From NCBI GenBank assembly GCA_963931925.1, contig OZ007569.1, positions 72,344,118 through 72,408,117 on the forward strand: a stretch of DNA of 64,000 bases, given 5' to 3'. Shown in pieces: positions 1 through 64,000 of the stretch. Position numbers and translations under genes: made by a program. The stretch comes from Onchidella celtica (Eukaryota; Mollusca; Gastropoda; Systellommatophora; Onchidiidae). The notes beneath the pieces were generated by a model, which saw only the letters and a list, made by a program, of their open reading frames with translations, had not been told where the DNA came from and ran no database searches. Each line of letters starts with the position of its first letter. Position 1 is the first letter of the stretch.

Positions 1-1
1 T

Positions 2-1072
2 ACAGGACAAGAAGGTAATCTCGGGTCTGTACTTAAAGGCCTTAACTACAGATGTGTTCTATTCAACAACTCTGACCCAGAACCCATGGGTAGAAAGCAA
101 CAGTTGTTACGCTTAGTTAACATCATGAATGATTTGGTTACAGGGAAAGACCTGTTTACCAAGAGAATATTCAGTTATGCTGAAACAAAACGTGAGGAGC
201 TTGGTGGTGAAGAAATTATGGCCACAATAGATTCCATGATAGAAAGGTTTAATAACCCAGACCAGGCCTTAAATGAGCCGGAGAACCTGCGAGAGGATGT
301 TGACAAATTAAAAAACAATCTTTCAACTCTAGGAGAATTTGATTTGACCAGGGTTTATAGCTCCCTTGAGGTGGTCCAGAAACAGAAGGAAGAGTTGAAT
401 GGGGAGTCTTTAGCAAATTTGGTCACCCCGGGGAAGCAAAATTTAAATGACGTTAAAACTCAAGTTGATAGGAAAATCATACAAAAGGTGTCTGAAGAGG
501 TGAAGAAAGTTATCCTTAATGAGGGTGGTATTCAAAATATTGTTTTTGCCAAGCAGAAGGTTATGGAAGACATGGAACAAATATATGAGAAATATAAACC
601 TGACATCGCATTGAAGGTAAGGGAAAAACTTCAGAAATATCCATTTGTCAAAAAAGGTGAACATACTTTCACAAAGAGTGTTACAGAAGAGAATAAAAAA
701 GCTGTGGACAGAAAAGTGCCCAACACTGAGGAGGCTATTGCATCAGGGGCAAGTGAAGAGCACGGCAAGTATTTATTAGTCAGCTGTGCTGAGGTTAAAC
801 GTATTGTCACCCAGGAGGTGTCTGAAGAGATGGAGACGGAATTACGTATGAAAGTGCCTGACACTGAAATAATTATCAATACAAAGGTGACTGAAGAGGT
901 CAAGAAATATATATGTGACAGCTCAGTCCAAGCTAGATGCAGAAAGGACGTCACAAAGGAAGTGGCTATAGAGATGCATAAAAGAGTTGACGGAATGATA
1001 TCTGACATTAAACCCACCATCGCACCAAAGGTAAGTGAAGAACTTGAAAAATATGAACGTAATAATAATTAA
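2..1072 (+). CDS. GIMAP/AIG1-type GTPase, 3' part (5' end outside window)
   Basis: The frame is open from base 2, so the gene begins to the left of the window. The first residues (about 44-70: LNYRCVLFNN) match the end of the AIG1/GIMAP G domain, where an R-x-x-x-FNN block follows the last strands. The next segment (LLRLVNIMNDLVTGKDLFTK) is the usual helix after it. GIMAPs are small GTPases linked to immunity and membrane or lipid-droplet surfaces; that role is family knowledge. The remaining 280 or so residues are charged and helical, built from about nine degenerate 20-24-residue units around a V-[ST]-E-E-[VM]-K-K core, which suggests a long coiled coil. The TAA at 1070-1072 falls inside this repeat array: decayed units continue downstream in another frame, so the stop may reflect a frameshift. 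No intron is visible. The family call rests on a short piece of G domain. Confidence 0.72.
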   Translation, partial: TGQEGNLGSVLKGLNYRCVLFNNSDPEPMGRKQQLLRLVNIMNDLVTGKDLFTKRIFSYAETKREELGGEEIMATIDSMIERFNNPDQALNEPENLREDVDKLKNNLSTLGEFDLTRVYSSLEVVQKQKEELNGESLANLVTPGKQNLNDVKTQVDRKIIQKVSEEVKKVILNEGGIQNIVFAKQKVMEDMEQIYEKYKPDIALKVREKLQKYPFVKKGEHTFTKSVTEENKKAVDRKVPNTEEAIASGASEEHGKYLLVSCAEVKRIVTQEVSEEMETELRMKVPDTEIIINTKVTEEVKKYICDSSVQARCRKDVTKEVAIEMHKRVDGMISDIKPTIAPKVSEELEKYERNNN

Positions 1073-1330
1073 AGTTAAACAGACCATCACGCAGGATATG
1101 ACTGAAGAAATAACCAAATGATAGCATTGCCGAGTGGACCATTTAATTAAACTGATGATGACTGAAAGTGTGAAGAAATATATTATAAATATAATAATAT
1201 ATGACAATGTAGCTCCATTTTGTTCTATTTCCAAATGGAAGTAAAGAACTGTAATCAAATTTAACAAACTGAAGGCGGCTGAATGTGTGCAGAAATCAAG
1301 AAAAGTACAATATATAATAAAGTTAAAATG
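1073..1330 (+). pseudogene. Decayed coiled-coil repeat units after the GIMAP stop
   Basis: From 1074, one frame off the gene, the sequence reads VKQTITQDMTEEITK then a stop, matching the repeat units of the preceding protein. Further weak matches (MMTESVKKYI near 1155-1185, LKAAECVQKS near 1267-1300) follow. These look like additional repeat units lost to frame-shifting mutations. An AATAAA at 1316-1321 could be the polyadenylation signal of the gene. Confidence 0.5.
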
Positions 1331-2950
1331 GGGATGTCTTAAAAAACGTATCACTTTGAAAGGGTATTTTAATGCTAGAACTATGAATTATAAACAAGTG
1401 ATAGTTCTTGAGAGAGATAGCAATGGTTATTTGATTATACTTGCAGTGACTTATGCATAAAGGAGCAAACTGGTCATAAAATGAATTGTACAGCAAAGTT
1501 GGCCATTCAGTGTTAGTATATGTGAGGAAGAATACAGAACCTCATTAGAGTTTGTAATGTTTGCTTGTGTTCCAAATCATTTTGAGGTGGTCGAGATGTT
1601 TCTTTTTGTATGTTTCTCGCTTTAAAAACTTAAGTTAGTTACTCATGTAGTACTAAATATGAGATTTTAAAGGAAGTAGTATCAACAAATAAACGTCACA
1701 ACAACAACTCCTTCTTGAGGTTGGCTGATGACAGATCCGAGTGGAGAGCCATGATCACCAATGTCAGGGCAACTGATGATGATGAGGATGGTGATGTTTA
1801 TAAATACACTTTTCTGTGTGCCTATCCATTTGTATGTTATGCCTTATGTGTGTAAGCTTAAATGATTAATGTACTCTTTCTATGGGTTGCTGTTTATTCT
1901 GTTATGCTTTGGACACACCTTTTTATACAAACATTTTTAGATACCTACAGTCCATATTGTAGTCATGCACATTAATATTTTGAACAATGCGAATATAGCC
2001 TATCAATATCAGTAAATGAAATTGAAATTGCTTTTTGTTGTGTGGTTGTGTTTTCTCCATGTGAACATTTGTAATGAAATGTTCTGAACAGTAACATATA
2101 TTGTATCAATTTAATGTCAGGTTTTCTTTGGTATGATGAAGCAAATGGTATATACATGTATTATAATTCCTTCAGTCGTGCCTCACTGACACAGCTATTT
2201 TTCCATTTTTCTAGTTGTCATCAGAAGTGTACAAAACATGACAATGATTAGATAAGTGATTGTGCCTGTTTTCTAAGAGCAGTTGACCCCAGATATTATA
2301 TGACACCACGTATCAGTTGTTTGTCTGTGTGTGACTGGTTATCAAGTGTCATATTTTGTTGGTACCACAATCAGAACATTACTTAAAACGGTGAAATATC
2401 CAGAAATTATCATGAACATTTAAATGACATTCATGTACAGCATTTTAGAAGATCTTATGCCCAAAACTGTAAATATCTTTTTTCTTCCCTTTTCCTTTTT
2501 TACTGTTTGGTCGTGTTAAATATTTTTATGAGAGTCATGGTGTAGCCTACTGAACTGGATGTATTGGCTCCATATTTCGCTAAGTTATGTGTCCTTTAAT
2601 TCGCATTGTGATTTTACATGATAAGTTCACATGACCTGAGGGCTCACTGAACTTAGTGAGGTTAGCTGCTAACCAGCTTAGGCACTATCTGCGGAGCTGA
2701 TTAGAATAAAATGTGCCATAATGATGTACAGTCATTTTGGACATCTTTTTTCTTATGCATTTTTGTTTCTGATGGTATAATTCTTACTCTTTGTATTGTA
2801 AGCCATGTATTATGATATTGATAGGTGTATTTCTTGCATGAAAATGTTGTTTATTCATTTAAATATGGAGACAAAGTTTTTTTCTGTGACGTTGACGTTA
2901 TCATTTTTTAAGTTTATTCATTGATTTCCTTCTTCATTGGAGCCTTAAGT
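1331..2950. other. Noncoding AT-rich stretch
   Basis: No coding region is supported. It contains a second AATAAA at 1688-1693 and, at 1709-1795, a probable LINE tail listed separately. Part of 2650-2880 resembles 8310-8700. Confidence 0.6.
1709..1795 (+). mobile_element. RTE-like LINE 3' end relic
   Basis: Reads FLRLADDRSEWRAMITNV, the form of the extreme C-terminus of RTE-type LINE ORFs (LA-x-DR-x-x-WR). A run of GAT triplets follows, and RTE elements often end in such simple repeats. The larger RTE LINE near 10.1-13.4 kb has the same kind of ending. Only this short 5'-truncated piece is recognisable. Confidence 0.42.
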
Positions 2951-2994
2951 CTTAAGCATTTAATTTTTTGTATTTTTTGTATTTGTATAACTCT

Positions 2995-3165
2995 TTAATC
3001 CCATTTGGGAAATTTCCCTTTGTGCCATTGCAGCCCAGTTATAACTGGAGCAGGCACGTTGTCGCCACAGTGCAGCGCCGGTCGGTGTTTTTTTTTTGTG
3101 TGTGTGGGGGGTTGGGGAGATGAGGGGGGAGGGGGAGGGACTAGCAGGGATGAATTTTAATTCTT
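2995..3165 (-). mobile_element. Partial SINE tail (same family as 5330-5718)
   Basis: The stretch with tttgtgccattgcagccc, cagtgcagc, and a T-run followed by a G-rich run matches 5320-5440, the distal part of the SINE at 5330-5718. The tRNA head and core are absent. Confidence 0.5.
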
Positions 3166-3505
3166 ATTAACTCTTTGGTCAGTATCTGTGAACCTTTTGT
3201 CTTTGGATTTACATACAGTATGTGCACATGATAAACTTACATGATATAATGTTCACTGTGTCAGGTAAAGGTTTTCAAATGAATGACTTTGAAGGAGGCC
3301 TCTCCATTTGTAAGTCACAAAGTTCAGATTTTAATATATATATAGATATATATATATTATTGTACAGTAATTGTCAATTGTGGAGGCTTTCATTAATTTT
3401 GTAGGAGCAGATGATAACAGCGAATGATTTAGAATTTTCTTTTTAACATTTACTGTTGTCACTTGAATGAAATATTATATCACAGCAATAGCCAGGCTTG
3501 TTCAG
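3166..3505. other. Noncoding stretch before solo LTR
   Basis: No coding signal. It contains a short TA-rich simple repeat near 3332-3358. The last five bases (TTCAG) are the target duplication of the solo LTR that follows. Confidence 0.6.
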
Positions 3506-4621
3506 TGTCACAAATCCCAGACTGGGAGATGTAATAAGTTATGACAGGACAACAATCACGAACGAACAAGTTTAACACTTAACAGAACAACCCATCAGAC
3601 TCACACATTTATTAAACATAATTATACATATAATAGCGCAATTACATACATGATATTATTGAAATGACTTGCCGTACAACGGCCTTATTCTCACACACAC
3701 TCTCCCTCGGATCCACAATCCGGTAGTTACTCCTAAAGGCACTTCGGCCTCAGCCTCTCCCCTCAGGGTCTTAATAGCACCTTAGTAATTCACTGGCACC
3801 GCAGTCTCTCCATATCACCTCCTATTGTCATACAACTTATCAGTTCACTTGCCCATCAACATGGCAATACTATGGTATCTCATTCACTCTCATATCTACG
3901 TCCCTGTCCGTGGCCTGACTGCCACGACTTTAGGTGCCTCTACTGTCCTACACCGACAGTCTCACTTCTGGCCTATGTATGGCCTCCGGCCCTATGCTGG
4001 CCTATCACTTGTGCTCATCGAGGTGGCTCTTCGGCCCCGTCCCCGACACCTACAAGAATAACATTACATTGGTATAACACCCTTCCATTCTATTCACTCC
4101 ACCTCTCCTTACAACTCATGAAGTGTACACATAATAGTTCACCTTTCACTCACCACACATCTTACGGTAACACATCTCCATCGGAGTATACAATACTCAC
4201 TCGTGCTACAAATCCATGAACTCACTTTCATCTATCGCTCATGGCGCACATTGCTATATCCAATATCAAGGACTTCCACATTCCTCACATATACTTATTC
4301 ACATCATGGTAATAGACGAATATAATATAATACATCAATCATAATAATCAATCAACGTTCTACATACCAGTCATTACTGGAAAGACTCTCTCGCTAGTCT
4401 TCTCGACTGCTCCCTTTATGTCCGCCCGATGGGCTCTTATTCACAGGTCCGCTCCGTAGGACCTTCTAACTTGCAGTGATAGTAATGCCGCGCTTTCGCC
4501 TCATTCAGACCCCCCCCACTACTCACAACAGCACGCTTAACTTGCTGTCTACTGTGAGCCCTTCTTACTCTACACCCGCTCTGTAGCAATCCCCTTAATT
4601 GCACTCACTCCACTCGTGACA
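3506..4621 (-). mobile_element. Solo LTR of the Gmr1-like family (copy A), TSD TTCAG
   Basis: Begins TGTCACAAATCCCAG and ends CACTCGTGACA, the inverted LTR termini of this family. It is flanked by TTCAG at 3501-3505 and 4622-4626, a perfect 5-bp target duplication. No internal region remains, so this is a solo LTR left by LTR-LTR recombination. Most of it is almost the same as the LTRs of E3, but the last 120 or so bases (about 4500-4615, the start of U3 in element orientation) are unlike them. AATAAA lies in sense on the minus strand (tttatt near 3608). Confidence 0.92.
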
Positions 4622-4626
4622 TTCAG

Positions 4627-5032
4627 TGGTACAAAAATATTTTCTCATATTAAATGTACAGAAAACAAAGGAGGTTGTCATTGATTTGAGGACAAATACG
4701 CCACCTTCATCACTGTTAAGCACTGGTAATAAAGAGGTTGAGTGAGTTGAACATGACAAGTATTTGGACATAAATATCCACCTCATTCTACATTGGCACG
4801 GCATTTTGCAAATGTCCACTCAAGAGCCAGTCAGAGAATGTACTTTCTATGCAAGTTAAGACCCTTTATTGCTGATAAAACACGATTTTTCTTGATCTAT
4901 AAAACCACAATCGAAAGCATAGTAAAATATTTTATTACAGCATGGAAAAGCAATGCCAGAGAAAGTGAAAAGATGGAACTGATACATCAAGAAAACATGC
5001 AACATGACAGACATGGCATTTTTCAGCTTTGA
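4627..5032 (+). pseudogene. CR1/L2-like LINE reverse transcriptase C-terminal relic
   Basis: Two frames together read the C-terminal RT and thumb region typical of CR1/L2-like LINEs: LNVQKTKEVVIDLR near 4645-4690, then in a different frame SQRMYFLCKLRPF near 4830-4870 and ESIVKYFITAWKSNAR near 4910-4960. Stops and a frameshift separate them. Solo LTR copy A lies directly at its left edge, so the LTR probably inserted into this relic. No endonuclease or catalytic RT motifs remain. Confidence 0.6.
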
Positions 5033-5329
5033 CCACCTGTACTCATAATATTAGTGTGACGAAATTTATTTCTGTCTTAATTAGTGACAATCACCATCCC
5101 CTGATTTCTAGATCATCCTGGAGTGACACGATAATACACATTAAAGCAAACAGAGAAAGATACAGAAGATTGTTTTTGTCCCCTCAGTTCGCCTCCTCAA
5201 CAAGATATTGATGTTTGCTTTTTTTTTCTTAGGTTCCATGCCATGTTACTTCATGTAAAATACTTGTTACTGAATTGTCATTATATTTTTTTTTATGCGT
5301 ATTTGTGTATATGCCTACTTTTTAATACC

Positions 5330-5718
5330 TTCGTGTCATTGCAGTCCAGTTGCAACTAGAGTAGACAAGTTGTATCCACAGTGCAGCACTGTCGGTGGTT
5401 TTTTTTTTTTGAGGAGGAAGGGGGGGGGGGTAGGAGTACGTTTTTTATTTAAGTTTGTTCAGGCAGCAGCCTGGGCCTGCTCTTCTCGATTTCCAACAGC
5501 CAAGGTATCTTTAGCATGTGCAACATTCACACGGGCACTCCAAGTTTTTCATCGTTATCTGAGAAGACCAGGTGCTCGACCCTAACTGCCATATGATCAA
5601 GGACAGGAAAATAGCAGAAAAATCCCAAAATTCCAACGTGCCTGCACCGACGGGGATTCGAACCTGGTACCTTCAGCATGAGAGGCAAACACCTTGCCTC
5701 TAGACCACCGCGTCCCCA
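5330..5718 (-). mobile_element. tRNA-derived SINE with conserved central core, copy 1
   Basis: On the minus strand the head at 5718 reads like a tRNA: an A-box-like TGGTCTAGAGG and a B-box GGTTCGAATCC (5651-5661), suited to RNA polymerase III. A core follows with a sequence like CTTGGCTGTTGGAAATCG, then a tail with a C-run, an A-run and a distal unique end. A second copy at 14560-14885 shares head and core. It resembles the deeply conserved-core SINE superfamilies of metazoans, but I cannot name the family. Open frames across it are spurious. Confidence 0.75.
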
Positions 5719-6451
5719 TGTTACATGTGTATGTATGTAAATAATATGATGCATAAGATGTGTGTACATGTAGGCCTATCATGTTTGTAATCTTCAGACA
5801 TGTCAGTGAAAGTGCATTTCTCTCATGGGATAATAATATGATTATCTTATCTAACTATAATGGAGCTAGAGGGTGAACTTGTAAACACCTAAAACTCCAT
5901 GACTACGCCATAAAAAAATTATGAAACATGGTGCACTGCATCATTTTTTGACGAAGAGTTACGTAGACACATTCATTTTCAACTAAAATCAGCCTTTACT
6001 ATATTAAAATGTTTTCAGCCGCAAAAACAGAGACGCATTTTCGTCGAGTAGAATCAAAAAGCCTGATTGGAAATTCCGTCCTTGATTTCTCTTTACACAT
6101 TGGTGGTCGAAAATCAATGTAATCACATCTGTGTATTTCTGCTTACGTTCTAGTATTAGTCATTGCATCGAATCCAAATGCTGTTTTTAATGTAGCCTAG
6201 ATCTAGATAAAAGGTTGGGCTACTGCAAAGAATGTACAAGATTTATCTTGCGCGGGTCAGCTTGTCTTATTGATTTGTATTTATGTTTTTGGAAGTTTTG
6301 TCCAAAATAGGGAAAGAAGAAAGAACTTTTTTTCTTTAATCTGTTGATTAATGTTAGAAAATTTGATTCACTGGTACATGCTGAAATAATTGTTGGTGTT
6401 CTTTGCTAATGCGTATCCTTCATCAACTGCTGTTGACATGCTCACATTATA
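5719..6451. other. Noncoding stretch
   Basis: No coding signal on either strand. The motif actataatggagct near 5855-5867 recurs near 60190 at the end of another interspersed repeat. Confidence 0.55.
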
Positions 6452-6920
6452 TGTGAGGGGCCCTAGTGAAATGGACCACATGTCGCGCTCGGCACTTTCC
6501 AGATAGGACCCAAAACTAGGTGGATAGGGATGGGGACTCCCCAGCCCTAAAATGCGGCTAAATCAGCTTTTTGGCATAAATAGATTCCTCAATCATTTCT
6601 TTATGCCTGTTCAAAAGGATTTCAATGCATTCCGCCTATAAATACATGTATATATATATTTTTCTTAACCATGCTAATGGTCTTTTTATATCGTATTTTC
6701 GTTGACTTCAAATAATTATGTTTTTCTCAAAAGTAACTTTTTTCCCCTGCCACCTTGAATTGAAATCGCCATAATATGGTCAAATTTCAACATTTTTACA
6801 TGAAATAAAGTGCATTTTTCTCAGGACAGTTTTTACTTTCATAGTATTATTACATAGCCTTAACTCAATTTTGAAAAAAAAAAATTGTCAGTGTGGACCA
6901 TTTCCCAAGGGCACCTCACA
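6452..6920. mobile_element. TIR DNA element (MITE-like), TATA target duplication
   Basis: The ends 6452-6480 and 6892-6920 form a 29-bp terminal inverted repeat with 25 matches. TATA lies immediately outside on each side (6448-6451 and 6921-6924). The 469-bp body has no open frame, so this is a non-autonomous element. The superfamily cannot be told from the termini alone. Confidence 0.7.
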
Positions 6921-9900
6921 TATATAGACTTATATAGTGATGTATAACATGTTTTTCATTATGTATTGACTCCAAGTATTGCTTTTAACTATGTCCTTCA
7001 ATGTGCATTCTGACTTGAAATGACACTTAAAGGGACATTTCTTGTCTCCAAAACGTGTTTTTGATGTTTCTAACAAAGATGAAAGGTGACTTCATGATAT
7101 TTTAATGTTTCTGTTATTAATGTTAATTCATCTTAAAATGATGATGGGGATGAGGGGGCAAGGAAAAAGTGTGTGTCCATGTGCAGCAAACATGGCAGAT
7201 TGGACATCCCTGAAGATTTCGAAAGAATAATATTCAGAATGTGAATGAGCAGAAAGTTTACAAGGAAGTTTTTCACCAATGTGAACATTAATTTGAAGAT
7301 AGTTTGGCGACATTTTTTAAATAAAGTTTTGTTTGTAAATTATGTCTTTAATGTTGGTTTTTTTTTGCCCTGATTATTTTTCGAGGTCCTGGACAGCATT
7401 CGTAATTTACTGTCTTCTAAATCATGACATACTATTGTATTTTGTTTTTCAGTCAGCTGCAAAGTAATTGTAAAGTCACATTTTCATTGTTTTGTTTGTC
7501 ATTGTGTTTTTGATTAGTAATTTGTTAGTAGTCAAGACAGACAATAATTATAAAATACATGTACATGTCCTGGATTATCTCTCCTTTTAAATGCAGGAAT
7601 TAATTTATGTAAAAACTGTTGTTAGGATCATTTTGTGAGTATTTTCCTAGCAACTGTTATTCATGTCATCTTTAACTGGTGGACTTAGTTACATGTATTT
7701 ACTACTGAAATTTGCTTTTCTTTTTTTTTACCTTAGAAGTTGGATTAGTGTAGAAGGTGCACTATTACATTATGGCACAATATTGCTTTTGAAGATGTGA
7801 CCATCTGATAATAATTTCAAATGGCTAACAGTAGGCAAAAAAGGTATCATATTCTAGATCTATCCAAATTCAGTGGCCAGAGATGTCGCGGTTATTTGGC
7901 AGTTTTTTTTGCATTACTCAACCTTTTGCGGTCACATGACTAGGCAGGGACTACCATTAAAGATAACATTTTTAGCAATATAATCAGCTTTCTTGAGCTG
8001 TATATTGACAAACTTAAAAATATGTACTAACAAAGAAACTCGAATTATCTCCTAGTAGTCCTAGACACTGTTTTCAGCAGGAGAACAGCCAGACAAAAGT
8101 TTACAGCCTCGTCTCACTGATGCTGGTCAAAATTCTTTGTGTTTATGTAATAAAATGTATTCAGCCGTCCATGCTGCACTCAGGATAGTCAGCTGAAGCA
8201 CATTATTTTATTAGAATAATAATTATATAGGCCCAAATATACACTGTGTTAAAAGGAGCAATGCCTACATAAAGTGGGGGCAGACCAGACTTCAGGAAGT
8301 TAGAAAGTTAGCCATTAAGTAGCTGAGAGCTGATCAGAATAAAATGTGTCAAAATATGATTCTGGGGTTATTGTATCTGATACCCAGTTGAAACAGTTGG
8401 TCCATGCCCCATCATAAAGATAAATGTTGATGTTGATGTCAATAAGTGTATTTTTCTGCATGGATTTGGGATCATTCCCAATGTATATTAATTTTTTTTT
8501 TCTCACAGTACTAAAGAATAGCAGTGTAATCAAATGTTTAATGATTGATGTATCCCCAAATTCTGTTTTCTCTTGTTTAGTGCACCTTTCTTTTTATTGG
8601 CTTATTTGTCACTGACAGTAATGTAAAATGTTGTTTATTATCATAATTGTGTTTTGCTTTTAAATTTTTGCTTATTCATTTTAAAATAGAAGCAAATCTT
8701 CTTCCTGCAGTGGTCCCAGTTTTATGTACATGTATATATTCGGTGCTTTTCTTGAACAAGGCTTAAATCTTGTGGGCAATTTAGTAGGTAGCCAATCTGA
8801 TTTTTCATTACATGTATACATGTATATATTTATTATAGCAGAATACCATAGCTCATAGCCAGAAAGAACTCATTCTTCTGCTATTGCAATAGCTAAATTT
8901 TTAAGGCAGATTTTTAAAATCTGTGCGCCACCGACAGAAAATGCCAAGTAGCCATTTTTATGCATGCATAGCAAACAAGAAAATGTAACCATACAGTTGA
9001 AACTTCTTAAAACAAGAGACACCAGTACACATTATACTATACATGCATACAAAGCTTAATCTCTTTAAATGGATTTCTGAACATTATATGTTTGAAATTT
9101 TTAAGCTAAAAATGGCTTTGGAGATTTTGCATTTTCTCTGTGGAGAGGTAGGAAAGTCAGTTTTTTACTTTCAAACTTTCAAAAACTAACCACTCAGTGA
9201 ATAGACAAGACGTTTATGTCGAACTAAATAGTATTTTAGACCACTGCTAGTTAACAAATTCAAAGGACTGAAGTTTAAAATTCACCCTGTTCATGGACCA
9301 TAGAATCCAGACTTCATAATCTAAGTGCAAACAGTCTTTAGTTTATAGTAATTTTACATCATGTTCAAGACAGTGGAAAATGACAAACAATTGAATTTGT
9401 TCCACAGCTGTTCGTATTAGAAGTATGGACACTAGCACAGCAAAATGCTCCAACCACAGTAATAATGAGCATTAAATTTTGTATTTGGGCCTGTTTTTGA
9501 CTGGTGGATTGTTTGTTGTTCTTTTAAGAATATCACAAACATTTCCAACCAAACACAAGGTCATGACATTGTCTTGTTTCTGCATTCATATTAATAATGA
9601 AGATTTCACCCACCTTTATCAAAGATTGAATGAATGTTGATTTTTCGAATAGTGACAATGAAAACAGTGTTCTTTTGTTCCACTAGGAAATTAATGGTGC
9701 TGATTTCGCCAAGCCTCCCCCCCCCCCCCCCCAAGCAGTCCTACTTCAGTGCAGTAAATTACTGAAAGGATGTTACATGTATATATGTATTGCATTGAAT
9801 CCAGTTTTTGCTTTACTTTCCTGTCCATCAGAGCAAAATAATGATGTAAATTTATTAAAAAAAGAAAAGTGAAATTTAAAGATTTGTAATTATGATTTGA

Positions 9901-10137
9901 ATGACTTTTTAAAATTATGGATTTAAAATACGTGTAAATTTAAATTTCTGGACAGTAAACCACTGTTTACAAAAACGATATTTCAATCAGAACATACAGC
10001 GCACTATTCCTCACTTCCACTGCTTTAGAAAAGTTTTAATACAGCGTGCCGAGTATTAAACCTTTCCAGATGTGTTTTCCCAGGTTGGCAATGAAAGGAT
10101 GTGAAATGATTGTACAATATTTTATCCTTCATATATA
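6921..10137. other. Long noncoding stretch
   Basis: No coding region is supported; the open frames are short and AT-driven. A C homopolymer of about 16 lies at 9717-9732. 8310-8700 shares short blocks with 2650-2880. Many tacatgta-type motifs occur, for example near 7556-7566 and 8812-8826. Confidence 0.6.
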
Positions 10138-13100
10138 TTCATCATCATCATTGCCTTTCTCACCCTGGATCAGGGTATAGGCCACCAACAAACATTTTCC
10201 ACCCCTCTCTATCATGGGCCAGCCTCTTTACATTATTCCAAGTCTTTCCGCTTCGTTGCACATCATTTTCTCTGGCTCTTCTCCACGTTCCGCGCGGCCT
10301 TCCTCTTGATCTCTTGCCCTGGGGATTCCAATCCAATACCTTCTTCGTGATGCTGTTTCCTGGCCTCCTGAGAGTGTGGCCGATCCATCTCCATCGCTCC
10401 TACCAATTTCCTCTCTGACTGGGCTCTGTCTTGTTCTTTTCCATACAATTTCATTGCTGGCCTTGTCTGTCCATCTGATCTTAAGTAGCTTCCTCAAACA
10501 TCTGTTGATGAAAACTTGGATTCTCTTTATGCAGGCCTGGGACGCATTCCAAGTCTCACATCCATACAACAGGACTGACTTCACGTTCGAGTTGAATATC
10601 CTCAGCTTTGTTTTTAGAGATATATCCTTGGTTCTCCAAATCTTGCTTAAGGACGTGAAAGCTGCCTGTGCCTTTCCAATTCGTGCTTTGACTTCTGCCT
10701 CTGTTCCTCCCTTATTGTCAATGATACTACCAAGATAGCAGAAGGACTCTACATCTTCCAGTGGTTGATCTCCTACTCTGACTTGTGCGCTTGGGGGTGC
10801 AACAATTTTTAGGACCTTCGACTTCGCAGGATGTATCCTCAATCCAATAGATTCTGAAATTTTGTTTAGAGCTGTAGTCTTTGCTTGCATCTGGTCGTGT
10901 GTGTGCGACAATAGTGCCAAGTCATCTGCAAAATCTAGATCGTCCAGCTGTGTCCATGGGGTCCATTGTATGCCGTTTCTTCCTCCACTGGTGGTTTCTT
11001 TCATAAGCCAATCAATCACCAGGACAAACAGAAATGGGGACAGCAAACAACCCTGCCTAACACCAGTCTTGATATCAAAGCTGTCAGTAAGCTCACCATC
11101 GTGTACGACTCTGCAACTTGTCCCCTCGTACATGCTCTTGATAAGGTTCACCATCTTCTCTGGGATTCCATAATGTCTCAATATTCTCCACAGTGTTTCT
11201 CTATCGATGCTATCAAAGGCCTTCTCGTAGTCAAGGAAGTTCACTATCAGTTGGGAGTTCCACTCTAGCGACTGCTCTACTATGATTCTCAGCGTGGCGA
11301 TCTGGTCGATGGTTGATCGATTACTCCTGAAACCAGCTTGCTCCTCACGAAGTTTTCGGTCTGTTGCATTCTGTATTCGCTTGAGAATAATCCGATTGAA
11401 AACCTTTCCTGGGATGGAGAGAAGTGTGATTCCTCTGTAGTTACTACAATTGCTGAGGTCCCCTTTTTTTGGAAGCTTCACGAGGTGTCCTTCCTTCCAG
11501 TCCTTTGGAAACTTGCCTCCGATCCAAATCCTCGAGAATAGTGAGTGCAGACCCTCTGCAGCCCCAGCAGCATCTGCCTTCAGTGCCTCTGGTGGGATCT
11601 GGTCTGGTCCAGCTGCCTTGCCTCGATTTAACTGCTTTATGGCATCATTAATCTCTGCTTTAGTCGGAGGGTCGCAACTGATCGGTAAATCATTTCTTGC
11701 GGGTAGAATGTCGGGTGGGTTGCTTAGTGGAGGTCTGTTCAAGAGGCTGTTAAAATGTTCTATCCATCTTTTTGCCTGAGCTTCCTTTCCAAAAATAGCC
11801 TTCCTGTTGTAATCCTTGACAGGAACTTCAGGTTTTCCATATTTTCCAGCAAGAGTCTTTGTAGTCTGGTAGAGGATCCTCATGTGTCCTCCTGTTGCTG
11901 CCTTCTCGGCTTTCTCTGCTAACATTCCTATGAACTCCTCTTTGTCTTTTTTAATTGATTTTTTGACCTCTTTAGCTGATGCTCGGTACTCTTCCTGGTT
12001 ACCAACTCTTGAGCTTCTTGTACGACTTGCATTTACCTGTTCTTTTAGGTCTCTTCTTATCCTTATCAAGTCCAGAGATTTTTGGCTGATCCATTCCTTG
12101 TGTTCCACTTTCTTTTCCCCAAGAACATCCTGACATGTCGATGTAAGTACTCTTTTTACCGTAGCCCAGTGAGTCTCCAAATCTACTGTCTCTTCAAGGT
12201 CAACAAGGGGTTTGAATCTATTCCTCAGTGTCAGCTGGAACTCTTCCTTCTTGTCTCCATCCAGAAGGCTCACTTGAAACTTTCTCCTCTTTGTTCCTGC
12301 TCTGGTGCCTTGTTTCTTGAGGCGGAGTTTGAGTCTTGCCAGCAGCATGTGATGGTCAGATCCAACATCAGCTCCTCTCTGTACTATGACATCCTCCAGT
12401 GAGCGTCTGAATCGTCGGTTGATGCAAAAGTGGTCAATCTGGTTTTCAGTTACTCCATCCGGTGAAATCCAAGTGGCCTTATGGATCCTCTTGTGTGGGA
12501 ATACTGAACCTCCAATCACATAGCTGTTAAATGCGCAGAAACTTGCAAACCGCTCTCCATTCTCATTCATTTGTCCCAAACCATTGCACCCCATAATGTC
12601 CTCATACCCTGTATTGTCCTGTCCTATCTTGGCATTGGCGTCTCCCATTATAATGTTCACATCTTTTCTTGGCAATGTGTCAACTATTTCCTGAAGCTGG
12701 TTGTAGAAATCGTCCTTGTCCTCATCGGTTGCTTCATTTGTTGGGGCGTATATCTGCACAATGTTCATGTTGATGTTCTTGTTCTTTGTAGTAAATGATG
12801 CCAATATAATTCTCCTTCCGTAGGGTTCCCATCCCCTCAGTGACCTCTGGGCGTGCTTGCTCAAGATGATCGCTACTCCTTCTATATGCTTTTTGTCCTC
12901 CCTTCCAGAATACAAAATCTTTTCCCCAGAATTAAGTTGTTTCAGTCCGGACTGTATCCAGCGGGTCTCGCTAACTCCAAGTATGTGCAGTCTGTATCGC
13001 CTCATCTCCATTGTAACCTGGGCACTCTTTCCTGCTTCATACATGGAGCGGACATTCCACGACGCAATCCGGAGTGACTTGTTTGATGAAGGAGCAGTCA

Positions 13101-13390
13101 GGCCAGTGGAGTCCTTTCGGCTTTGTCCATTGTCCTTCATTGAATCTACAGGTGCAGATGCTCCCCCTTCTCCCAAGATAAAAGACTGATTTAAAGTATT
13201 TGCTTGTGTTTCTGTAACTGGTTTATTTTTACAGGGTGGGTAGTTGGCCCACCGCCAACTGGCTCTTCTCGGGAGACCAGGACCTTTGCACCTTTAGTCG
13301 CCTCTTACGACACGCAGTATCACGTCAGATGTATTCTTTGCTATCCCTCTTCTGCAAGAGGGCCCCGCATCTGCATGGGCGGATTCATAT
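10138..13390 (-). mobile_element. RTE-like non-LTR retrotransposon (LINE)
   Basis: Nearly full-length element on the minus strand: a 5' leader (about 13390-13141) containing GTCGTAAGAGGCGACTAAAG, an endonuclease-RT reading frame (13140-10160), then almost no 3' UTR and a GAT-triplet tail at 10138-10150. A very short 3' UTR and a simple-repeat tail are RTE habits. No target duplication was recognised. Confidence 0.8.
10160..13140 (-). pseudogene. RTE-type endonuclease/reverse transcriptase, frameshifted near C-terminus
   Basis: The frame extends upstream to 13176 by a TTG, but the first ATG is at 13140. An AP endonuclease comes first: LRIASWNVRSMY, LGVSETRW, IQIYAPTNE-type strand, IIMGDANAKIG, and the closing GSDHHMLLARL. 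The RT follows: AAGPDQIPPEAL, NYRGITLLSIPGKVF, the motif A strand NFLDYEKAFDSID, RQGCLLSPFLF and the catalytic LDFADDLALLS. Close to position 10400 the frame breaks. In another frame the family's C-terminus continues as RWRWIGHTLRRPGNSITKK through DWNPQGKRSRGRPRGTWRR and a WNNVKRLAHDR block to TGA at 10162-10160. So a single small indel separates this copy from an intact ORF of about 990 residues. RTE assignment is from motif style. Function: target-primed reverse transcription. Confidence 0.82.
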
Positions 13391-14224
13391 ATATTACACT
13401 GTATATATATACACATATCACGAATCACGTGGTAAACTCGGCTTTTAGAAATATTTCAGGAGAAGTGAAACACTGAATAATTTTCTTCATCAGACTTAAT
13501 GATTACGATATTTTAAAAAAGGGAGCGTTAATTGGGGCTACATGATCAATGTTACGGTAGCGAGAAACGGGTAGCCCAAATAATGTTTCAGGGGTGGGGT
13601 TTGGTTATGAAGGCTACATTTAGCCCCAGTAAACATATATGTAACAAAATATATATACATGTAGTTTGATTATTAAGGCTTTATGTGGCCTATATAAGGT
13701 CACCCGTAAAAAAAATTAAAATCATTACATCTTTGTTTTCAAAATTTAAGGCCCAACTTATAACACAACTGGAGGACTGACGAGGGCTACAATTTGTTAG
13801 AAAAGTTACCACAGTTTACCACAAGGTCCTCAATATGAATGTGATCACATCTTCCTTAGGTAAACAGATCACAGATGCCTACTTCTGATGTTTGATTGCA
13901 TTGTTCAACCCTCACCTTCCCAAAAATTATGAATAATCATAAGAGGACAATTTGTCGATCACCCTAGCCCTATATAGTATATTTATGATTATTGCTATTA
14001 ATTATTACATATGCACTGTTGCTGTGTTCAGCTTGTTTTTTTTTTTGCATTTGTTTGGTTTGCCAATATAATCTAAGCTTATTAGGAATAAATGCGGACA
14101 TGGTTCGCAAGAAAATGTTATCAAAGGCATTGTTGTGTTTTGCTTGAACTGAATGGGTGTATAAATTTGCTGATGGTTCTATTGTCAGCAAGATCTTCTT
14201 TTCTTTTCAATCGTTTTAATTAAT
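13391..14224. other. Noncoding stretch
   Basis: AT-rich, with TA-repeat runs near 13387-13412 and 13646-13658. No coding feature is supported. Confidence 0.55.
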
Positions 14225-14300
14225 AAAAAATAATAATGTATAGCATTTTATATAGCGCATATCCATTTAAAATGCTCTATGCGCTTTACAAAAACAACAT
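14225..14300 (+). repeat. GCGCTTTACA-type interspersed repeat fragment
   Basis: The sequence with tatagcgcatatcc followed by gctctatgcgctttacaaa has the form of a motif I associate with interspersed repeats in marine invertebrates. Only one copy is seen here, so this call depends on outside recognition. Confidence 0.3.
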
Positions 14301-14436
14301 GTCAACCACAGAGCAGAATGGAGGTGCCCGCGAAGCGCTCAACACACTGCACTGCTTCTTTCTCTCTCCCTGTCTCGCTCACTCTCTCTCTCTATCTCAG
14401 AGCAAATTGTAACGCAGCCTGTTACACAATTCACAG

Positions 14437-14490
14437 CAGTTCACAACTCACATCAGTTCACAACTCACATCAGTTCACAACACACAACTC
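14437..14490 (+). repeat. 17-bp tandem repeat, about three copies
   Basis: Unit cagttcacaactcacat starts at 14437, 14454 and 14471; the last copy is degenerate. Confidence 0.8.
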
Positions 14491-14559
14491 AAATAATATT
14501 TGAATATTTATTAATAACAATATATATTTAATAATGAATAATAATAAATTTTGTTGTTG

Positions 14560-14885
14560 CTGGTGGGGGAGGGGGGGTGATATGGATAAATTTTAATCTA
14601 TTAATTTCAATTTTCAATTTTGCCCGGGCAGCGGCCTTTCGGCCTGCTCTTTACGATTTCCAACTGCCAAGGTATCTTTAACGTGCGCAACGTGCATACG
14701 GGCCCTCCGAATTTTTTCGTTCTTATCCGAGAAGACTAGGTACTCGATCCTACCCCCCAATAGGACCAGGGACTTGAAAATATGAGAAAAATCCAATTTC
14801 CAACATGCCTGCACTGCCCGGGTTTTGAACCCGGGACCTTTGGCATGAGATGCGAGCACCTTGCCTCTAGACCACCTTGTCCCCA
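14560..14885 (-). mobile_element. tRNA-derived SINE, copy 2
   Basis: Minus-strand head at 14885 with A-box-like TGGTCTAGAGG and a decayed B-box (GGTTCAAAACC in the T-arm position). The core includes GCACGTTAAAGATACCTTGG and a GC-rich end before a T/A-rich tail. It is colinear with copy 1, with about one substitution in five to ten bases in the core, so these are old independent insertions. Confidence 0.75.
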
Positions 14886-15670
14886 ATTACCAGATTAATA
14901 TTATTTTAAACTGGAGCTAAACAACATGGCCAATTATCTGACAAACAGCCTATAAGTAGGTGCCCATAAGCATCTTTTAAAAAATGTTTTACGTAGCACT
15001 ATAGCGTAAAAGAACTTTTTATTTGGAGTAATGTGGTACTAAGGATATTTCTGTCTCTTAATTTTTAAGAAAGTTGTGAACTTTTACCTTTTTTTTTTCT
15101 TTCGTAACAGTCACTCAGTGCATCAATGCCATTTTCAGACTATCACATCTTGAACTAACACACTGTAATTATGTGCCTCATCAAAACCGCTGGAATGAAG
15201 TGACAGAGCTCAGCTGTTGTTTTTTTCCAGTTCAACAGACCCCAAGGTGACAACAACAGCCAAAGCATTTGATCAGAAGCAAATAATTTTATTTTCACTG
15301 GATTTTCTTGGTGTGGCTAATGTTTCTGCTGTTGTCATTGTGTTTAATCCTTTCAGTGTTACAGACCTTCCTAGTAGTCGCTGGCATTTTCCTAAATACA
15401 TGATGTATGTACGCCGAGACCACAATAGCGGTCGATTGGGGGTAGGTTGGATCTATGATAAAGTATTATGCGAATACGAATGAGGGCATTATAATTTCTA
15501 TTCCGTGATTTTCGGGTAATATAATTTAGGACTATATCCCAAGGCTGTGACACTGAAAGTCTAGATCAGTGATTCTCAGACAGGAGGCACTTGGCTCCCA
15601 GGAGAAGATTTCCAGTCAGAGGGGGAACTCCAAACTGGGGAAGAATGTACTCTGTACAACTTGTGTCTTA
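14886..15670. other. Noncoding stretch
   Basis: No supported gene. Short open frames lack homology cues or splice context. Confidence 0.5.
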
Positions 15671-15900
15671 GATTAAGTGAAATACCTACACAACAACCAT
15701 CAGAGTATGATCAAGTGAAATACCTACGCAACAACCGTCAGAGTATGATTAAGTGAAATACCTACGCCACAACCGTCAGAGTATGATTAAGTGAAATACC
15801 TACACAACAACCATCAGAGTATGATCAAGTGAAATACCTATACAACAACCATCAGAATATGATCAAGTGAAATACCTACACAACAACCATCAGAGTATGA
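15671..15900 (+). repeat. 38-bp minisatellite, six copies
   Basis: Unit gattaagtgaaataccta followed by cgcaacaaccatcagagtat repeats head to tail at 15671, 15709, 15747, 15785, 15823 and 15861 with a few substitutions. There are no spacers, so it is not a CRISPR-like array. Confidence 0.92.
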
Positions 15901-17795
15901 GGGTGGTCACAAATTACCAGTTCACAAATAACTACTGCTCCAGACCAAACCCATTTGGGACTATTCTGTTACTGAGTTTTGAAAAGCACGCCCATGTTAA
16001 TACGCTGCCTGGGTGGCATTTGATACCTGTGGCCATCAGAAGTTTATTCAAAGGGCCTGTACAGTTGTGAGGGAGGAATCGAGGAATCCTGGGAGTGAAA
16101 AGGGGAGGAATATGGCCTGGGATTCTGAGAACCGATGATCGAGGAAATGAAATAGATCTAGCTAAGACTAACCCAAATCAAATCTTCATTTATTTTGGAC
16201 TCTTTCTCAATATGTAACTTTGCAACAAAAAAACAACAACAGATACATAACAGTTTAACACTAATGTGTAGCAGTTCGTGCGTTTTTATAGCTTATACAG
16301 CGCAAACTTCTGTTGTTTCAGTATTTTAACATTATTCTTGGGGTAAATGAATTACCTGTTAAATGCCAATTCAAGGAAAAATATCGGTCTCACTTGGACA
16401 CTCCTTGTTCTTTAGATGCAAACAAAATCAATTGAACCACTTCTGAATCAGAAATGAAGCACACGTGACAGAATCATAACTCACTGTTAATTTGGATGAA
16501 AGGAATTCACCTCCAGGGTAACAGATAATTACAGAAGAATCCACAATAACAAACAGAAACAAGCAGCAAATGACATGAATAATAAACGAATTCTTCAACA
16601 AGAAGTTCATCATGTTATGTACACTTTTTATAAATACAACAAGAAAAAAAGACAAAAACCAGGTCAAATGAGTAAGCTATAGTCTTATGTCTATGAGCAA
16701 TTGAGTCAATTAAAGAAAATGAACTAGTAATAGTATATTTTTAACAATTCTGACATCTTCCGCTTACCATCCATGACATTTGATAATGCAATGAGATAAC
16801 ATATAAAGGAACCCGACGAACGTTTTACAATATGAACATGACAATCCTCAAAGAGGAAACATTCCCTCTTTATGCTCCTAGTACATAGTGTTAGTCTTAA
16901 ACTCATTCTACAAGGAAAGAGAATCTAAGAAACAAGAGAAATGAAATATTCACAGCTTTTTCTTTCTTTCGGTCTTCCTCGCTATCCTGCTTTCTTCGTT
17001 TGTTTGTTTTCTTTCAGGAAACATGGATTTTTTTCATTTGCCCCATGACTTTTCAGCAGGAAAAAGGGTAAACTTTCGCACCGCATTTTGACAATTCCAG
17101 TCTTCTTGCTCAAGATGAATCTACCACAGTACATGTATGTACTTGGTAGGTCATAAGGAGTCACTGATCTGGTCATCCTATGGCTTCAGCTTCGTTGTGT
17201 GTTTTATAAGAATCTTTCAGATGCCATTTAAACACTATCGTTACATGACTTTGTGTACATGGCAGTCTTTATCAGAGCAATATGATGACCTATTCAGATT
17301 CCATTTCAATGGAAAATTCCAAAGTAAATAGGACGGACACTGTACAAATAATTGTTTTTCTTGTAAACTTCACAGCGTTCATACAAAATCTTGAAAACTA
17401 ATTTCAAGGACTCATTAAGGACTTCCTAAGGGCTCACAACAAAAAAAATTAAGGACCTGTGACTAAGAATTATTACATATCTGCAGCACCCCAAAAAACA
17501 AAACAAAAAATCAAGTGCTTCGTACAAGAAACATTACAACTATACAAGCAGTGTGCAGCACTCAAATGAAACATGATACATGTACATGTATATGTATTTC
17601 TGTACTCAGAGTTCAAGAATAGTAAATTCACTTTGAAAAGTTCAGTTATTTCAGGTCCATTAAACGGTTCAATTCAATTTCTCTAGTAAATGTAATTTTT
17701 ATCAAGTCTGTTGACAGGATAAATGATGTCCATTCCACCTGACAGGTGCTCCTTCAAAGGTTCCTTGAAATCAAGTACAAGACCAATACCATAAT
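15901..17795. other. Noncoding stretch left of E1
   Basis: No coding exon is supported. 17390-17460 carries an AAGGAC-rich sequence resembling 34250-34320 on the other side of E1. The last five bases (ATAAT) are the E1 target duplication. Confidence 0.5.
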
Positions 17796-18921
17796 TGTCA
17801 CGAGTGGGTGAGCGGGAATCAATAGTTACGGGGGAAGGGGGTAGAGTAAAGTTAACCCACGGCCCACGGGTAATGAAATGCGTGCATGTTGTGAGTGGGG
17901 GGTCTGCATGAGGCGAGAGCGCTGTACTACTATCACTGCAAGTTAGAAGGTCCCAGGGGACGGACGTGAATGAGAACAGTCGGGAGATTGTGACAGTGTT
18001 TTCCAGTGATGACTGGTAGGTGGAACGATGATTGATAATTATGATGATTGATGTATTATATTCGCCTATGACCGTGATGTAAATAAGTATATGTGAGGAA
18101 TGTGGAAGTCCTTGATACTGTATATAGCAATGTGCGCCATGAGCGATAGATGGAAGTTAGGTTCGTGGATTTGTAGCGAGAGTGAGTAGGGTGTAATACG
18201 GTGGAGGTGTGTTACCGTAGGATGTTTGGTGAGTGGAATGTGAACTATTGTGTGTACGCTTCATGAGTTGTAATGAGGGGTGAAGTGAATAGAAATGGTA
18301 TGGTATTATACCAATGTAATGTTATTTTTGTAGGTGCCGGGGTCGGACCGAAGAGCCGCCTACGGTGAGCACAGGGGATAGGCCAGCATAGGGCCGAAGG
18401 CTACGCATAGGCCAGTGGAGGGACGCTGTCGTGTAGGACAGTCGCAGCACATGAGTCGTGGCAGTCTGGCCACAGACAGGGATGTATATATGATTGTAAT
18501 GTGCTATTAAGATGTACTACTGTGCGATTGAGATACTCATGTGAATTGAATTATTAACGTGCTATGGCCATGTGAGGTGCTATAGGAGGCTAAGGTGTTA
18601 TTGCCATAGGGAGGCGCTATTGAGAGACTGTGGTGCGAAAGAATACTAGGGTGTTATTAAGACCCTGAGTGGAGAGGCTGAGGCCGAAGTGTCTTTAGAG
18701 TAATTACCGGGTTGTGGACCCGAGGAAGTGTGCTTACGGGAAGAAGGCCGTGGACGCCAGTTAAATTAAGTACTATAATGTATGTCATTGCATTTCTATC
18801 TTTATCTTATGTTTAATAAATGTGTGAGTCTGATGGGTTGTTCTGTTAAGTGTTATACGTGTTCGTTCGTGATTGTTGTCCTGTTATAATTATTGCATCT
18901 CCCAGTCTGGGATTTGTGACA
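17796..18921 (+). repeat. E1 5' LTR
   Basis: 1126 bp, TGTCACGAG...TTTGTGACA. AATAAA at 18815-18820 would be the polyadenylation signal at the R/U5 boundary. The first 170 or so bases of U3 differ from those of E2 and E3, while the rest is clearly related. Confidence 0.95.
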
Positions 18922-18922
18922 C

Positions 18923-18936
18923 TGGGGGCTCGTCCG
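18923..18936 (+). promoter_or_regulatory. E1 primer binding site, tRNA-Pro type
   Basis: TGGGGGCTCGTCCG starts one base after the 5' LTR. It equals the first 14 bases of the tRNA-Pro primer site known from murine leukaemia virus, so minus-strand synthesis is probably primed by tRNA-Pro. Confidence 0.85.
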
Positions 18937-19913
18937 TTGTGACATTCGTCGGTTTAGTTACCTGTGGTCATTTTGACATTGTGTATTCGTCATATCTAGT
19001 TGTTTTTCTGTTGTGCTAGGAATTCGTACTGTTGTCTTTTGTTCGTGGAATGAATGGAAATTTCATGAGGGTATAATTTAGGTATATTTATGAATATGTA
19101 TTGATGCATGTATTGCTATAAATATGTACTAATGTGTGATTGAATTTTCACAGAGAGAGAGTGTGTGTGCCAGCCTGAGGAGTCAAGCAGCCAGAGCTCC
19201 GGCATACGTCAAGTTAAATAAAACGCTGAGTGAAAGTTAAGTAAAATTCAAAAATTTTGTGCCCTGGATTGAGGGCTGTCTTTTTCCCTGTTTTTGCTGT
19301 TTTTGTTGTCGTTATAGATTATACGGGCGGTGGCGCGGGTTTGCTGTGGTGAACTTGCTTTGTCCTCTTCGGGAGGTGGGCTAAACTTGGAGCCACGCTC
19401 ATCACAGTGAACAGTTCTTTAGGGCTTTGTTATTGTTTAGTTTTAGCGTCGATATCTTCTCTGTTCTGCAGGAAGACGTATTCTCCTGCCCCCTTTCTTA
19501 CCTATCTGTAGATACGTTCTTTTTTTCAGACTCTGTTCTTGTTCGTACCTTGTAGTGTAATCGGCGTAGTTAGGTTGCATTTTTGTTCCCATTACAGTTT
19601 TTTTTAGAAGCTTTGTCCTAGTCTGGTTCGTTGTCTTTGATGTCCTTGTGGTCCTTCTTCTGAATTTCTCCATTCTTGTCTTTTCTATTCTCTTTTGTTA
19701 TTTAATAGTGCTATACATTTTATGAACGTAGAATTAGTTAGAGAGTAGGCTCTGGAATGTTCAGTTAGGTGTGTTTCTGAATAGCATTTGAAAATAGGCT
19801 TGTTATTGTAGTGGCATAATTTCAGGTCTCGGGATACGTCGGGTATAATAAGCTTATAGTAAGTACATAGACAGTTTATTGTATTTTAAAGTGTATAATA
19901 ATAAATCCGTGAA
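18937..19913 (+). other. E1 untranslated leader
   Basis: About 980 bases between primer site and gag start, with no open frame. It is colinear with the E2 leader (26801-27769) and the E3 leader (48627-49563). It probably holds packaging and translation-control signals, but none can be pinpointed. Confidence 0.6.
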
Positions 19914-20849
19914 ATGGCGGAGCTCCAGCAACTAATGAAGTTAGGGACGGAACTTGGTCTTGAAGGCGTAGAGCTACTCGGCTGGATTAAAGAGCAGCAG
20001 GCGGAATTGCGCGATGAGCGTGCTAAGGATAGAGAGCGAGAAAAAGAGGCTTAAGAGCGGCAGAGAGAAAAAGAGGCTCAAGAGCGGCAGAGAGAAAATG
20101 AGGCTCAAGAGCGGCAGAGAGAAAATGAGGCTCAAGAGCGGCAGAGAGAAAAAGAGGCTCAAGAGCGGCAGACAGAAAAAGAGGCTCAAGAGCGGCACCA
20201 GGAAAGGGAGTTAAAGTTAAGGGAGATAGACGCGCGAGTAAGAATCGCGGAGTTAGAGAGCAAGAAGAATGCGCCAACAGAAACAGTTGAGCGGCAGGCA
20301 CAAAATAAAGGGGGTGTTCGGATTAAGCTGCCTACGTTCGACGACCGGAAGGACGATATAGACGCCTTCCTTTACAGGTTCGAACTTAATGCACAACTGC
20401 AATGGGGGCACAATAAGCAATTATGGTCCACGTACCTGGCGTCTCTATTGCAGGGTCGAGCGTTGACCTACTTTAAAGAGCTACAGCGCGAAGACGTACA
20501 TGATTACGATAAGCTGAAGTCTTTGCTGCTTCGCCGATTTGCGCGTACGGAGGAATATTTCCGGGAGCAGTTTAGGCGAGCACGTGCGGATACCAGGGAG
20601 GACTTTGCTGCCTTCGTCGCGAGATTGACAGAATATTTCACGAACTGGGTGGACTTGTCGCATGTTGGCGCAGATTTTGCAAAACTGAAGGACCTAATGA
20701 TCCGTGACCAGCTGTACGCGTCGTGCCATAAAGATTTAGTGGCTTTTCTAAAAGAAAACGAACCCGCGACGGTGCAGGAGGCGTCAAAGTTGGCGGAAAC
20801 CAGTCGCGAGGGCGTACGTACAGGATGCTGGTTACGTCGCCGTGGTTGA
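19914..20849 (+). pseudogene. E1 gag, broken by a stop codon and a frameshift
   Basis: ATG at 19914 (MAELQQLMKLG) aligns with the starts of E2 and E3 gag. Codon 47 is TAA (20052-20054) where the repeat units have CAA, a single C-to-T change. A coiled-coil region built of 9-residue units (AQERQREKE) follows, then the retrotransposon gag domain (KLPTFDDRKDDIDAFLYRF, LQGRALTYFKEL). Near 20796 about 26 bases found in E2 are missing, which throws the frame out before the zinc knuckles. Gag would form the virus-like particle. Confidence 0.88.
20052..20213 (+). repeat. 27-bp coding minisatellite in E1 gag
   Basis: Unit caagagcggcagagagaaaa plus agaggct repeats at 20052, 20079, 20106, 20133, 20160 and 20187 (last copy diverged), coding a 9-residue charged repeat. 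E2 and E3 have different repeat arrangements here. The repeated-leucine frame on the opposite strand is an artefact of this array. Confidence 0.9.
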
Positions 20850-23805
20850 GGGGTCGCCGACAGGATATGGTAGAGACAGGTCGCGTCAGCGTGGTGCCTA
20901 TAATGGGCAAACCCAGGGCCCACGTAGGGGGTATTGCCAATCACCGGCATATGGAGCCGGTAAGTTTGACCGAACAGGAGGGCTAGGTCGCGGTAATGGC
21001 CGAGGGCGGTGTGTAACCTTTGCCGATGATCGACGGCATAGGGATTTTAGTTCCGGTCGCGAGGGGTCACGGGGACCCAGGTCTAGCGGAGCACAGGGAG
21101 CGGAATGTTGGACTTGCGGACGCGTAGGTCATTTTTCACGGGATTGTAGGACCGCGAATTGTTGGAACTGCGGAAGAGCAGGTCACATCAGGGTAAATTG
21201 CCCTGCAGGTAGGATAGCGGCGAACGTGGATGGCAATCACGGTAGCTCCACTCCATGTTCCCCTAATAAATTTCATCATGCGGCCGCATGTGTTACATCG
21301 GACAACGGAGGCGGACAGTATTCTAAGTGTCCCAGTTGTGAGAAGTTATTATCTTCCGGTGTTTTACCTTGTGGGAGAAAGATCCCCGTTATAAATTCAT
21401 GTCATACAGGAGGTGGTCTTAGGGTTTATCCGGGGTTTGTTAGGGACGAACCGGTCTCGGTTTTACGGGATACAGGATCTACCGTTGTGAGAGTGCATAG
21501 GGACTGCATTCGGGATTCACAGCTTACAGGTGAGACTGTCCCATGCATACAATTTTCAGGGGCCATTGAGAAATTACCCATGGCAAAGATAGTGATAGAT
21601 ACGCCTTTCCTTAGCGGGGAAGTCGAAGCAGTCGTTGGTTTTTTTCCAGGCGCCCAGCTCATCATTGGTAATGTGTCTCGGGTAGTTTCCCCTTCCGAGG
21701 AGAATGTGCAGGCATGGTCACAATCAAAAGGTATTGACTTTTGTGCCGCAGTCGAGACACGTCGACAGGTAAGTGATAAGAGTAAGATTAGATCTTTGGC
21801 AACGCCAGCGGTCAACCTGGATATCACACCAGAGCGCTTGGCGAGATTACAAAAGGAGGATCCATCATTGAGTCCATGTTTTGGGGAGGCGCGAATTGAG
21901 AAAACGAGGAAATATAAGAACGGGTCGTCTTCCTTTGTTATCCAGGTGGGCATTCTGTTCCGTAAGTATGTCACGGTGGCTTCCATTTTAAAGCAGGTCG
22001 TTGTGCCAGCGTTGCTAATTGCAACAGTATTGCATTTGGCACATGATGTCCCATTAGCGGGCCATATGGGGATAGCTAGAACCAAAGAAAGGGTTCTTAA
22101 GAATTTTTATTGGCCATCCGTCCACAGAGATGTACGATTGTATTGTAAGACGTGCAGTGCGTGCCAAAAGACGACGCATAAGGGTCGTACACCCCAGGCT
22201 CCTCTTCAAAAGATCCCCACGGTTTCGGAACCGTTTAAAAAGGTTTCGATAGACCTTGTTGGCCCCATTCACCCAGCTACCGATAGGAGGAATCGATTTT
22301 TTTTAACGGTCATATGTAATGCTACGAGATGGCCAGAGGCGGTTCCTCTTCGGACCATAACGTCTGAGGCAGTCGCGGAAGCGCTGTTTGGAATTTTCGC
22401 TAGGGTGGGAATTCCGGAACAGATTTTATCTGATAGGGGTGCGCAATTTACTTCGGAAATGATGAAGGAATTGTTTCGCTTATTTAGCATACAACCCATC
22501 ACTACCACCCCTTATCATCTGCAGGCTAATGGCATGTGCGAAAGATTGAACTCGACGCTAAAGTCGATGCTGCGTAAGGTAGCTGCTGATCGCCCTAAAG
22601 ATTGGGATAGATATATCCCTGCAGTATTATTCGCGTATAGGGAGGTACGGCAGGAGTCAACGGGATTCTCACCTTTTGAAATGATGTATGGTCGTAGTCC
22701 TAGGGGTCCAACCGATGTTCTTCGGGACATGATGACGTCGCCATCATCGGGAGACGAGGAGCAAATTTCAGTGTTTCAGTACCTTGTTGATTTAAGAGAA
22801 AGATTATCTTCAGCGCGCACTATAGCAGAAGAAGCTTCTAGTATCGCTTCAAAAAGAGCAAAAGACTATAAAGATAGAGGATCCAAACTGAGAATTTTTA
22901 AGCCAGGAGACAAGGTTCTATTGTTATTACCTACGGACCATAATAAGTTACTGATGACATGGAAAGGTCCTTATGTTATTGAGCGAGTTGTTTCGAAGGT
23001 AGATTACGCTATCCACATTGATGGATCAATTAAGCTTTTCCATGTTAATATGCTACAGAGATTTTATGAGAGACCAGAGTATCTGTGTGCACAGACGAAA
23101 CCAGAGGAGAGTGTCTTCTCTATTGCTTGTACGGGGGTCGTAGACCAGTTAGACAGTGACGTAAGCGACACCGAGGCGCAGGAAGAGTTACAAATTCAAT
23201 TGCCGGAGTTAACTCCAACACAAGGTTACAGGGACGTAAAATTTAACCCTGACCTTACGAGTTCAATGAGTACGGAACTTAAGACCCTGTTAGCGTCATT
23301 CCCAGATGTTATTACAGATTTGCCGGGTCGTACTACGGTGATCCAGCACCAAATAAAGTTGACTTCGGATAAGCCAGTATCTCTTAGACCTTATCCGCTG
23401 CGTTTTTCTTCCAGAGAGAGAGTTATAAAAGAAGTTGAGTCAATGTTGAAGTTAGATGTAATAGAACCATCAACATCGCCGTATTCATCACCCATCGTCC
23501 TCGTGAAAAAACTTGATGGATCGGTGCGGTTCTGTATTGATTTTCGAAAATTGAACACTATTACGGTAGGCGATAGGGAGCCTATTCCATTTCAGGAGGA
23601 ACTAATAGCTTCATTGGCCGGGTCCAAGTGGTTTTCCAAGAAAGATTTAACGAAAGGTTATTGGGAAATCCCTCTTGCTGATGAGTCTAAACAATACACG
23701 GCTTTCCAAACGCCCATTGGATTATTCCAATTTAAGGTCATGCCATTTGGGTTGGTAAACGACGTTTGCACGACTAATGAGACTGGTATTAAAGGACATA
23801 CCTAA
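20850..23805 (+). pseudogene. E1 pol: zinc knuckles, protease, intact integrase, truncated RT
   Basis: One long frame. Two CCHC knuckles come first (CWTCGRVGHFSRDC, CWNCGRAGHIRVNC), then a protease-like VSVLRDTGSTV. The integrase follows: an HHCC zinc module (LAHDVPLAGHMGIARTKE to CKTCSACQ) and a D,D-35-E core with Asp at 22252-22254, Asp at 22432-22434 and Glu at 22540-22542, 35 residues between the last two. A GPY/F-type module (LMTWKGPYVIERV) comes next. Then the RT: SPIVLVKKLDGSVRFCIDF, FSKKDLTKGYWEIP, FKVMPFGLVN. Integrase before RT is the Gmr1 order, not the usual Ty3/Gypsy order. At about 23762 seven bases present in E2 are missing and the frame runs into a stop at 23805. FSKKDL has Lys where E2 has Ile, next to the motif A aspartate. 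Confidence 0.9.
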
Positions 23806-24199
23806 TGTCGTGTCATTCTTTGACGATATAGCGTGTCATACGTCGACATGGTCTGAACATATTCAGACACTAACAGTAATTTGTAAACGATTACGTCATT
23901 TTGGGTTAACTGCTAAACCCGCAAAGATGGATTTGGCATGTCCAGAGATAGTATTCTTAGGACATATCGTGGGTAGAGGTGTTCAGAGACCTGAAGTAAC
24001 AAAAATTGACAAATTAGTAGGGTTGCAAATCCCTAAAACAAAGAAACAAGTCAGAAGCTTGGTGGGAATTTTGAATTATTACAGAAAGTTCATTCCAAAT
24101 TTTTCCTCCTTGTCATCTTCTCTTACTGACCTTACTAAGAAGGGACAACCCGATAAGGTCCAGTGGACGTCAGACAGCATATATTTGATAAATTGGTGA
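23777..24199 (+). pseudogene. E1 RT palm/thumb fragment
   Basis: After the 7-bp deletion the RT continues in a new frame: the catalytic box VVSFFDDIA, then HFGLTAKPAKMDLACPEI, FLGHIVGRGVQ and LVGILNYYRKFIP. It ends near 24175, where E1 lacks about 8 bases present in E2 and shows local rearrangement, shifting the frame again. Confidence 0.88.
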
Positions 24200-24612
24200 C
24201 AGCATTATCATCGTCACCCATTCTGATATTACCCGATTTTCGATCTAAATTTATCCTCAGAACAGATGCGTCGGACTCTGGTGTCGGCGCTTGTCTTCTA
24301 CAGGAGAAGAACGAATGTTTCCATCCTGTATGTTATGTCAGTAGGAAGTTATTGCAGAGAGAAAGAAAGTATTCTATGATAGAGCGGGAGTGTCTTGCCA
24401 TTGTGTGGTCCGTCCAGAAATTAGGACGTTATCTCATGGGACGAGAATTCTGTATCCAGACAGACCACAAGCCACTAACGTTTTTATCAAGGAATCGTTC
24501 GTCCAGCCCACGCTTGTCTAGATGGGCATTGGCTTTGCAGCCGTATACCTTCGTTATTCAACCAATTCCAGGAACCAGCAATCATATCGCCGACTACCTT
24601 AGTCGAGCCTAG
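24163..24612 (+). pseudogene. E1 RNase H fragment
   Basis: Ty3-type RNase H: FILRTDASDSGVGACLLQ (first Asp), YSMIERECLAIVWSVQKLGR (Glu), FCIQTDHKPLTFLS (second Asp), ending in NHIADYLSRA. The domain itself is intact but out of frame with the RT before it. It is the last domain of pol; no integrase follows. Confidence 0.9.
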
Positions 24613-24966
24613 GGGAAGAGTTCAGGAGCTTATACATCGGAGGACAGGAACATTGACAGGATCTGTGTGAACGAGTCGTCGACTTTAAAATATTGACATT
24701 ATAAATATTATATGAAGAATGGTTGATAGGTTCATTGGTTTTGATTCTGTGTTAGGTATTGTGTTTAGTTAGCTATTGATGATGTGATACATATATGCAT
24801 AGTGCAGGGCATATGGATCCCCATATTTTCCCCTGATTTCGGTATTATATGTGCTATAGGCATTGGTAGGTCATTTTTATGTAGGTATTGCTCACGCTCA
24901 CTCGTTGACAATCATCTTGATGCGATTTGAAATTAATTGCATTAATTTTTTTGGGGTGGGGGATGA
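24613..24966 (+). other. E1 3' untranslated region with polypurine tract
   Basis: About 340 noncoding bases, ending in GGGGTGGGGGATGA (24953-24966) directly before the 3' LTR. This is the polypurine tract for plus-strand priming. E2 (32289-32302) and E3 (44790-44803, complement) have the same tract. Confidence 0.8.
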
Positions 24967-25674
24967 TGTCACGAGCGGGTGAGCGGGGATCAATAGTTAC
25001 GGGGGAAGGGGGTAGAGTAAAGTTAACCCACGGCCCACGGGTAATGAAAAGCGTGCATGTTGTGAGTGGGGGGTCTGCATGAGGCGAGAGCGCTGTACTA
25101 CTATCACTGCAAGTTAGAAGGTCCCAGGGGACGGACGTGAATGAGAACAGTCGGGAGATTGTGACAGTGTTTTCCAGTGATGACTGGTAGGTGGAACGAT
25201 GATTGATAATTATGATGATTGATGTATTATATTCGCCTATGACCGTGATGTAAATAAGTATATGTGAGGAATGTGGAAGTCCTTGATACTGTATATAGCA
25301 ATGTGCGCCATGAGCGATAGATGGAAGTTAGGTTCGTGGATTTGTAGCGAGAGTGAGTAGGGTGTAATACGGTGGAGGTGTGTTACCGTAGGATGTTTGG
25401 TGAGTGGAATGTGAACTATTGTGTGTACGCTTCATGAGTTGTAATGAGGGGTGAAGTGAATAGAAATGGTATGGTATTATACCAATGTAATGTTATTTTT
25501 GTAGGTGCCGGGGTCGGGCCGAAGAGCCGCCTACGGTGAGCACAGGAGATAGGCCAGCATAGGGCCGAAGGCTACGCATAGGCCAGTGGAGGGACGCTGT
25601 CGTGTAGGACAGTCGCAGCACATGAGTCGTGGCAGTCTGGCCACAGACAGGGATGTATATATGATTGTAATGTG
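24967..25674 (+). repeat. E1 3' LTR, left piece
   Basis: Matches 17796-18501 of the 5' LTR with a handful of substitutions. It is cut at 25674 by the E2 insertion; the last five bases ATGTG are the E2 target duplication. Confidence 0.95.
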
Positions 25675-26786
25675 TGTCACGAGTGGAGTGAGCGATAGTT
25701 AATAATTACGGGGAGGGGAAAGGAGGAGAGTAAAATTAACGCACGGAGACAAGTGAGAAGTCGTGCATGTCATGAGCGGGGGGTCTGAATGAGACGAAAG
25801 CGCTGCATTACTATGACTGCAAGTTAGAGGGTCCTACTGAACGGACGTTAGGAAGAGCCCAGGGGGCGGACATAAGTGAAAGCAGTCGGGAGACGGATGA
25901 GTGTTGTTCCAGTGATGACTGGTAGGTAGGACGTTGATTGATAATTATGATTGATGTATTATATGATATTCGTCTATTACCATGATGTAAATAAGTATAT
26001 GTGAGGAATGTGGAAGTCCTTGATATTGGATATAGTAATGTGCGCCATGAGCGATAGATGAAAGTGAGTTCATGGATTTGTAGCACGAGTGAGGATTGTG
26101 TACTCCGATGGAGATGTGTTACCGTAAGATGTGTGGTGAGTGAAAGGTGAACTATTATGTGTACGCTTCATGAGTTGTAAGGAGAGGTGGAGTGAATAGA
26201 AATGGAAGGGTGTTATACCAATGTAATGTTATTCTTGTAGGTGTCGGGGACGGGCCGAAGAGCCACCTCGATGAACACAAGTGATAGGCCAGCATAGGGC
26301 CGGAGGCCATACATAGGCCAGAAGTGAGACTGTCGGTGCAGGACAGTAGAGGCACATAAAGTCGTGGCAGTCAGGCCACGGACAGGGACGTAGATATGAG
26401 AGTGAATGAGATATTATAGTATTGCCATGTTGATGGGCAAGTGAACTGATAAGGTGGATGCCAATAGGAAGGTGATAGTGAGAGACTGCGGTGCCAGTGA
26501 ATCATTAATGTACTATTAAGACCCTGAGGAGAGAGGCTGAGGCCGAAGTGCCTTTAGGAAGTAACTACCGGATCGTGGATCCGAGGAAGAGTGCATGTGA
26601 GAGTAAGGCCGTTGTACGGCAGTGAAGTTCAATAATATAATGTATGTAATTGCGCTATTATCTGTATAATTTATGTATAATAAATGTGTGAGTCTGATGG
26701 GTTGTTCTGTTAAGTGTTAAACTTGTTCGTTCGTGATTGTTGTCCTGTCATAACTTATTACATCTCCCAGTCTGGGATTTGTGACA
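25675..26786 (+). repeat. E2 5' LTR
   Basis: 1112 bp, TGTCACGAGTGG...TTTGTGACA; AATAAA at 26679-26684. Short conserved open frames on its minus strand recur in every LTR copy and are not genes. Confidence 0.95.
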
Positions 26787-26787
26787 G

Positions 26788-26800
26788 TGGGGGCTCGTCC
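26788..26800 (+). promoter_or_regulatory. E2 primer binding site, tRNA-Pro type
   Basis: TGGGGGCTCGTCC one base after the LTR; 13 bases match the tRNA-Pro primer site. Confidence 0.85.
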
Positions 26801-27769
26801 ATTTTCGTAGTAGTTAGTTAGTAGGTATTAGTTAGTGGGCATTTGTTACTTCAGTCTTTGTCCACGTAGTACTTATCTTGTGGTAGGAATTTGTGCTGTC
26901 TTTGTTCGTTGAATGAATGGAAATTTCATGATATGATTTATGTATATTGATGAATATGTATTGATGCATGTATTGCTATGAATAGGTATTAATGTGTATT
27001 TAAACTTTCCAGAGTGTGTGCGTGCAGCCTGAGGAGACAAGCAGCCAGAGCTCCGATTAAGGGGAGGACTTAAACTCATAAGGCTGAAAGTTAAGTAAAA
27101 GTCAAAATTTTTGTGCCCTGGATTGAGGGCTGTCTTTTCATCTGTCTTTTTCCGCTGTTTTTCTGTTTTCGTTGTAATTGATTATATGGGCGGTGGCGCG
27201 GGTTTGCTGTGTTGAACTTAGTTTATCCTTTTAAAAAGGTGTGGTAAACTTTGGAACTTCGTTCATCACAGTGAACAGTTCTGTAGGGACCTGTAATATT
27301 GTTTAGTTGTAGCGTCGATATCTTCCTCGTTGTTTTAGGAAGACGTTTCTCTTGTCCCTCTCTTACCTGTCTGTAAATACGTTCTTTTTTTTCAGACTCT
27401 GTTCTTGTTCGTACCTTGTAGTGTAATCGGCGTATTTAGGTTGCATTTTTTTTCCATTATATTTTCTTTTGTAGGTCTTTGTCTTAGTCTGGTTCGTTGT
27501 CCTTGACGTAGGCTACTTGTGGTCCTTCTACTGAATTTTCTCATTCTTATCTTTTCCTTTCGTTTTGTTATTTAATAGTGCTAGACATTTTATAAACATA
27601 CAATTAGTTAGAGAGAGTAGGCTGTAGAATGTTTAGTTAGGGGTGTTTCTGAATTGTATTTGGGTTTTGTGATATCTGGTGTGATCTCAGGTCTCTGGTC
27701 GTGTCGTTGGTGATCATACCGACAGGTTAGGCGTTTTCATAATATACACCGTAACCATAAGTCTGTGAA
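26801..27769 (+). other. E2 untranslated leader
   Basis: Colinear with the E1 leader, no open frame. Confidence 0.6.
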
Positions 27770-30700
27770 ATGGCGGAACTCCAACAACTAATGAAGTTGG
27801 GTAAGGAACTTGGCCTTGAGGGAGAAGAGCTACGCGGCTGGATTAAAGAACAGCAGGCGGATTTGCGCGATGAGCGTGCTGAGGATAGAGAGAGAGAAAA
27901 AGAGGCTCAAGAGCGACAGAGAGAAGAGGAGAGGGAGTTTAAGTTAAAGGAGTTAGAGGCTCAGCAGCAGGAAAGGGAGTTTAAGCAACAGGAAAGAGAG
28001 GCTAAGGCTCAGCAGCAGGAAAGGGAGTTTAAGTTAAAGGAGTTAGAAGATAAGCAGCAGGAGAGGGAGGCGCGAGTAAGAATCGCGGAGTTGGAAATCA
28101 AAAAGAATACGCCAACAGAAACAGTTGAGCGGCAGGTACACAATAAAGGTGGCGTTAGGATTAAGCTCCCTACGTTCGACGACCGGAAGGACGACATAGA
28201 CGCCTTCCTTTACAGGTTCGAACTGAACGCACAATTGCAATGGGGGGAAGATAAGGAATTATGGTCCACGTACCTGGCGTCGCTATTGCAGGGGCGAGCG
28301 TTAACCTACTTTAAAGAGCTACAGCGCGAAGACGTGCGAGATTACGATAAGCTGAAGGCTTTGCTGCTTCGCCGATTTGCGCGCACCGAGGAATATTTCC
28401 GGGAGCAGTTTAGGCGAGCACGAGCGGATACCAGGGAGGACTTTGCTGCCTTCGTCGCGAGATTGACGGAATATTTCGCGAACTGGGTAGACTTGGCGCA
28501 TGTTGGCGCGGATTTTTCTAAATTGAAAGACCTAATGATCCGTGACCAGCTGTACGCGTCGTGCCATAAAGATCTGGTGGCTTTTCTCAAAGAAAACGAA
28601 CCCGCGACGGTGCAGGAGGCGTCTAAGTTGGCGGAAGCATACCGTACGGCACATCCGTCCAAACCAGTGGCGAGGGCGTACGTCCAAGATGCTGGGTACG
28701 TCGCCGTTGTCGATGGGTCGCCGACAGGGCATAAAGACAGGTCGCGTCAGCGTGGTGCCTATAGTGGGCAAAGCCAGGGGCAGCGTAGGGGCTATCACCA
28801 ATCACCGGCATATGGATCCGGTAAGTTTGACCGAGCAGGAGGGCTAGGTCGCGGTAATGGCCGGGGGCGATTTGTGACCTTTGCCGATGACCGACGGCAT
28901 AGGGACTTTAGTTCCGGTCGCGATGGGTCACGGGGACCCAGGCCTAGTGCAGCACAGGGAGCGGAGTGTTGGACTTGCGGACGCGTGGGTCACTTTTCAC
29001 GCGAGTGTGGGGCCGCGAAGTGTTGGAACTGCGGAAGAGCAGATCACATTTGCGTGAATTGCCCTGCAGGTAGGATAGCGGCGAACGTGGACAGTAGCTC
29101 CAGTCCATGTTCTCCTAATAAATTTCATCATGCGGCTGCGTGTGTTACATCGGACAACGGAGGCGGACAGTATTCTAAGTGTCCCAGTTGTGAGAAGTTA
29201 TTATCTTCCGGTGTTTTACCTTGTGGGAGAAAGATCCCCGTTATAAATTCATGTCATACAGGAGGTGGTCTTAGGGTTTATCCGGGGTTTGTTGGGGACG
29301 AACCGGTCTCGGTTTTACGAGATACAGGATCTACCGTTGTGGGGGTACATAGGGACTGCATTCGGGAGTCACAGCTTACAGGAGAGACTGTCCCGTGCAT
29401 CCAATTTTCGGGGGCCATTGAGAAATTACCGATGGCGAGAATAGTGATAGATACACCTTTCCTTAGCGGGGAAGTCGAGGCAGTCGTTGGTTGTTTTCCG
29501 GGCGCCCAGCTCATCATTGGGAATGTATCACGGGTAGTTTCCCCTTCCGAGGAGAATGTGCAGGCATGGTCTCAATCAAAAGGTATTGACTTTTGTGCCG
29601 CAGTCGAGACACGTCGACAAGTAGCTGATAAAGCTAAGATTAGACCTTTGGCAACGCCAGCGGTCAACCTAGATATCACGCCAGAGCGCTTGGCGAGATT
29701 GCAAAGGGAGGATCCATCATTAAACCCATGTTTTGGGGAAGCGCGAACCGAGAAAACGAGGAAATACAAAAACGGGTCATCTTCTTTTTTTGTCCAGGGG
29801 GGCATTCTGTTCCGTATGTACGTAACAGTGGCTTCTGTTCAAAACCAGGTCGTCGTGCCACGGTCGTTAATTGCTAAAGTATTGCGTCTGGCCCATGATG
29901 TTCCATTAGCGGATCATATGGGAAGTGCTAGAACCAAGGAGAGAGTTCTGAAAGATTTTTATTGGCCATCGATACATAGAGATGTACGGCTGTATTGTAA
30001 GACGTGCAGTGCGTGCCAAAAGACGACGCATAAGGGTCGTACACCCCAGGCTCCTCTTCAAAAGATCCCCACGGTCTCGGAACCGTTTAAAAAGGTTTCG
30101 ATAGACCTTGTTGATTTAAGAGAAAGATTATCTTCAGCGCGCACTATAGCAGAAGAAGCTTCTAGTATCGCTTCGAAAAGAGCAAAAGACTATAAAGATA
30201 GAGGTTCCAAATTGAGAATTTTTAATCCAGGGGACAAGGTCCTGTTGTTGTTACCTACGGACCATAATAAGTTATTGATGACGTGGAAAGGTCCTTATGT
30301 TATTGAGCGAGTTGTTTCAAAGGTAGATTACGCTATCCACATTGACGGAACGAGTAAGGTTTTCCATGTTAATATGCTACAGAGATTTTATGAGAGACCA
30401 CAGTATCTGTGTGCACAGACAAAACCAGAGGAGAGTGTCTTCTCTATTGCTTGTACGGGGGTCGTAGACCAGTTGGACTGTGACGTAAGCGACACCGAGG
30501 CGCAGGAAGAGTTACAAATTCAATTGCCGGAGTTAACTCCGACACAAGGTTACAGGGACGTAAAAATTAACCCTGACCTTACGAGTTCAAGGAGTAGGGA
30601 ACTTAAGACCCTGTTGGCATCGTTCCCGGATGTTATTACGGATTTGCCGGGTCGCACTGCCGTGATCCAGCACCAAATAAAGTTGACTTCGGATAAGCCA

Positions 30701-31948
30701 GTATTTCTTAGACCTTATCCGCTGCCGTTTTCTTCGAGAGATAGAGTTGTAGAGGAAGTTGAGTCAATGTTGAAGTTAGATGTGATAGAGCCATCAACAT
30801 CGCCGTATTCATCACCCATCGTCCTCGTGAAAAAACTTGATGGATCGGTGCGGTTCTGTATTGATTTTCGAAGATTGAACACTATTACGGTAGGCGATAG
30901 GGAGCCTATTCCGTTTCAGGAGGAATTAATAGCTTCATTGGCCGGGTCCACGTGGTTTTCCAAGATAGATTTAACGAAAGGCTACTGGGAAATCCCCCTT
31001 ACTGAGGAGTCTAAACAATACACGGCGTTCCAAACGCCCATTGGATTATTCCAATTTAAGGTCATGCCATTTGGATTGGTAAACGCGCCAGCGACGTTTG
31101 CACGATTAATGAGACTATTGTTGAAGAACATACCTAATGTCGTGTCATTCTTTGACGATATAGCATGTCATACGTCGACATGGTCTGATCATATTCAGAC
31201 ACTAACAGTAATTTTTGAACGATTACGTCATTTTGGGTTAACTGCTAAACCCGCAAAGATGGATTTGGCATGTCCAGAGATAGTATTCTTAGGACATATC
31301 GTGGGTAGAGGTGTTCAGAGGCCTGAAGGAACAAAAATTGACAAATTAGTAGGGTTGCAAATCCCAAAAACAAAGAAACAAGTCAGAAGCTTAGTGGGAA
31401 TTTTAAATTATTACAGAAAGTTCATTCCAAATTTTTCCTCCTTGTCATCTTCTCTTACTGACCTTACTAAGAAGGGACAACCCGATAAGGTCCAGTGGAC
31501 GTCTGAGTGTCAGACAGCATTTGATAATTTGGTGACAGCATTATCATCGTCACCCATTCTGATATTACCCGATTTTCGATCTAATTTTATCCTCAGAACG
31601 GATGCGTCGGACTCTGGTGTCGGCGCTTGTCTTCTACAGGAGAAGAACGAATGTCTCCATCCTGTATGTTATGTCAGTAGGAAGTTATTGCAGAGAGAAA
31701 GAAAGTATTCTGTGATAGAGCGTGAGTGTCTTGCCATTGTGTGGTCCGTCCAGAAATTAGGACGCTATCTCATGGGACGAGACTTTTGTATCCAGACAGA
31801 CCACAAGCCACTAACGTTTTTGTCGAAGAATCGTTCGTCCAGCCCACGCTTGTCTAGATGGGCATTGGCTTTGCAGCCGTACACCTTCGTTATTCAACCA
31901 ATTCCAGGAACCAGCAATCATATCGCCGACTACCTTAGTCGAGCCTAG
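27770..31948 (+). CDS. E2 Gag-Pol polyprotein (1392 aa) lacking the integrase catalytic core
   Basis: A single open frame from ATG 27770 with gag and pol fused. Residues 1-115 form a charged coiled coil with QQEREFKLKELE-type repeats. About 125-300 is the gag domain. CCHC knuckles lie near 400 (CWTCGRVGHFSREC) and 418 (CWNCGRADHICVNC). Protease-like LRDTGSTVV lies near 518. The integrase zinc module spans about 705-750. SIDLV, holding the first catalytic Asp, is followed at once near 779 by DLRERLSS, so 176 residues seen in E1, including the second Asp and the Glu, are absent without loss of frame. The GPY/F module is near 836. RT: VRFCIDFRRLN near 1025, FSKIDLTKGYWEIP near 1062, SFFDDIA near 1125. 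RNase H: RTDASDSG near 1275 to QTDHKPL near 1342; end YLSRA. Gag, protease, RT and RNase H look intact. Confidence 0.93.
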   Translation: MAELQQLMKLGKELGLEGEELRGWIKEQQADLRDERAEDREREKEAQERQREEEREFKLKELEAQQQEREFKQQEREAKAQQQEREFKLKELEDKQQEREARVRIAELEIKKNTPTETVERQVHNKGGVRIKLPTFDDRKDDIDAFLYRFELNAQLQWGEDKELWSTYLASLLQGRALTYFKELQREDVRDYDKLKALLLRRFARTEEYFREQFRRARADTREDFAAFVARLTEYFANWVDLAHVGADFSKLKDLMIRDQLYASCHKDLVAFLKENEPATVQEASKLAEAYRTAHPSKPVARAYVQDAGYVAVVDGSPTGHKDRSRQRGAYSGQSQGQRRGYHQSPAYGSGKFDRAGGLGRGNGRGRFVTFADDRRHRDFSSGRDGSRGPRPSAAQGAECWTCGRVGHFSRECGAAKCWNCGRADHICVNCPAGRIAANVDSSSSPCSPNKFHHAAACVTSDNGGGQYSKCPSCEKLLSSGVLPCGRKIPVINSCHTGGGLRVYPGFVGDEPVSVLRDTGSTVVGVHRDCIRESQLTGETVPCIQFSGAIEKLPMARIVIDTPFLSGEVEAVVGCFPGAQLIIGNVSRVVSPSEENVQAWSQSKGIDFCAAVETRRQVADKAKIRPLATPAVNLDITPERLARLQREDPSLNPCFGEARTEKTRKYKNGSSSFFVQGGILFRMYVTVASVQNQVVVPRSLIAKVLRLAHDVPLADHMGSARTKERVLKDFYWPSIHRDVRLYCKTCSACQKTTHKGRTPQAPLQKIPTVSEPFKKVSIDLVDLRERLSSARTIAEEASSIASKRAKDYKDRGSKLRIFNPGDKVLLLLPTDHNKLLMTWKGPYVIERVVSKVDYAIHIDGTSKVFHVNMLQRFYERPQYLCAQTKPEESVFSIACTGVVDQLDCDVSDTEAQEELQIQLPELTPTQGYRDVKINPDLTSSRSRELKTLLASFPDVITDLPGRTAVIQHQIKLTSDKPVFLRPYPLPFSSRDRVVEEVESMLKLDVIEPSTSPYSSPIVLVKKLDGSVRFCIDFRRLNTITVGDREPIPFQEELIASLAGSTWFSKIDLTKGYWEIPLTEESKQYTAFQTPIGLFQFKVMPFGLVNAPATFARLMRLLLKNIPNVVSFFDDIACHTSTWSDHIQTLTVIFERLRHFGLTAKPAKMDLACPEIVFLGHIVGRGVQRPEGTKIDKLVGLQIPKTKKQVRSLVGILNYYRKFIPNFSSLSSSLTDLTKKGQPDKVQWTSECQTAFDNLVTALSSSPILILPDFRSNFILRTDASDSGVGACLLQEKNECLHPVCYVSRKLLQRERKYSVIERECLAIVWSVQKLGRYLMGRDFCIQTDHKPLTFLSKNRSSSPRLSRWALALQPYTFVIQPIPGTSNHIADYLSRA

Positions 31949-32302
31949 GGGAAGAGTTCAGGAGCTTATACATCGGAGGACAGGAACATTGACATGATCT
32001 GTGTGAATGAGTCGACTTTAAAATATTGACATTATAAATATGATATGAAGAATGGTTGATAGGTTGATTGGTTTTTGATTCTGTATTACATGTTATGTTT
32101 TAGTTTACTATTGATGATGTGATACATATATGCATAATGCATGGCATATTGATCCCCATATTTTCCCCTGATTCCGGTATTTTATGTGCTGGGGGCATTG
32201 GTAGGTCATTTTTAATGTAGGTATTGCTCAGGCTCACTCGTTGACAGTCATCTTGATGCGATTTGAAATTAATTGCATTAATTTTTTTGGGGTGGGGGAT
32301 GA
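31949..32302 (+). other. E2 3' untranslated region and polypurine tract
   Basis: Noncoding, colinear with E1; ends in GGGGTGGGGGATGA at 32289-32302. Confidence 0.8.
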
Positions 32303-33414
32303 TGTCACGAGTGGAGTGAGCGATAGTTAATAATTACGGGGAGGGGAAAGGAGGAGAGTAAAATTAACGCACGGAGACAAGTGAGAAGTCGTGCATGTCA
32401 TGAGCGGGGGGTCTGAATGAGACGAAAGCGCTGCATTACTATGACTGCAAGTTAGAGGGTCCTACTGAACGGACGTTAGGAAGAGCCCAGGGGGCGGACA
32501 TAAGTGAAAGCAGTCGGGAGACGGATGAGTGTTGTTCCAGTGATGACTGGTAGGTAGGACGTTGATTGATAATTATGATTGATGTATTATATGATATTCG
32601 TCTATTACCATGATGTAAATAAGTATATGTGAGGAATGTGGAAGTCCTTGATATTGGATATAGTAATGTGCGCCATGAGCGATAGATGAAAGTGAGTTCA
32701 TGGATTTGTAGCACGAGTGAGGATTGTGTACTCCGATGGAGATGTGTTACCGTAAGATGTGTGGTGAGTGAAAGGTGAACTATTATGTGTACGCTTCATG
32801 AGTTGTAAGGAGAGGTGGAGTGAATAGAAATGGAAGGGTGTTATACCAATGTAATGTTATTCTTGTAGGTGTCGGGGACGGGCCGAAGAGCCACCTCGAT
32901 GAACACAAGTGATAGGCCAGCATAGGGCCGGAGGCCATACATAGGCCAGAAGTGAGACTGTCGGTGCAGGACAGTAGAGGCACATAAAGTCGTGGCAGTC
33001 AGGCCACGGACAGGGACGTAGATATGAGAGTGAATGAGATATTATAGTATTGCCATGTTGATGGGCAAGTGAACTGATAAGGTGGATGCCAATAGGAAGG
33101 TGATAGTGAGAGACTGCGGTGCCAGTGAATCATTAATGTACTATTAAGACCCTGAGGGGAGAGGCTGAGGCCGAAGTGCCTTTAGGAAGTAACTACCGGA
33201 TCGTGGATCCGAGGAAGAGTGCATGTGAGAGTAAGGCCGTTGTACGGCAGTGAAGTTCAATAATATAATGTATGTAATTGCGCTATTATCTGTATAATTT
33301 ATGTATAATAAATGTGTGAGTCTGATGGGTTGTTCTGTTAAGTGTTAAACTTGTTCGTTCGTGATTGTTGTCCTGTCATAACTTATTACATCTCCCAGTC
33401 TGGGATTTGTGACA
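32303..33414 (+). repeat. E2 3' LTR
   Basis: Same as the 5' LTR apart from one change in CCTGAGGGGAGAGG (33156-33169). Confidence 0.95.
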
Positions 33415-33856
33415 ATGTGCTATTAAGATGTACTACTGTGACACGGATGTACTACTGTGCGATTGAGATACTCATGTGAATTGAATTATTAACGTGCTAT
33501 GGCCATGTGAGGTGCTATAGGAGGCTAAGGTGTTATTGCCATAGGGAGGCGCTATTGAGAGACTGTGGTGCGAAAGAATACTAGGGTGTTATTAAGACCC
33601 TGAGTGGAGAGGCTGAGGCCGAAGTGTCTTTAGAGTAATTACCGGGTTGTGGACCCGAGGAAGTGTGCTTACGGGAAGAAGGCCGTGGACGGCAGTTAAA
33701 TTAAGTACTATAATGTATGTCATTGCATTTCTATCTTTATCTTACGTTTAATAAATGTGTGAGTCTGATGGGTTGTTCTGTTAAGTGTTATACGTGTTCG
33801 TTCGTGATTGTTGTCCTGTTATAATTATTGCATCTCCCAGTCTGGGATTTGTGACA
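33415..33856 (+). repeat. E1 3' LTR, right piece
   Basis: Continues the E1 LTR after E2. A 19-bp local duplication around gatgtactactgtg (about 33430-33465) is absent from the 5' LTR. Confidence 0.93.
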
Positions 33857-34802
33857 ATAATAAATGTTAATTTCTCCTGGCAGAGGCTGCTTCAAAGTTC
33901 CTTACTTACAGCAAAGCTATTGGTATTAACACTATAAATTACAGTTCAGTCCTTGTACCATAATGAAGCCTACTATTAGTACTAACATTATGACATGCAG
34001 TTCAGTCCTCCCTCAAAAGTATGAAATCAAGCAATTTAGCCCTGTTAACTGATCAGTGCGCAACAAAATTTTTTTCTTGCATTAAGACGAGGCCTACCAC
34101 TTCTGCTGAGGTTGGCTACCAACCATTGTGCAAACACATTATTGTGTATCAAAGTTCCAATTATCAAGTGCGCACTCGGAAACTTTGAATCTCAAATTTT
34201 TCACTTGAAACAAATATTAAGGGCTTTAACGTCATTTCCAGAATTTAAGGAACTTTCAAGTGCTTATTTTTTTCCTTTATGAAACTTAAGGACTTTAATT
34301 AAGGACTTTTGAGGACCTGTGTGAACCCTGACTTCAAGGCTAATCAGAGGCCAACAAACGTACGCTCCATATGACAGTCTTTTGAAAACATTAAGTATCT
34401 TATCTCACCGTTTTTACACTGTGGAGAAATTGGACCGATCAGACTAAAAGATGTTTGTATCAGTTTCATTAATGCTTTCCATGCTGGACTGAATAAAGAT
34501 GACAAGGTGTGTTACTGCACTGCAAGGGAACCGTGGACTTCCTTGTTATCTTCACATGTTCTACAAGTCTGAGTTGATGACCCTCAATACAGAATTAACG
34601 ACAAATCAAAATATGATTAAGATGAAGATCCTCTGAACATAACAATCTGTTGGGCATTGTACAGAAGAACTTTTGGGACGAATCTTGTGTGCAGAAATCC
34701 TGACTTTCCATTGGTAAAGCGGCATAAAAGTACATGTACATGCTTACAAGTGTAAATCGCAATAGAATGACGGACAAATGCCTACAATGTCAGAGATTGG
34801 TA
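33857..34802. other. Noncoding stretch right of E1
   Basis: Includes short degenerate repeats around ttacagttcagtcc (33935-34015) and AAGGAC-rich sequence near 34250-34320. No coding exon is supported. Confidence 0.5.
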
Positions 34803-34937
34803 GCCCAGCCCCTGAAGTTGCCAGGGTGCCGGCCAAGCTCTTGTACCAAGGTGCTAACCAAGCCCTAGAAGTTACCAAGGTGCTAGCCAAGCCCTTGAAG
34901 TTACCAAAGTGCTAGCCAAGCCCTTGAAGTTGCCAAG
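34803..34937 (+). repeat. 29-bp minisatellite, about four and a half copies
   Basis: Unit gtgctagccaagcccttgaa plus gttaccaag; clear copies start at 34851, 34880 and 34909, with two degenerate ones before. Confidence 0.9.
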
Positions 34938-36588
34938 CGAGTGGAATGAGCTTTGAATAGTGACCTACCAATGCCGACTGACAGCTTTTAAAGTGGCTTT
35001 TGTTGGTTGATCAGTAACTTAGTACGTGTACTGATGTACTCGTAATAGGATCATATACATGAAGTATGAAGTTCTTTTATTCTTTCCTTGCATGCACTCT
35101 AACCCTTAACAGCTTGGGTTTAGTAAATTTTGTGAACTTCCTACACATACATTGTATGCATTTCTTTTGTACTAATCTTGTTTATTATATGTACATATCA
35201 ACTGCAGTCCACTGGTGGTGTGAATTAAAGTCTTTGTTGAAGTGGTAACTGAACACTTGATGATCTGCCTGCTCAACTTCTCTGTTTGTCGATGTAAGTA
35301 TAGCTCTTCATCCACTTATTACTCTGCCTACATGTATACTCGTACACGGTGTATATTTTATCCTGTCGGTGTTATGTCTCCAGTTGACTAATCTCTTCTC
35401 CAGCACTGACCTCTGTCAGCCCACTACTGGACAGCAGCATTGACCATGTCATCATCATCAACATTTTGAACATCAACATCATCATCATTTGACATCATTC
35501 CCATCAGCTTCTTCAACAACAACAACAGCATCATCAATATCATCATCAACACAACAACATCACACCATAACATCCTTAGGTGTGTCAGTGTGTCAGCAGG
35601 TTCCATCAGTAATATCCAAGCACTATCACTGACCAACCCTTTGACCAGTGTGGCCACTCATACTGGACAATAACTACAACATATCCCCGTATTACACATT
35701 TCAAACACAGAAATCAGGTAGGGGAGGAAAAAGAAAGACAAAACTTTTCTCCTCTCAAGTCATTTCTTTCTGGACTGAAAAACTCCATTTTAAATGTTAA
35801 AGACACTTACAATCATTAATGACCACATGATCAAATGAAAAAATGTGGACAAATACAGATGGTATTCCAAGTGTCAAGAGCTTTTTCCTTCTCTCCCATT
35901 TTTCTTTTTCTTTCATCCTCTCTGAAGGTTGGTGTTCTTCATCCATAGCCAGTCAGACCTTCCAATGCCCACACAACCAACTGGACATTCTTGGACCATC
36001 AACGAGATTGAGTGGCAAATCACAATAGATTCCCTAGTTGTATAACCAACTGGACAGTGCCTTAGCTATGTTTGCTAGTGAATGGACTTTGGAACATGAA
36101 GTTGACAATGTAGACTGGTCATTGACCAGATTTAGTGCTTTCTTGTGCCACTGACTGCCAGTTTCTACTTCACATTTATTTGTTTGATTACCGCTCCAAT
36201 GACAAAAAGTGTCTAAGCGGAACTTTTTGCGTTAATTTATAATTGTTCATTCACATGACACAGACATGAATATCCGAATTATTTACAAAAGAAGAATCCG
36301 ACACACTCCAGCATTTGCACTACTGATGAGTTTGAGCACCAAATCACTACCACGCTATGGCAATGCTACAAGGGAGGACACCACATTGTCCCAAAAGTGT
36401 CTGGCAGATCAACACAGGGAACATCACAAAACCAGGGCCGATCTGTAAATAAATAACAATAAATTTTGGATCTACAAATAAACATCACCAATTCAAGTTA
36501 CAACAGGTCATAACAGTAGAAATCCCTATGTTTCAAAGATGCTATTGTATCCAATGTGTATTGTACATGACATGTATTGTCAATTCAA
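34938..36588. other. Noncoding stretch with ATC/AAC-rich simple sequence
   Basis: 35444-35575 is rich in atc and aac triplets, which creates a low-complexity minus-strand open frame. No gene is supported. Confidence 0.5.
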
Positions 36589-37116
36589 CCCATTACTGCC
36601 AAATGTGCCACAATGTGCCATCAAAACTAGGCGAAGGGACCTGACAAGCATGCTGCATTTGTTGTCTTCAAGTGTTCCTGGCAACTAGGCTTGTCAATAT
36701 TGGAAAAAATGCGATATACATGTAGTGGCATGTTATTTTAGACAATACTGTGATCTTCTTTTTTTGAAAAAACAGAAAACTTCTCTCTGTTTTCTGCTTT
36801 CTTTGACAATTTTTCATTGTTTGTAAACATGACATTTCAAGGACATGTACAATTTATTTGGGAGATCAGGGATGAAACAAAAACTCCAAATGTTGGAGAT
36901 TTGCATAAAAATATTGGCAGTAATGCAGAAATAAAAATCAAAACTGGAAGAAAAAAAAAACTGTTTAAATTTTTGTTTTTCTTTTACATTATTTTTAAGT
37001 ACATGTATTCTACATGTATTTCATTTCTTATAAAAAGTAAACATTTTTAAAGTTGGATAAAATTGCTCAGGCTGAAAGGGGAGTGGATTTGTAAAAGTAA
37101 GTAAGGCAGTAATGGG
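36589..37116. mobile_element. TTAA-flanked MITE, copy 1
   Basis: Termini CCCATTACTGCC and GGCAGTAATGGG are perfect inverted repeats, extending to AACCC...GGGTT. TTAA follows on the right (37117-37120) and TCAA precedes on the left. The interior shares blocks with 51372-51815 (ttgtaaacatg, gcagggatgaaac-type). TTAA plus CCC/GGG ends suit a piggyBac-like or Kolobok-like origin. Confidence 0.65.
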
Positions 37117-37120
37117 TTAA

Positions 37121-37777
37121 ATACAGTTGCAAAAATACATTCAGTTCCTTGCATGACTGTTGCACCATTCAGAAATTCCCAAAGACACACAACTTTTATT
37201 TCTTGTAACTATAAGCTCCTCCAGAAATATCGCATTCTAATCTATATTGCACAAATTGTCATCGTTCCCCAAGACTGTACTAACCCAAAAATTCAAAAAA
37301 TTGATTTTTATGCATTGCGGGAATACAGCAAACTTGTTGTATCTCCAGGTTTATGAATAATAGGAGCTTACTCGGAAACACCACCATATTCCTCTCAATG
37401 ATCTCATTTTTAAGGGAGATACAAGAATGCTGCTTCTCTGTAACTTGGAACTGATTAAAGATAGCGGAATAACGAAAAAATTGCAAGTAGCAGTTTGCCA
37501 TTATTACAGTATTGCCATTATGAACCCCAATTCATAACCTGGAGATACAACAATTTTGCTCTACACCCGCGGTATGTTCAACTACATTCAAAGCTGCATC
37601 AAATGATCTTGGCTCTTGACTCCTAAGCCGAAAAATAACCAAACAGCAAACTTTCAAAAAGTCATTGTACTAGGCCAGTTGTACTAAAATAAAACAGTTT
37701 TTTTGCTTCTCCTGAAAAGTAGCCAAAACCTGTTACTACAGTTTCACTCCAGGGAACAGTGATGAAATCTAACCTAC
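37121..37777. other. Intronic or 3' flanking sequence of TDP1
   Basis: Downstream of the last recognised TDP1 exon in gene orientation. No final exon was found here. Confidence 0.5.
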
Positions 37778-37889
37778 CTCCTTTCACATAGCTTGTAGGT
37801 GGGAGGTCATAGGGCAATGGTAAAATGGGCGTGTCTGTCCCAGCCACATCTTCCACTCGACTGCTCACACTGAAGGCATTCTTGCACCC
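37778..37889 (-). CDS. TDP1: TDP1 exon encoding the LPYDLPP region
   Basis: 112-nt exon with acceptor TTTACAG before 37889 and donor GTAGGT after 37778. It reads GCKNAFSVSSRVEDV to PILPLPYDLPPTSYVKGG, matching the penultimate TDP1 block (human FPVPYDLPPELY). It begins in phase 0, as the previous exon requires, and ends with one base of a codon. The terminal exon, which should code the short PWIW...DTHG-type end, was not found in the window. Confidence 0.85.
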
Positions 37890-38349
37890 CTGTAAAGTAA
37901 CAGAAGTTTTTCATCAGCCCACAATTGGTTGTCAGTCTCACAAACGGTGTACTGGAATATATCAATGATCTGGTGGTTTAAGTTATGACTACCTATTCAC
38001 TGCTCATGGTGAGATCTATATTCTCATAAAGTGACGTATCCATTTTTGAAGTTATGGGTAGAAACATTTTTGCCAGACCCAAGAATAACAAAAGTGACCC
38101 AAAACGTTGAAACGTTGTCCCACCTTCCTGCCATCTCAATTTAATGAGGTTGTTTCCATTAGGCTTAACCCTAACAAGCCAACGAGTGGCCCAATTAATT
38201 TACAGTGCAAGACAATGGGGCCAGTGCCATGGCCTTGTAGCCAGTCAGAATGCTTGTTTCATAAAATCTGCAGATCTGTATATCAAGGGCCAATCTTCCT
38301 GCTGTTGTAAACACATCATTTTTTTGTCCTGTGAACCCCCGTCTTCTTA
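37890..38349. other. TDP1 intron sequence before LINE
   Basis: Noncoding. Its right end ACCCCCGTCTTCTTA (38335-38349) resembles ACCCCTCGTCTCTA after the LINE (42900-42913), a possible imperfect target duplication. Confidence 0.5.
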
Positions 38350-38802
38350 GATGGGTACCCGCTGCTCCGAGGGTCCTGCTGTTGCAGTGTTTCCGGGAAA
38401 CCGACTACTGAGATCGAATACTGGTCCTGTCTCGGTAGGTCTCTCGTACAAGGTGCATGCGAACGAGTGGTACTAGCAGATGATCACCGTTTCGCCTATG
38501 ACCATTCCGCAGCCTCCGGGCTCCGGATAAGCCCGATCCCAGGTCTGGAGAGACCCGGGGAGAATTTCTTCTCGACCGCCACGTGGTAGCAGCGGGGTAG
38601 CCCAAGCTGGGGGCTGGCTAACAGGGACGGGCTGACGGCTGACCTTCCCGAAGCCGTTAAACACTGGGAGCTTTCCGTTACTGTAGGCAGAAGGGGGCAT
38701 ATTGCCTAGCAGAACGCAGTGGTGGCAGTCCCCGATTGAGGGCCGGGGACTGATCAGATCGATCCTTCGATAAGTCGTGCAGCAAGCACTACATGACAAT
38801 GA
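38350..38802 (+). promoter_or_regulatory. LINE 5' UTR / probable internal promoter region
   Basis: Noncoding, clearly more GC-rich than the neighbourhood, with hairpin arms such as AGTCCCCG/CGGGGACT (38727-38734 and 38744-38751). Full-length LINEs of this type carry promoter activity in this position; the exact site is not visible. Confidence 0.4.
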
Positions 38803-39909
38803 CTTAAACGAGACAATGACCGCACGCTGGCGGATGAGAAAGTGAGATTCTGGTCACGACGTAATACGAATCAGTCGGTTCAGGCTGTCATCAGCCTCCA
38901 TTTGTCTGAAAGGGGCTCAAGCAGTAACAAACACCCACTAATCATGATGGTAAAATATGGCAAAAATAAACGTGGGGCTGAGAAACCCAGACATATTCTC
39001 CGTAGGGAGGATGGCAGTTGCCAGGTCCCCTTGCGCAAGTATGCTACTGGTGACCTGTGTCCGAATGCGAGTGTGAATGCGTGTGTGAAAACTAAGAAGG
39101 GGACCCTAGCGGCGAGGGATCCCCCTGCGACACTTAACATGTTGCAGCTTAACGTCTGCGGCCTTCGCCCGAAGGTCTTGGAGCTAACTAAGCTCCTAAA
39201 GGCAAAACATATACATGTAGCTCTGCTTCAAGAGACTCTACTGAATGGGAGAGGCGCGCACGTCACAGGGTATACCTTATACACCTGCTCGTGTACTAAG
39301 TGCAGAGGCATTGCCACATTGGTCCGTAATGATATTACGGCCGTGAGGCAACACGCCCTGACGAGCAAGGGTGAAGCCGATACCCTCACTCTTACAGTAT
39401 GGAAGGACGGCGTGTCCTTTACCATCACGAATGTGTACAATCCCCCAAAGGTCCCCTGCGACCTAGGGCTGACAGAGGCTACCTTTAATAATATCATCAT
39501 AGGAGGAGACTTCAACGCACGAAGCCCTGAAATGGGATACGCCCCAGAATCCACGAACATCGCAGGAAGAAATGTCGAAGATCTCCTCCTAAGTTCGAAC
39601 CTGGTCCGGATACAATCAAGTGACTCCGCGCCTACTTGCCTGCATCGAGCAAACGGCGCGGAGAGTCGGCCCGACATTACGCTTCTATCTGCTGACCTCG
39701 TTACCAGACACAGCTACACAGTCCTCGAGGACGTAGGTAGCGACCACCTTCCTCTCCTCGTACAAATCCAGACCAAAACAGCTAAGAAGAAGGAGAAGCG
39801 TTTAAACTGGAATTATAAGCGAGGCAGATGGGAAGAGTTCAGAGAGACTTTAGGCTTAACGAGGTGGACCCCAACGAGGGTTCTATTGACGAAGCCAACG
39901 CCGTACTGA
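38803..39909 (+). pseudogene. I-group LINE endonuclease part of the ORF
   Basis: The frame is open from 38803; the first ATG in frame is 38944. It encodes an apurinic-type endonuclease: LNMLQLNVCGLRPKV, VALLQETLLNGRG, ITNVYNPPKVP, IIIGGDFNARSP, SRPDITLLSADLV and the closing VLEDVGSDHLPLLVQI. The domain appears complete. Around 39850-39880 (EEFRETL) the protein's continuation moves into another frame (NEVDPNEGSIDEAN), so the native ORF was split by a small indel. The trailing residues to 39909 are out of frame. Function: nicks target DNA to prime reverse transcription. Confidence 0.82.
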
Positions 39910-42869
39910 CTACGGCCGTGCTCGCAGCTGCTAAGCGGAGTATTCCGCGAGGACTGCAGCCCCTAAATCGCTTGCCCTGGTCAAAGGAACTTGAACAGGC
40001 GGTCCGACAGCGTAAGAGGGCGAGAAGAAAAGCAAAAACGAACACGGCGTCCAGGATCGAGTACAACAGATTGACCGCTAAAGTCAAGCTATTGTCTAGA
40101 AGCACAAAAAGGGCAAAGTGGTTAAACCTGTGTGAGTCTCTGAACGTGGACCCGAGTGGTGGCCGAGCGTGGACCGTCCTGAACCGCCTTAATCGGGGGC
40201 AAAGAGTGAAGAATGTCGCTCCGATGCGGGCAAATGGGACGGTCGCGGTGACAGACCATAAGCGTGCAATCATGCTTAACCGACACTTTGCCAGTACAAA
40301 TAAGAGTGGCAAAGCTACGAATACGGACAAGGGGCTCCGTAAGGTCAGGCGTCAGCTCGAAAAGTCGCAGGTAGACAGCGATTACGAGGGTCTAAACAGT
40401 GAGTTCACCCTAGAGGAACTGGAGAGAGCACTTGGCAAGTGTAAAAATCGCAAAGCGCCAGGCCCGGACAAAATCTCCAACGAGATGTTGCTCCAGATGG
40501 GCCCGATGGCAAAGAAATGGCTCCTAGCCTTAATAAATAGAACGTGGCATCAAGGAAAGCTCCCCATTGACTGGAAAAAGGCAGTGGTGACAGCTATCCC
40601 GAAATCAGGCAAAGATGGTACCGAACCATCACATTATAGGCCAATATCCCTTACCTCTTGCATCTGCAAAGTAGGGGAGAGGATGGTTAACTACCGGCTG
40701 ACCTGGTATCTAGAAGAGCGCGGTCTTCTAGACAGACACCAGGCGGGCTTCCGTAGTGGCAGGCAGACGATGGACCAGCTTATCCGATTGACCCAAGCGG
40801 TCAATAATGGTTTCCATAGGCGGGAGCATACTATCGCCGTATTCGTCGATCTCAAACAAGCGTACGATAAGGTGTGTAAAGGTGGGCTACTCCTCAAATT
40901 ACTCAAGGCGGAGGTCAAAGGAAACTTGTATGCATGGGTAAAAGATTTCCTTCACAATCGAACAGTCCGTACCAGAGTGAACGGACAGACTTCAAGCCAA
41001 CTCACCATGGAGAATGACCTACCGCAAGGTTCAGCATTAAGCTGCACGCTGTTTGCAGCTTACACCGGCGACCTTACCCAACACCTGAGATGCGAAAAAG
41101 CAATGTATGCCGACGATATGGTAATCTGGAAGACAGGAAAGCATGTCCAATGGTTACAGCGAGACCTTAACCGGGACCTCGCGACGCTTGCCTGCTACTG
41201 CCGATTGTGGAAGATGGAGATAAACGTCGATAAGACCGTTTATCAACTCTTCACCAACGGCAAACACGCCCAGAAAGCCACCATCACTCTTAAGATTAAT
41301 GGCCAGACACTAAAAAGGGAAAGCGCACCACGATACCTGGGAGTTGAACTTGACAGCAGGCTCAACTTGCAGACACACGTCAACAAGCTTGAGTCTGAGG
41401 CTAAGAGGCGATTAACACTGTTGAAAACGCTCGCCAGTACCAACTGGGGTGCCACTGGGAAGGTTCTCAGACAGCTATATCTAGCCTACGTCCGAGCAGG
41501 CCTGGAGTATAGCCAACCACTGCAACCAATGGCCAGCGACCGAACGCTGTCGGCGCTGGACCGAGTCCAGAACAGCGCCATGAGACTCATAACAGGCTGC
41601 CTCAAAACCACTCCTACGAATGCTCTGGAAATTATGACCAATGTGGAACCACTGGCAACCAGAAGGGAAGAAAGCGTACTACAGCAGTATGAGAGGTTAA
41701 AAAGGCTCGAGCCGGACTATCCGGCGCGGGAGGCGATCGAAACCGACCCGCCACCGAAAATATTTCAGAAGAAGTCGTTCCTGGGCGAAGCCAAACGACT
41801 AACTGAGGAGTATGGGCTAGAACAAGAGAGAATGCCCCTTTGGTTATGGATGAAAGAGCCACCTCACGCCTCCCTGAAACCCCCAGTGATCAAAACCACG
41901 CTTCTAGACACAAACATGACTAAGGAGGTCAATCCCACGATTCTGAAAACGGCTGCTGGCGAAACTATTGATTCGTACCCAGCACATATGATTAAGGCTT
42001 ATACTGACGGCTCGGCAGTACAGGCGACTACGAATGCAGGGTACGGAGCAATAATATACTACCCTGACGGCACCGACACCGAAAAGATCTATGGGCCGTG
42101 TGGGGCGAATGGCTCCAACTTCGACGCTGAGGCGACAGCGATTTGGAGGACACTGACTACGGTTTTCAATGGCTTTGAAAACGGAACAGTATCGCCAGAA
42201 GATATTGTTGTGTTCACAGACTCAAGGGCCACGTTGATGGCCGTCCAATCGCTCAACCACAAGCTCGAGGCACGTGGCGCAGATAAAATCAGACATATCT
42301 GCCACCAGATCATAAGTGGATACGGTGTCGAGGTCCACCTCCAGTGGATCCCCGCACACATAGGAATCCGGGGCAACGAGGTTGCAGATAGCCTAGCGAA
42401 ACAGGGGACCAGGGGCGAACAGCCAAAGCACCCCATGTCTTACCCAGCAGCCCGAGCCAGAATCCGCGCTCACGGACGCAGGAAATGGTTATATCAATGG
42501 GCAAACTCGGATAAAGGACGTAGGGTGTATCATAACCAAACCAAACCAGACATCAAAGACCCGATTTTGACACTAGAGCGTAAATACGCTACTATTATAC
42601 AGCGTATGAGGACGGGACATGTCCAGTTGAACACACATTTAAACCGTTTCAACCCACTCCGTGAGCCAGTATGCCGGCACTGCGGGTCCCCGCAGGAGAC
42701 AGTCGAGCACATACTTGCGGAGTGCCAAGGACTGAAAGAACTGAGATCCCGCTACCTCCCTGATACCCCGACAGTCTCCAATTGCCTTTATGGGGACGTT
42801 AAACAATTAAAGAATACTGCCATATTCGCCATTGCCGTCACGAGTAAAAACTCGATCGGCCAGGGTTGA
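39828..42869 (+). CDS. I-group LINE reverse transcriptase-RNase H
   Basis: The 1013-codon frame overlaps the endonuclease frame by 82 bases; its ATG is probably not a natural start. RT motifs in order: KNRKAPGPDKISNEML, SHYRPISLTSCICKVGERM, LDRHQAGFRSGRQT, AVFVDLKQAYDKV, LPQGSALSCTLFAAY and the catalytic AMYADDMVIW near residue 425. RNase H near 720-860: KAYTDGSAVQ, DAEATAIWR, VVFTDSRATLMA and WIPAHIGIRGNEVADSLAK, so all catalytic acids and the His are present. A C-terminal CCHC-like motif lies near 947 (CRHCGSPQETVEHILAEC). The RT-RNase H part shows no stop, suggesting a fairly young copy disabled mainly by one frameshift. Confidence 0.87.
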   Translation: MGRVQRDFRLNEVDPNEGSIDEANAVLTTAVLAAAKRSIPRGLQPLNRLPWSKELEQAVRQRKRARRKAKTNTASRIEYNRLTAKVKLLSRSTKRAKWLNLCESLNVDPSGGRAWTVLNRLNRGQRVKNVAPMRANGTVAVTDHKRAIMLNRHFASTNKSGKATNTDKGLRKVRRQLEKSQVDSDYEGLNSEFTLEELERALGKCKNRKAPGPDKISNEMLLQMGPMAKKWLLALINRTWHQGKLPIDWKKAVVTAIPKSGKDGTEPSHYRPISLTSCICKVGERMVNYRLTWYLEERGLLDRHQAGFRSGRQTMDQLIRLTQAVNNGFHRREHTIAVFVDLKQAYDKVCKGGLLLKLLKAEVKGNLYAWVKDFLHNRTVRTRVNGQTSSQLTMENDLPQGSALSCTLFAAYTGDLTQHLRCEKAMYADDMVIWKTGKHVQWLQRDLNRDLATLACYCRLWKMEINVDKTVYQLFTNGKHAQKATITLKINGQTLKRESAPRYLGVELDSRLNLQTHVNKLESEAKRRLTLLKTLASTNWGATGKVLRQLYLAYVRAGLEYSQPLQPMASDRTLSALDRVQNSAMRLITGCLKTTPTNALEIMTNVEPLATRREESVLQQYERLKRLEPDYPAREAIETDPPPKIFQKKSFLGEAKRLTEEYGLEQERMPLWLWMKEPPHASLKPPVIKTTLLDTNMTKEVNPTILKTAAGETIDSYPAHMIKAYTDGSAVQATTNAGYGAIIYYPDGTDTEKIYGPCGANGSNFDAEATAIWRTLTTVFNGFENGTVSPEDIVVFTDSRATLMAVQSLNHKLEARGADKIRHICHQIISGYGVEVHLQWIPAHIGIRGNEVADSLAKQGTRGEQPKHPMSYPAARARIRAHGRRKWLYQWANSDKGRRVYHNQTKPDIKDPILTLERKYATIIQRMRTGHVQLNTHLNRFNPLREPVCRHCGSPQETVEHILAECQGLKELRSRYLPDTPTVSNCLYGDVKQLKNTAIFAIAVTSKNSIGQG

Positions 42870-42913
42870 GCAATAGAATAGATGGGTACCAACCAAAATA
42901 CCCCTCGTCTCTA

Positions 42914-43482
42914 AAGGGTTAATGTCAGCGTGTGGGGTTTTCAGGTATTATGGTGGACACTTCAACATTTCTTTGGCACAGTGTCTGCTGTTTAATTTCC
43001 CTTGATGCCAATGTGGCCAGGGGTCCAGTGGAGAGAAATTTTATATTCCTTATTGGACAAAATGTGAAGATGATATAACAGTTTATTGATTTCATGGATT
43101 TTCATATTAACTGGGCTTTCCAAAGCCTAATCGTGAGACAGTGAATCAGAGAAGATAATAAAGTGTCTGCATTTAGAATTGAATATATCATTTATGCCCA
43201 CGTTGTTTGCATGGATTTCAGCAGTAAAAACAGAGTGAGAGGCTTACGGAATTGAAATTGAGACATTTGGTGACACTGTCCAAATTAGAGAATATGGCAG
43301 CACCCACTGGCTTGTGGATTTGAAGGGGGGGGGAGCAGGTTTATACCTGGCAATGCCAGAGACCTCACCTAGTTGTTACCGGAGACAAGACAAATTTGGT
43401 GGCACGGTACACGCACTGTCGGAGTGGGACGTTATTAAGTGATATAATCAGACAGCAGAGATACCAAAGTTATCAAACTTAC
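42914..43482. other. TDP1 intron
   Basis: Between the LINE and the [10 protein letters not shown] exon; no features except a G-run near 43326-43334. Confidence 0.5.
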
Positions 43483-43585
43483 AAAAGATTGTGGCAAAAA
43501 CAGAATTCCAAGTTCATAGGAACGGATCATGAGTTGGCTCCCTTTCTTTTCCAGCACTCCCCATGCAGCTTTGGATAAGTTTGCA
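43483..43585 (-). CDS. TDP1: TDP1 exon with the second HKD asparagine (ANLSKAAWG)
   Basis: 103-nt exon; acceptor TTTCAG before 43585, donor GTAAGT after 43483. It reads [18 protein letters not shown] then [16 protein letters not shown], the TDP1 [16 protein letters not shown] block. The first base completes the Ser codon begun in the exon at 52498 (AG+T). The Asn of this block is the second HKN asparagine. The exon is isolated between a 4.6-kb LINE and E3, whose LTR starts only 91 bases upstream in gene direction. Confidence 0.92.
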
Positions 43586-43675
43586 CTGAAATAAAATGAT
43601 GTTAAATTTCAAAGGGTTGAAAATGCAGATGTTATAAATTCAAGTTTTAACCCATGCAATTGCAATGGCCCTGTG

Positions 43676-44789
43676 TGTCACAAATCCCAGACTGGGAGAT
43701 GTAATAAGTTATGACAGGACAACAATCACGAACGAACAAGTTTAACACTTAACAGAACAACCCATCAGACTCACACATTTATTAAACATAATTATACATA
43801 TAATAGCGCAATTACATACAGGATATTATTGAAATGACTTGCCGTACAACGGCCTTATTCTCACACACACTCTCCCTCGGATCCACAATCCGGTAGTTAC
43901 TCCTAAAGGCACTTCGGCCTCAGCCTCTCCCCTCAGGGTCTTAATAGCACCTTAGTAATTCACTGGCACCACAGTCTCTCCATATCACCGCCTATTGTCA
44001 TGCAACTTATCAGTTCACTTGCCCATCAACATGGCAATACTATGGTATCTCATTCACTCTCATATCTACGTCCCTGTCCGTGGCCTGACTGCCACGACTT
44101 TAGGTGCCTCTACTGTCCTACACCGACAGTCTCACTTCTGGCCTATGTATGGCCTCCGGCCCTATGCTGGCCTATCACTTGTGCTCATCGAGGTGGCTCT
44201 TCGGCCCCGTCCCCGACACCTACAAGAATAACATTACATTGGTATAACACCCTTCCATTCTATTCACTCCACCTCTCCTTACAACTCATGAAGTGTACAC
44301 ATAATAGTTCACCTTTCACTCACCACACATCTTACGGTAACACATCTCCATCGGAGTATACAATACTCACTCGTGCTACAAATCCATGAACTCACTTTCA
44401 TCTATCGCTCATGGCGCACATTGCTATATCCAATATCAAGGACTTCCACATTCCTCACATATACTTATTCACATCATGGTAATAGACGAATATAATATAA
44501 TACATCAATCATAATAATCAATCAACGTTCTACATACCAGTCATTACTGGAAAGACTCTCTCGTTAGTCTTCTCGACTGCTCCCTGTATGTCCGCCCGAT
44601 GGGCTCTTATTCACAGGTCCGCTCCGTAGGACCTTCTAACTTGCAGTGATAGTAATGTAACGCTTTCGTCTCATTCAGACCCCCCACTCATGACATGCAC
44701 GACTTCTCACTTGTCTCCGTGCGTTAATTTTACTCTCCTCCTTTCCCCCCCCCCGTAATTATTAACTATCGCTCACTCCACTCGTGACA
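43676..44789 (-). repeat. E3 3' LTR
   Basis: 1114 bp. AATAAA on the minus strand at 43783-43778. Its edge is 91 bases from the TDP1 exon acceptor. Confidence 0.95.
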
Positions 44790-45139
44790 TCATCCCCCAC
44801 CCCAAAAAAATTAATGCAATTAATTTCAAATCGCATCAAGATGACTGTCAACGAGTGAGCCTGAGCAATACCTACATTAAAAATGACCTACCAATGCCCC
44901 CAGCACATAAAATACCGGAATCAGGGGAAAATATGGGGATCAATATGCCATGCATTATGCATATATGTATCACATCATCAATAGCTAACTAAACTTAATA
45001 CTTAATACAGAATCAAAAACCAATCAACCTATCAACCATTCTTCATATATTTATAATGTCACTATTTTAAAGTCGACTCATTCACACAAATCCTGTCAAT
45101 GTTCCTGTCCTCCGATGTATAAGCTCCTGAACTCTTCCC
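44790..45139 (-). other. E3 3' untranslated region with polypurine tract
   Basis: Tract at 44803-44790 (complement of tcatcccccacccc); the rest is noncoding and colinear with E1 and E2. Confidence 0.8.
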
Positions 45140-46096
45140 CTAGGCTCGACTAAGGTAGTCGGCGATATGATTGCTGGTTCCTGGAATTGGTTGAATAACG
45201 AAGGTGTACGGCTGCAAAGCCAATGCCCATCTAGACAAGCGTGGGCTGGACGAACGATTCTTCGACAAAAACGTTAGTGGCTTGTGGTCTGTCTGGATAC
45301 AAAAGTCTCGTCCCATGAGATAACGTCCTAATTTCTGGACGGACCACACAATGGCAAGACACTCACGCTCTATCACAGAATACTTTCTTTCTCTCTGCAA
45401 TAACTTCCTACTGACATAACATACAGGATGGAAACATTCGTTCTTCTCCTGTAGAAGACAAGCGCCGACACCAGAGTCCGACGCATCCGTTCTGAGGATA
45501 AAATTAGATCGAAAATCGGGTAATATCAGAATGGGTGACGATGATAATGCTGTCACCAATTTATCAAATGCTGTCTGACATTCAGACGTCCACTGGACCT
45601 TATCGGGTTGTCCCTTCTTAGTAAGGTCAGTAAGAGAAGATGACAAGGAGGAAAAATTTGGAATGAACTTTCTGTAATAATTTAAAATTCCCACTAAGCT
45701 TCTGACTTGTTTCTTTGTTTTTGGGATTTGCAACCCTAATAATTTGTCAATTTTTGTTCCTTCAGGCCTCTGAACACCTCTACCCACGATATGTCCCAAG
45801 AATACTATCTCTGGACATGCCAAATCCATCTTTGCGGGTTTAGCAGTTAACCCAAAATGACGTAATCGTTCAAAAATTACCGTTAGTGTCTGAATATGAT
45901 CAGACCATGTCGACGTATGACATGCTATATCGTCAAAGAATGACACGACATTAGGTATGTCCTTTAACACCAGTATGAGAACCCCGGTACTCTGGTCTCT
46001 CACAAAATCTCCGTAGCATATTAACGTGGAAAACCTTACTCGTTCCATCAATGTGGATAGCGTAATATACCCTCGAAACAACTTGCTCAATAACAT
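45140..46096 (-). pseudogene. E3 RT C-terminal part and RNase H
   Basis: From about 45970 downward it reads VLKDIPNVVSFFDDIACH, the thumb and connection, then a complete RNase H (FILRTDASDSG, ERECLAIVWSVQ, FCIQTDHKPL, IADYLSRA). The first 40 or so codons of the frame are an out-of-frame reading of the upstream GPY/F region. About 700 bases of RT present in E1 and E2, including the motif A aspartate, are missing, and the junction near 45975-45992 carries a short unrelated filler. Confidence 0.88.
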
Positions 46097-48626
46097 AAGG
46101 ACCTTTCCATGTCATCAATAACTTATTATGGTCCGTAGGTAACAACAATAGGACCTTGTCCCCTGGCTTAAAAATTCTCAATTTGGAACCTCTATCTTTA
46201 TAGTCTTTTGCTCTTTTCGAAGCGATACTAGAAGCTTCTTCTGCTATAGTGCGCGCTGAAGATAATCTTTCTCTTAAATCAACAAGGTCTATCGAAACCT
46301 TTTTAAACGGTTCCGAAACCGTGGGGATCTTCCGAAGATGAGCCTGGGGTGTACGCCCCTTATGCGTCGTCTTTTGGCACGCACTGCATGTCTTACAGTA
46401 CACTTGTACATCTCTGTGGATCGATGGCCAGTAAAAATTTTTAAGCACCCTTTCTTTGGTTCTAGCTATCCCCATATGACCCGCTAATGGGACATCATGT
46501 GCCAAATGCAATACTGTTGCGATCAGCAACGCCGGCACAACGACCTGCTTTAAAATGGAGGCCACAGTTACATACTTACGGAACAGAATGCCCGCCTGAA
46601 CAAAAAAAGAAGACGAGCCGTTCTTATATTTCCTCGTCTTCTCGGTTCGCGCTTCCCCAAAACATGGGTTTAATGATGGATCCTCCCTTTGTAATCTCGC
46701 CAAGCGCTCTGGCGTGATATCTAGGTTGACCGCTGGCGTTGCCAAAGGTCTAATCCTATCCTTAGCTACCTGTCGGCGTGTTTCCACCGCGGCACAAAAG
46801 TCAATACCTTTTGATTGAGACCATGCCTGCACATTCTCTTCGGAAGGGGAAACTACCCGTGATACATTCCCAATGATGAGCTGGGCGCCCGGAAAACAAC
46901 CAACGACTGCCTCGACTTCCCCGCTAAGGAAAGGTGTATCTATCACTATTCTCGCCATCGGTAATTTCTCAATGGCCCCCGAAAATTGGATGCACGGGAC
47001 AGTCTCTCCTGTAAGCTGTGACTCCCGAATGCAGTCCCTATGTACTCCCACAACGGTAGATCCTGTATCTCGTAAAACCGAGACCGGTTCGTCCCCAACA
47101 AACCCCGGATAAACCCTAAGACCACTTCCTGTATGACATGAATTTATAACGGGGATCTTTCTCCCACAAGGTAAAACACCGGAAGATAATAACTTCTCAC
47201 AACTGGGACACTTAGAATACTGTCCGCCTCCGTTGTTCGATGTAACACACGCAGCCGCATGATGAAATTTATTAGGGGAACATGGACTGGAGCTATTGTC
47301 CACGTTCGCCGCTATCCTACCTGTAGGGCAGTTCACGCTGATGTGATCCGCTCTACCGCAGTTCCAACACTTCGCGGCCCTACACTCGCGCGAAAAGTGA
47401 CCCACGCGTCCGCAAGTCCAACACTCCGCTCCCTTTGCTGCACTAGGCCTGGGTCCCCGTGACCCATCGCGACCGGAACTAAAGTCCCTATGCCGTCGAT
47501 CATCGGCAAAGGTCACAAATCGCCCCCGGCCATTACCGCGACCTAGCCCTCCTGCTCGGTCAAACTTACCGGAACCATATGCAGGTGATTGGTGATAGCC
47601 CCTACGCTGCCCCTGGGCTTGCCCGTTATAGGCACCACGTTGACGCGACCTGTCTTTATGTCCTGTCGGCGACCCCTCAACAACGGCGACGTACCCAGCA
47701 TCTTGGACGTACGCCCTCGCCACAGGTTTGGACGGATGTGCCGTACGGTACGCTTCCGCCAACTTAGACGCCTCCTGCACCGTCGTGGGTTCGTTTTCTT
47801 TCAGAAAAGCCACCAGATCTTTATGGCACGACGCGTACAGCTGATCACGGATCATTAGGTCTTTCAATTTAGAAAAATCCGCGCCAACATGCGCCAAGTC
47901 TACCCAGTTCGCGAAATATTCCGTCAATCTCGCGACGAAGGCAGCAAAGTCCTCCCTGGTATCCGCTCGTGCTCGCCTAAACTGCTCCCGGAAATATTCC
48001 TCGGTACGCGCAAATCGGCGAAGCAGCAAAGCCTTCAACTTATCGTAATCTCGCACGTCTTCGCGCTGTAGCTCTTTAAAGTAGGTTAACGCTCGTCCCT
48101 GTAATAAGGACGCCAGGTACGTGGACCATAATTCCTTATTTTCCCCCCATTGCAATTGTGCGTTCAGTTCGAACCTGTAAAGGAAGGCGTCTATGTCGTC
48201 CTTCCGGTCGTCGAACGTAGGGAGCTTAATCCTAACGCCACCTTTATTGTGTACCTGCCGCTCAACTGTTTCTGTTGGCGCATTCTTTTTGAGCTCTAAT
48301 TCCGCGATTCTTACTCGCGCGTCTGTCTCCCGCTCTTGAGCTTCTATCTCCTTTAACTTTAACTCCCTCTCCTGCTCCTTATCCTTAGCCTCTCTTTCCT
48401 GCTGCTGAGCCTCTAACTCCTTTAACTTAAACTCTCTCTCCTGCTCCTGAGCTTTAGCCTCTCTTTCCTCTTCTCTGTGTCGCTCTTGAGCCTCTTTTTC
48501 TCGCTCTCTATCCTTAGCACGCTCATCGCGCAAATCCGCCTGCTGTTCTTTAATCCAGCCGCGTAGCTCTTCTCCCTCAAGGCCAAGTTCCTTACCCAAC
48601 TTCATTAGTTGTTGGAGTTCCGCCAT
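45951..48626 (-). CDS. E3 Gag-protease-integrase remnant polyprotein (891 aa)
   Basis: ATG at 48626 (MAELQQLMKLGKELG). Order: N-terminal coiled coil with its own repeat pattern (KEQERELKLKEIEAQERE), gag domain (KLPTFDDRKDD), two CCHC knuckles (CWTCGRVGHFSREC, CWNCGRADHISVNC), protease-like LRDTGSTVV, integrase zinc module (HDVPLAGHMGIARTKE, CKTCSACQ), then SIDLVDLRERLSS across the integrase-core deletion (junction within 46280-46288), and the GPY/F module (TWKGPYVIEQV). It ends with about ten foreign residues and a stop after the second deletion. Gag looks usable; RT is not in this frame. Confidence 0.9.
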   Translation of the reverse strand: MAELQQLMKLGKELGLEGEELRGWIKEQQADLRDERAKDREREKEAQERHREEEREAKAQEQEREFKLKELEAQQQEREAKDKEQERELKLKEIEAQERETDARVRIAELELKKNAPTETVERQVHNKGGVRIKLPTFDDRKDDIDAFLYRFELNAQLQWGENKELWSTYLASLLQGRALTYFKELQREDVRDYDKLKALLLRRFARTEEYFREQFRRARADTREDFAAFVARLTEYFANWVDLAHVGADFSKLKDLMIRDQLYASCHKDLVAFLKENEPTTVQEASKLAEAYRTAHPSKPVARAYVQDAGYVAVVEGSPTGHKDRSRQRGAYNGQAQGQRRGYHQSPAYGSGKFDRAGGLGRGNGRGRFVTFADDRRHRDFSSGRDGSRGPRPSAAKGAECWTCGRVGHFSRECRAAKCWNCGRADHISVNCPTGRIAANVDNSSSPCSPNKFHHAAACVTSNNGGGQYSKCPSCEKLLSSGVLPCGRKIPVINSCHTGSGLRVYPGFVGDEPVSVLRDTGSTVVGVHRDCIRESQLTGETVPCIQFSGAIEKLPMARIVIDTPFLSGEVEAVVGCFPGAQLIIGNVSRVVSPSEENVQAWSQSKGIDFCAAVETRRQVAKDRIRPLATPAVNLDITPERLARLQREDPSLNPCFGEARTEKTRKYKNGSSSFFVQAGILFRKYVTVASILKQVVVPALLIATVLHLAHDVPLAGHMGIARTKERVLKNFYWPSIHRDVQVYCKTCSACQKTTHKGRTPQAHLRKIPTVSEPFKKVSIDLVDLRERLSSARTIAEEASSIASKRAKDYKDRGSKLRIFKPGDKVLLLLPTDHNKLLMTWKGPYVIEQVVSRVYYAIHIDGTSKVFHVNMLRRFCERPEYRGSHTGVKGHT

Positions 48627-49563
48627 TTCACAGACTTATGGTTACGTATGTACTATAAAAACGGCTAACCTGTCGGTATGATCACTAACGACACGACCAG
48701 AGACCTGAGATCACACCAGATATCACAAAACCCAAATACAATTCAGAAACACCCCTAACTAAACATTCTACAGCCTACTCTCTCTAACTAATTCTATGTT
48801 TATAAAATGTCTAGCACTATTAAATAACAAAACGAAAGGAAAAGATAAGAATGAGAAAATTCAGTAAAAGGACCACACGTACGTCAAGGACAACGAACCA
48901 GACTAAGACAAAGACCTTACAAAAGAAAATATAATGGAAAAAAATGCAACCTAAATACGCCGATTACACTACAAGGTACGAACAAGAACAGAGTCTGAAA
49001 AAAAAGAACGTATTTACAGATAGGGAGGAAGGAGGGACAAGAGAATACGTCTTCCTAAAACAACGAGGAAGATAGAACGCTACAACTAAACAATAACAAA
49101 GCCCTAAAGACTGTTCACCGTGGTGAACGAAGTTCCAAGTTTCCCACACCTTTTTTTAAAAGGATAAACTAAGTTCACCACAGCAAACCCGCGCCACCGC
49201 CCGTATAATCAATTACAACGAAAACAGCAAAAACAGGGAAAAAGACAGATGAAAAGACAGCCCTCAATCCAGGGTACAAAATTTTCACTTAACTTTCAAT
49301 TTTTGAGTTTAACTCCTCCCCTTAATCGGAGCTCTGGCCGCTTGACTCCTCAGGCTGGCACACACACTCTGCAGAAATTTAAGTACACATTAGTACATAT
49401 TTATAGCAATACATGCATCAATACATATTCATAAATATACATAAATCATATCATGAAATTTCCATTCATCCCACGAACAAAGACAACAGCACGAATTCCT
49501 AGCACAACAGAAAAACAAGTAGATATAACAAATACACAATGTCAAAATGACCACAGGTAAACA
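48627..49563 (-). other. E3 untranslated leader
   Basis: Colinear with the E1 and E2 leaders; no open frame of note. Confidence 0.6.
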
Positions 49564-49576
49564 GGACGAGCCCCCA
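49564..49576 (-). promoter_or_regulatory. E3 primer binding site, tRNA-Pro type
   Basis: Complement reads TGGGGGCTCGTCC, one base inside the 5' LTR edge. Confidence 0.85.
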
Positions 49577-49577
49577 C

Positions 49578-50690
49578 TGTCACAAATCCCAGACTGGGAG
49601 ATGTAATAAGTTATGACAGGACAACAATCACGAACGAACAAGTTTAACACTTAACAGAACAACCCATCAGACTCACACATTTATTAAACATAATTATACA
49701 TATAATAGCGCAATTACATACAGGATATTATTGAAATGACTTGCCGTACAACGGCCTTATTCTCACACACACTCTCCCTCGGATCCACAATCCGGTAGTT
49801 ACTCCTAAAGGCACTTCGGCCTCAGCCTCTCCCCTCAGGGTCTTAATAGCACCTTAGTAATTCACTGGCACCACAGTCTCTCCATATCACCGCCTATTGT
49901 CATGCAACTTATCAGTTCACTTGCCCATCAACATGGCAATACTATGGTATCTCATTCACTCTCATATCTACGTCCCTGTCCGTGGCCTGACTGCCACGAC
50001 TTTAGGTGCCTCTACTGTCCTACACCGACAGTCTCACTTCTGGCCTATGTATGGCCTCCGGCCCTATGCTGGCCTATCACTTGTGCTCATCGAGGTGGCT
50101 CTTCGGCCCCGTCCCCGACACCTACAAGAATAACATTACATTGGTATAACACCCTTCCATTCTATTCACTCCACCTCTCCTTACAACTCATGAAGTGTAC
50201 ACATAATAGTTCACCTTTCACTCACCACACATCTTACGGTAACACATCTCCATCGGAGTATACAATACTCACTCGTGCTACAAATCCATGAACTCACTTC
50301 CATCTATCGCTCATGGCGCACATTGCTATATCCAATATCAAGGACTTCCACATTCCTCACATATACTTATTCACATCATGGTAATAGACGAATATAATAT
50401 AATACATCAATCATAATAATCAATCAACGTTCTACATACCAGTCATTACTGGAAAGACTCTCTCGTTAGTCTTCTCGACTGCTCCCTGTATGTCCGCCCG
50501 ATGGGCTCTTATTCACAGGTCCGCTCCGTAGGACCTTCTAACTTGCAGTGATAGTAATGTAACGCTTTCGTCTCATTCAGACCCCCCACTCATGACATGC
50601 ACGACTTCTCACTTGTCTCCGTGCGTTAATTTTACTCTCCTCCTTTCCCCCCCCCGTAATTATTAACTATCGCTCACTCCACTCGTGACA
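49578..50690 (-). repeat. E3 5' LTR
   Basis: 1113 bp, nearly identical to the left LTR of E3. Confidence 0.95.
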
Positions 50691-51371
50691 CTGTGATTGC
50701 GTCCTATAAGACCTGATCACTGAATTTGAGCTAAACTGCCAACTTTTTTGCCAACCGCAGCTAGGCATATTGTGTGAACATTTTGTGGCCACTGACTTAA
50801 TCTCACATTGATTTAATCCATGGGGTGGTCAAAGATTTTAGTTATGGGTCAAGTTTTTGGTTATCAGGTCATACAGAGTGGCACTCAGTGAGTGTCTGGG
50901 CATAATTATGCCGTTGATCACCAGTGGCATTCAGCAATTACTGATCAGCTTTCATATGACCCAGTCACCACTGATGGGCAGCAGCGGTCAGAATTTGTTG
51001 GTCGCTCATGGGTTTTTGGTTGATCTATAGTAAAACTGACTTAGGACAAGTCAGGAAATTTTAAGTCCTTGAAGCAATTTTCAGCAGAATTACAGCAGTC
51101 GGAAGTTGCCATGGAGTTGCATAAAACCTCATTGTGGCCACATACATGTAAATTTAAACAAGAGTCTTGGAATAAAAATCTTATGGGAGCATAACAGTGA
51201 CATTGCAACAGTACTGACAAAGTTCTCTTTCTGACCCTCGAGGTCTAGCCAAAGGATAGCACTCAAGCCCATCACGTACTGTTGCTCTAAACTTACAACA
51301 CTAAGTTATAACATTAACTTGGCAAGCTGAAAATCTTAACATAGAAACTTTTTTTCGCAGTAGTAATTTAA
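50691..51371 (+). repeat. TDP1 intron; contains interspersed repeat R1, copy 1 (about 50900-51135)
   Basis: The part with atcaccagtggcattc, ttactgatcag, cagcggtcag and ttttcagcagaattacagcag recurs at 57000-57245 and, inverted, at 53245-53490. No coding capacity. Unclassified. Confidence 0.5.
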
Positions 51372-51815
51372 CCAAACACTGCCTCACATGTTGTCAAAAC
51401 TGGGAGAGGGGAGGGGGGGGAAGCCTAACACCCTGCGATGGACCATGCCGCATGGCCTTCGGCATGGTATTTTCAAACATTCCTGTCAAATAGACTTCTC
51501 CATACCAGAAAAAAAAGTGATGTACCAGACAACAGACACCACTTTGAACTTCTTTCTTGTGTAAACAGAAAATATTCAGAGTTTTCTGTTTCGTGTGACA
51601 AATTTTCAAAACTTGTGTTTGTAAACATGGCAGTTTCAGCATTTTTAAAAGTTATTGGGAGGGCAGGGATGAAACACGAATTTTAAATGACATAGATAAA
51701 TTCAAGTTCTAAGTATTTTATTTTATTTTATGAAATACTTTCAAAATAAGAGTAGTGCCCCTTTACCTGGGCAGAACGAGGGTGGACTTGTGAAAATGGG
51801 TTAGGCAGGAATGGG
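51372..51815. mobile_element. TTAA-flanked MITE, copy 2
   Basis: Ends CCAAACACTGCC and GGCAGGAATGGG, imperfect inverted repeats matching copy 1. TTAA occurs on both sides (51368-51371, 51816-51819). 444 bp, noncoding. Confidence 0.68.
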
Positions 51816-52497
51816 TTAAAGTAAGTTAGTCTAATGCAGTTTTCATCTGAAATTTTACAACACTTAGGTTTGATTTTCAACACTTTGAAGTGGAGGGTTG
51901 CATTCTACACCAACTTTCTGCAGCACCACAGATCACTAAATTTGCAAATCAATACTGGGTACGTTTTGATTTTCAGTACCTCATTAACTGTCTCACAGAT
52001 TAAACAAAAAAAGAGAATTCAGTATCATTACATACCAAAACTGTTCATCCTAGTTTTGAAGAAACCACAAACTGTAAAGGAAATCTCATGTCTAAATAGG
52101 CCAGAGACATCCATTCCATTGAAACAAATGGTATGTTATTTGAGCATCTACCATAGATAAAATGTCCATTCCCTTGAAATAAATGATATTTTACTCGAGT
52201 ATAGACTAGAGACATCACCAAACAAACGTCCAATACTTCGAAACAAATGGAATGTTACTTGAGAATCTTTGTTACAATTGGCAGTTACCGACATACAAGG
52301 AACCACAAACAACAAAAGTCGTGCAAACTGCTTCTGGGAAGCTGTCAGTGTGTATGAATTGTGCAATTTTCACTAGGACACACTAGGGTGCTGTGTTTAC
52401 TGGCGTGCTGTGCTCACTGTGGATACTTTCCAAGTGTGTCATTTTACAGTTCATTTTGTTCAGCTGACAGTTTGTTGTCGTCATGTGTTCCACTGAC
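51816..52497. other. TDP1 intron
   Basis: Contains loosely repeated blocks such as ccattgaaacaaatgg and cttgaaataaatga (52115-52250). No exon. Confidence 0.45.
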
Positions 52498-52605
52498 CTC
52501 GTGACCAGGAACCATGCAGCCTCTGACCCATCAGGAGAAAATCGAGTGTAGGTTTTGATGTGCGGGACAGCACGACTTCGGCCTCTGCCTTCCGATTTCC
52601 ATTGG
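52498..52605 (-). CDS. TDP1: TDP1 exon with second HKD histidine and lysine (HIK)
   Basis: 108-nt exon; acceptor TATTTCAG before 52605, donor GTCAGT after 52498. Reads [22 protein letters not shown] and [13 protein letters not shown], matching the TDP1 block PHIKTY...AWFLVTS. His and Lys of HIK are the second catalytic pair, which breaks down the 3'-phosphotyrosyl intermediate. It ends AG, completed to Ser in the next exon at 43585. Confidence 0.93.
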
Positions 52606-52781
52606 CTGAAATAAAAAATATATGGAGAACAGGTTCAAAACAATATCCCAAACATGCGATTTCACAGTCCTACAAATCCTGAAGAAAGGGCAGTGAAAAT
52701 TGTGCAGAGAAATGGGACTTTTGTAATCTGAAGAAAAGTTTTGGTAACTACAAAAAATATATATTTTATGAAATATTTTGT

Positions 52782-52895
52782 AACTAGATGACCTACTGGG
52801 CATTGCCTGGAATAAACAATCATGTGCCATGTGCTTCCCCCTCCCAACCCCCTCTCTTTCTTTCTCTCTCTCTCTTTCTCTCTCTCTCATATTAT
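52782..52895 (+). repeat. GGCATTGCC-headed interspersed repeat fragment with CT microsatellite
   Basis: aactagatgacctactgggc attgcctgg resembles heads at 56738 and 59665. A C-rich stretch and a CT-rich microsatellite (52849-52889) follow. Confidence 0.5.
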
Positions 52896-53244
52896 AAAAG
52901 TAATAAACTACAGTCTTGCTTCAGAACTCATGCGCACCAACTACGCACCAAACTGAACGCTTGGTACGGTTACTTTATATGACATGCATGGTACTATACA
53001 TCACGAAACAAAGCTGCAAAAATACAGATGTTACATAGCAATAAACATTGTCATTTTTTAAAAATACATGCTTGAAGTAAACAACTTTTAATTATAGCCA
53101 TCATCTTCCTTATCTCAATTGCCACCTTCCTGCCAAATTTAAGGCCTGAAGAGTGTATAGTTTGGTCAGTTAGTCATGCCATAGGTGGCAAGTTACTGAA
53201 ATATATAATAGATTTTTCATCCTCAATTTAAGTCTAAGTTGTTT

Positions 53245-53490
53245 AACTCTTGCACAGGTGATCTGGTCTTAAACAACCTAATAGCAACTTCAAATTGTTG
53301 TAATTCTGCTAAACTTGGCTTCTTGGACTTGAAAATTTTATGACTGTTCTTAAAATTCATTTTACTCTAGAATTCTGCTGATCTGTTACTGAATGACCAT
53401 CAAGTTCTGACCACTATCCCACATCAATAGCGACCATATTGTATAAGACTCAATTGCTCATTAAATGCACTGGTCATCGGATCATATAAG
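53245..53490 (-). repeat. Interspersed repeat R1, copy 2 (inverted)
   Basis: The reverse complement aligns with 57000-57245 (gaccagtgca, gtggtcagaacttgatggtc, agcagaattacaacaatt). Confidence 0.5.
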
Positions 53491-53755
53491 AACCAGCCAC
53501 CAAAATATTTCACTAAAATCGTTCACCACTGTCTGGGCTAATATCAAGTCAACTGCAAGAAGAAAATGTTCACAACATGCCTGGCAGCAGTTGGCAAAAA
53601 AATGGCCATCTATAGTTGACGATCCCTCAATGAAAAGACATTTTGGTCATCTCAGTCTACTTTAGGATGTATCTCCCAACTAATAATTCCTCTTTGTTTC
53701 TCTTTTCTCACCGTATAACCACACGGATAATTTTATGAAGAAAAAAAAAAAGTAC

Positions 53756-53871
53756 CAGAATAAGGGAGTTAACCAAGGTTGCTTAGAAGCAGTTTTAATA
53801 CTGTAAGGGACACAACCCCCACCATTGTAACCCTCCAGGCTCAGCCGAATGTTGTCTTTGGATGGAAAAAT
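53756..53871 (-). CDS. TDP1: TDP1 exon (SLEGY / PYSIKTA)
   Basis: 116-nt exon; acceptor TTTTCAG before 53871, donor GTACTT after 53756. Reads [19 protein letters not shown] then [19 protein letters not shown], matching TDP1 IYPS...SLEGYPAGGSLPYS. It starts in phase 0 after the LHL of the previous exon and ends with TG, completed to a codon by the C of the next exon. Confidence 0.92.
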
Positions 53872-55756
53872 CTGAAAACAAAATGAATACATAAATTATA
53901 AGCAGATTAGCCCAGCATTCACCCGAGCTTACAAAAATTCAACGCTTTCAATTTCAACTGCTTTCAACAGCAAACACTTCAGGCGCATTGCCCAGGGACT
54001 ATTTGACTGTTTCATAATCCTACAGCTTACACTGCATTTTGTTTAAAAAAACAACAACAAACAAACAAATATTCATCACTATAATTTAAAAACATATGTG
54101 AATTCCCCAGACACCCCCCTCCCCCTCACCCCACCCCGAGACTCTGACTGGGGGCATTACCCCATCCCTACCCGCTCCAAGCATACGTACTTTACGGACA
54201 ACTCCTTAAGGAGGGGTGGCTATAGACAAGGGCAATATTCAGTTCTAATGACTTTGAGACTTTTTTTGTCATATACAGGGGAAACTTCTGATGAAATATA
54301 GAGGTGAAAAATATATTTTGTAAAATTTCAAAAAAATGTGGACTTTGTAGGCATTTTTCGGCAAAAAAATGTTAATTTTTGGCCATAATATAAAGAACAC
54401 CATAACTCAAAGAGTTTTGATCCAAGGGAACTATAATTTTGCATAGCAATACATAATATTGGCATGAATGACTTTACAGAAGGATTTGGGATATATCCTG
54501 TTAGTTTTCACAATGTGGCATATCCTCTGGAGACTCAAATTGAGTTCCGCAGCTGTACTTTAAATAAAAACTAAAAATCATTGTAGCTCAAGATTGAATC
54601 ATTTTTCAGACAAAAGCTCTTGTACAGTCAGAGGTATAATAATAAACATTAACCACTGCAAATTTCAGCACTCTAAGATTAAAACTTTTGGAGATATGGT
54701 GTTCTTCAGTGGTTTCCAGGGACAGAAACACAGTTTTGAGAAAATATCAAAAAACAATTTACAAGTGCAAATACAACAACAAACCATTGAAATAAACTGG
54801 AAAAGTTTAGTAAATCCTTTTCTGCATGTTTTTAATTCCACATTACAATGACATGCAAATTCATTGAAGAAAGTCACTATTTAGTATCCAAATATGAAAA
54901 TTCTTATATCCACCCCTCTAAAGAAAAAAAAAGGAGAAAAATGAATTGACAGTAACGCTAACAGCGTCTTTTGAAAGAAACTAAACACAAAATATGAAAT
55001 AAAGACACAAAATATTATCGTAACTAGCATACTTAGTGCTTTTGATCAGTATTTTCTCGGGTTGTAATCAGCAAATAAACAAAGGAAAGGGTAAGAAAAC
55101 GACTTCAGTTCATCCACACGGACCTCGCCTTCTTGTTTACACCGCAGTGCACTGTGGGATGGGTGAATCCCCTGTTGCCAGCGTCCCAGCCAATGAGAAT
55201 AAAGTATTCACGTGATAACCCCGGCGACCTTGCGTGATCACGCAGGTCAACCAATGAACTGTCGGGATTTATGGAACACAGTCACTCTTTATAGCCCCAC
55301 GGTTTCCCACGATATTTTGAGACATGAATGAAAGCAGCATGGCTGAATGCGGGCGGTCGCGATCTTTCCAACGATACCAAACTTTCGTTGCTCCCATTAC
55401 TTTGAAGGCTGGTTGCTAAGGTCGGAAAATTGATAAATTTTAGCTATTCTAAAACTTTTTGCAGCACCCCTGCCTACTTTGAAGGCATTTTTTGATAATT
55501 TATGACCATTTTTAGGGTTTTAGACCTTCTAAAATAGATTCTTCGCATATTTTTCCATAAGAATCGGGAAAAATCTCATAATCGATATTTTTTAAGCAAT
55601 CAGTGTATTTTCAGTGGGTGAATCCCGTGGATTGCCTTAAATTTATCTTATCTTATCTCATCTCTTAAATGAAAATCTATCCTTGTTTCTCTCCCCACCC
55701 CTTCCACATGTGATAAGAGCCATCCCAGTTGACAGCTGAAACAATACAGTACTTAC
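53872..55756. other. TDP1 intron, 1.9 kb
   Basis: No exon. 55130-55330 is locally GC-rich with two CCAAT motifs and a TTTATA; the string gggtgaatccc appears near 55160 and 55616. Confidence 0.45.
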
Positions 55757-55939
55757 AAGGTGAAGTTTGGATTCTGGCAGAGCACCTGACATCCTATTCT
55801 TGCACGTACCCAGCGACTGACCCAGCTCACTCAACAGCCAAACTTCCTTGTTAGCTCCCAGTGAACCGATGCTGGAAAACTGACCAATCACTGGCCAGTT
55901 CTTCACCAGGCCAGAGTCTGGGCCTCTCTCTGATAGAAT
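55757..55939 (-). CDS. TDP1: TDP1 exon (GQFSSIGSLG)
   Basis: 183-nt exon, phase 0 at both ends; acceptor TTTTTAG before 55939, donor GTAAGTA after 55757. Reads ILSERGPDSGLVKNWP and VIGQFSSIGSLGANKEVWLL, then ESKLHL. The QFSS-GSLG stretch is a strong TDP1 signature in the core of the phosphodiesterase fold. Confidence 0.94.
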
Positions 55940-56559
55940 CTAAAAACAGTTCAGTGACATCACTGAAATCATTATGCTCAACTCAAATAGACAACATATT
56001 AGGAAACTGTTCAGTGTTTCCTGCCTTCTAGCTGGCCCCTGTGTGAAACATGATTAGTGTCATGTAAAGCTGTTAAGGAGATGCCATTATTGTTTCAAAA
56101 TATTACCAGATTGATCCCAAGGTGCTGTCAACAGACCATATGGGCAATACATGCACAGGAGATCTAAAAATATATCAAGATCCTGAAACCTTTGTTTTTC
56201 TGCAAAGTTTTCCATGAATGTGGAATAAAAATCAGTGAATGCCAGAATTTTACTCACAATTAAGCTTCCTTGGTATATGCTTCAAAAGACATCTTCTTTT
56301 GTGATGCTTTACATTTATGGAGGGAGAACTATGGAAGGCTATTCAGTTTCAATTTTCTTTTCTTTTTTCTTTTTTCTTTAATTTATTGACATGGACAACA
56401 AAAATTCTACAAGCACTACTTTTCATTGCCTACCCGAAAAACAGTTTTTTGTCTCTCAAAACAACAAAACCATATTTTCAAATTGTCCGTAAAGGAAGCA
56501 TTTTCCTTTTCAAATATTAGTTAAACTTTTTAATCAAATTCTCTCTGGGTATATATTAC
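55940..56559. other. TDP1 intron
   Basis: Noncoding; a TTTTCTTTTC-rich tract lies near 56348-56380. Confidence 0.5.
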
Positions 56560-56638
56560 CTTCTTCAGTTTGAGGTGGCCCCAGCGCTGTTTGTTGTTCA
56601 GTGTATGTCTACCAGGCACAGAGCCAATGATGTACACA
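56560..56638 (-). CDS. TDP1: TDP1 exon (VYIIGSVPGRH)
   Basis: 79-nt exon; acceptor CCCCAG before 56638, donor GTAATA after 56560. After one base completing Asn it reads VYIIGSVPGRHTLNNKQRWG then HLKLKK, matching TDP1 NVYLIGSTPGRF...WGHFRLKK. Confidence 0.92.
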
Positions 56639-56737
56639 CTGGGGATGGTAAAAACCACATGGAAACTGTATGAAATTTGTAGAACATGAATGTGATCACA
56701 GATATTCTGACCACAGATTTAAAAAAAAATTTATATT

Positions 56738-57245
56738 AACTAGCTAAGATACCCAGCATTGCCCGGGGCTAAATTTGCTTCCCCCCCCCCACCCCCTCTT
56801 TCTCTTCCTGTCCCTCCTCTCTCAGTTAGATTTTAGAAAGCCAAATCTGCCACATTTTCCTATCACTTAGGTCCTCCTCTCTGGCAGGGGAAACTGCATC
56901 AAATTGTACATGTATCAAGTACAGACAATTTAATTGTTGTTTTTTTTTAACTGATATTGCTGTGAATGATTTAGCTAAAGTATTCAGTCTTATAATTGTT
57001 ATATGTTATATGACTTGATCATCAGTGGCACTTTGTAATAACTGATCGGGTCCTACAAGATTGGGAGCAGTGGTCAGAGTCTGGTGGTCTCTCAGTTACT
57101 GACCAGTAAATTTCATAGATAGTGTTTGCAGGTTAATAAAATAAATTTTAGGAAAAGTCATAAAATTTCAAGTCTGAGAAGCAACTTTTAGCAGAATTAC
57201 AGAAGTTTCAAACTGCCGTCAGGTTGTGTAAAGCGATCACCAATG
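56738..57245 (+). repeat. GCATTGCCC-headed repeat fragment and interspersed repeat R1, copy 3
   Basis: 56738-56768 carries aactagctaagatacccagc attgcccgggg; a pyrimidine-rich run follows. 57000-57245 is the R1 copy (actgatcgggtcc, gcagtggtcag, agcagaattacagaag). Confidence 0.5.
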
Positions 57246-58003
57246 CACAAGATAACAACAAACTGAAACTAAATTTTCAAACTCTTATTTAAAAACAAAA
57301 CCATTTATTTCAACAACCAATCATAATACTGTGATGTTCCAGACATCTGAACCTCAACCAAATTTCAGCATCCCGGCTGTCTTCATTGCCACTTCACAAC
57401 AGAACAAATGAAAATGGCATGACAGTTTGTCAAATGGTCAGCGACCCCCCTTACTGACAGTAATGATAGTGGCATCAAACTCCCCCAACCATTGGCTGAC
57501 ATCAAACCATTAGCTGAACTGAGAAAACAATGCTCATTAGGAATTATCTCCTTAATATTTTTAATTTGGTAACTTGAAGACTATGCTCTCATTTTCTTGA
57601 ATAAAAAAAAAGGCTGAAGGTCCAGTCAATACACTTTTGGAAATGAGAAGTTCTGGAAAGATCTAGGTTTTTATGGAGCCAGTCTGATCAGACAGAAAAT
57701 GGAATAATAGGGCTGTGGATTTCCTTCCCAAATTTTCCGCAATCCAGGTCAATGGCATGAACAGGACAAATCTCAGATGCCTAAAAAAATGAATTTCACA
57801 GAAAATCTTTAAAAAATATTCCATATATTTTAGTTCCATTTCAGCAACTATAACAAACAAACACTTTAAAAAAAAAAAAAACAGATTCTATACTCTACAC
57901 TATGTTTGTCGGATACTGCTTTGAGTAGTTTTCAGTTTTCTTCCTAACAAGGGGTAAAAAAGCTTGGTTCCTCAAAGATAACCTTTGTGAAAATGTGACC
58001 TAC
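57246..58003. other. TDP1 intron
   Basis: No exon or named repeat is visible. Confidence 0.5.
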
Positions 58004-58168
58004 TTGGCCGATGACATATCATGAGCCTGTATATGTCTTTCCCAAGGTGCCAGCTTGGCTGCCTTGTACGCTGCCAGGTACTGCAGAAGATCAGCTTTAA
58101 AGGATGTGGGAGAATCACCTTTGACACCAGCTGAGGCCAGAGGAGGAAACACAGGACTGATCCATATT
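58004..58168 (-). CDS. TDP1: TDP1 exon (IWISPVFPPL / FKADLLQYL)
   Basis: 165-nt exon; acceptor GGCACAG before 58168, donor GTAGGT after 58004. Reads IWISPVFPPLASAGVKGD then SPTSFKADLLQYLAAYKA and HIQAHDMSSA, matching TDP1 GIWLSPLYP...ESPTHFKADLISYL. It ends AA, completed to Asn in the next exon, which restores the SETNVY-type junction. Confidence 0.94.
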
Positions 58169-59123
58169 CTGTGCCAGATATAAACAATGGAATCACCATG
58201 GAAACAAAAAAACTTGGACAACTTTATTGTCTAAAGCTTTTGGGATCACTTGTTTTCACTGAAAATATTCTTCAGCACAGATTACCTAATTTCTGAGATA
58301 CTGTATTCTCTCAGTGGAATGTTACACCATTTCTTGTTTCACATGCCTGCACCAGTGTCTAAATGTCCACATCCAAATATCCATCAAATTTTCAGCAGCA
58401 GTAAAGCACACAAACATCAGGCAAAAAAGATGAAAAGTCCACCACATCAAACAAACCACTCACAGTCCCAATTACTCTGTTACATTAAAAATGCTAAATT
58501 TGTCAGCACTAAGCTGGCTCAAGTGCACAATACAACTCTCAAATAATTTCTCAAACATTTGCACAGTTCTGACAATGTGTGACAATGATGTCAGAAAATG
58601 GCAGAGAAATCTGGCCCACAGCATGTGAAGTGCTTTTGTGTTTTCTCAAATGTCACTATGCATAACAATAGACAACAGAAATATTGTTAGACAAACACAA
58701 AGTTTCCCTCTAATTTCTAAACACAAGAAAAATGTTTTTCCACATCCAATTAGCCACACAATTTTCTACAATTCTCAAATTTTCAGTCCCTATTAAAATG
58801 ACTGAAGTTTGCACACTGTCTTTCATATTTCAATAGCAGTGATAAAAACTGAAATATTCATCAATTAAAAATGATATCAATACAATTATATAACAAATTC
58901 CTATTTGCAATAGAAAGTCTAATCTCTTGTCTCACTCCGTGCCCGTTTTCATTCCCATGTCTTAAACAGGGTTTTAAAAAAATTTTCTGACAGCCTAGTT
59001 TTGGTTGATCTCCAGGTGTAACACTGTAAGCAGGCACAACTCTCATTGACAGTCAACCAGTTCAGCAAAGGCAACAAGCAGGACATGCGGAAGAAATGGT
59101 TCAGTTTGCTCTCCTAATCTCAC
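58169..59123. other. TDP1 intron
   Basis: No exon or recognisable repeat. Confidence 0.5.
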
Positions 59124-59216
59124 CCTTGAGTCTTTTGGTGCCAATCATTCTGTATGAGATTTGCCGTGTGGACAACAACACGTAGGCCTGTTCTGTACAA
59201 TAGAAGCATCATCTTC
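59124..59216 (-). CDS. TDP1: TDP1 exon with first HKD lysine (KMMLLLY)
   Basis: 93-nt exon; acceptor TTCCCAG before 59216, donor GTGAGA after 59124. After one base it reads [20 protein letters not shown] then [11 protein letters not shown], matching TDP1 HHTKMMLLLY...[15 protein letters not shown]. The Lys at its start belongs to the first HKN motif, and the Asn of HTAN completes that motif. The nucleophilic His would be in the exon before, which was not found up to base 64000. Confidence 0.93.
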
Positions 59217-59390
59217 CTGGGAACAGGAAAGTTATTAAATATACCAGTAACTGCCCCATTCTGTGAATGGTAAAAAAAACAAAGGACACCACTCCAGACC
59301 GAAAGGAATCAGCACAAGAATATTCATGCCGAGATGGGTTGGGTCATCCCCTAACCTCAGCGTTTAATTTTATAGATCTATAAGACAGTA

Positions 59391-59664
59391 CACAGTGTGC
59401 AGTGGTGCGCACTGAGAACTTTTCAGGAAGTGATAATGTCCTGGGCTCATGATAGTGTTCATGAAAATGAAGGATTATCAATTAGTGACACAAAGCAAAC
59501 TCAAAAAAATACTTCCCCACCATTTCAAGTTTTCAAAACTAAAAAAGAACCTCCTGCAGGTCAATATGAAGGCACCTGTAAAATTTCATGCAAAACCGAG
59601 TTGTGTGAGCAGCAGTAGGGCTCGTTAAAAATCGGACGAGTTTTTTTTTATTATAACAGATAAT
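59391..59664 (+). repeat. Interspersed repeat, partial copy before 59665
   Basis: Blocks such as gacacaaagcaaactcaaaa and aaatttcatgcaaaaccgag match 60020-60125 in the next copy. Noncoding. Confidence 0.5.
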
Positions 59665-60200
59665 AACTAGCTGAGGTATGCGGCATTGCCCAGGATAAAT
59701 CTGTTGTTTTTTCTTTTAGTTACACTCCTAGGTGATTATAATACAAGGAAGCTGCCTCACCTTGCTCATTCCTTTAAATTTATTTTGTTTTTGCCATTGT
59801 TTGTTTGTTTATTCTTAGACTGTCTCATCTTATTGTATCTAATATCTTTGGTCTTCCTGCACCATCTTTGCACATTAAAGCCCTAAGCACCCCATCAGAA
59901 GTTATGAAATGGCAATGAACTGCGCACTGAGTAGTTTGTGTAATGGTGAACACATCGCAGGAAATGATGACACCACAGACTCATACACTTGTGAGAAGGA
60001 AGACCAGGGGCAAGCAGTCAATGGCACAAAGCAAACTAAAAAAACATACTTTCCGACTATTTTGAGCCTCCAAATGTAAAAAAGAAAGGACGGCATGTTC
60101 AAAATTTCATGTAAATCCGAGCCTGTATTTTTACATATTTTTTGTGAACACACAAACACACTCACAGTCACCTTTTTTTTTATATAATCTCACTATAATG
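59665..60200 (+). repeat. GCATTGCCC-headed interspersed repeat, longest copy
   Basis: Head aactagctgaggtatgcggc attgcccagg at 59665-59694; tail with aaaatttcatgtaaatccga and acacaaacacactcacagtc before a T-run at about 60172-60181. Other heads lie at 52782 and 56738. Class unknown. Confidence 0.5.
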
Positions 60201-60607
60201 GAGCTGGGCCCATAAAATTAATGTGTTTACCACAAAGGCTCTGAAACTACTCATTGAAAAAATATGATAATTGGTAGTTACATGTAAATTGGCTTGCCGT
60301 TTACGTGCACATATTTATATAAGAAGACAGAGAGCAGTTACATTTTGATACTTCCACAATTTAGCCAGTTTGAATCAGGGAAATACCATCACCTCGATCC
60401 ACCATTTGAATGAAGAGTTAAAAACTTAACATTTGGGTACTTAAGTGCGCGGAGTATTGTTCGCTGAGTATTCACCAATCCTTTTCCCGTCCATAAGAGG
60501 GTTTGGGGAGAGAGAGGGAGGGCAAAATCAGCTTTTTTACAGGTAATGGCCTGTATTTCTTTTTATATGACACTTTTTTTTTCTTCATCTCTAGCATGGG
60601 TCCCCAC
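60201..60607. other. Noncoding stretch before solo LTR
   Basis: No gene. It ends with CCCAC, the target duplication of the solo LTR. Confidence 0.5.
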
Positions 60608-61830
60608 TGTCACAAATCCCAGACTGGGAGATGTAATAAGTTATGACAGGACAACAATCACGAACGAACAAGGTTAACACTTAACAGAACAACCCATCAG
60701 ACTCACACATTTATTAAGCATAATTATACAGATAATAGCGCAATTACATACATTATATTATTGAACTTAACTGCCGTACAACGGCCTTACTCTCACATGC
60801 ACTCTTCCTCGGATCCACGATCCGGTAGTTACTTCCTAAAGGCACTTCGGCCTCAGCCTCTCCCCTCAGGGTCTTAATAGTACCTTAATGATTCACTGGC
60901 ACCGCAGTCTCTCAATATCACCTTCCTATTGTCAGACACCTTATCAGTTCACTAGCCCATCAACATGGCAATAATACAGTATCAGTTCACTAGCCCATCA
61001 ACATGGCAATAATACAGTATCAGTTCACTAGCCCATCAACATGGCAATAATATAGTATCAGTTCACTAGCCCATCAACATGGCAATAATATATTATCCCA
61101 TTCACTCTCATATCTACGTCCCTGTCCGTGGCCTGACTGCCACGACTTTATGTGCCTCTACTGTCCTGCACCGACAGCCTCACTTCTGGCCTATGTACGG
61201 CCTCCGGCCCTATGCTGGCCTATCCCCTGTGCTCATCGAGGTGGCTCTTCGGCCCGTCCCCGACACCTACAAGAATAACATTACATTGGTATAACACCCT
61301 TCCATTTCTATTCACTCCACCTCTCCTTACAACCCATGAAGCGTACACACAATAGTTCACCTTTCACTCACCACACATCTTACGGTAACACACCTCCATC
61401 GGAGTACACAATACTCACTCGTGCTACAAATCCATGAACTCACTTTCATCTATCGCTCATGGCGCACATTGCTATATCCAATATCAAGGACTTCCACATT
61501 CCTCACATATACTTATTTACATCATGGTAATAGACGAATATAATATAATACATCAATCATAATTATCAATCATCGTTCTACCTACCAGTCATCACTGGAA
61601 AAACACTCATCCGTCTTCTGACTGCTCCCCTTATGTTCGCCCGCTGGGCTCTTACTAGCGTCCGTTCAGTAGGACCTTCTAACTTGCAGTGATAGCAATA
61701 CAGCGCTTTCACCTCATTCAGACCCCCCCACTCATAACATGCACGCTTTTCTTACTTGTCTACGTGCGTTAATTTTACTCTCCTCCTTTCCCCCCGTAAT
61801 TATTAACTATCGCTCACTCCACTCGTGACA
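60608..61830 (-). mobile_element. Solo LTR of the Gmr1-like family (copy D), TSD CCCAC
   Basis: TGTCACAAATCCC...CACTCGTGACA, 1223 bp, flanked by CCCAC at 60603-60607 and 61831-61835. It is longer than the others because of an internal 38-bp minisatellite. No internal region. Confidence 0.93.
60943..61094 (+). repeat. 38-bp minisatellite inside solo LTR D, four copies
   Basis: Unit atcagttcactagcccatca plus acatggcaataatacagt starts at 60943, 60981, 61019 and 61057. The other LTRs of the family have one copy at this point. Confidence 0.92.
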
Positions 61831-62012
61831 CCCACTTTGTGACAATAGGGGAGATGTACATACAGCACCTGTCTCCACAAGGTGGATCCAAGGCACTTTT
61901 CAATGAAATTTTAATAACTCTCTTTTTCTCACTCCCTCGTTCAAATGTACTTACAAATATACTTTTATGCTGTCCAAAACATACAAGGCTCAACTCTTTC
62001 AGGATTTATCGG

Positions 62013-63242
62013 TGTCATGAGTCTAGTTAATTACAATTCACGCGGGGCGTGAGTAGTTTGTTTAGCAGGGCCATGAGAAATTGGCTGATGGCCTTGAACG
62101 GTCGTCGCAAATTATTGTTTGCTAGTAAGGAATTGCAAAGTTAAACTACTAGATTCACGCTTTTCGGTTTTAATGTGCGGGATTAAAAGTAAAGGAGTAG
62201 GGGTGAGACAAGGTGGGGATAGTTGACATTGTTAATTATGACTAGACAAGTTTTTGCACGTTAACTGGCTGGTAGAATAGTGCAGAATATATTCCTACAT
62301 TCAAAATGGTGGGGTTTCGGCCAATGAGACTGCTGAACTAATTTTGCCAGCGGACTAGCCCTGCCGGGTAGTTGGATAGTATAAAACATCGTGTAACGTT
62401 GAAATTCATTGAATACAGACGAGAGAAGCATCGTTTCGTGAAGTATCTCCGGTTGGCCAGTACCTGAACTGTGTGGTCTGAAGACTAAAAGTCCTTTGCC
62501 ATCGGACTGACTGAGTAGAAAGAAAGGTCTGAGTGGACTGACCTGTAAGAGTCCACGCTGCGCTCTTTTGATGTTCGCGCCTACCAGTTAGGCGTGACCA
62601 ACGGTAACTCATCTTATTCATTAGGTATGATAGAAGTTCAGAGATAAAGAGGAAACCACAGCCTCATAGGAAGTCAGAGAAAGCCACAGCTTGGACTCGC
62701 CGAACGAGCGTGGTGTTAGCTCGTGAATCATTACGACACGAGCCCACTTATATTGATATGAATATTAGAGAGATGACCTGTATAGAATTATATGTACAAG
62801 CTGCTTAAATACCTACAAGCCGATTTGTGCTTCTGTAGGCTCTGAATGTACTGGGTTTTTTTAGCCTTCAGTGAACCTTGAGAACCGGTATTATTTCTGA
62901 GAGTTTGCCTGGCGACTGGCCAGTGGCGACTCAACTGTTACTTTAGATTAGTATCTTGTTTCGTATAATATACCATTTGGCTATTGATTGCATTACATTT
63001 GATAGGGAACATAGTTGCATAAATACGTTAGGTTAAGTTAGTAATTCGAATTTTTGCTTTGAATATACCTCTATTGTCTTTTGTTTTGTATAATTAATAT
63101 TTTATGTAATATTATGGCCCGGTTGGCCTGACAACATATATTCTTGTTATTTAATAATTTCTTGTGTGTTTGTGTCCGAGTGTGAGTTAACTGCCTCTCG
63201 TGCAGTCACTAGATCCCCAAGACCATAACTCTGCTCGTGACA
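62013..63242 (+). mobile_element. Solo LTR of a second LTR-retrotransposon family, TSD ATCGG
   Basis: Ends TGTCATGAG and CTCGTGACA are inverted repeats with one mismatch in nine. ATCGG flanks both sides (62008-62012, 63243-63247). 1230 bp with no open frame. TATAAAA at 62380-62386 fits a core promoter, placing transcription start near 62410 and making the LTR plus-oriented. The sequence is unlike the Gmr1-like LTRs, so this is a separate family. Confidence 0.85.
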
Positions 63243-63247
63243 ATCGG

Positions 63248-63619
63248 TGCCAGTGAAAAACACGTTTGGACGTATCGCCAAGTAATATTGTATTCTACAT
63301 TCAATTCTCTTTTATTTGATGTATTACATTTTATCTTGCTAACAATACTTTTTTTCCCTAAGTGTTTTTCTGAATGCTGTTTTTTCCAAAGTGGGAAAAA
63401 ATTAATTGAGTCCAGACTTGGCCAAAGCCCGTGACACTGGCGTCCTGAAAGAGTTAAGGAAGACATTAGACATTATCAGTCATTCAGTAGATATTACCAA
63501 TACAGGAGTGATTTCAGACCTGTTTTGAATTTCTTAAATGAAGAAATATCTTTCATTATCTCAACTATACATGACAATCTGATGGGAGACATGAAAGTAC
63601 ATTGCAGTCTTCCATAACA
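63248..63619. other. Noncoding stretch
   Basis: AT-rich; nothing recognised. Confidence 0.5.
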
Positions 63620-63735
63620 AAAGCAATCTCAGATCTGCACCATGTTAACATACAGGCAGCAAGATATTTATAGAACTAAAGCAATCTCAGATCTGCACCA
63701 TGTTAACATACAGGCAGCAAGATATTTATAGAACT
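63620..63735 (+). repeat. Perfect 58-bp tandem duplication
   Basis: 63620-63677 and 63678-63735 are identical (aaagcaatctcagatctgca ... tatttatagaact). The perfect identity suggests a recent event or an assembly artefact. Confidence 0.95.
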
Positions 63736-64000
63736 GACTAGGATTTTTCCAATCTTGAAGTCTGCCAGTTTTGTTACAGTGAATGACAATTATGTGAAAT
63801 ATTATAGCAATAAATTTACTTTCCCTCATAAAATGCCATATGGGAAATGAAGATTAAGTGGAAATGGATATAGCAGGAGCTTTTACATGTCCTCCAGTGT
63901 GCCTTTTGCCTCCCTGCCACCAGAAAGAAATTATTGTCTTCCACTCAAAGATTTTCCACTATCACAAACCCCTGCTTTCAAATTTAGTATTTGGAGCCTC
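63736..64000. other. Right edge, noncoding
   Basis: No exon recognised; the upstream TDP1 exons probably lie beyond this edge. Confidence 0.4.

What the first reader, a model, noticed from the sequence alone, without database searches (positions are those of the whole stretch)
30096..30122. In-frame loss of the integrase catalytic core, shared at one breakpoint by two recent copies
Seen: compared with E1, both E2 (junction 30105-30113) and E3 (46280-46288, minus) lack exactly 528 bases (22262-22789 in E1 or equivalent). The cut lies between two copies of the 9-mer accttgttg, so 176 codons drop out and the frame stays open. The first catalytic Asp remains; the second Asp and the Glu are gone, while the zinc and GPY/F modules stay. 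Known: DDE integrases need all three acids. Inference: the deletion arose once and its lineage has multiplied at separate loci, so integration must be supplied by another element. This would be a partly autonomous family that keeps Gag, RT and RNase H.
Basis: partly seen in the sequence, partly recalled or inferred. Interest (0 to 1): 0.85.

Follow-up and report, generated by a model that had tools for sequence, protein, structure and literature searches.

The report
Integrase-core-deleted retrotransposon lineage, mobilised in trans
A family of jumping genes in this genome has lost the catalytic centre of its integrase, and usually part of its copying enzyme too, yet has spread to about a thousand places, apparently by borrowing enzymes from intact relatives while still making its own particle protein.

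Summary
In detail: E2 and E3 lack the same 528 bp (176 codons) of E1's integrase, cut between two copies of ACCTTGTTG; the second and third DDE acids are lost. It goes far beyond two copies: the junction occurs at 1,183 places, against 2,312-2,380 that keep the core. Of 20 junction copies read in full, 19 have exact 5-bp target duplications and LTR pairs are 99.7% alike: separate recent insertions. E2 is one of three exceptions, and its RT looks re-acquired from core-present elements. The elements are Gmr1-like. Best reading: a non-autonomous lineage that makes its own Gag-PR-truncated integrase, borrows RT and integrase from co-packaged full elements, and recombines with them. Capsid, and apparently the integrase zinc region, stay constrained after core loss. 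The kind is known (IAP 1Δ1, Quinta); core excision at this scale in a Gmr1-like element is a new variant.

The parts
25675..33414 (+). E2: core-deleted, RT-bearing Gmr1-like LTR element, nested in E1's 3' LTR
   Evidence: LTRs 99.8% alike; 5-bp TSD ATGTG at 25670-25674 and 33415-33419
25675..26786 (+). E2 5' LTR (TGTCAC...GTGACA)
32303..33414 (+). E2 3' LTR
26788..26800 (+). primer-binding-site sequence TGGGGGCTCGTCC (tRNA-Pro type; the tRNA assignment is recalled)
27770..31948 (+). E2 single ORF: Gag (SCAN, CCHC), PR, integrase remnant, RT, RNase H
   Evidence: Pfam (PR only as a weak Asp_protease_2 match)
29855..30028 (+). integrase H2C2 zinc domain kept in E2
   Evidence: Pfam PF17921, E 7e-18
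30105..30113 (+). integrase deletion junction (9-mer ACCTTGTTG) in E2
30114..30397 (+). integrase C-terminal part with GPY motif kept in E2
   Evidence: sequence; Pfam matches below cut-off
30406..31118 (+). RT segment present in E2 but missing from E3 and from 25 of 28 fetched junction loci
   Evidence: alignment; gap table
17796..25674 (+). E1: core-present element (3' LTR continues at 33420-33856 after E2); TSD ATAAT 17791-17795 / 33857-33861
22262..22789 (+). 528 bp of E1 that E2 and E3 lack: integrase core with second Asp and Glu
43676..50690 (-). E3: element lacking both the integrase core and the RT segment; TSD CTGTG 43671-43675 / 50691-50695
46280..46288 (-). integrase deletion junction in E3
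45969..45988 (-). RT deletion junction in E3 with short filler
45951..48626 (-). E3 ORF1: Gag-PR-integrase remnant, 891 aa
45140..46096 (-). E3 ORF2: RT FFDD/thumb part and RNase H, in another frame

Best explanation
E2 and E3 belong to a non-autonomous lineage of a Gmr1-like Ty3/gypsy retrotransposon. An in-frame 528-bp deletion between two 9-bp repeats (inferred: template switching during reverse transcription) removed the integrase catalytic core. Most sampled members also carry a second shared deletion in RT. The elements still encode Gag-PR-truncated integrase and keep LTR ends, PBS and PPT. Full elements in the same cell co-package their RNA and supply RT and integrase, so new copies land with ordinary 5-bp TSDs. 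Co-packaging also gives recombinants, which move the deletions between backgrounds and sometimes restore RT (E2). Shown: the deletions, copy numbers, TSDs, separate sites, mosaicism, constraint. Inferred: co-packaging and supply in trans.
For: 1,183 deleted-junction places against 2,312 (left boundary) and 2,380 (right boundary) core-present places, reversed-pattern controls 0. 19 of 20 fully read junction copies have exact 5-bp TSDs (18, L024); chance about 1e-56 if each matches at 1 in 1024. LTR pairs differ at 59 of 22,066 sites over 20 copies. Flanks of 22 copies differ apart from family LTRs as targets. Candidate helpers: the core is open with strict D, D and E motifs in 17 of 19 core-present copies; core-present copies with long open frames exist. 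E1, E2 and E3 share LTR termini, PBS and PPT. All four combinations of the two deletions exist, including core-present with RT-deleted (L047). Diagnostic-site mosaics. A private capsid clade of 20 of 22 deleted rows (100/99) has pN/pS 0.118 [0.067-0.194], near the 0.113 of 6 core-present copies.
Against: No transcript, particle or new insertion was observed, so supply in trans is inferred. The 20 full copies came from exact matches to the junction 45-mer on C1-C3, which favours young copies. E3 and L023 have core-type left flanks, one clade is rejected on the right flank and for capsid (p-AU 0.014), so recurrence of the deletion in a few copies is not excluded. Constraint measured in deleted copies can be imported by recombination from constrained helpers; for the RNase H part this is likely, since it mixes with core-present rows.
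Confidence: 0.86

Rival explanations
1. The core deletion arose many times independently, because the 9-bp direct repeat is a hot spot for template switching, and the deleted copies are mostly dead ends.
For: The breakpoints lie exactly in a 9-bp direct repeat. E3 and L023 have core-type left flanks; the right flank rejects one clade (p-AU 0.0015). No diagnostic sites lie in the last 100 nt left of the junction, so recombination and recurrence look alike there.
Against: 27 of 29 rows form one left-flank clade, 100/99. 26 of 29 share a second breakpoint with near-identical filler, E3 included. A private capsid clade of 20 of 22 deleted rows has its own branching and 10% synonymous diversity, which dead-end copies would not build.
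Confidence: 0.08
2. The deleted copies spread by segmental or tandem duplication of host DNA, not by retrotransposition.
For: Three junction places lie 6.39 kb apart on C1; L018 is one of them and lacks a TSD. E2 and L024 are alike on both flanks (78-88%).
Against: 19 of 20 have their own TSD. E2 and L024 both sit in LTRs of this family, about 95 nt apart in the aligned target and with different TSDs (ATGTG, ATAGG), so they are two insertions; no other pair among 22 copies is alike on both flanks. The 40 places listed lie on 16 contigs.
Confidence: 0.02
3. The truncated integrase is itself active, or cDNA enters by homologous recombination with existing copies (as integrase-less Ty1 cDNA does; recalled).
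For: The zinc and C-terminal parts remain and show pN/pS under 1.
Against: Two of three catalytic acids are gone. 5-bp TSDs at different targets are, from established knowledge, the mark of integrase strand transfer, not of homologous recombination.
Confidence: 0.03

Closest known systems
Mouse IAP 1Δ1 (passages read in PMC6466679)
   Same: A shared internal deletion leaves an open fusion ORF; [quoted passage not shown]
   Different: IAP is a retrovirus-derived element with a 1.9-kb gag-pol deletion; here the integrase core alone is cut out in frame in a Gmr1-like element, usually together with a second RT deletion.
RLG_Quinta with helper RLG_Cereba in wheat (passages read in PMC11302176)
   Same: A non-autonomous partner keeps Gag, PBS and LTR ends and is proposed to borrow RT and integrase.
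   Different: Quinta lacks coding sequence for RT and integrase and is centromere-specific; here zinc and C-terminal integrase parts remain, and exchange with the helper is visible.
CfERV-Fc1(a) proviruses of canids (passages read in PMC6407205)
   Same: Shared disabling changes spread by co-packaging and trans complementation.
   Different: The common deletion is in env of a gammaretrovirus; 19 proviruses were examined there against 1,183 junction places here.
Gmr1-like Ty3/gypsy elements (passages read in PMC8220671, PMC3587641, PMC4131045)
   Same: Integrase upstream of RT; SCAN domain found in many Gmr elements of frogs.
   Different: The passages read mention no core-deleted sublineage.

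Membership tests
Gmr1-like Ty3/gypsy retrotransposons | integrase domain upstream of RT/RNase H | tested here: met
   Pfam order H2C2, (rve in E1), RVT_1, RNase H in E1/E2; definition from passages of PMC8220671 and PMC3587641
Gmr1-like Ty3/gypsy retrotransposons | Ty3-like integrase | tested here: met
   best match of E1 integrase among solved structures is Ty3, E 5e-27
Gmr1-like Ty3/gypsy retrotransposons | SCAN domain in Gag (common, not universal) | tested here: met
   PF02023 E 2.5e-7 in E2, 4.5e-7 in E3
Gmr1-like Ty3/gypsy retrotransposons | groups with Gmr1 reference elements on an RT tree | not tested
   no reference Gmr1 sequences were fetched
Non-autonomous LTR retrotransposon mobilised in trans | shared disabling deletion at many independent insertion sites | tested here: met
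   1,183 places; TSD in 19 of 20 read
Non-autonomous LTR retrotransposon mobilised in trans | potential helper with matching LTR ends, PBS and PPT in the same genome | tested here: met
   2,312-2,380 core-present places; shared ends, PBS and PPT in E1, E2, E3
Non-autonomous LTR retrotransposon mobilised in trans | demonstrated mobilisation by the helper | not testable with these tools
   needs an experiment

The most novel reading that the evidence does not exclude
The core-less integrase is not debris but a working, non-catalytic integrase subunit: its zinc and C-terminal parts join full integrase in mixed complexes (or serve particle assembly), so the lineage is a specialised Gag-and-accessory-integrase partner that coexists and recombines with its helper. 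This would explain why the zinc region of 20 deleted rows keeps pN/pS 0.28 [0.18-0.44] at 12% synonymous diversity and why a loose HHCC pattern is kept in 21 of 22 deleted copies. Against it: singletons alone give p 0.051 for this region, the C-terminal part is not significant in private variants, and constraint may be imported.
Probability: 0.2. Interest if true: 0.78.

Novelty: new variant of a known kind. Interest (0 to 1): 0.52.

Why it matters
It is a clear, recent case of a mobile element splitting its functions between two interacting lineages, with the helper, the dependent form and both kinds of recombinant in one genome and about 3,500 counted places. It allows a direct test of which integrase parts are selected once catalysis is lost, and of how helper and dependent elements coexist and exchange modules.

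Tried and rejected
Splicing as the source of the 528-bp loss: in the sequence no GT-AG pair can be placed within the 9-bp ambiguity, so it was dropped. Segmental duplication: rejected by TSDs and flanks; a first flank test used a wrong 3' end for L024 and showed no pair alike on both flanks; the corrected test shows one such pair, E2 and L024, explained by two insertions into family LTRs with different TSDs. A core encoded elsewhere inside E2 or E3: none by tblastn (a first try used the wrong frame). AlphaFold2 of the E2 integrase remnant with 26 own sequences: mean pLDDT 35, says nothing. Selection on the RNase H part of double-deleted copies: pairwise pN/pS there is 0.225 and private variants in up to 3 copies give omega 0.60, p 0.024, but I do not claim it, since this part mixes with core-present rows and ORF2 is broken in 7 of 18 double-deleted copies against 3 of 18 for the three-times-longer ORF1 (read; p 0.004 by length, shared descent ignored). 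Private variants in up to 3 copies: Gag omega 0.53 p 9e-5, PR 0.51 p 0.03, integrase zinc part 0.40 p 0.001, C-terminal part 0.66 p 0.16; with singletons alone only Gag is significant (PR p 0.28, zinc part p 0.051, C-terminal p 0.43, RNase H p 0.062). Paper searches without a core-deleted match that I recognised; two searches listed none. TARE1 (passages) was looked at and set aside as autonomous.

Full report
What is there. The window (C3:72344118-72408117 of a 1.14-Gb, 43-contig genome without a name) holds three related LTR elements. E1 (17796-25674, continued at 33420-33856) has TSD ATAAT; E2 (25675-33414) sits inside E1's 3' LTR with TSD ATGTG; E3 (43676-50690, minus) has TSD CTGTG. LTRs begin TGTCAC and end GTGACA; TGGGGGCTCGTCC, a tRNA-Pro-type primer site (assignment recalled), follows the 5' LTR and a purine tract precedes the 3' LTR. 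Pfam order in E2 is SCAN, CCHC, integrase H2C2, RT, RNase H. Integrase before RT is what passages of PMC8220671 and PMC3587641 give as the mark of Gmr1-like elements; SCAN in Gmr elements is noted in PMC4131045 (passages). Gmr1 reference sequences were not compared.

The deletion. E1's integrase aligns with Ty3 and PFV integrases, the three catalytic acids in register (the PFV residues are recalled). E2 and E3 lack 528 bp between two ACCTTGTTG copies, losing the second Asp and the Glu and keeping the zinc and C-terminal parts. No core is encoded elsewhere in E2 or E3.

A second deletion. E3 goes from the equivalent of E2 position 30405 to 31119 with a short filler. This removes the RT fingers and motif A but leaves the FFDD box and RNase H, in another frame. 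The same breakpoint, with near-identical filler, is in 25 of 28 fetched junction loci and in E3; it is absent from L001 (which is E2), L018 and L023. None of seven core-present elements (E1, L029-L034) has it (L031 lacks its left part and L033 has extra DNA there), but L047 does.

Copy numbers. Patterns of 42-45 bases with up to 3 mismatches find 1,183 deleted junctions, 2,312 core-present left boundaries, 2,380 core-present right boundaries and 1,050 RT-deletion junctions; all reversed controls are 0. About one third of the counted copies lack the core. More diverged copies are not counted. Of 38 exact RT-deletion places on C1-C3 below 58.7 Mb, 16 have an exact integrase junction about 310 nt upstream and 1 a core-present boundary; the other 21 were not resolved, as only exact matches are listed.

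They are real insertions. I read 20 junction copies in full, chosen from the 100 exact-match places listed on C1-C3. 19 of 20 have exact 5-bp TSDs (18; L024, with a mutated LTR end). The exception, L018, lies in a tandem array. LTR pairs differ at 59 of 22,066 sites. Among 22 copies (these 20 plus E2 and E3), 400-base flanks show one similarity on a single flank (L009, L027) and one pair alike on both flanks, E2 and L024 (78-88%). Both of these sit in LTRs of this family, about 95 nt apart in the aligned target and with different TSDs (one search had used a wrong 3' end for L024).

History. In the 345 nt left of the junction, 27 of 29 deleted rows form one clade (100/99); E3 and L023 fall among 18 core-present rows; one clade is not rejected (p-AU 0.10). 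In the 292 nt to the right one clade is rejected (p-AU 0.0015), with E2, E3, L018, L023 and L011 in the core-present clade and one core-present row, L039, among deleted rows. L031 gave no left-right pair and was left out of both trees. For capsid 20 of 22 deleted rows form a clade (100/99) apart from L011 and L023; one clade of all 22 is rejected (p-AU 0.014); for the NC-PR stretch 18 of 22 do and one clade is not rejected (p-AU 0.14). The RT of the three RT-bearing deleted copies is not one clade (p-AU 0.003, 10 rows). L047 has the full core and the RT deletion; L048 may be the same, but its 1-kb stretch shows only the second half of the core. So all four combinations of two deletions about 300 nt apart occur, and diagnostic-site painting shows mosaics. 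Recombination with core-present elements is the simplest account, since E3 shares the second breakpoint too; recurrence in E3 or L023 is not excluded.

Selection. In the private capsid clade of 20 deleted rows pN/pS is 0.118 [0.067-0.194] with pS 0.10; in 6 core-present copies it is 0.113. In the integrase zinc region of 20 deleted rows it is 0.28 [0.18-0.44], in the inner 17 0.31 [0.18-0.55], in 6 core-present copies 0.19. A loose HHCC pattern is kept in 21 of 22 deleted copies. ORF1 is full length in 15 of 18 double-deleted copies and ORF2 in 11 of 18 (read; p 0.004 for length). The integrase remnant is open throughout in 26 distinct sequences. So Gag-PR, and apparently the integrase zinc part, were kept by selection after the core was lost. 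Import of constrained sequence by recombination weakens this, least for capsid, which has its own clade. pN/pS is below 1 in the RNase H part too (0.225), which I put down to import.

How it works. From established knowledge 5-bp TSDs need integrase strand transfer, and the deleted copies cannot encode it. Open DDE cores are common in the partner (17 of 19; of the two others, L033 has stops and L036 keeps DRG but not the strict SDRG motif). LTR termini, PBS and PPT match in E1, E2 and E3; in further copies the LTRs end TGGGATTTGTGACA and begin TGTCACGAG except where the script set the start wrongly (L025, L029). Recombinants show that both RNAs meet during reverse transcription (inference). 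Supply in trans within shared particles is the best reading, with the deleted lineage contributing Gag. Because integrase lies before RT here, a core deletion had to be in frame to leave RT translatable at first (inference).

Known or new. Deleted, helper-dependent LTR elements are well known: IAP 1Δ1 (PMC6466679), Quinta/Cereba (PMC11302176), CfERV-Fc1(a) (PMC6407205); I saw passages only. My searches listed no paper that I recognised as describing a core-deleted Gmr1-like family; the library lacks most subscription papers, and I read passages of only a few listed papers. I file it as a new variant of a known kind.

Noticed in passing
genome C1:2610759-2625024, C1:51864573-51893275, C1:93584853-93597672, C4:30046026-30067596: Probable tandem arrays of this element family: boundaries repeat every 7.11, 7.17, 6.39 and 7.18 kb (three core-present, one core-deleted), as expected for LTR-internal units joined by unequal recombination.
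   Followed up: no
L047 (C3:1376800-1377800): A copy with the full integrase core but the RT deletion, the reciprocal recombinant.
   Followed up: partly
window 10228-13176 (-) and 38842-42869 (+): Two LINE-type elements with endonuclease and RT; the first has a DUF6451 match, the second an RNase H.
   Followed up: no
window 3503-4515 and 60602-61830: LTR-like stretches of the same family; no adjoining internal part was looked for closely, probably solo or broken LTRs.
   Followed up: no
L009-L028: LTR length varies from about 800 to 1,330 nt among copies whose own two LTRs are nearly identical, so LTR indels have been propagated.
   Followed up: no
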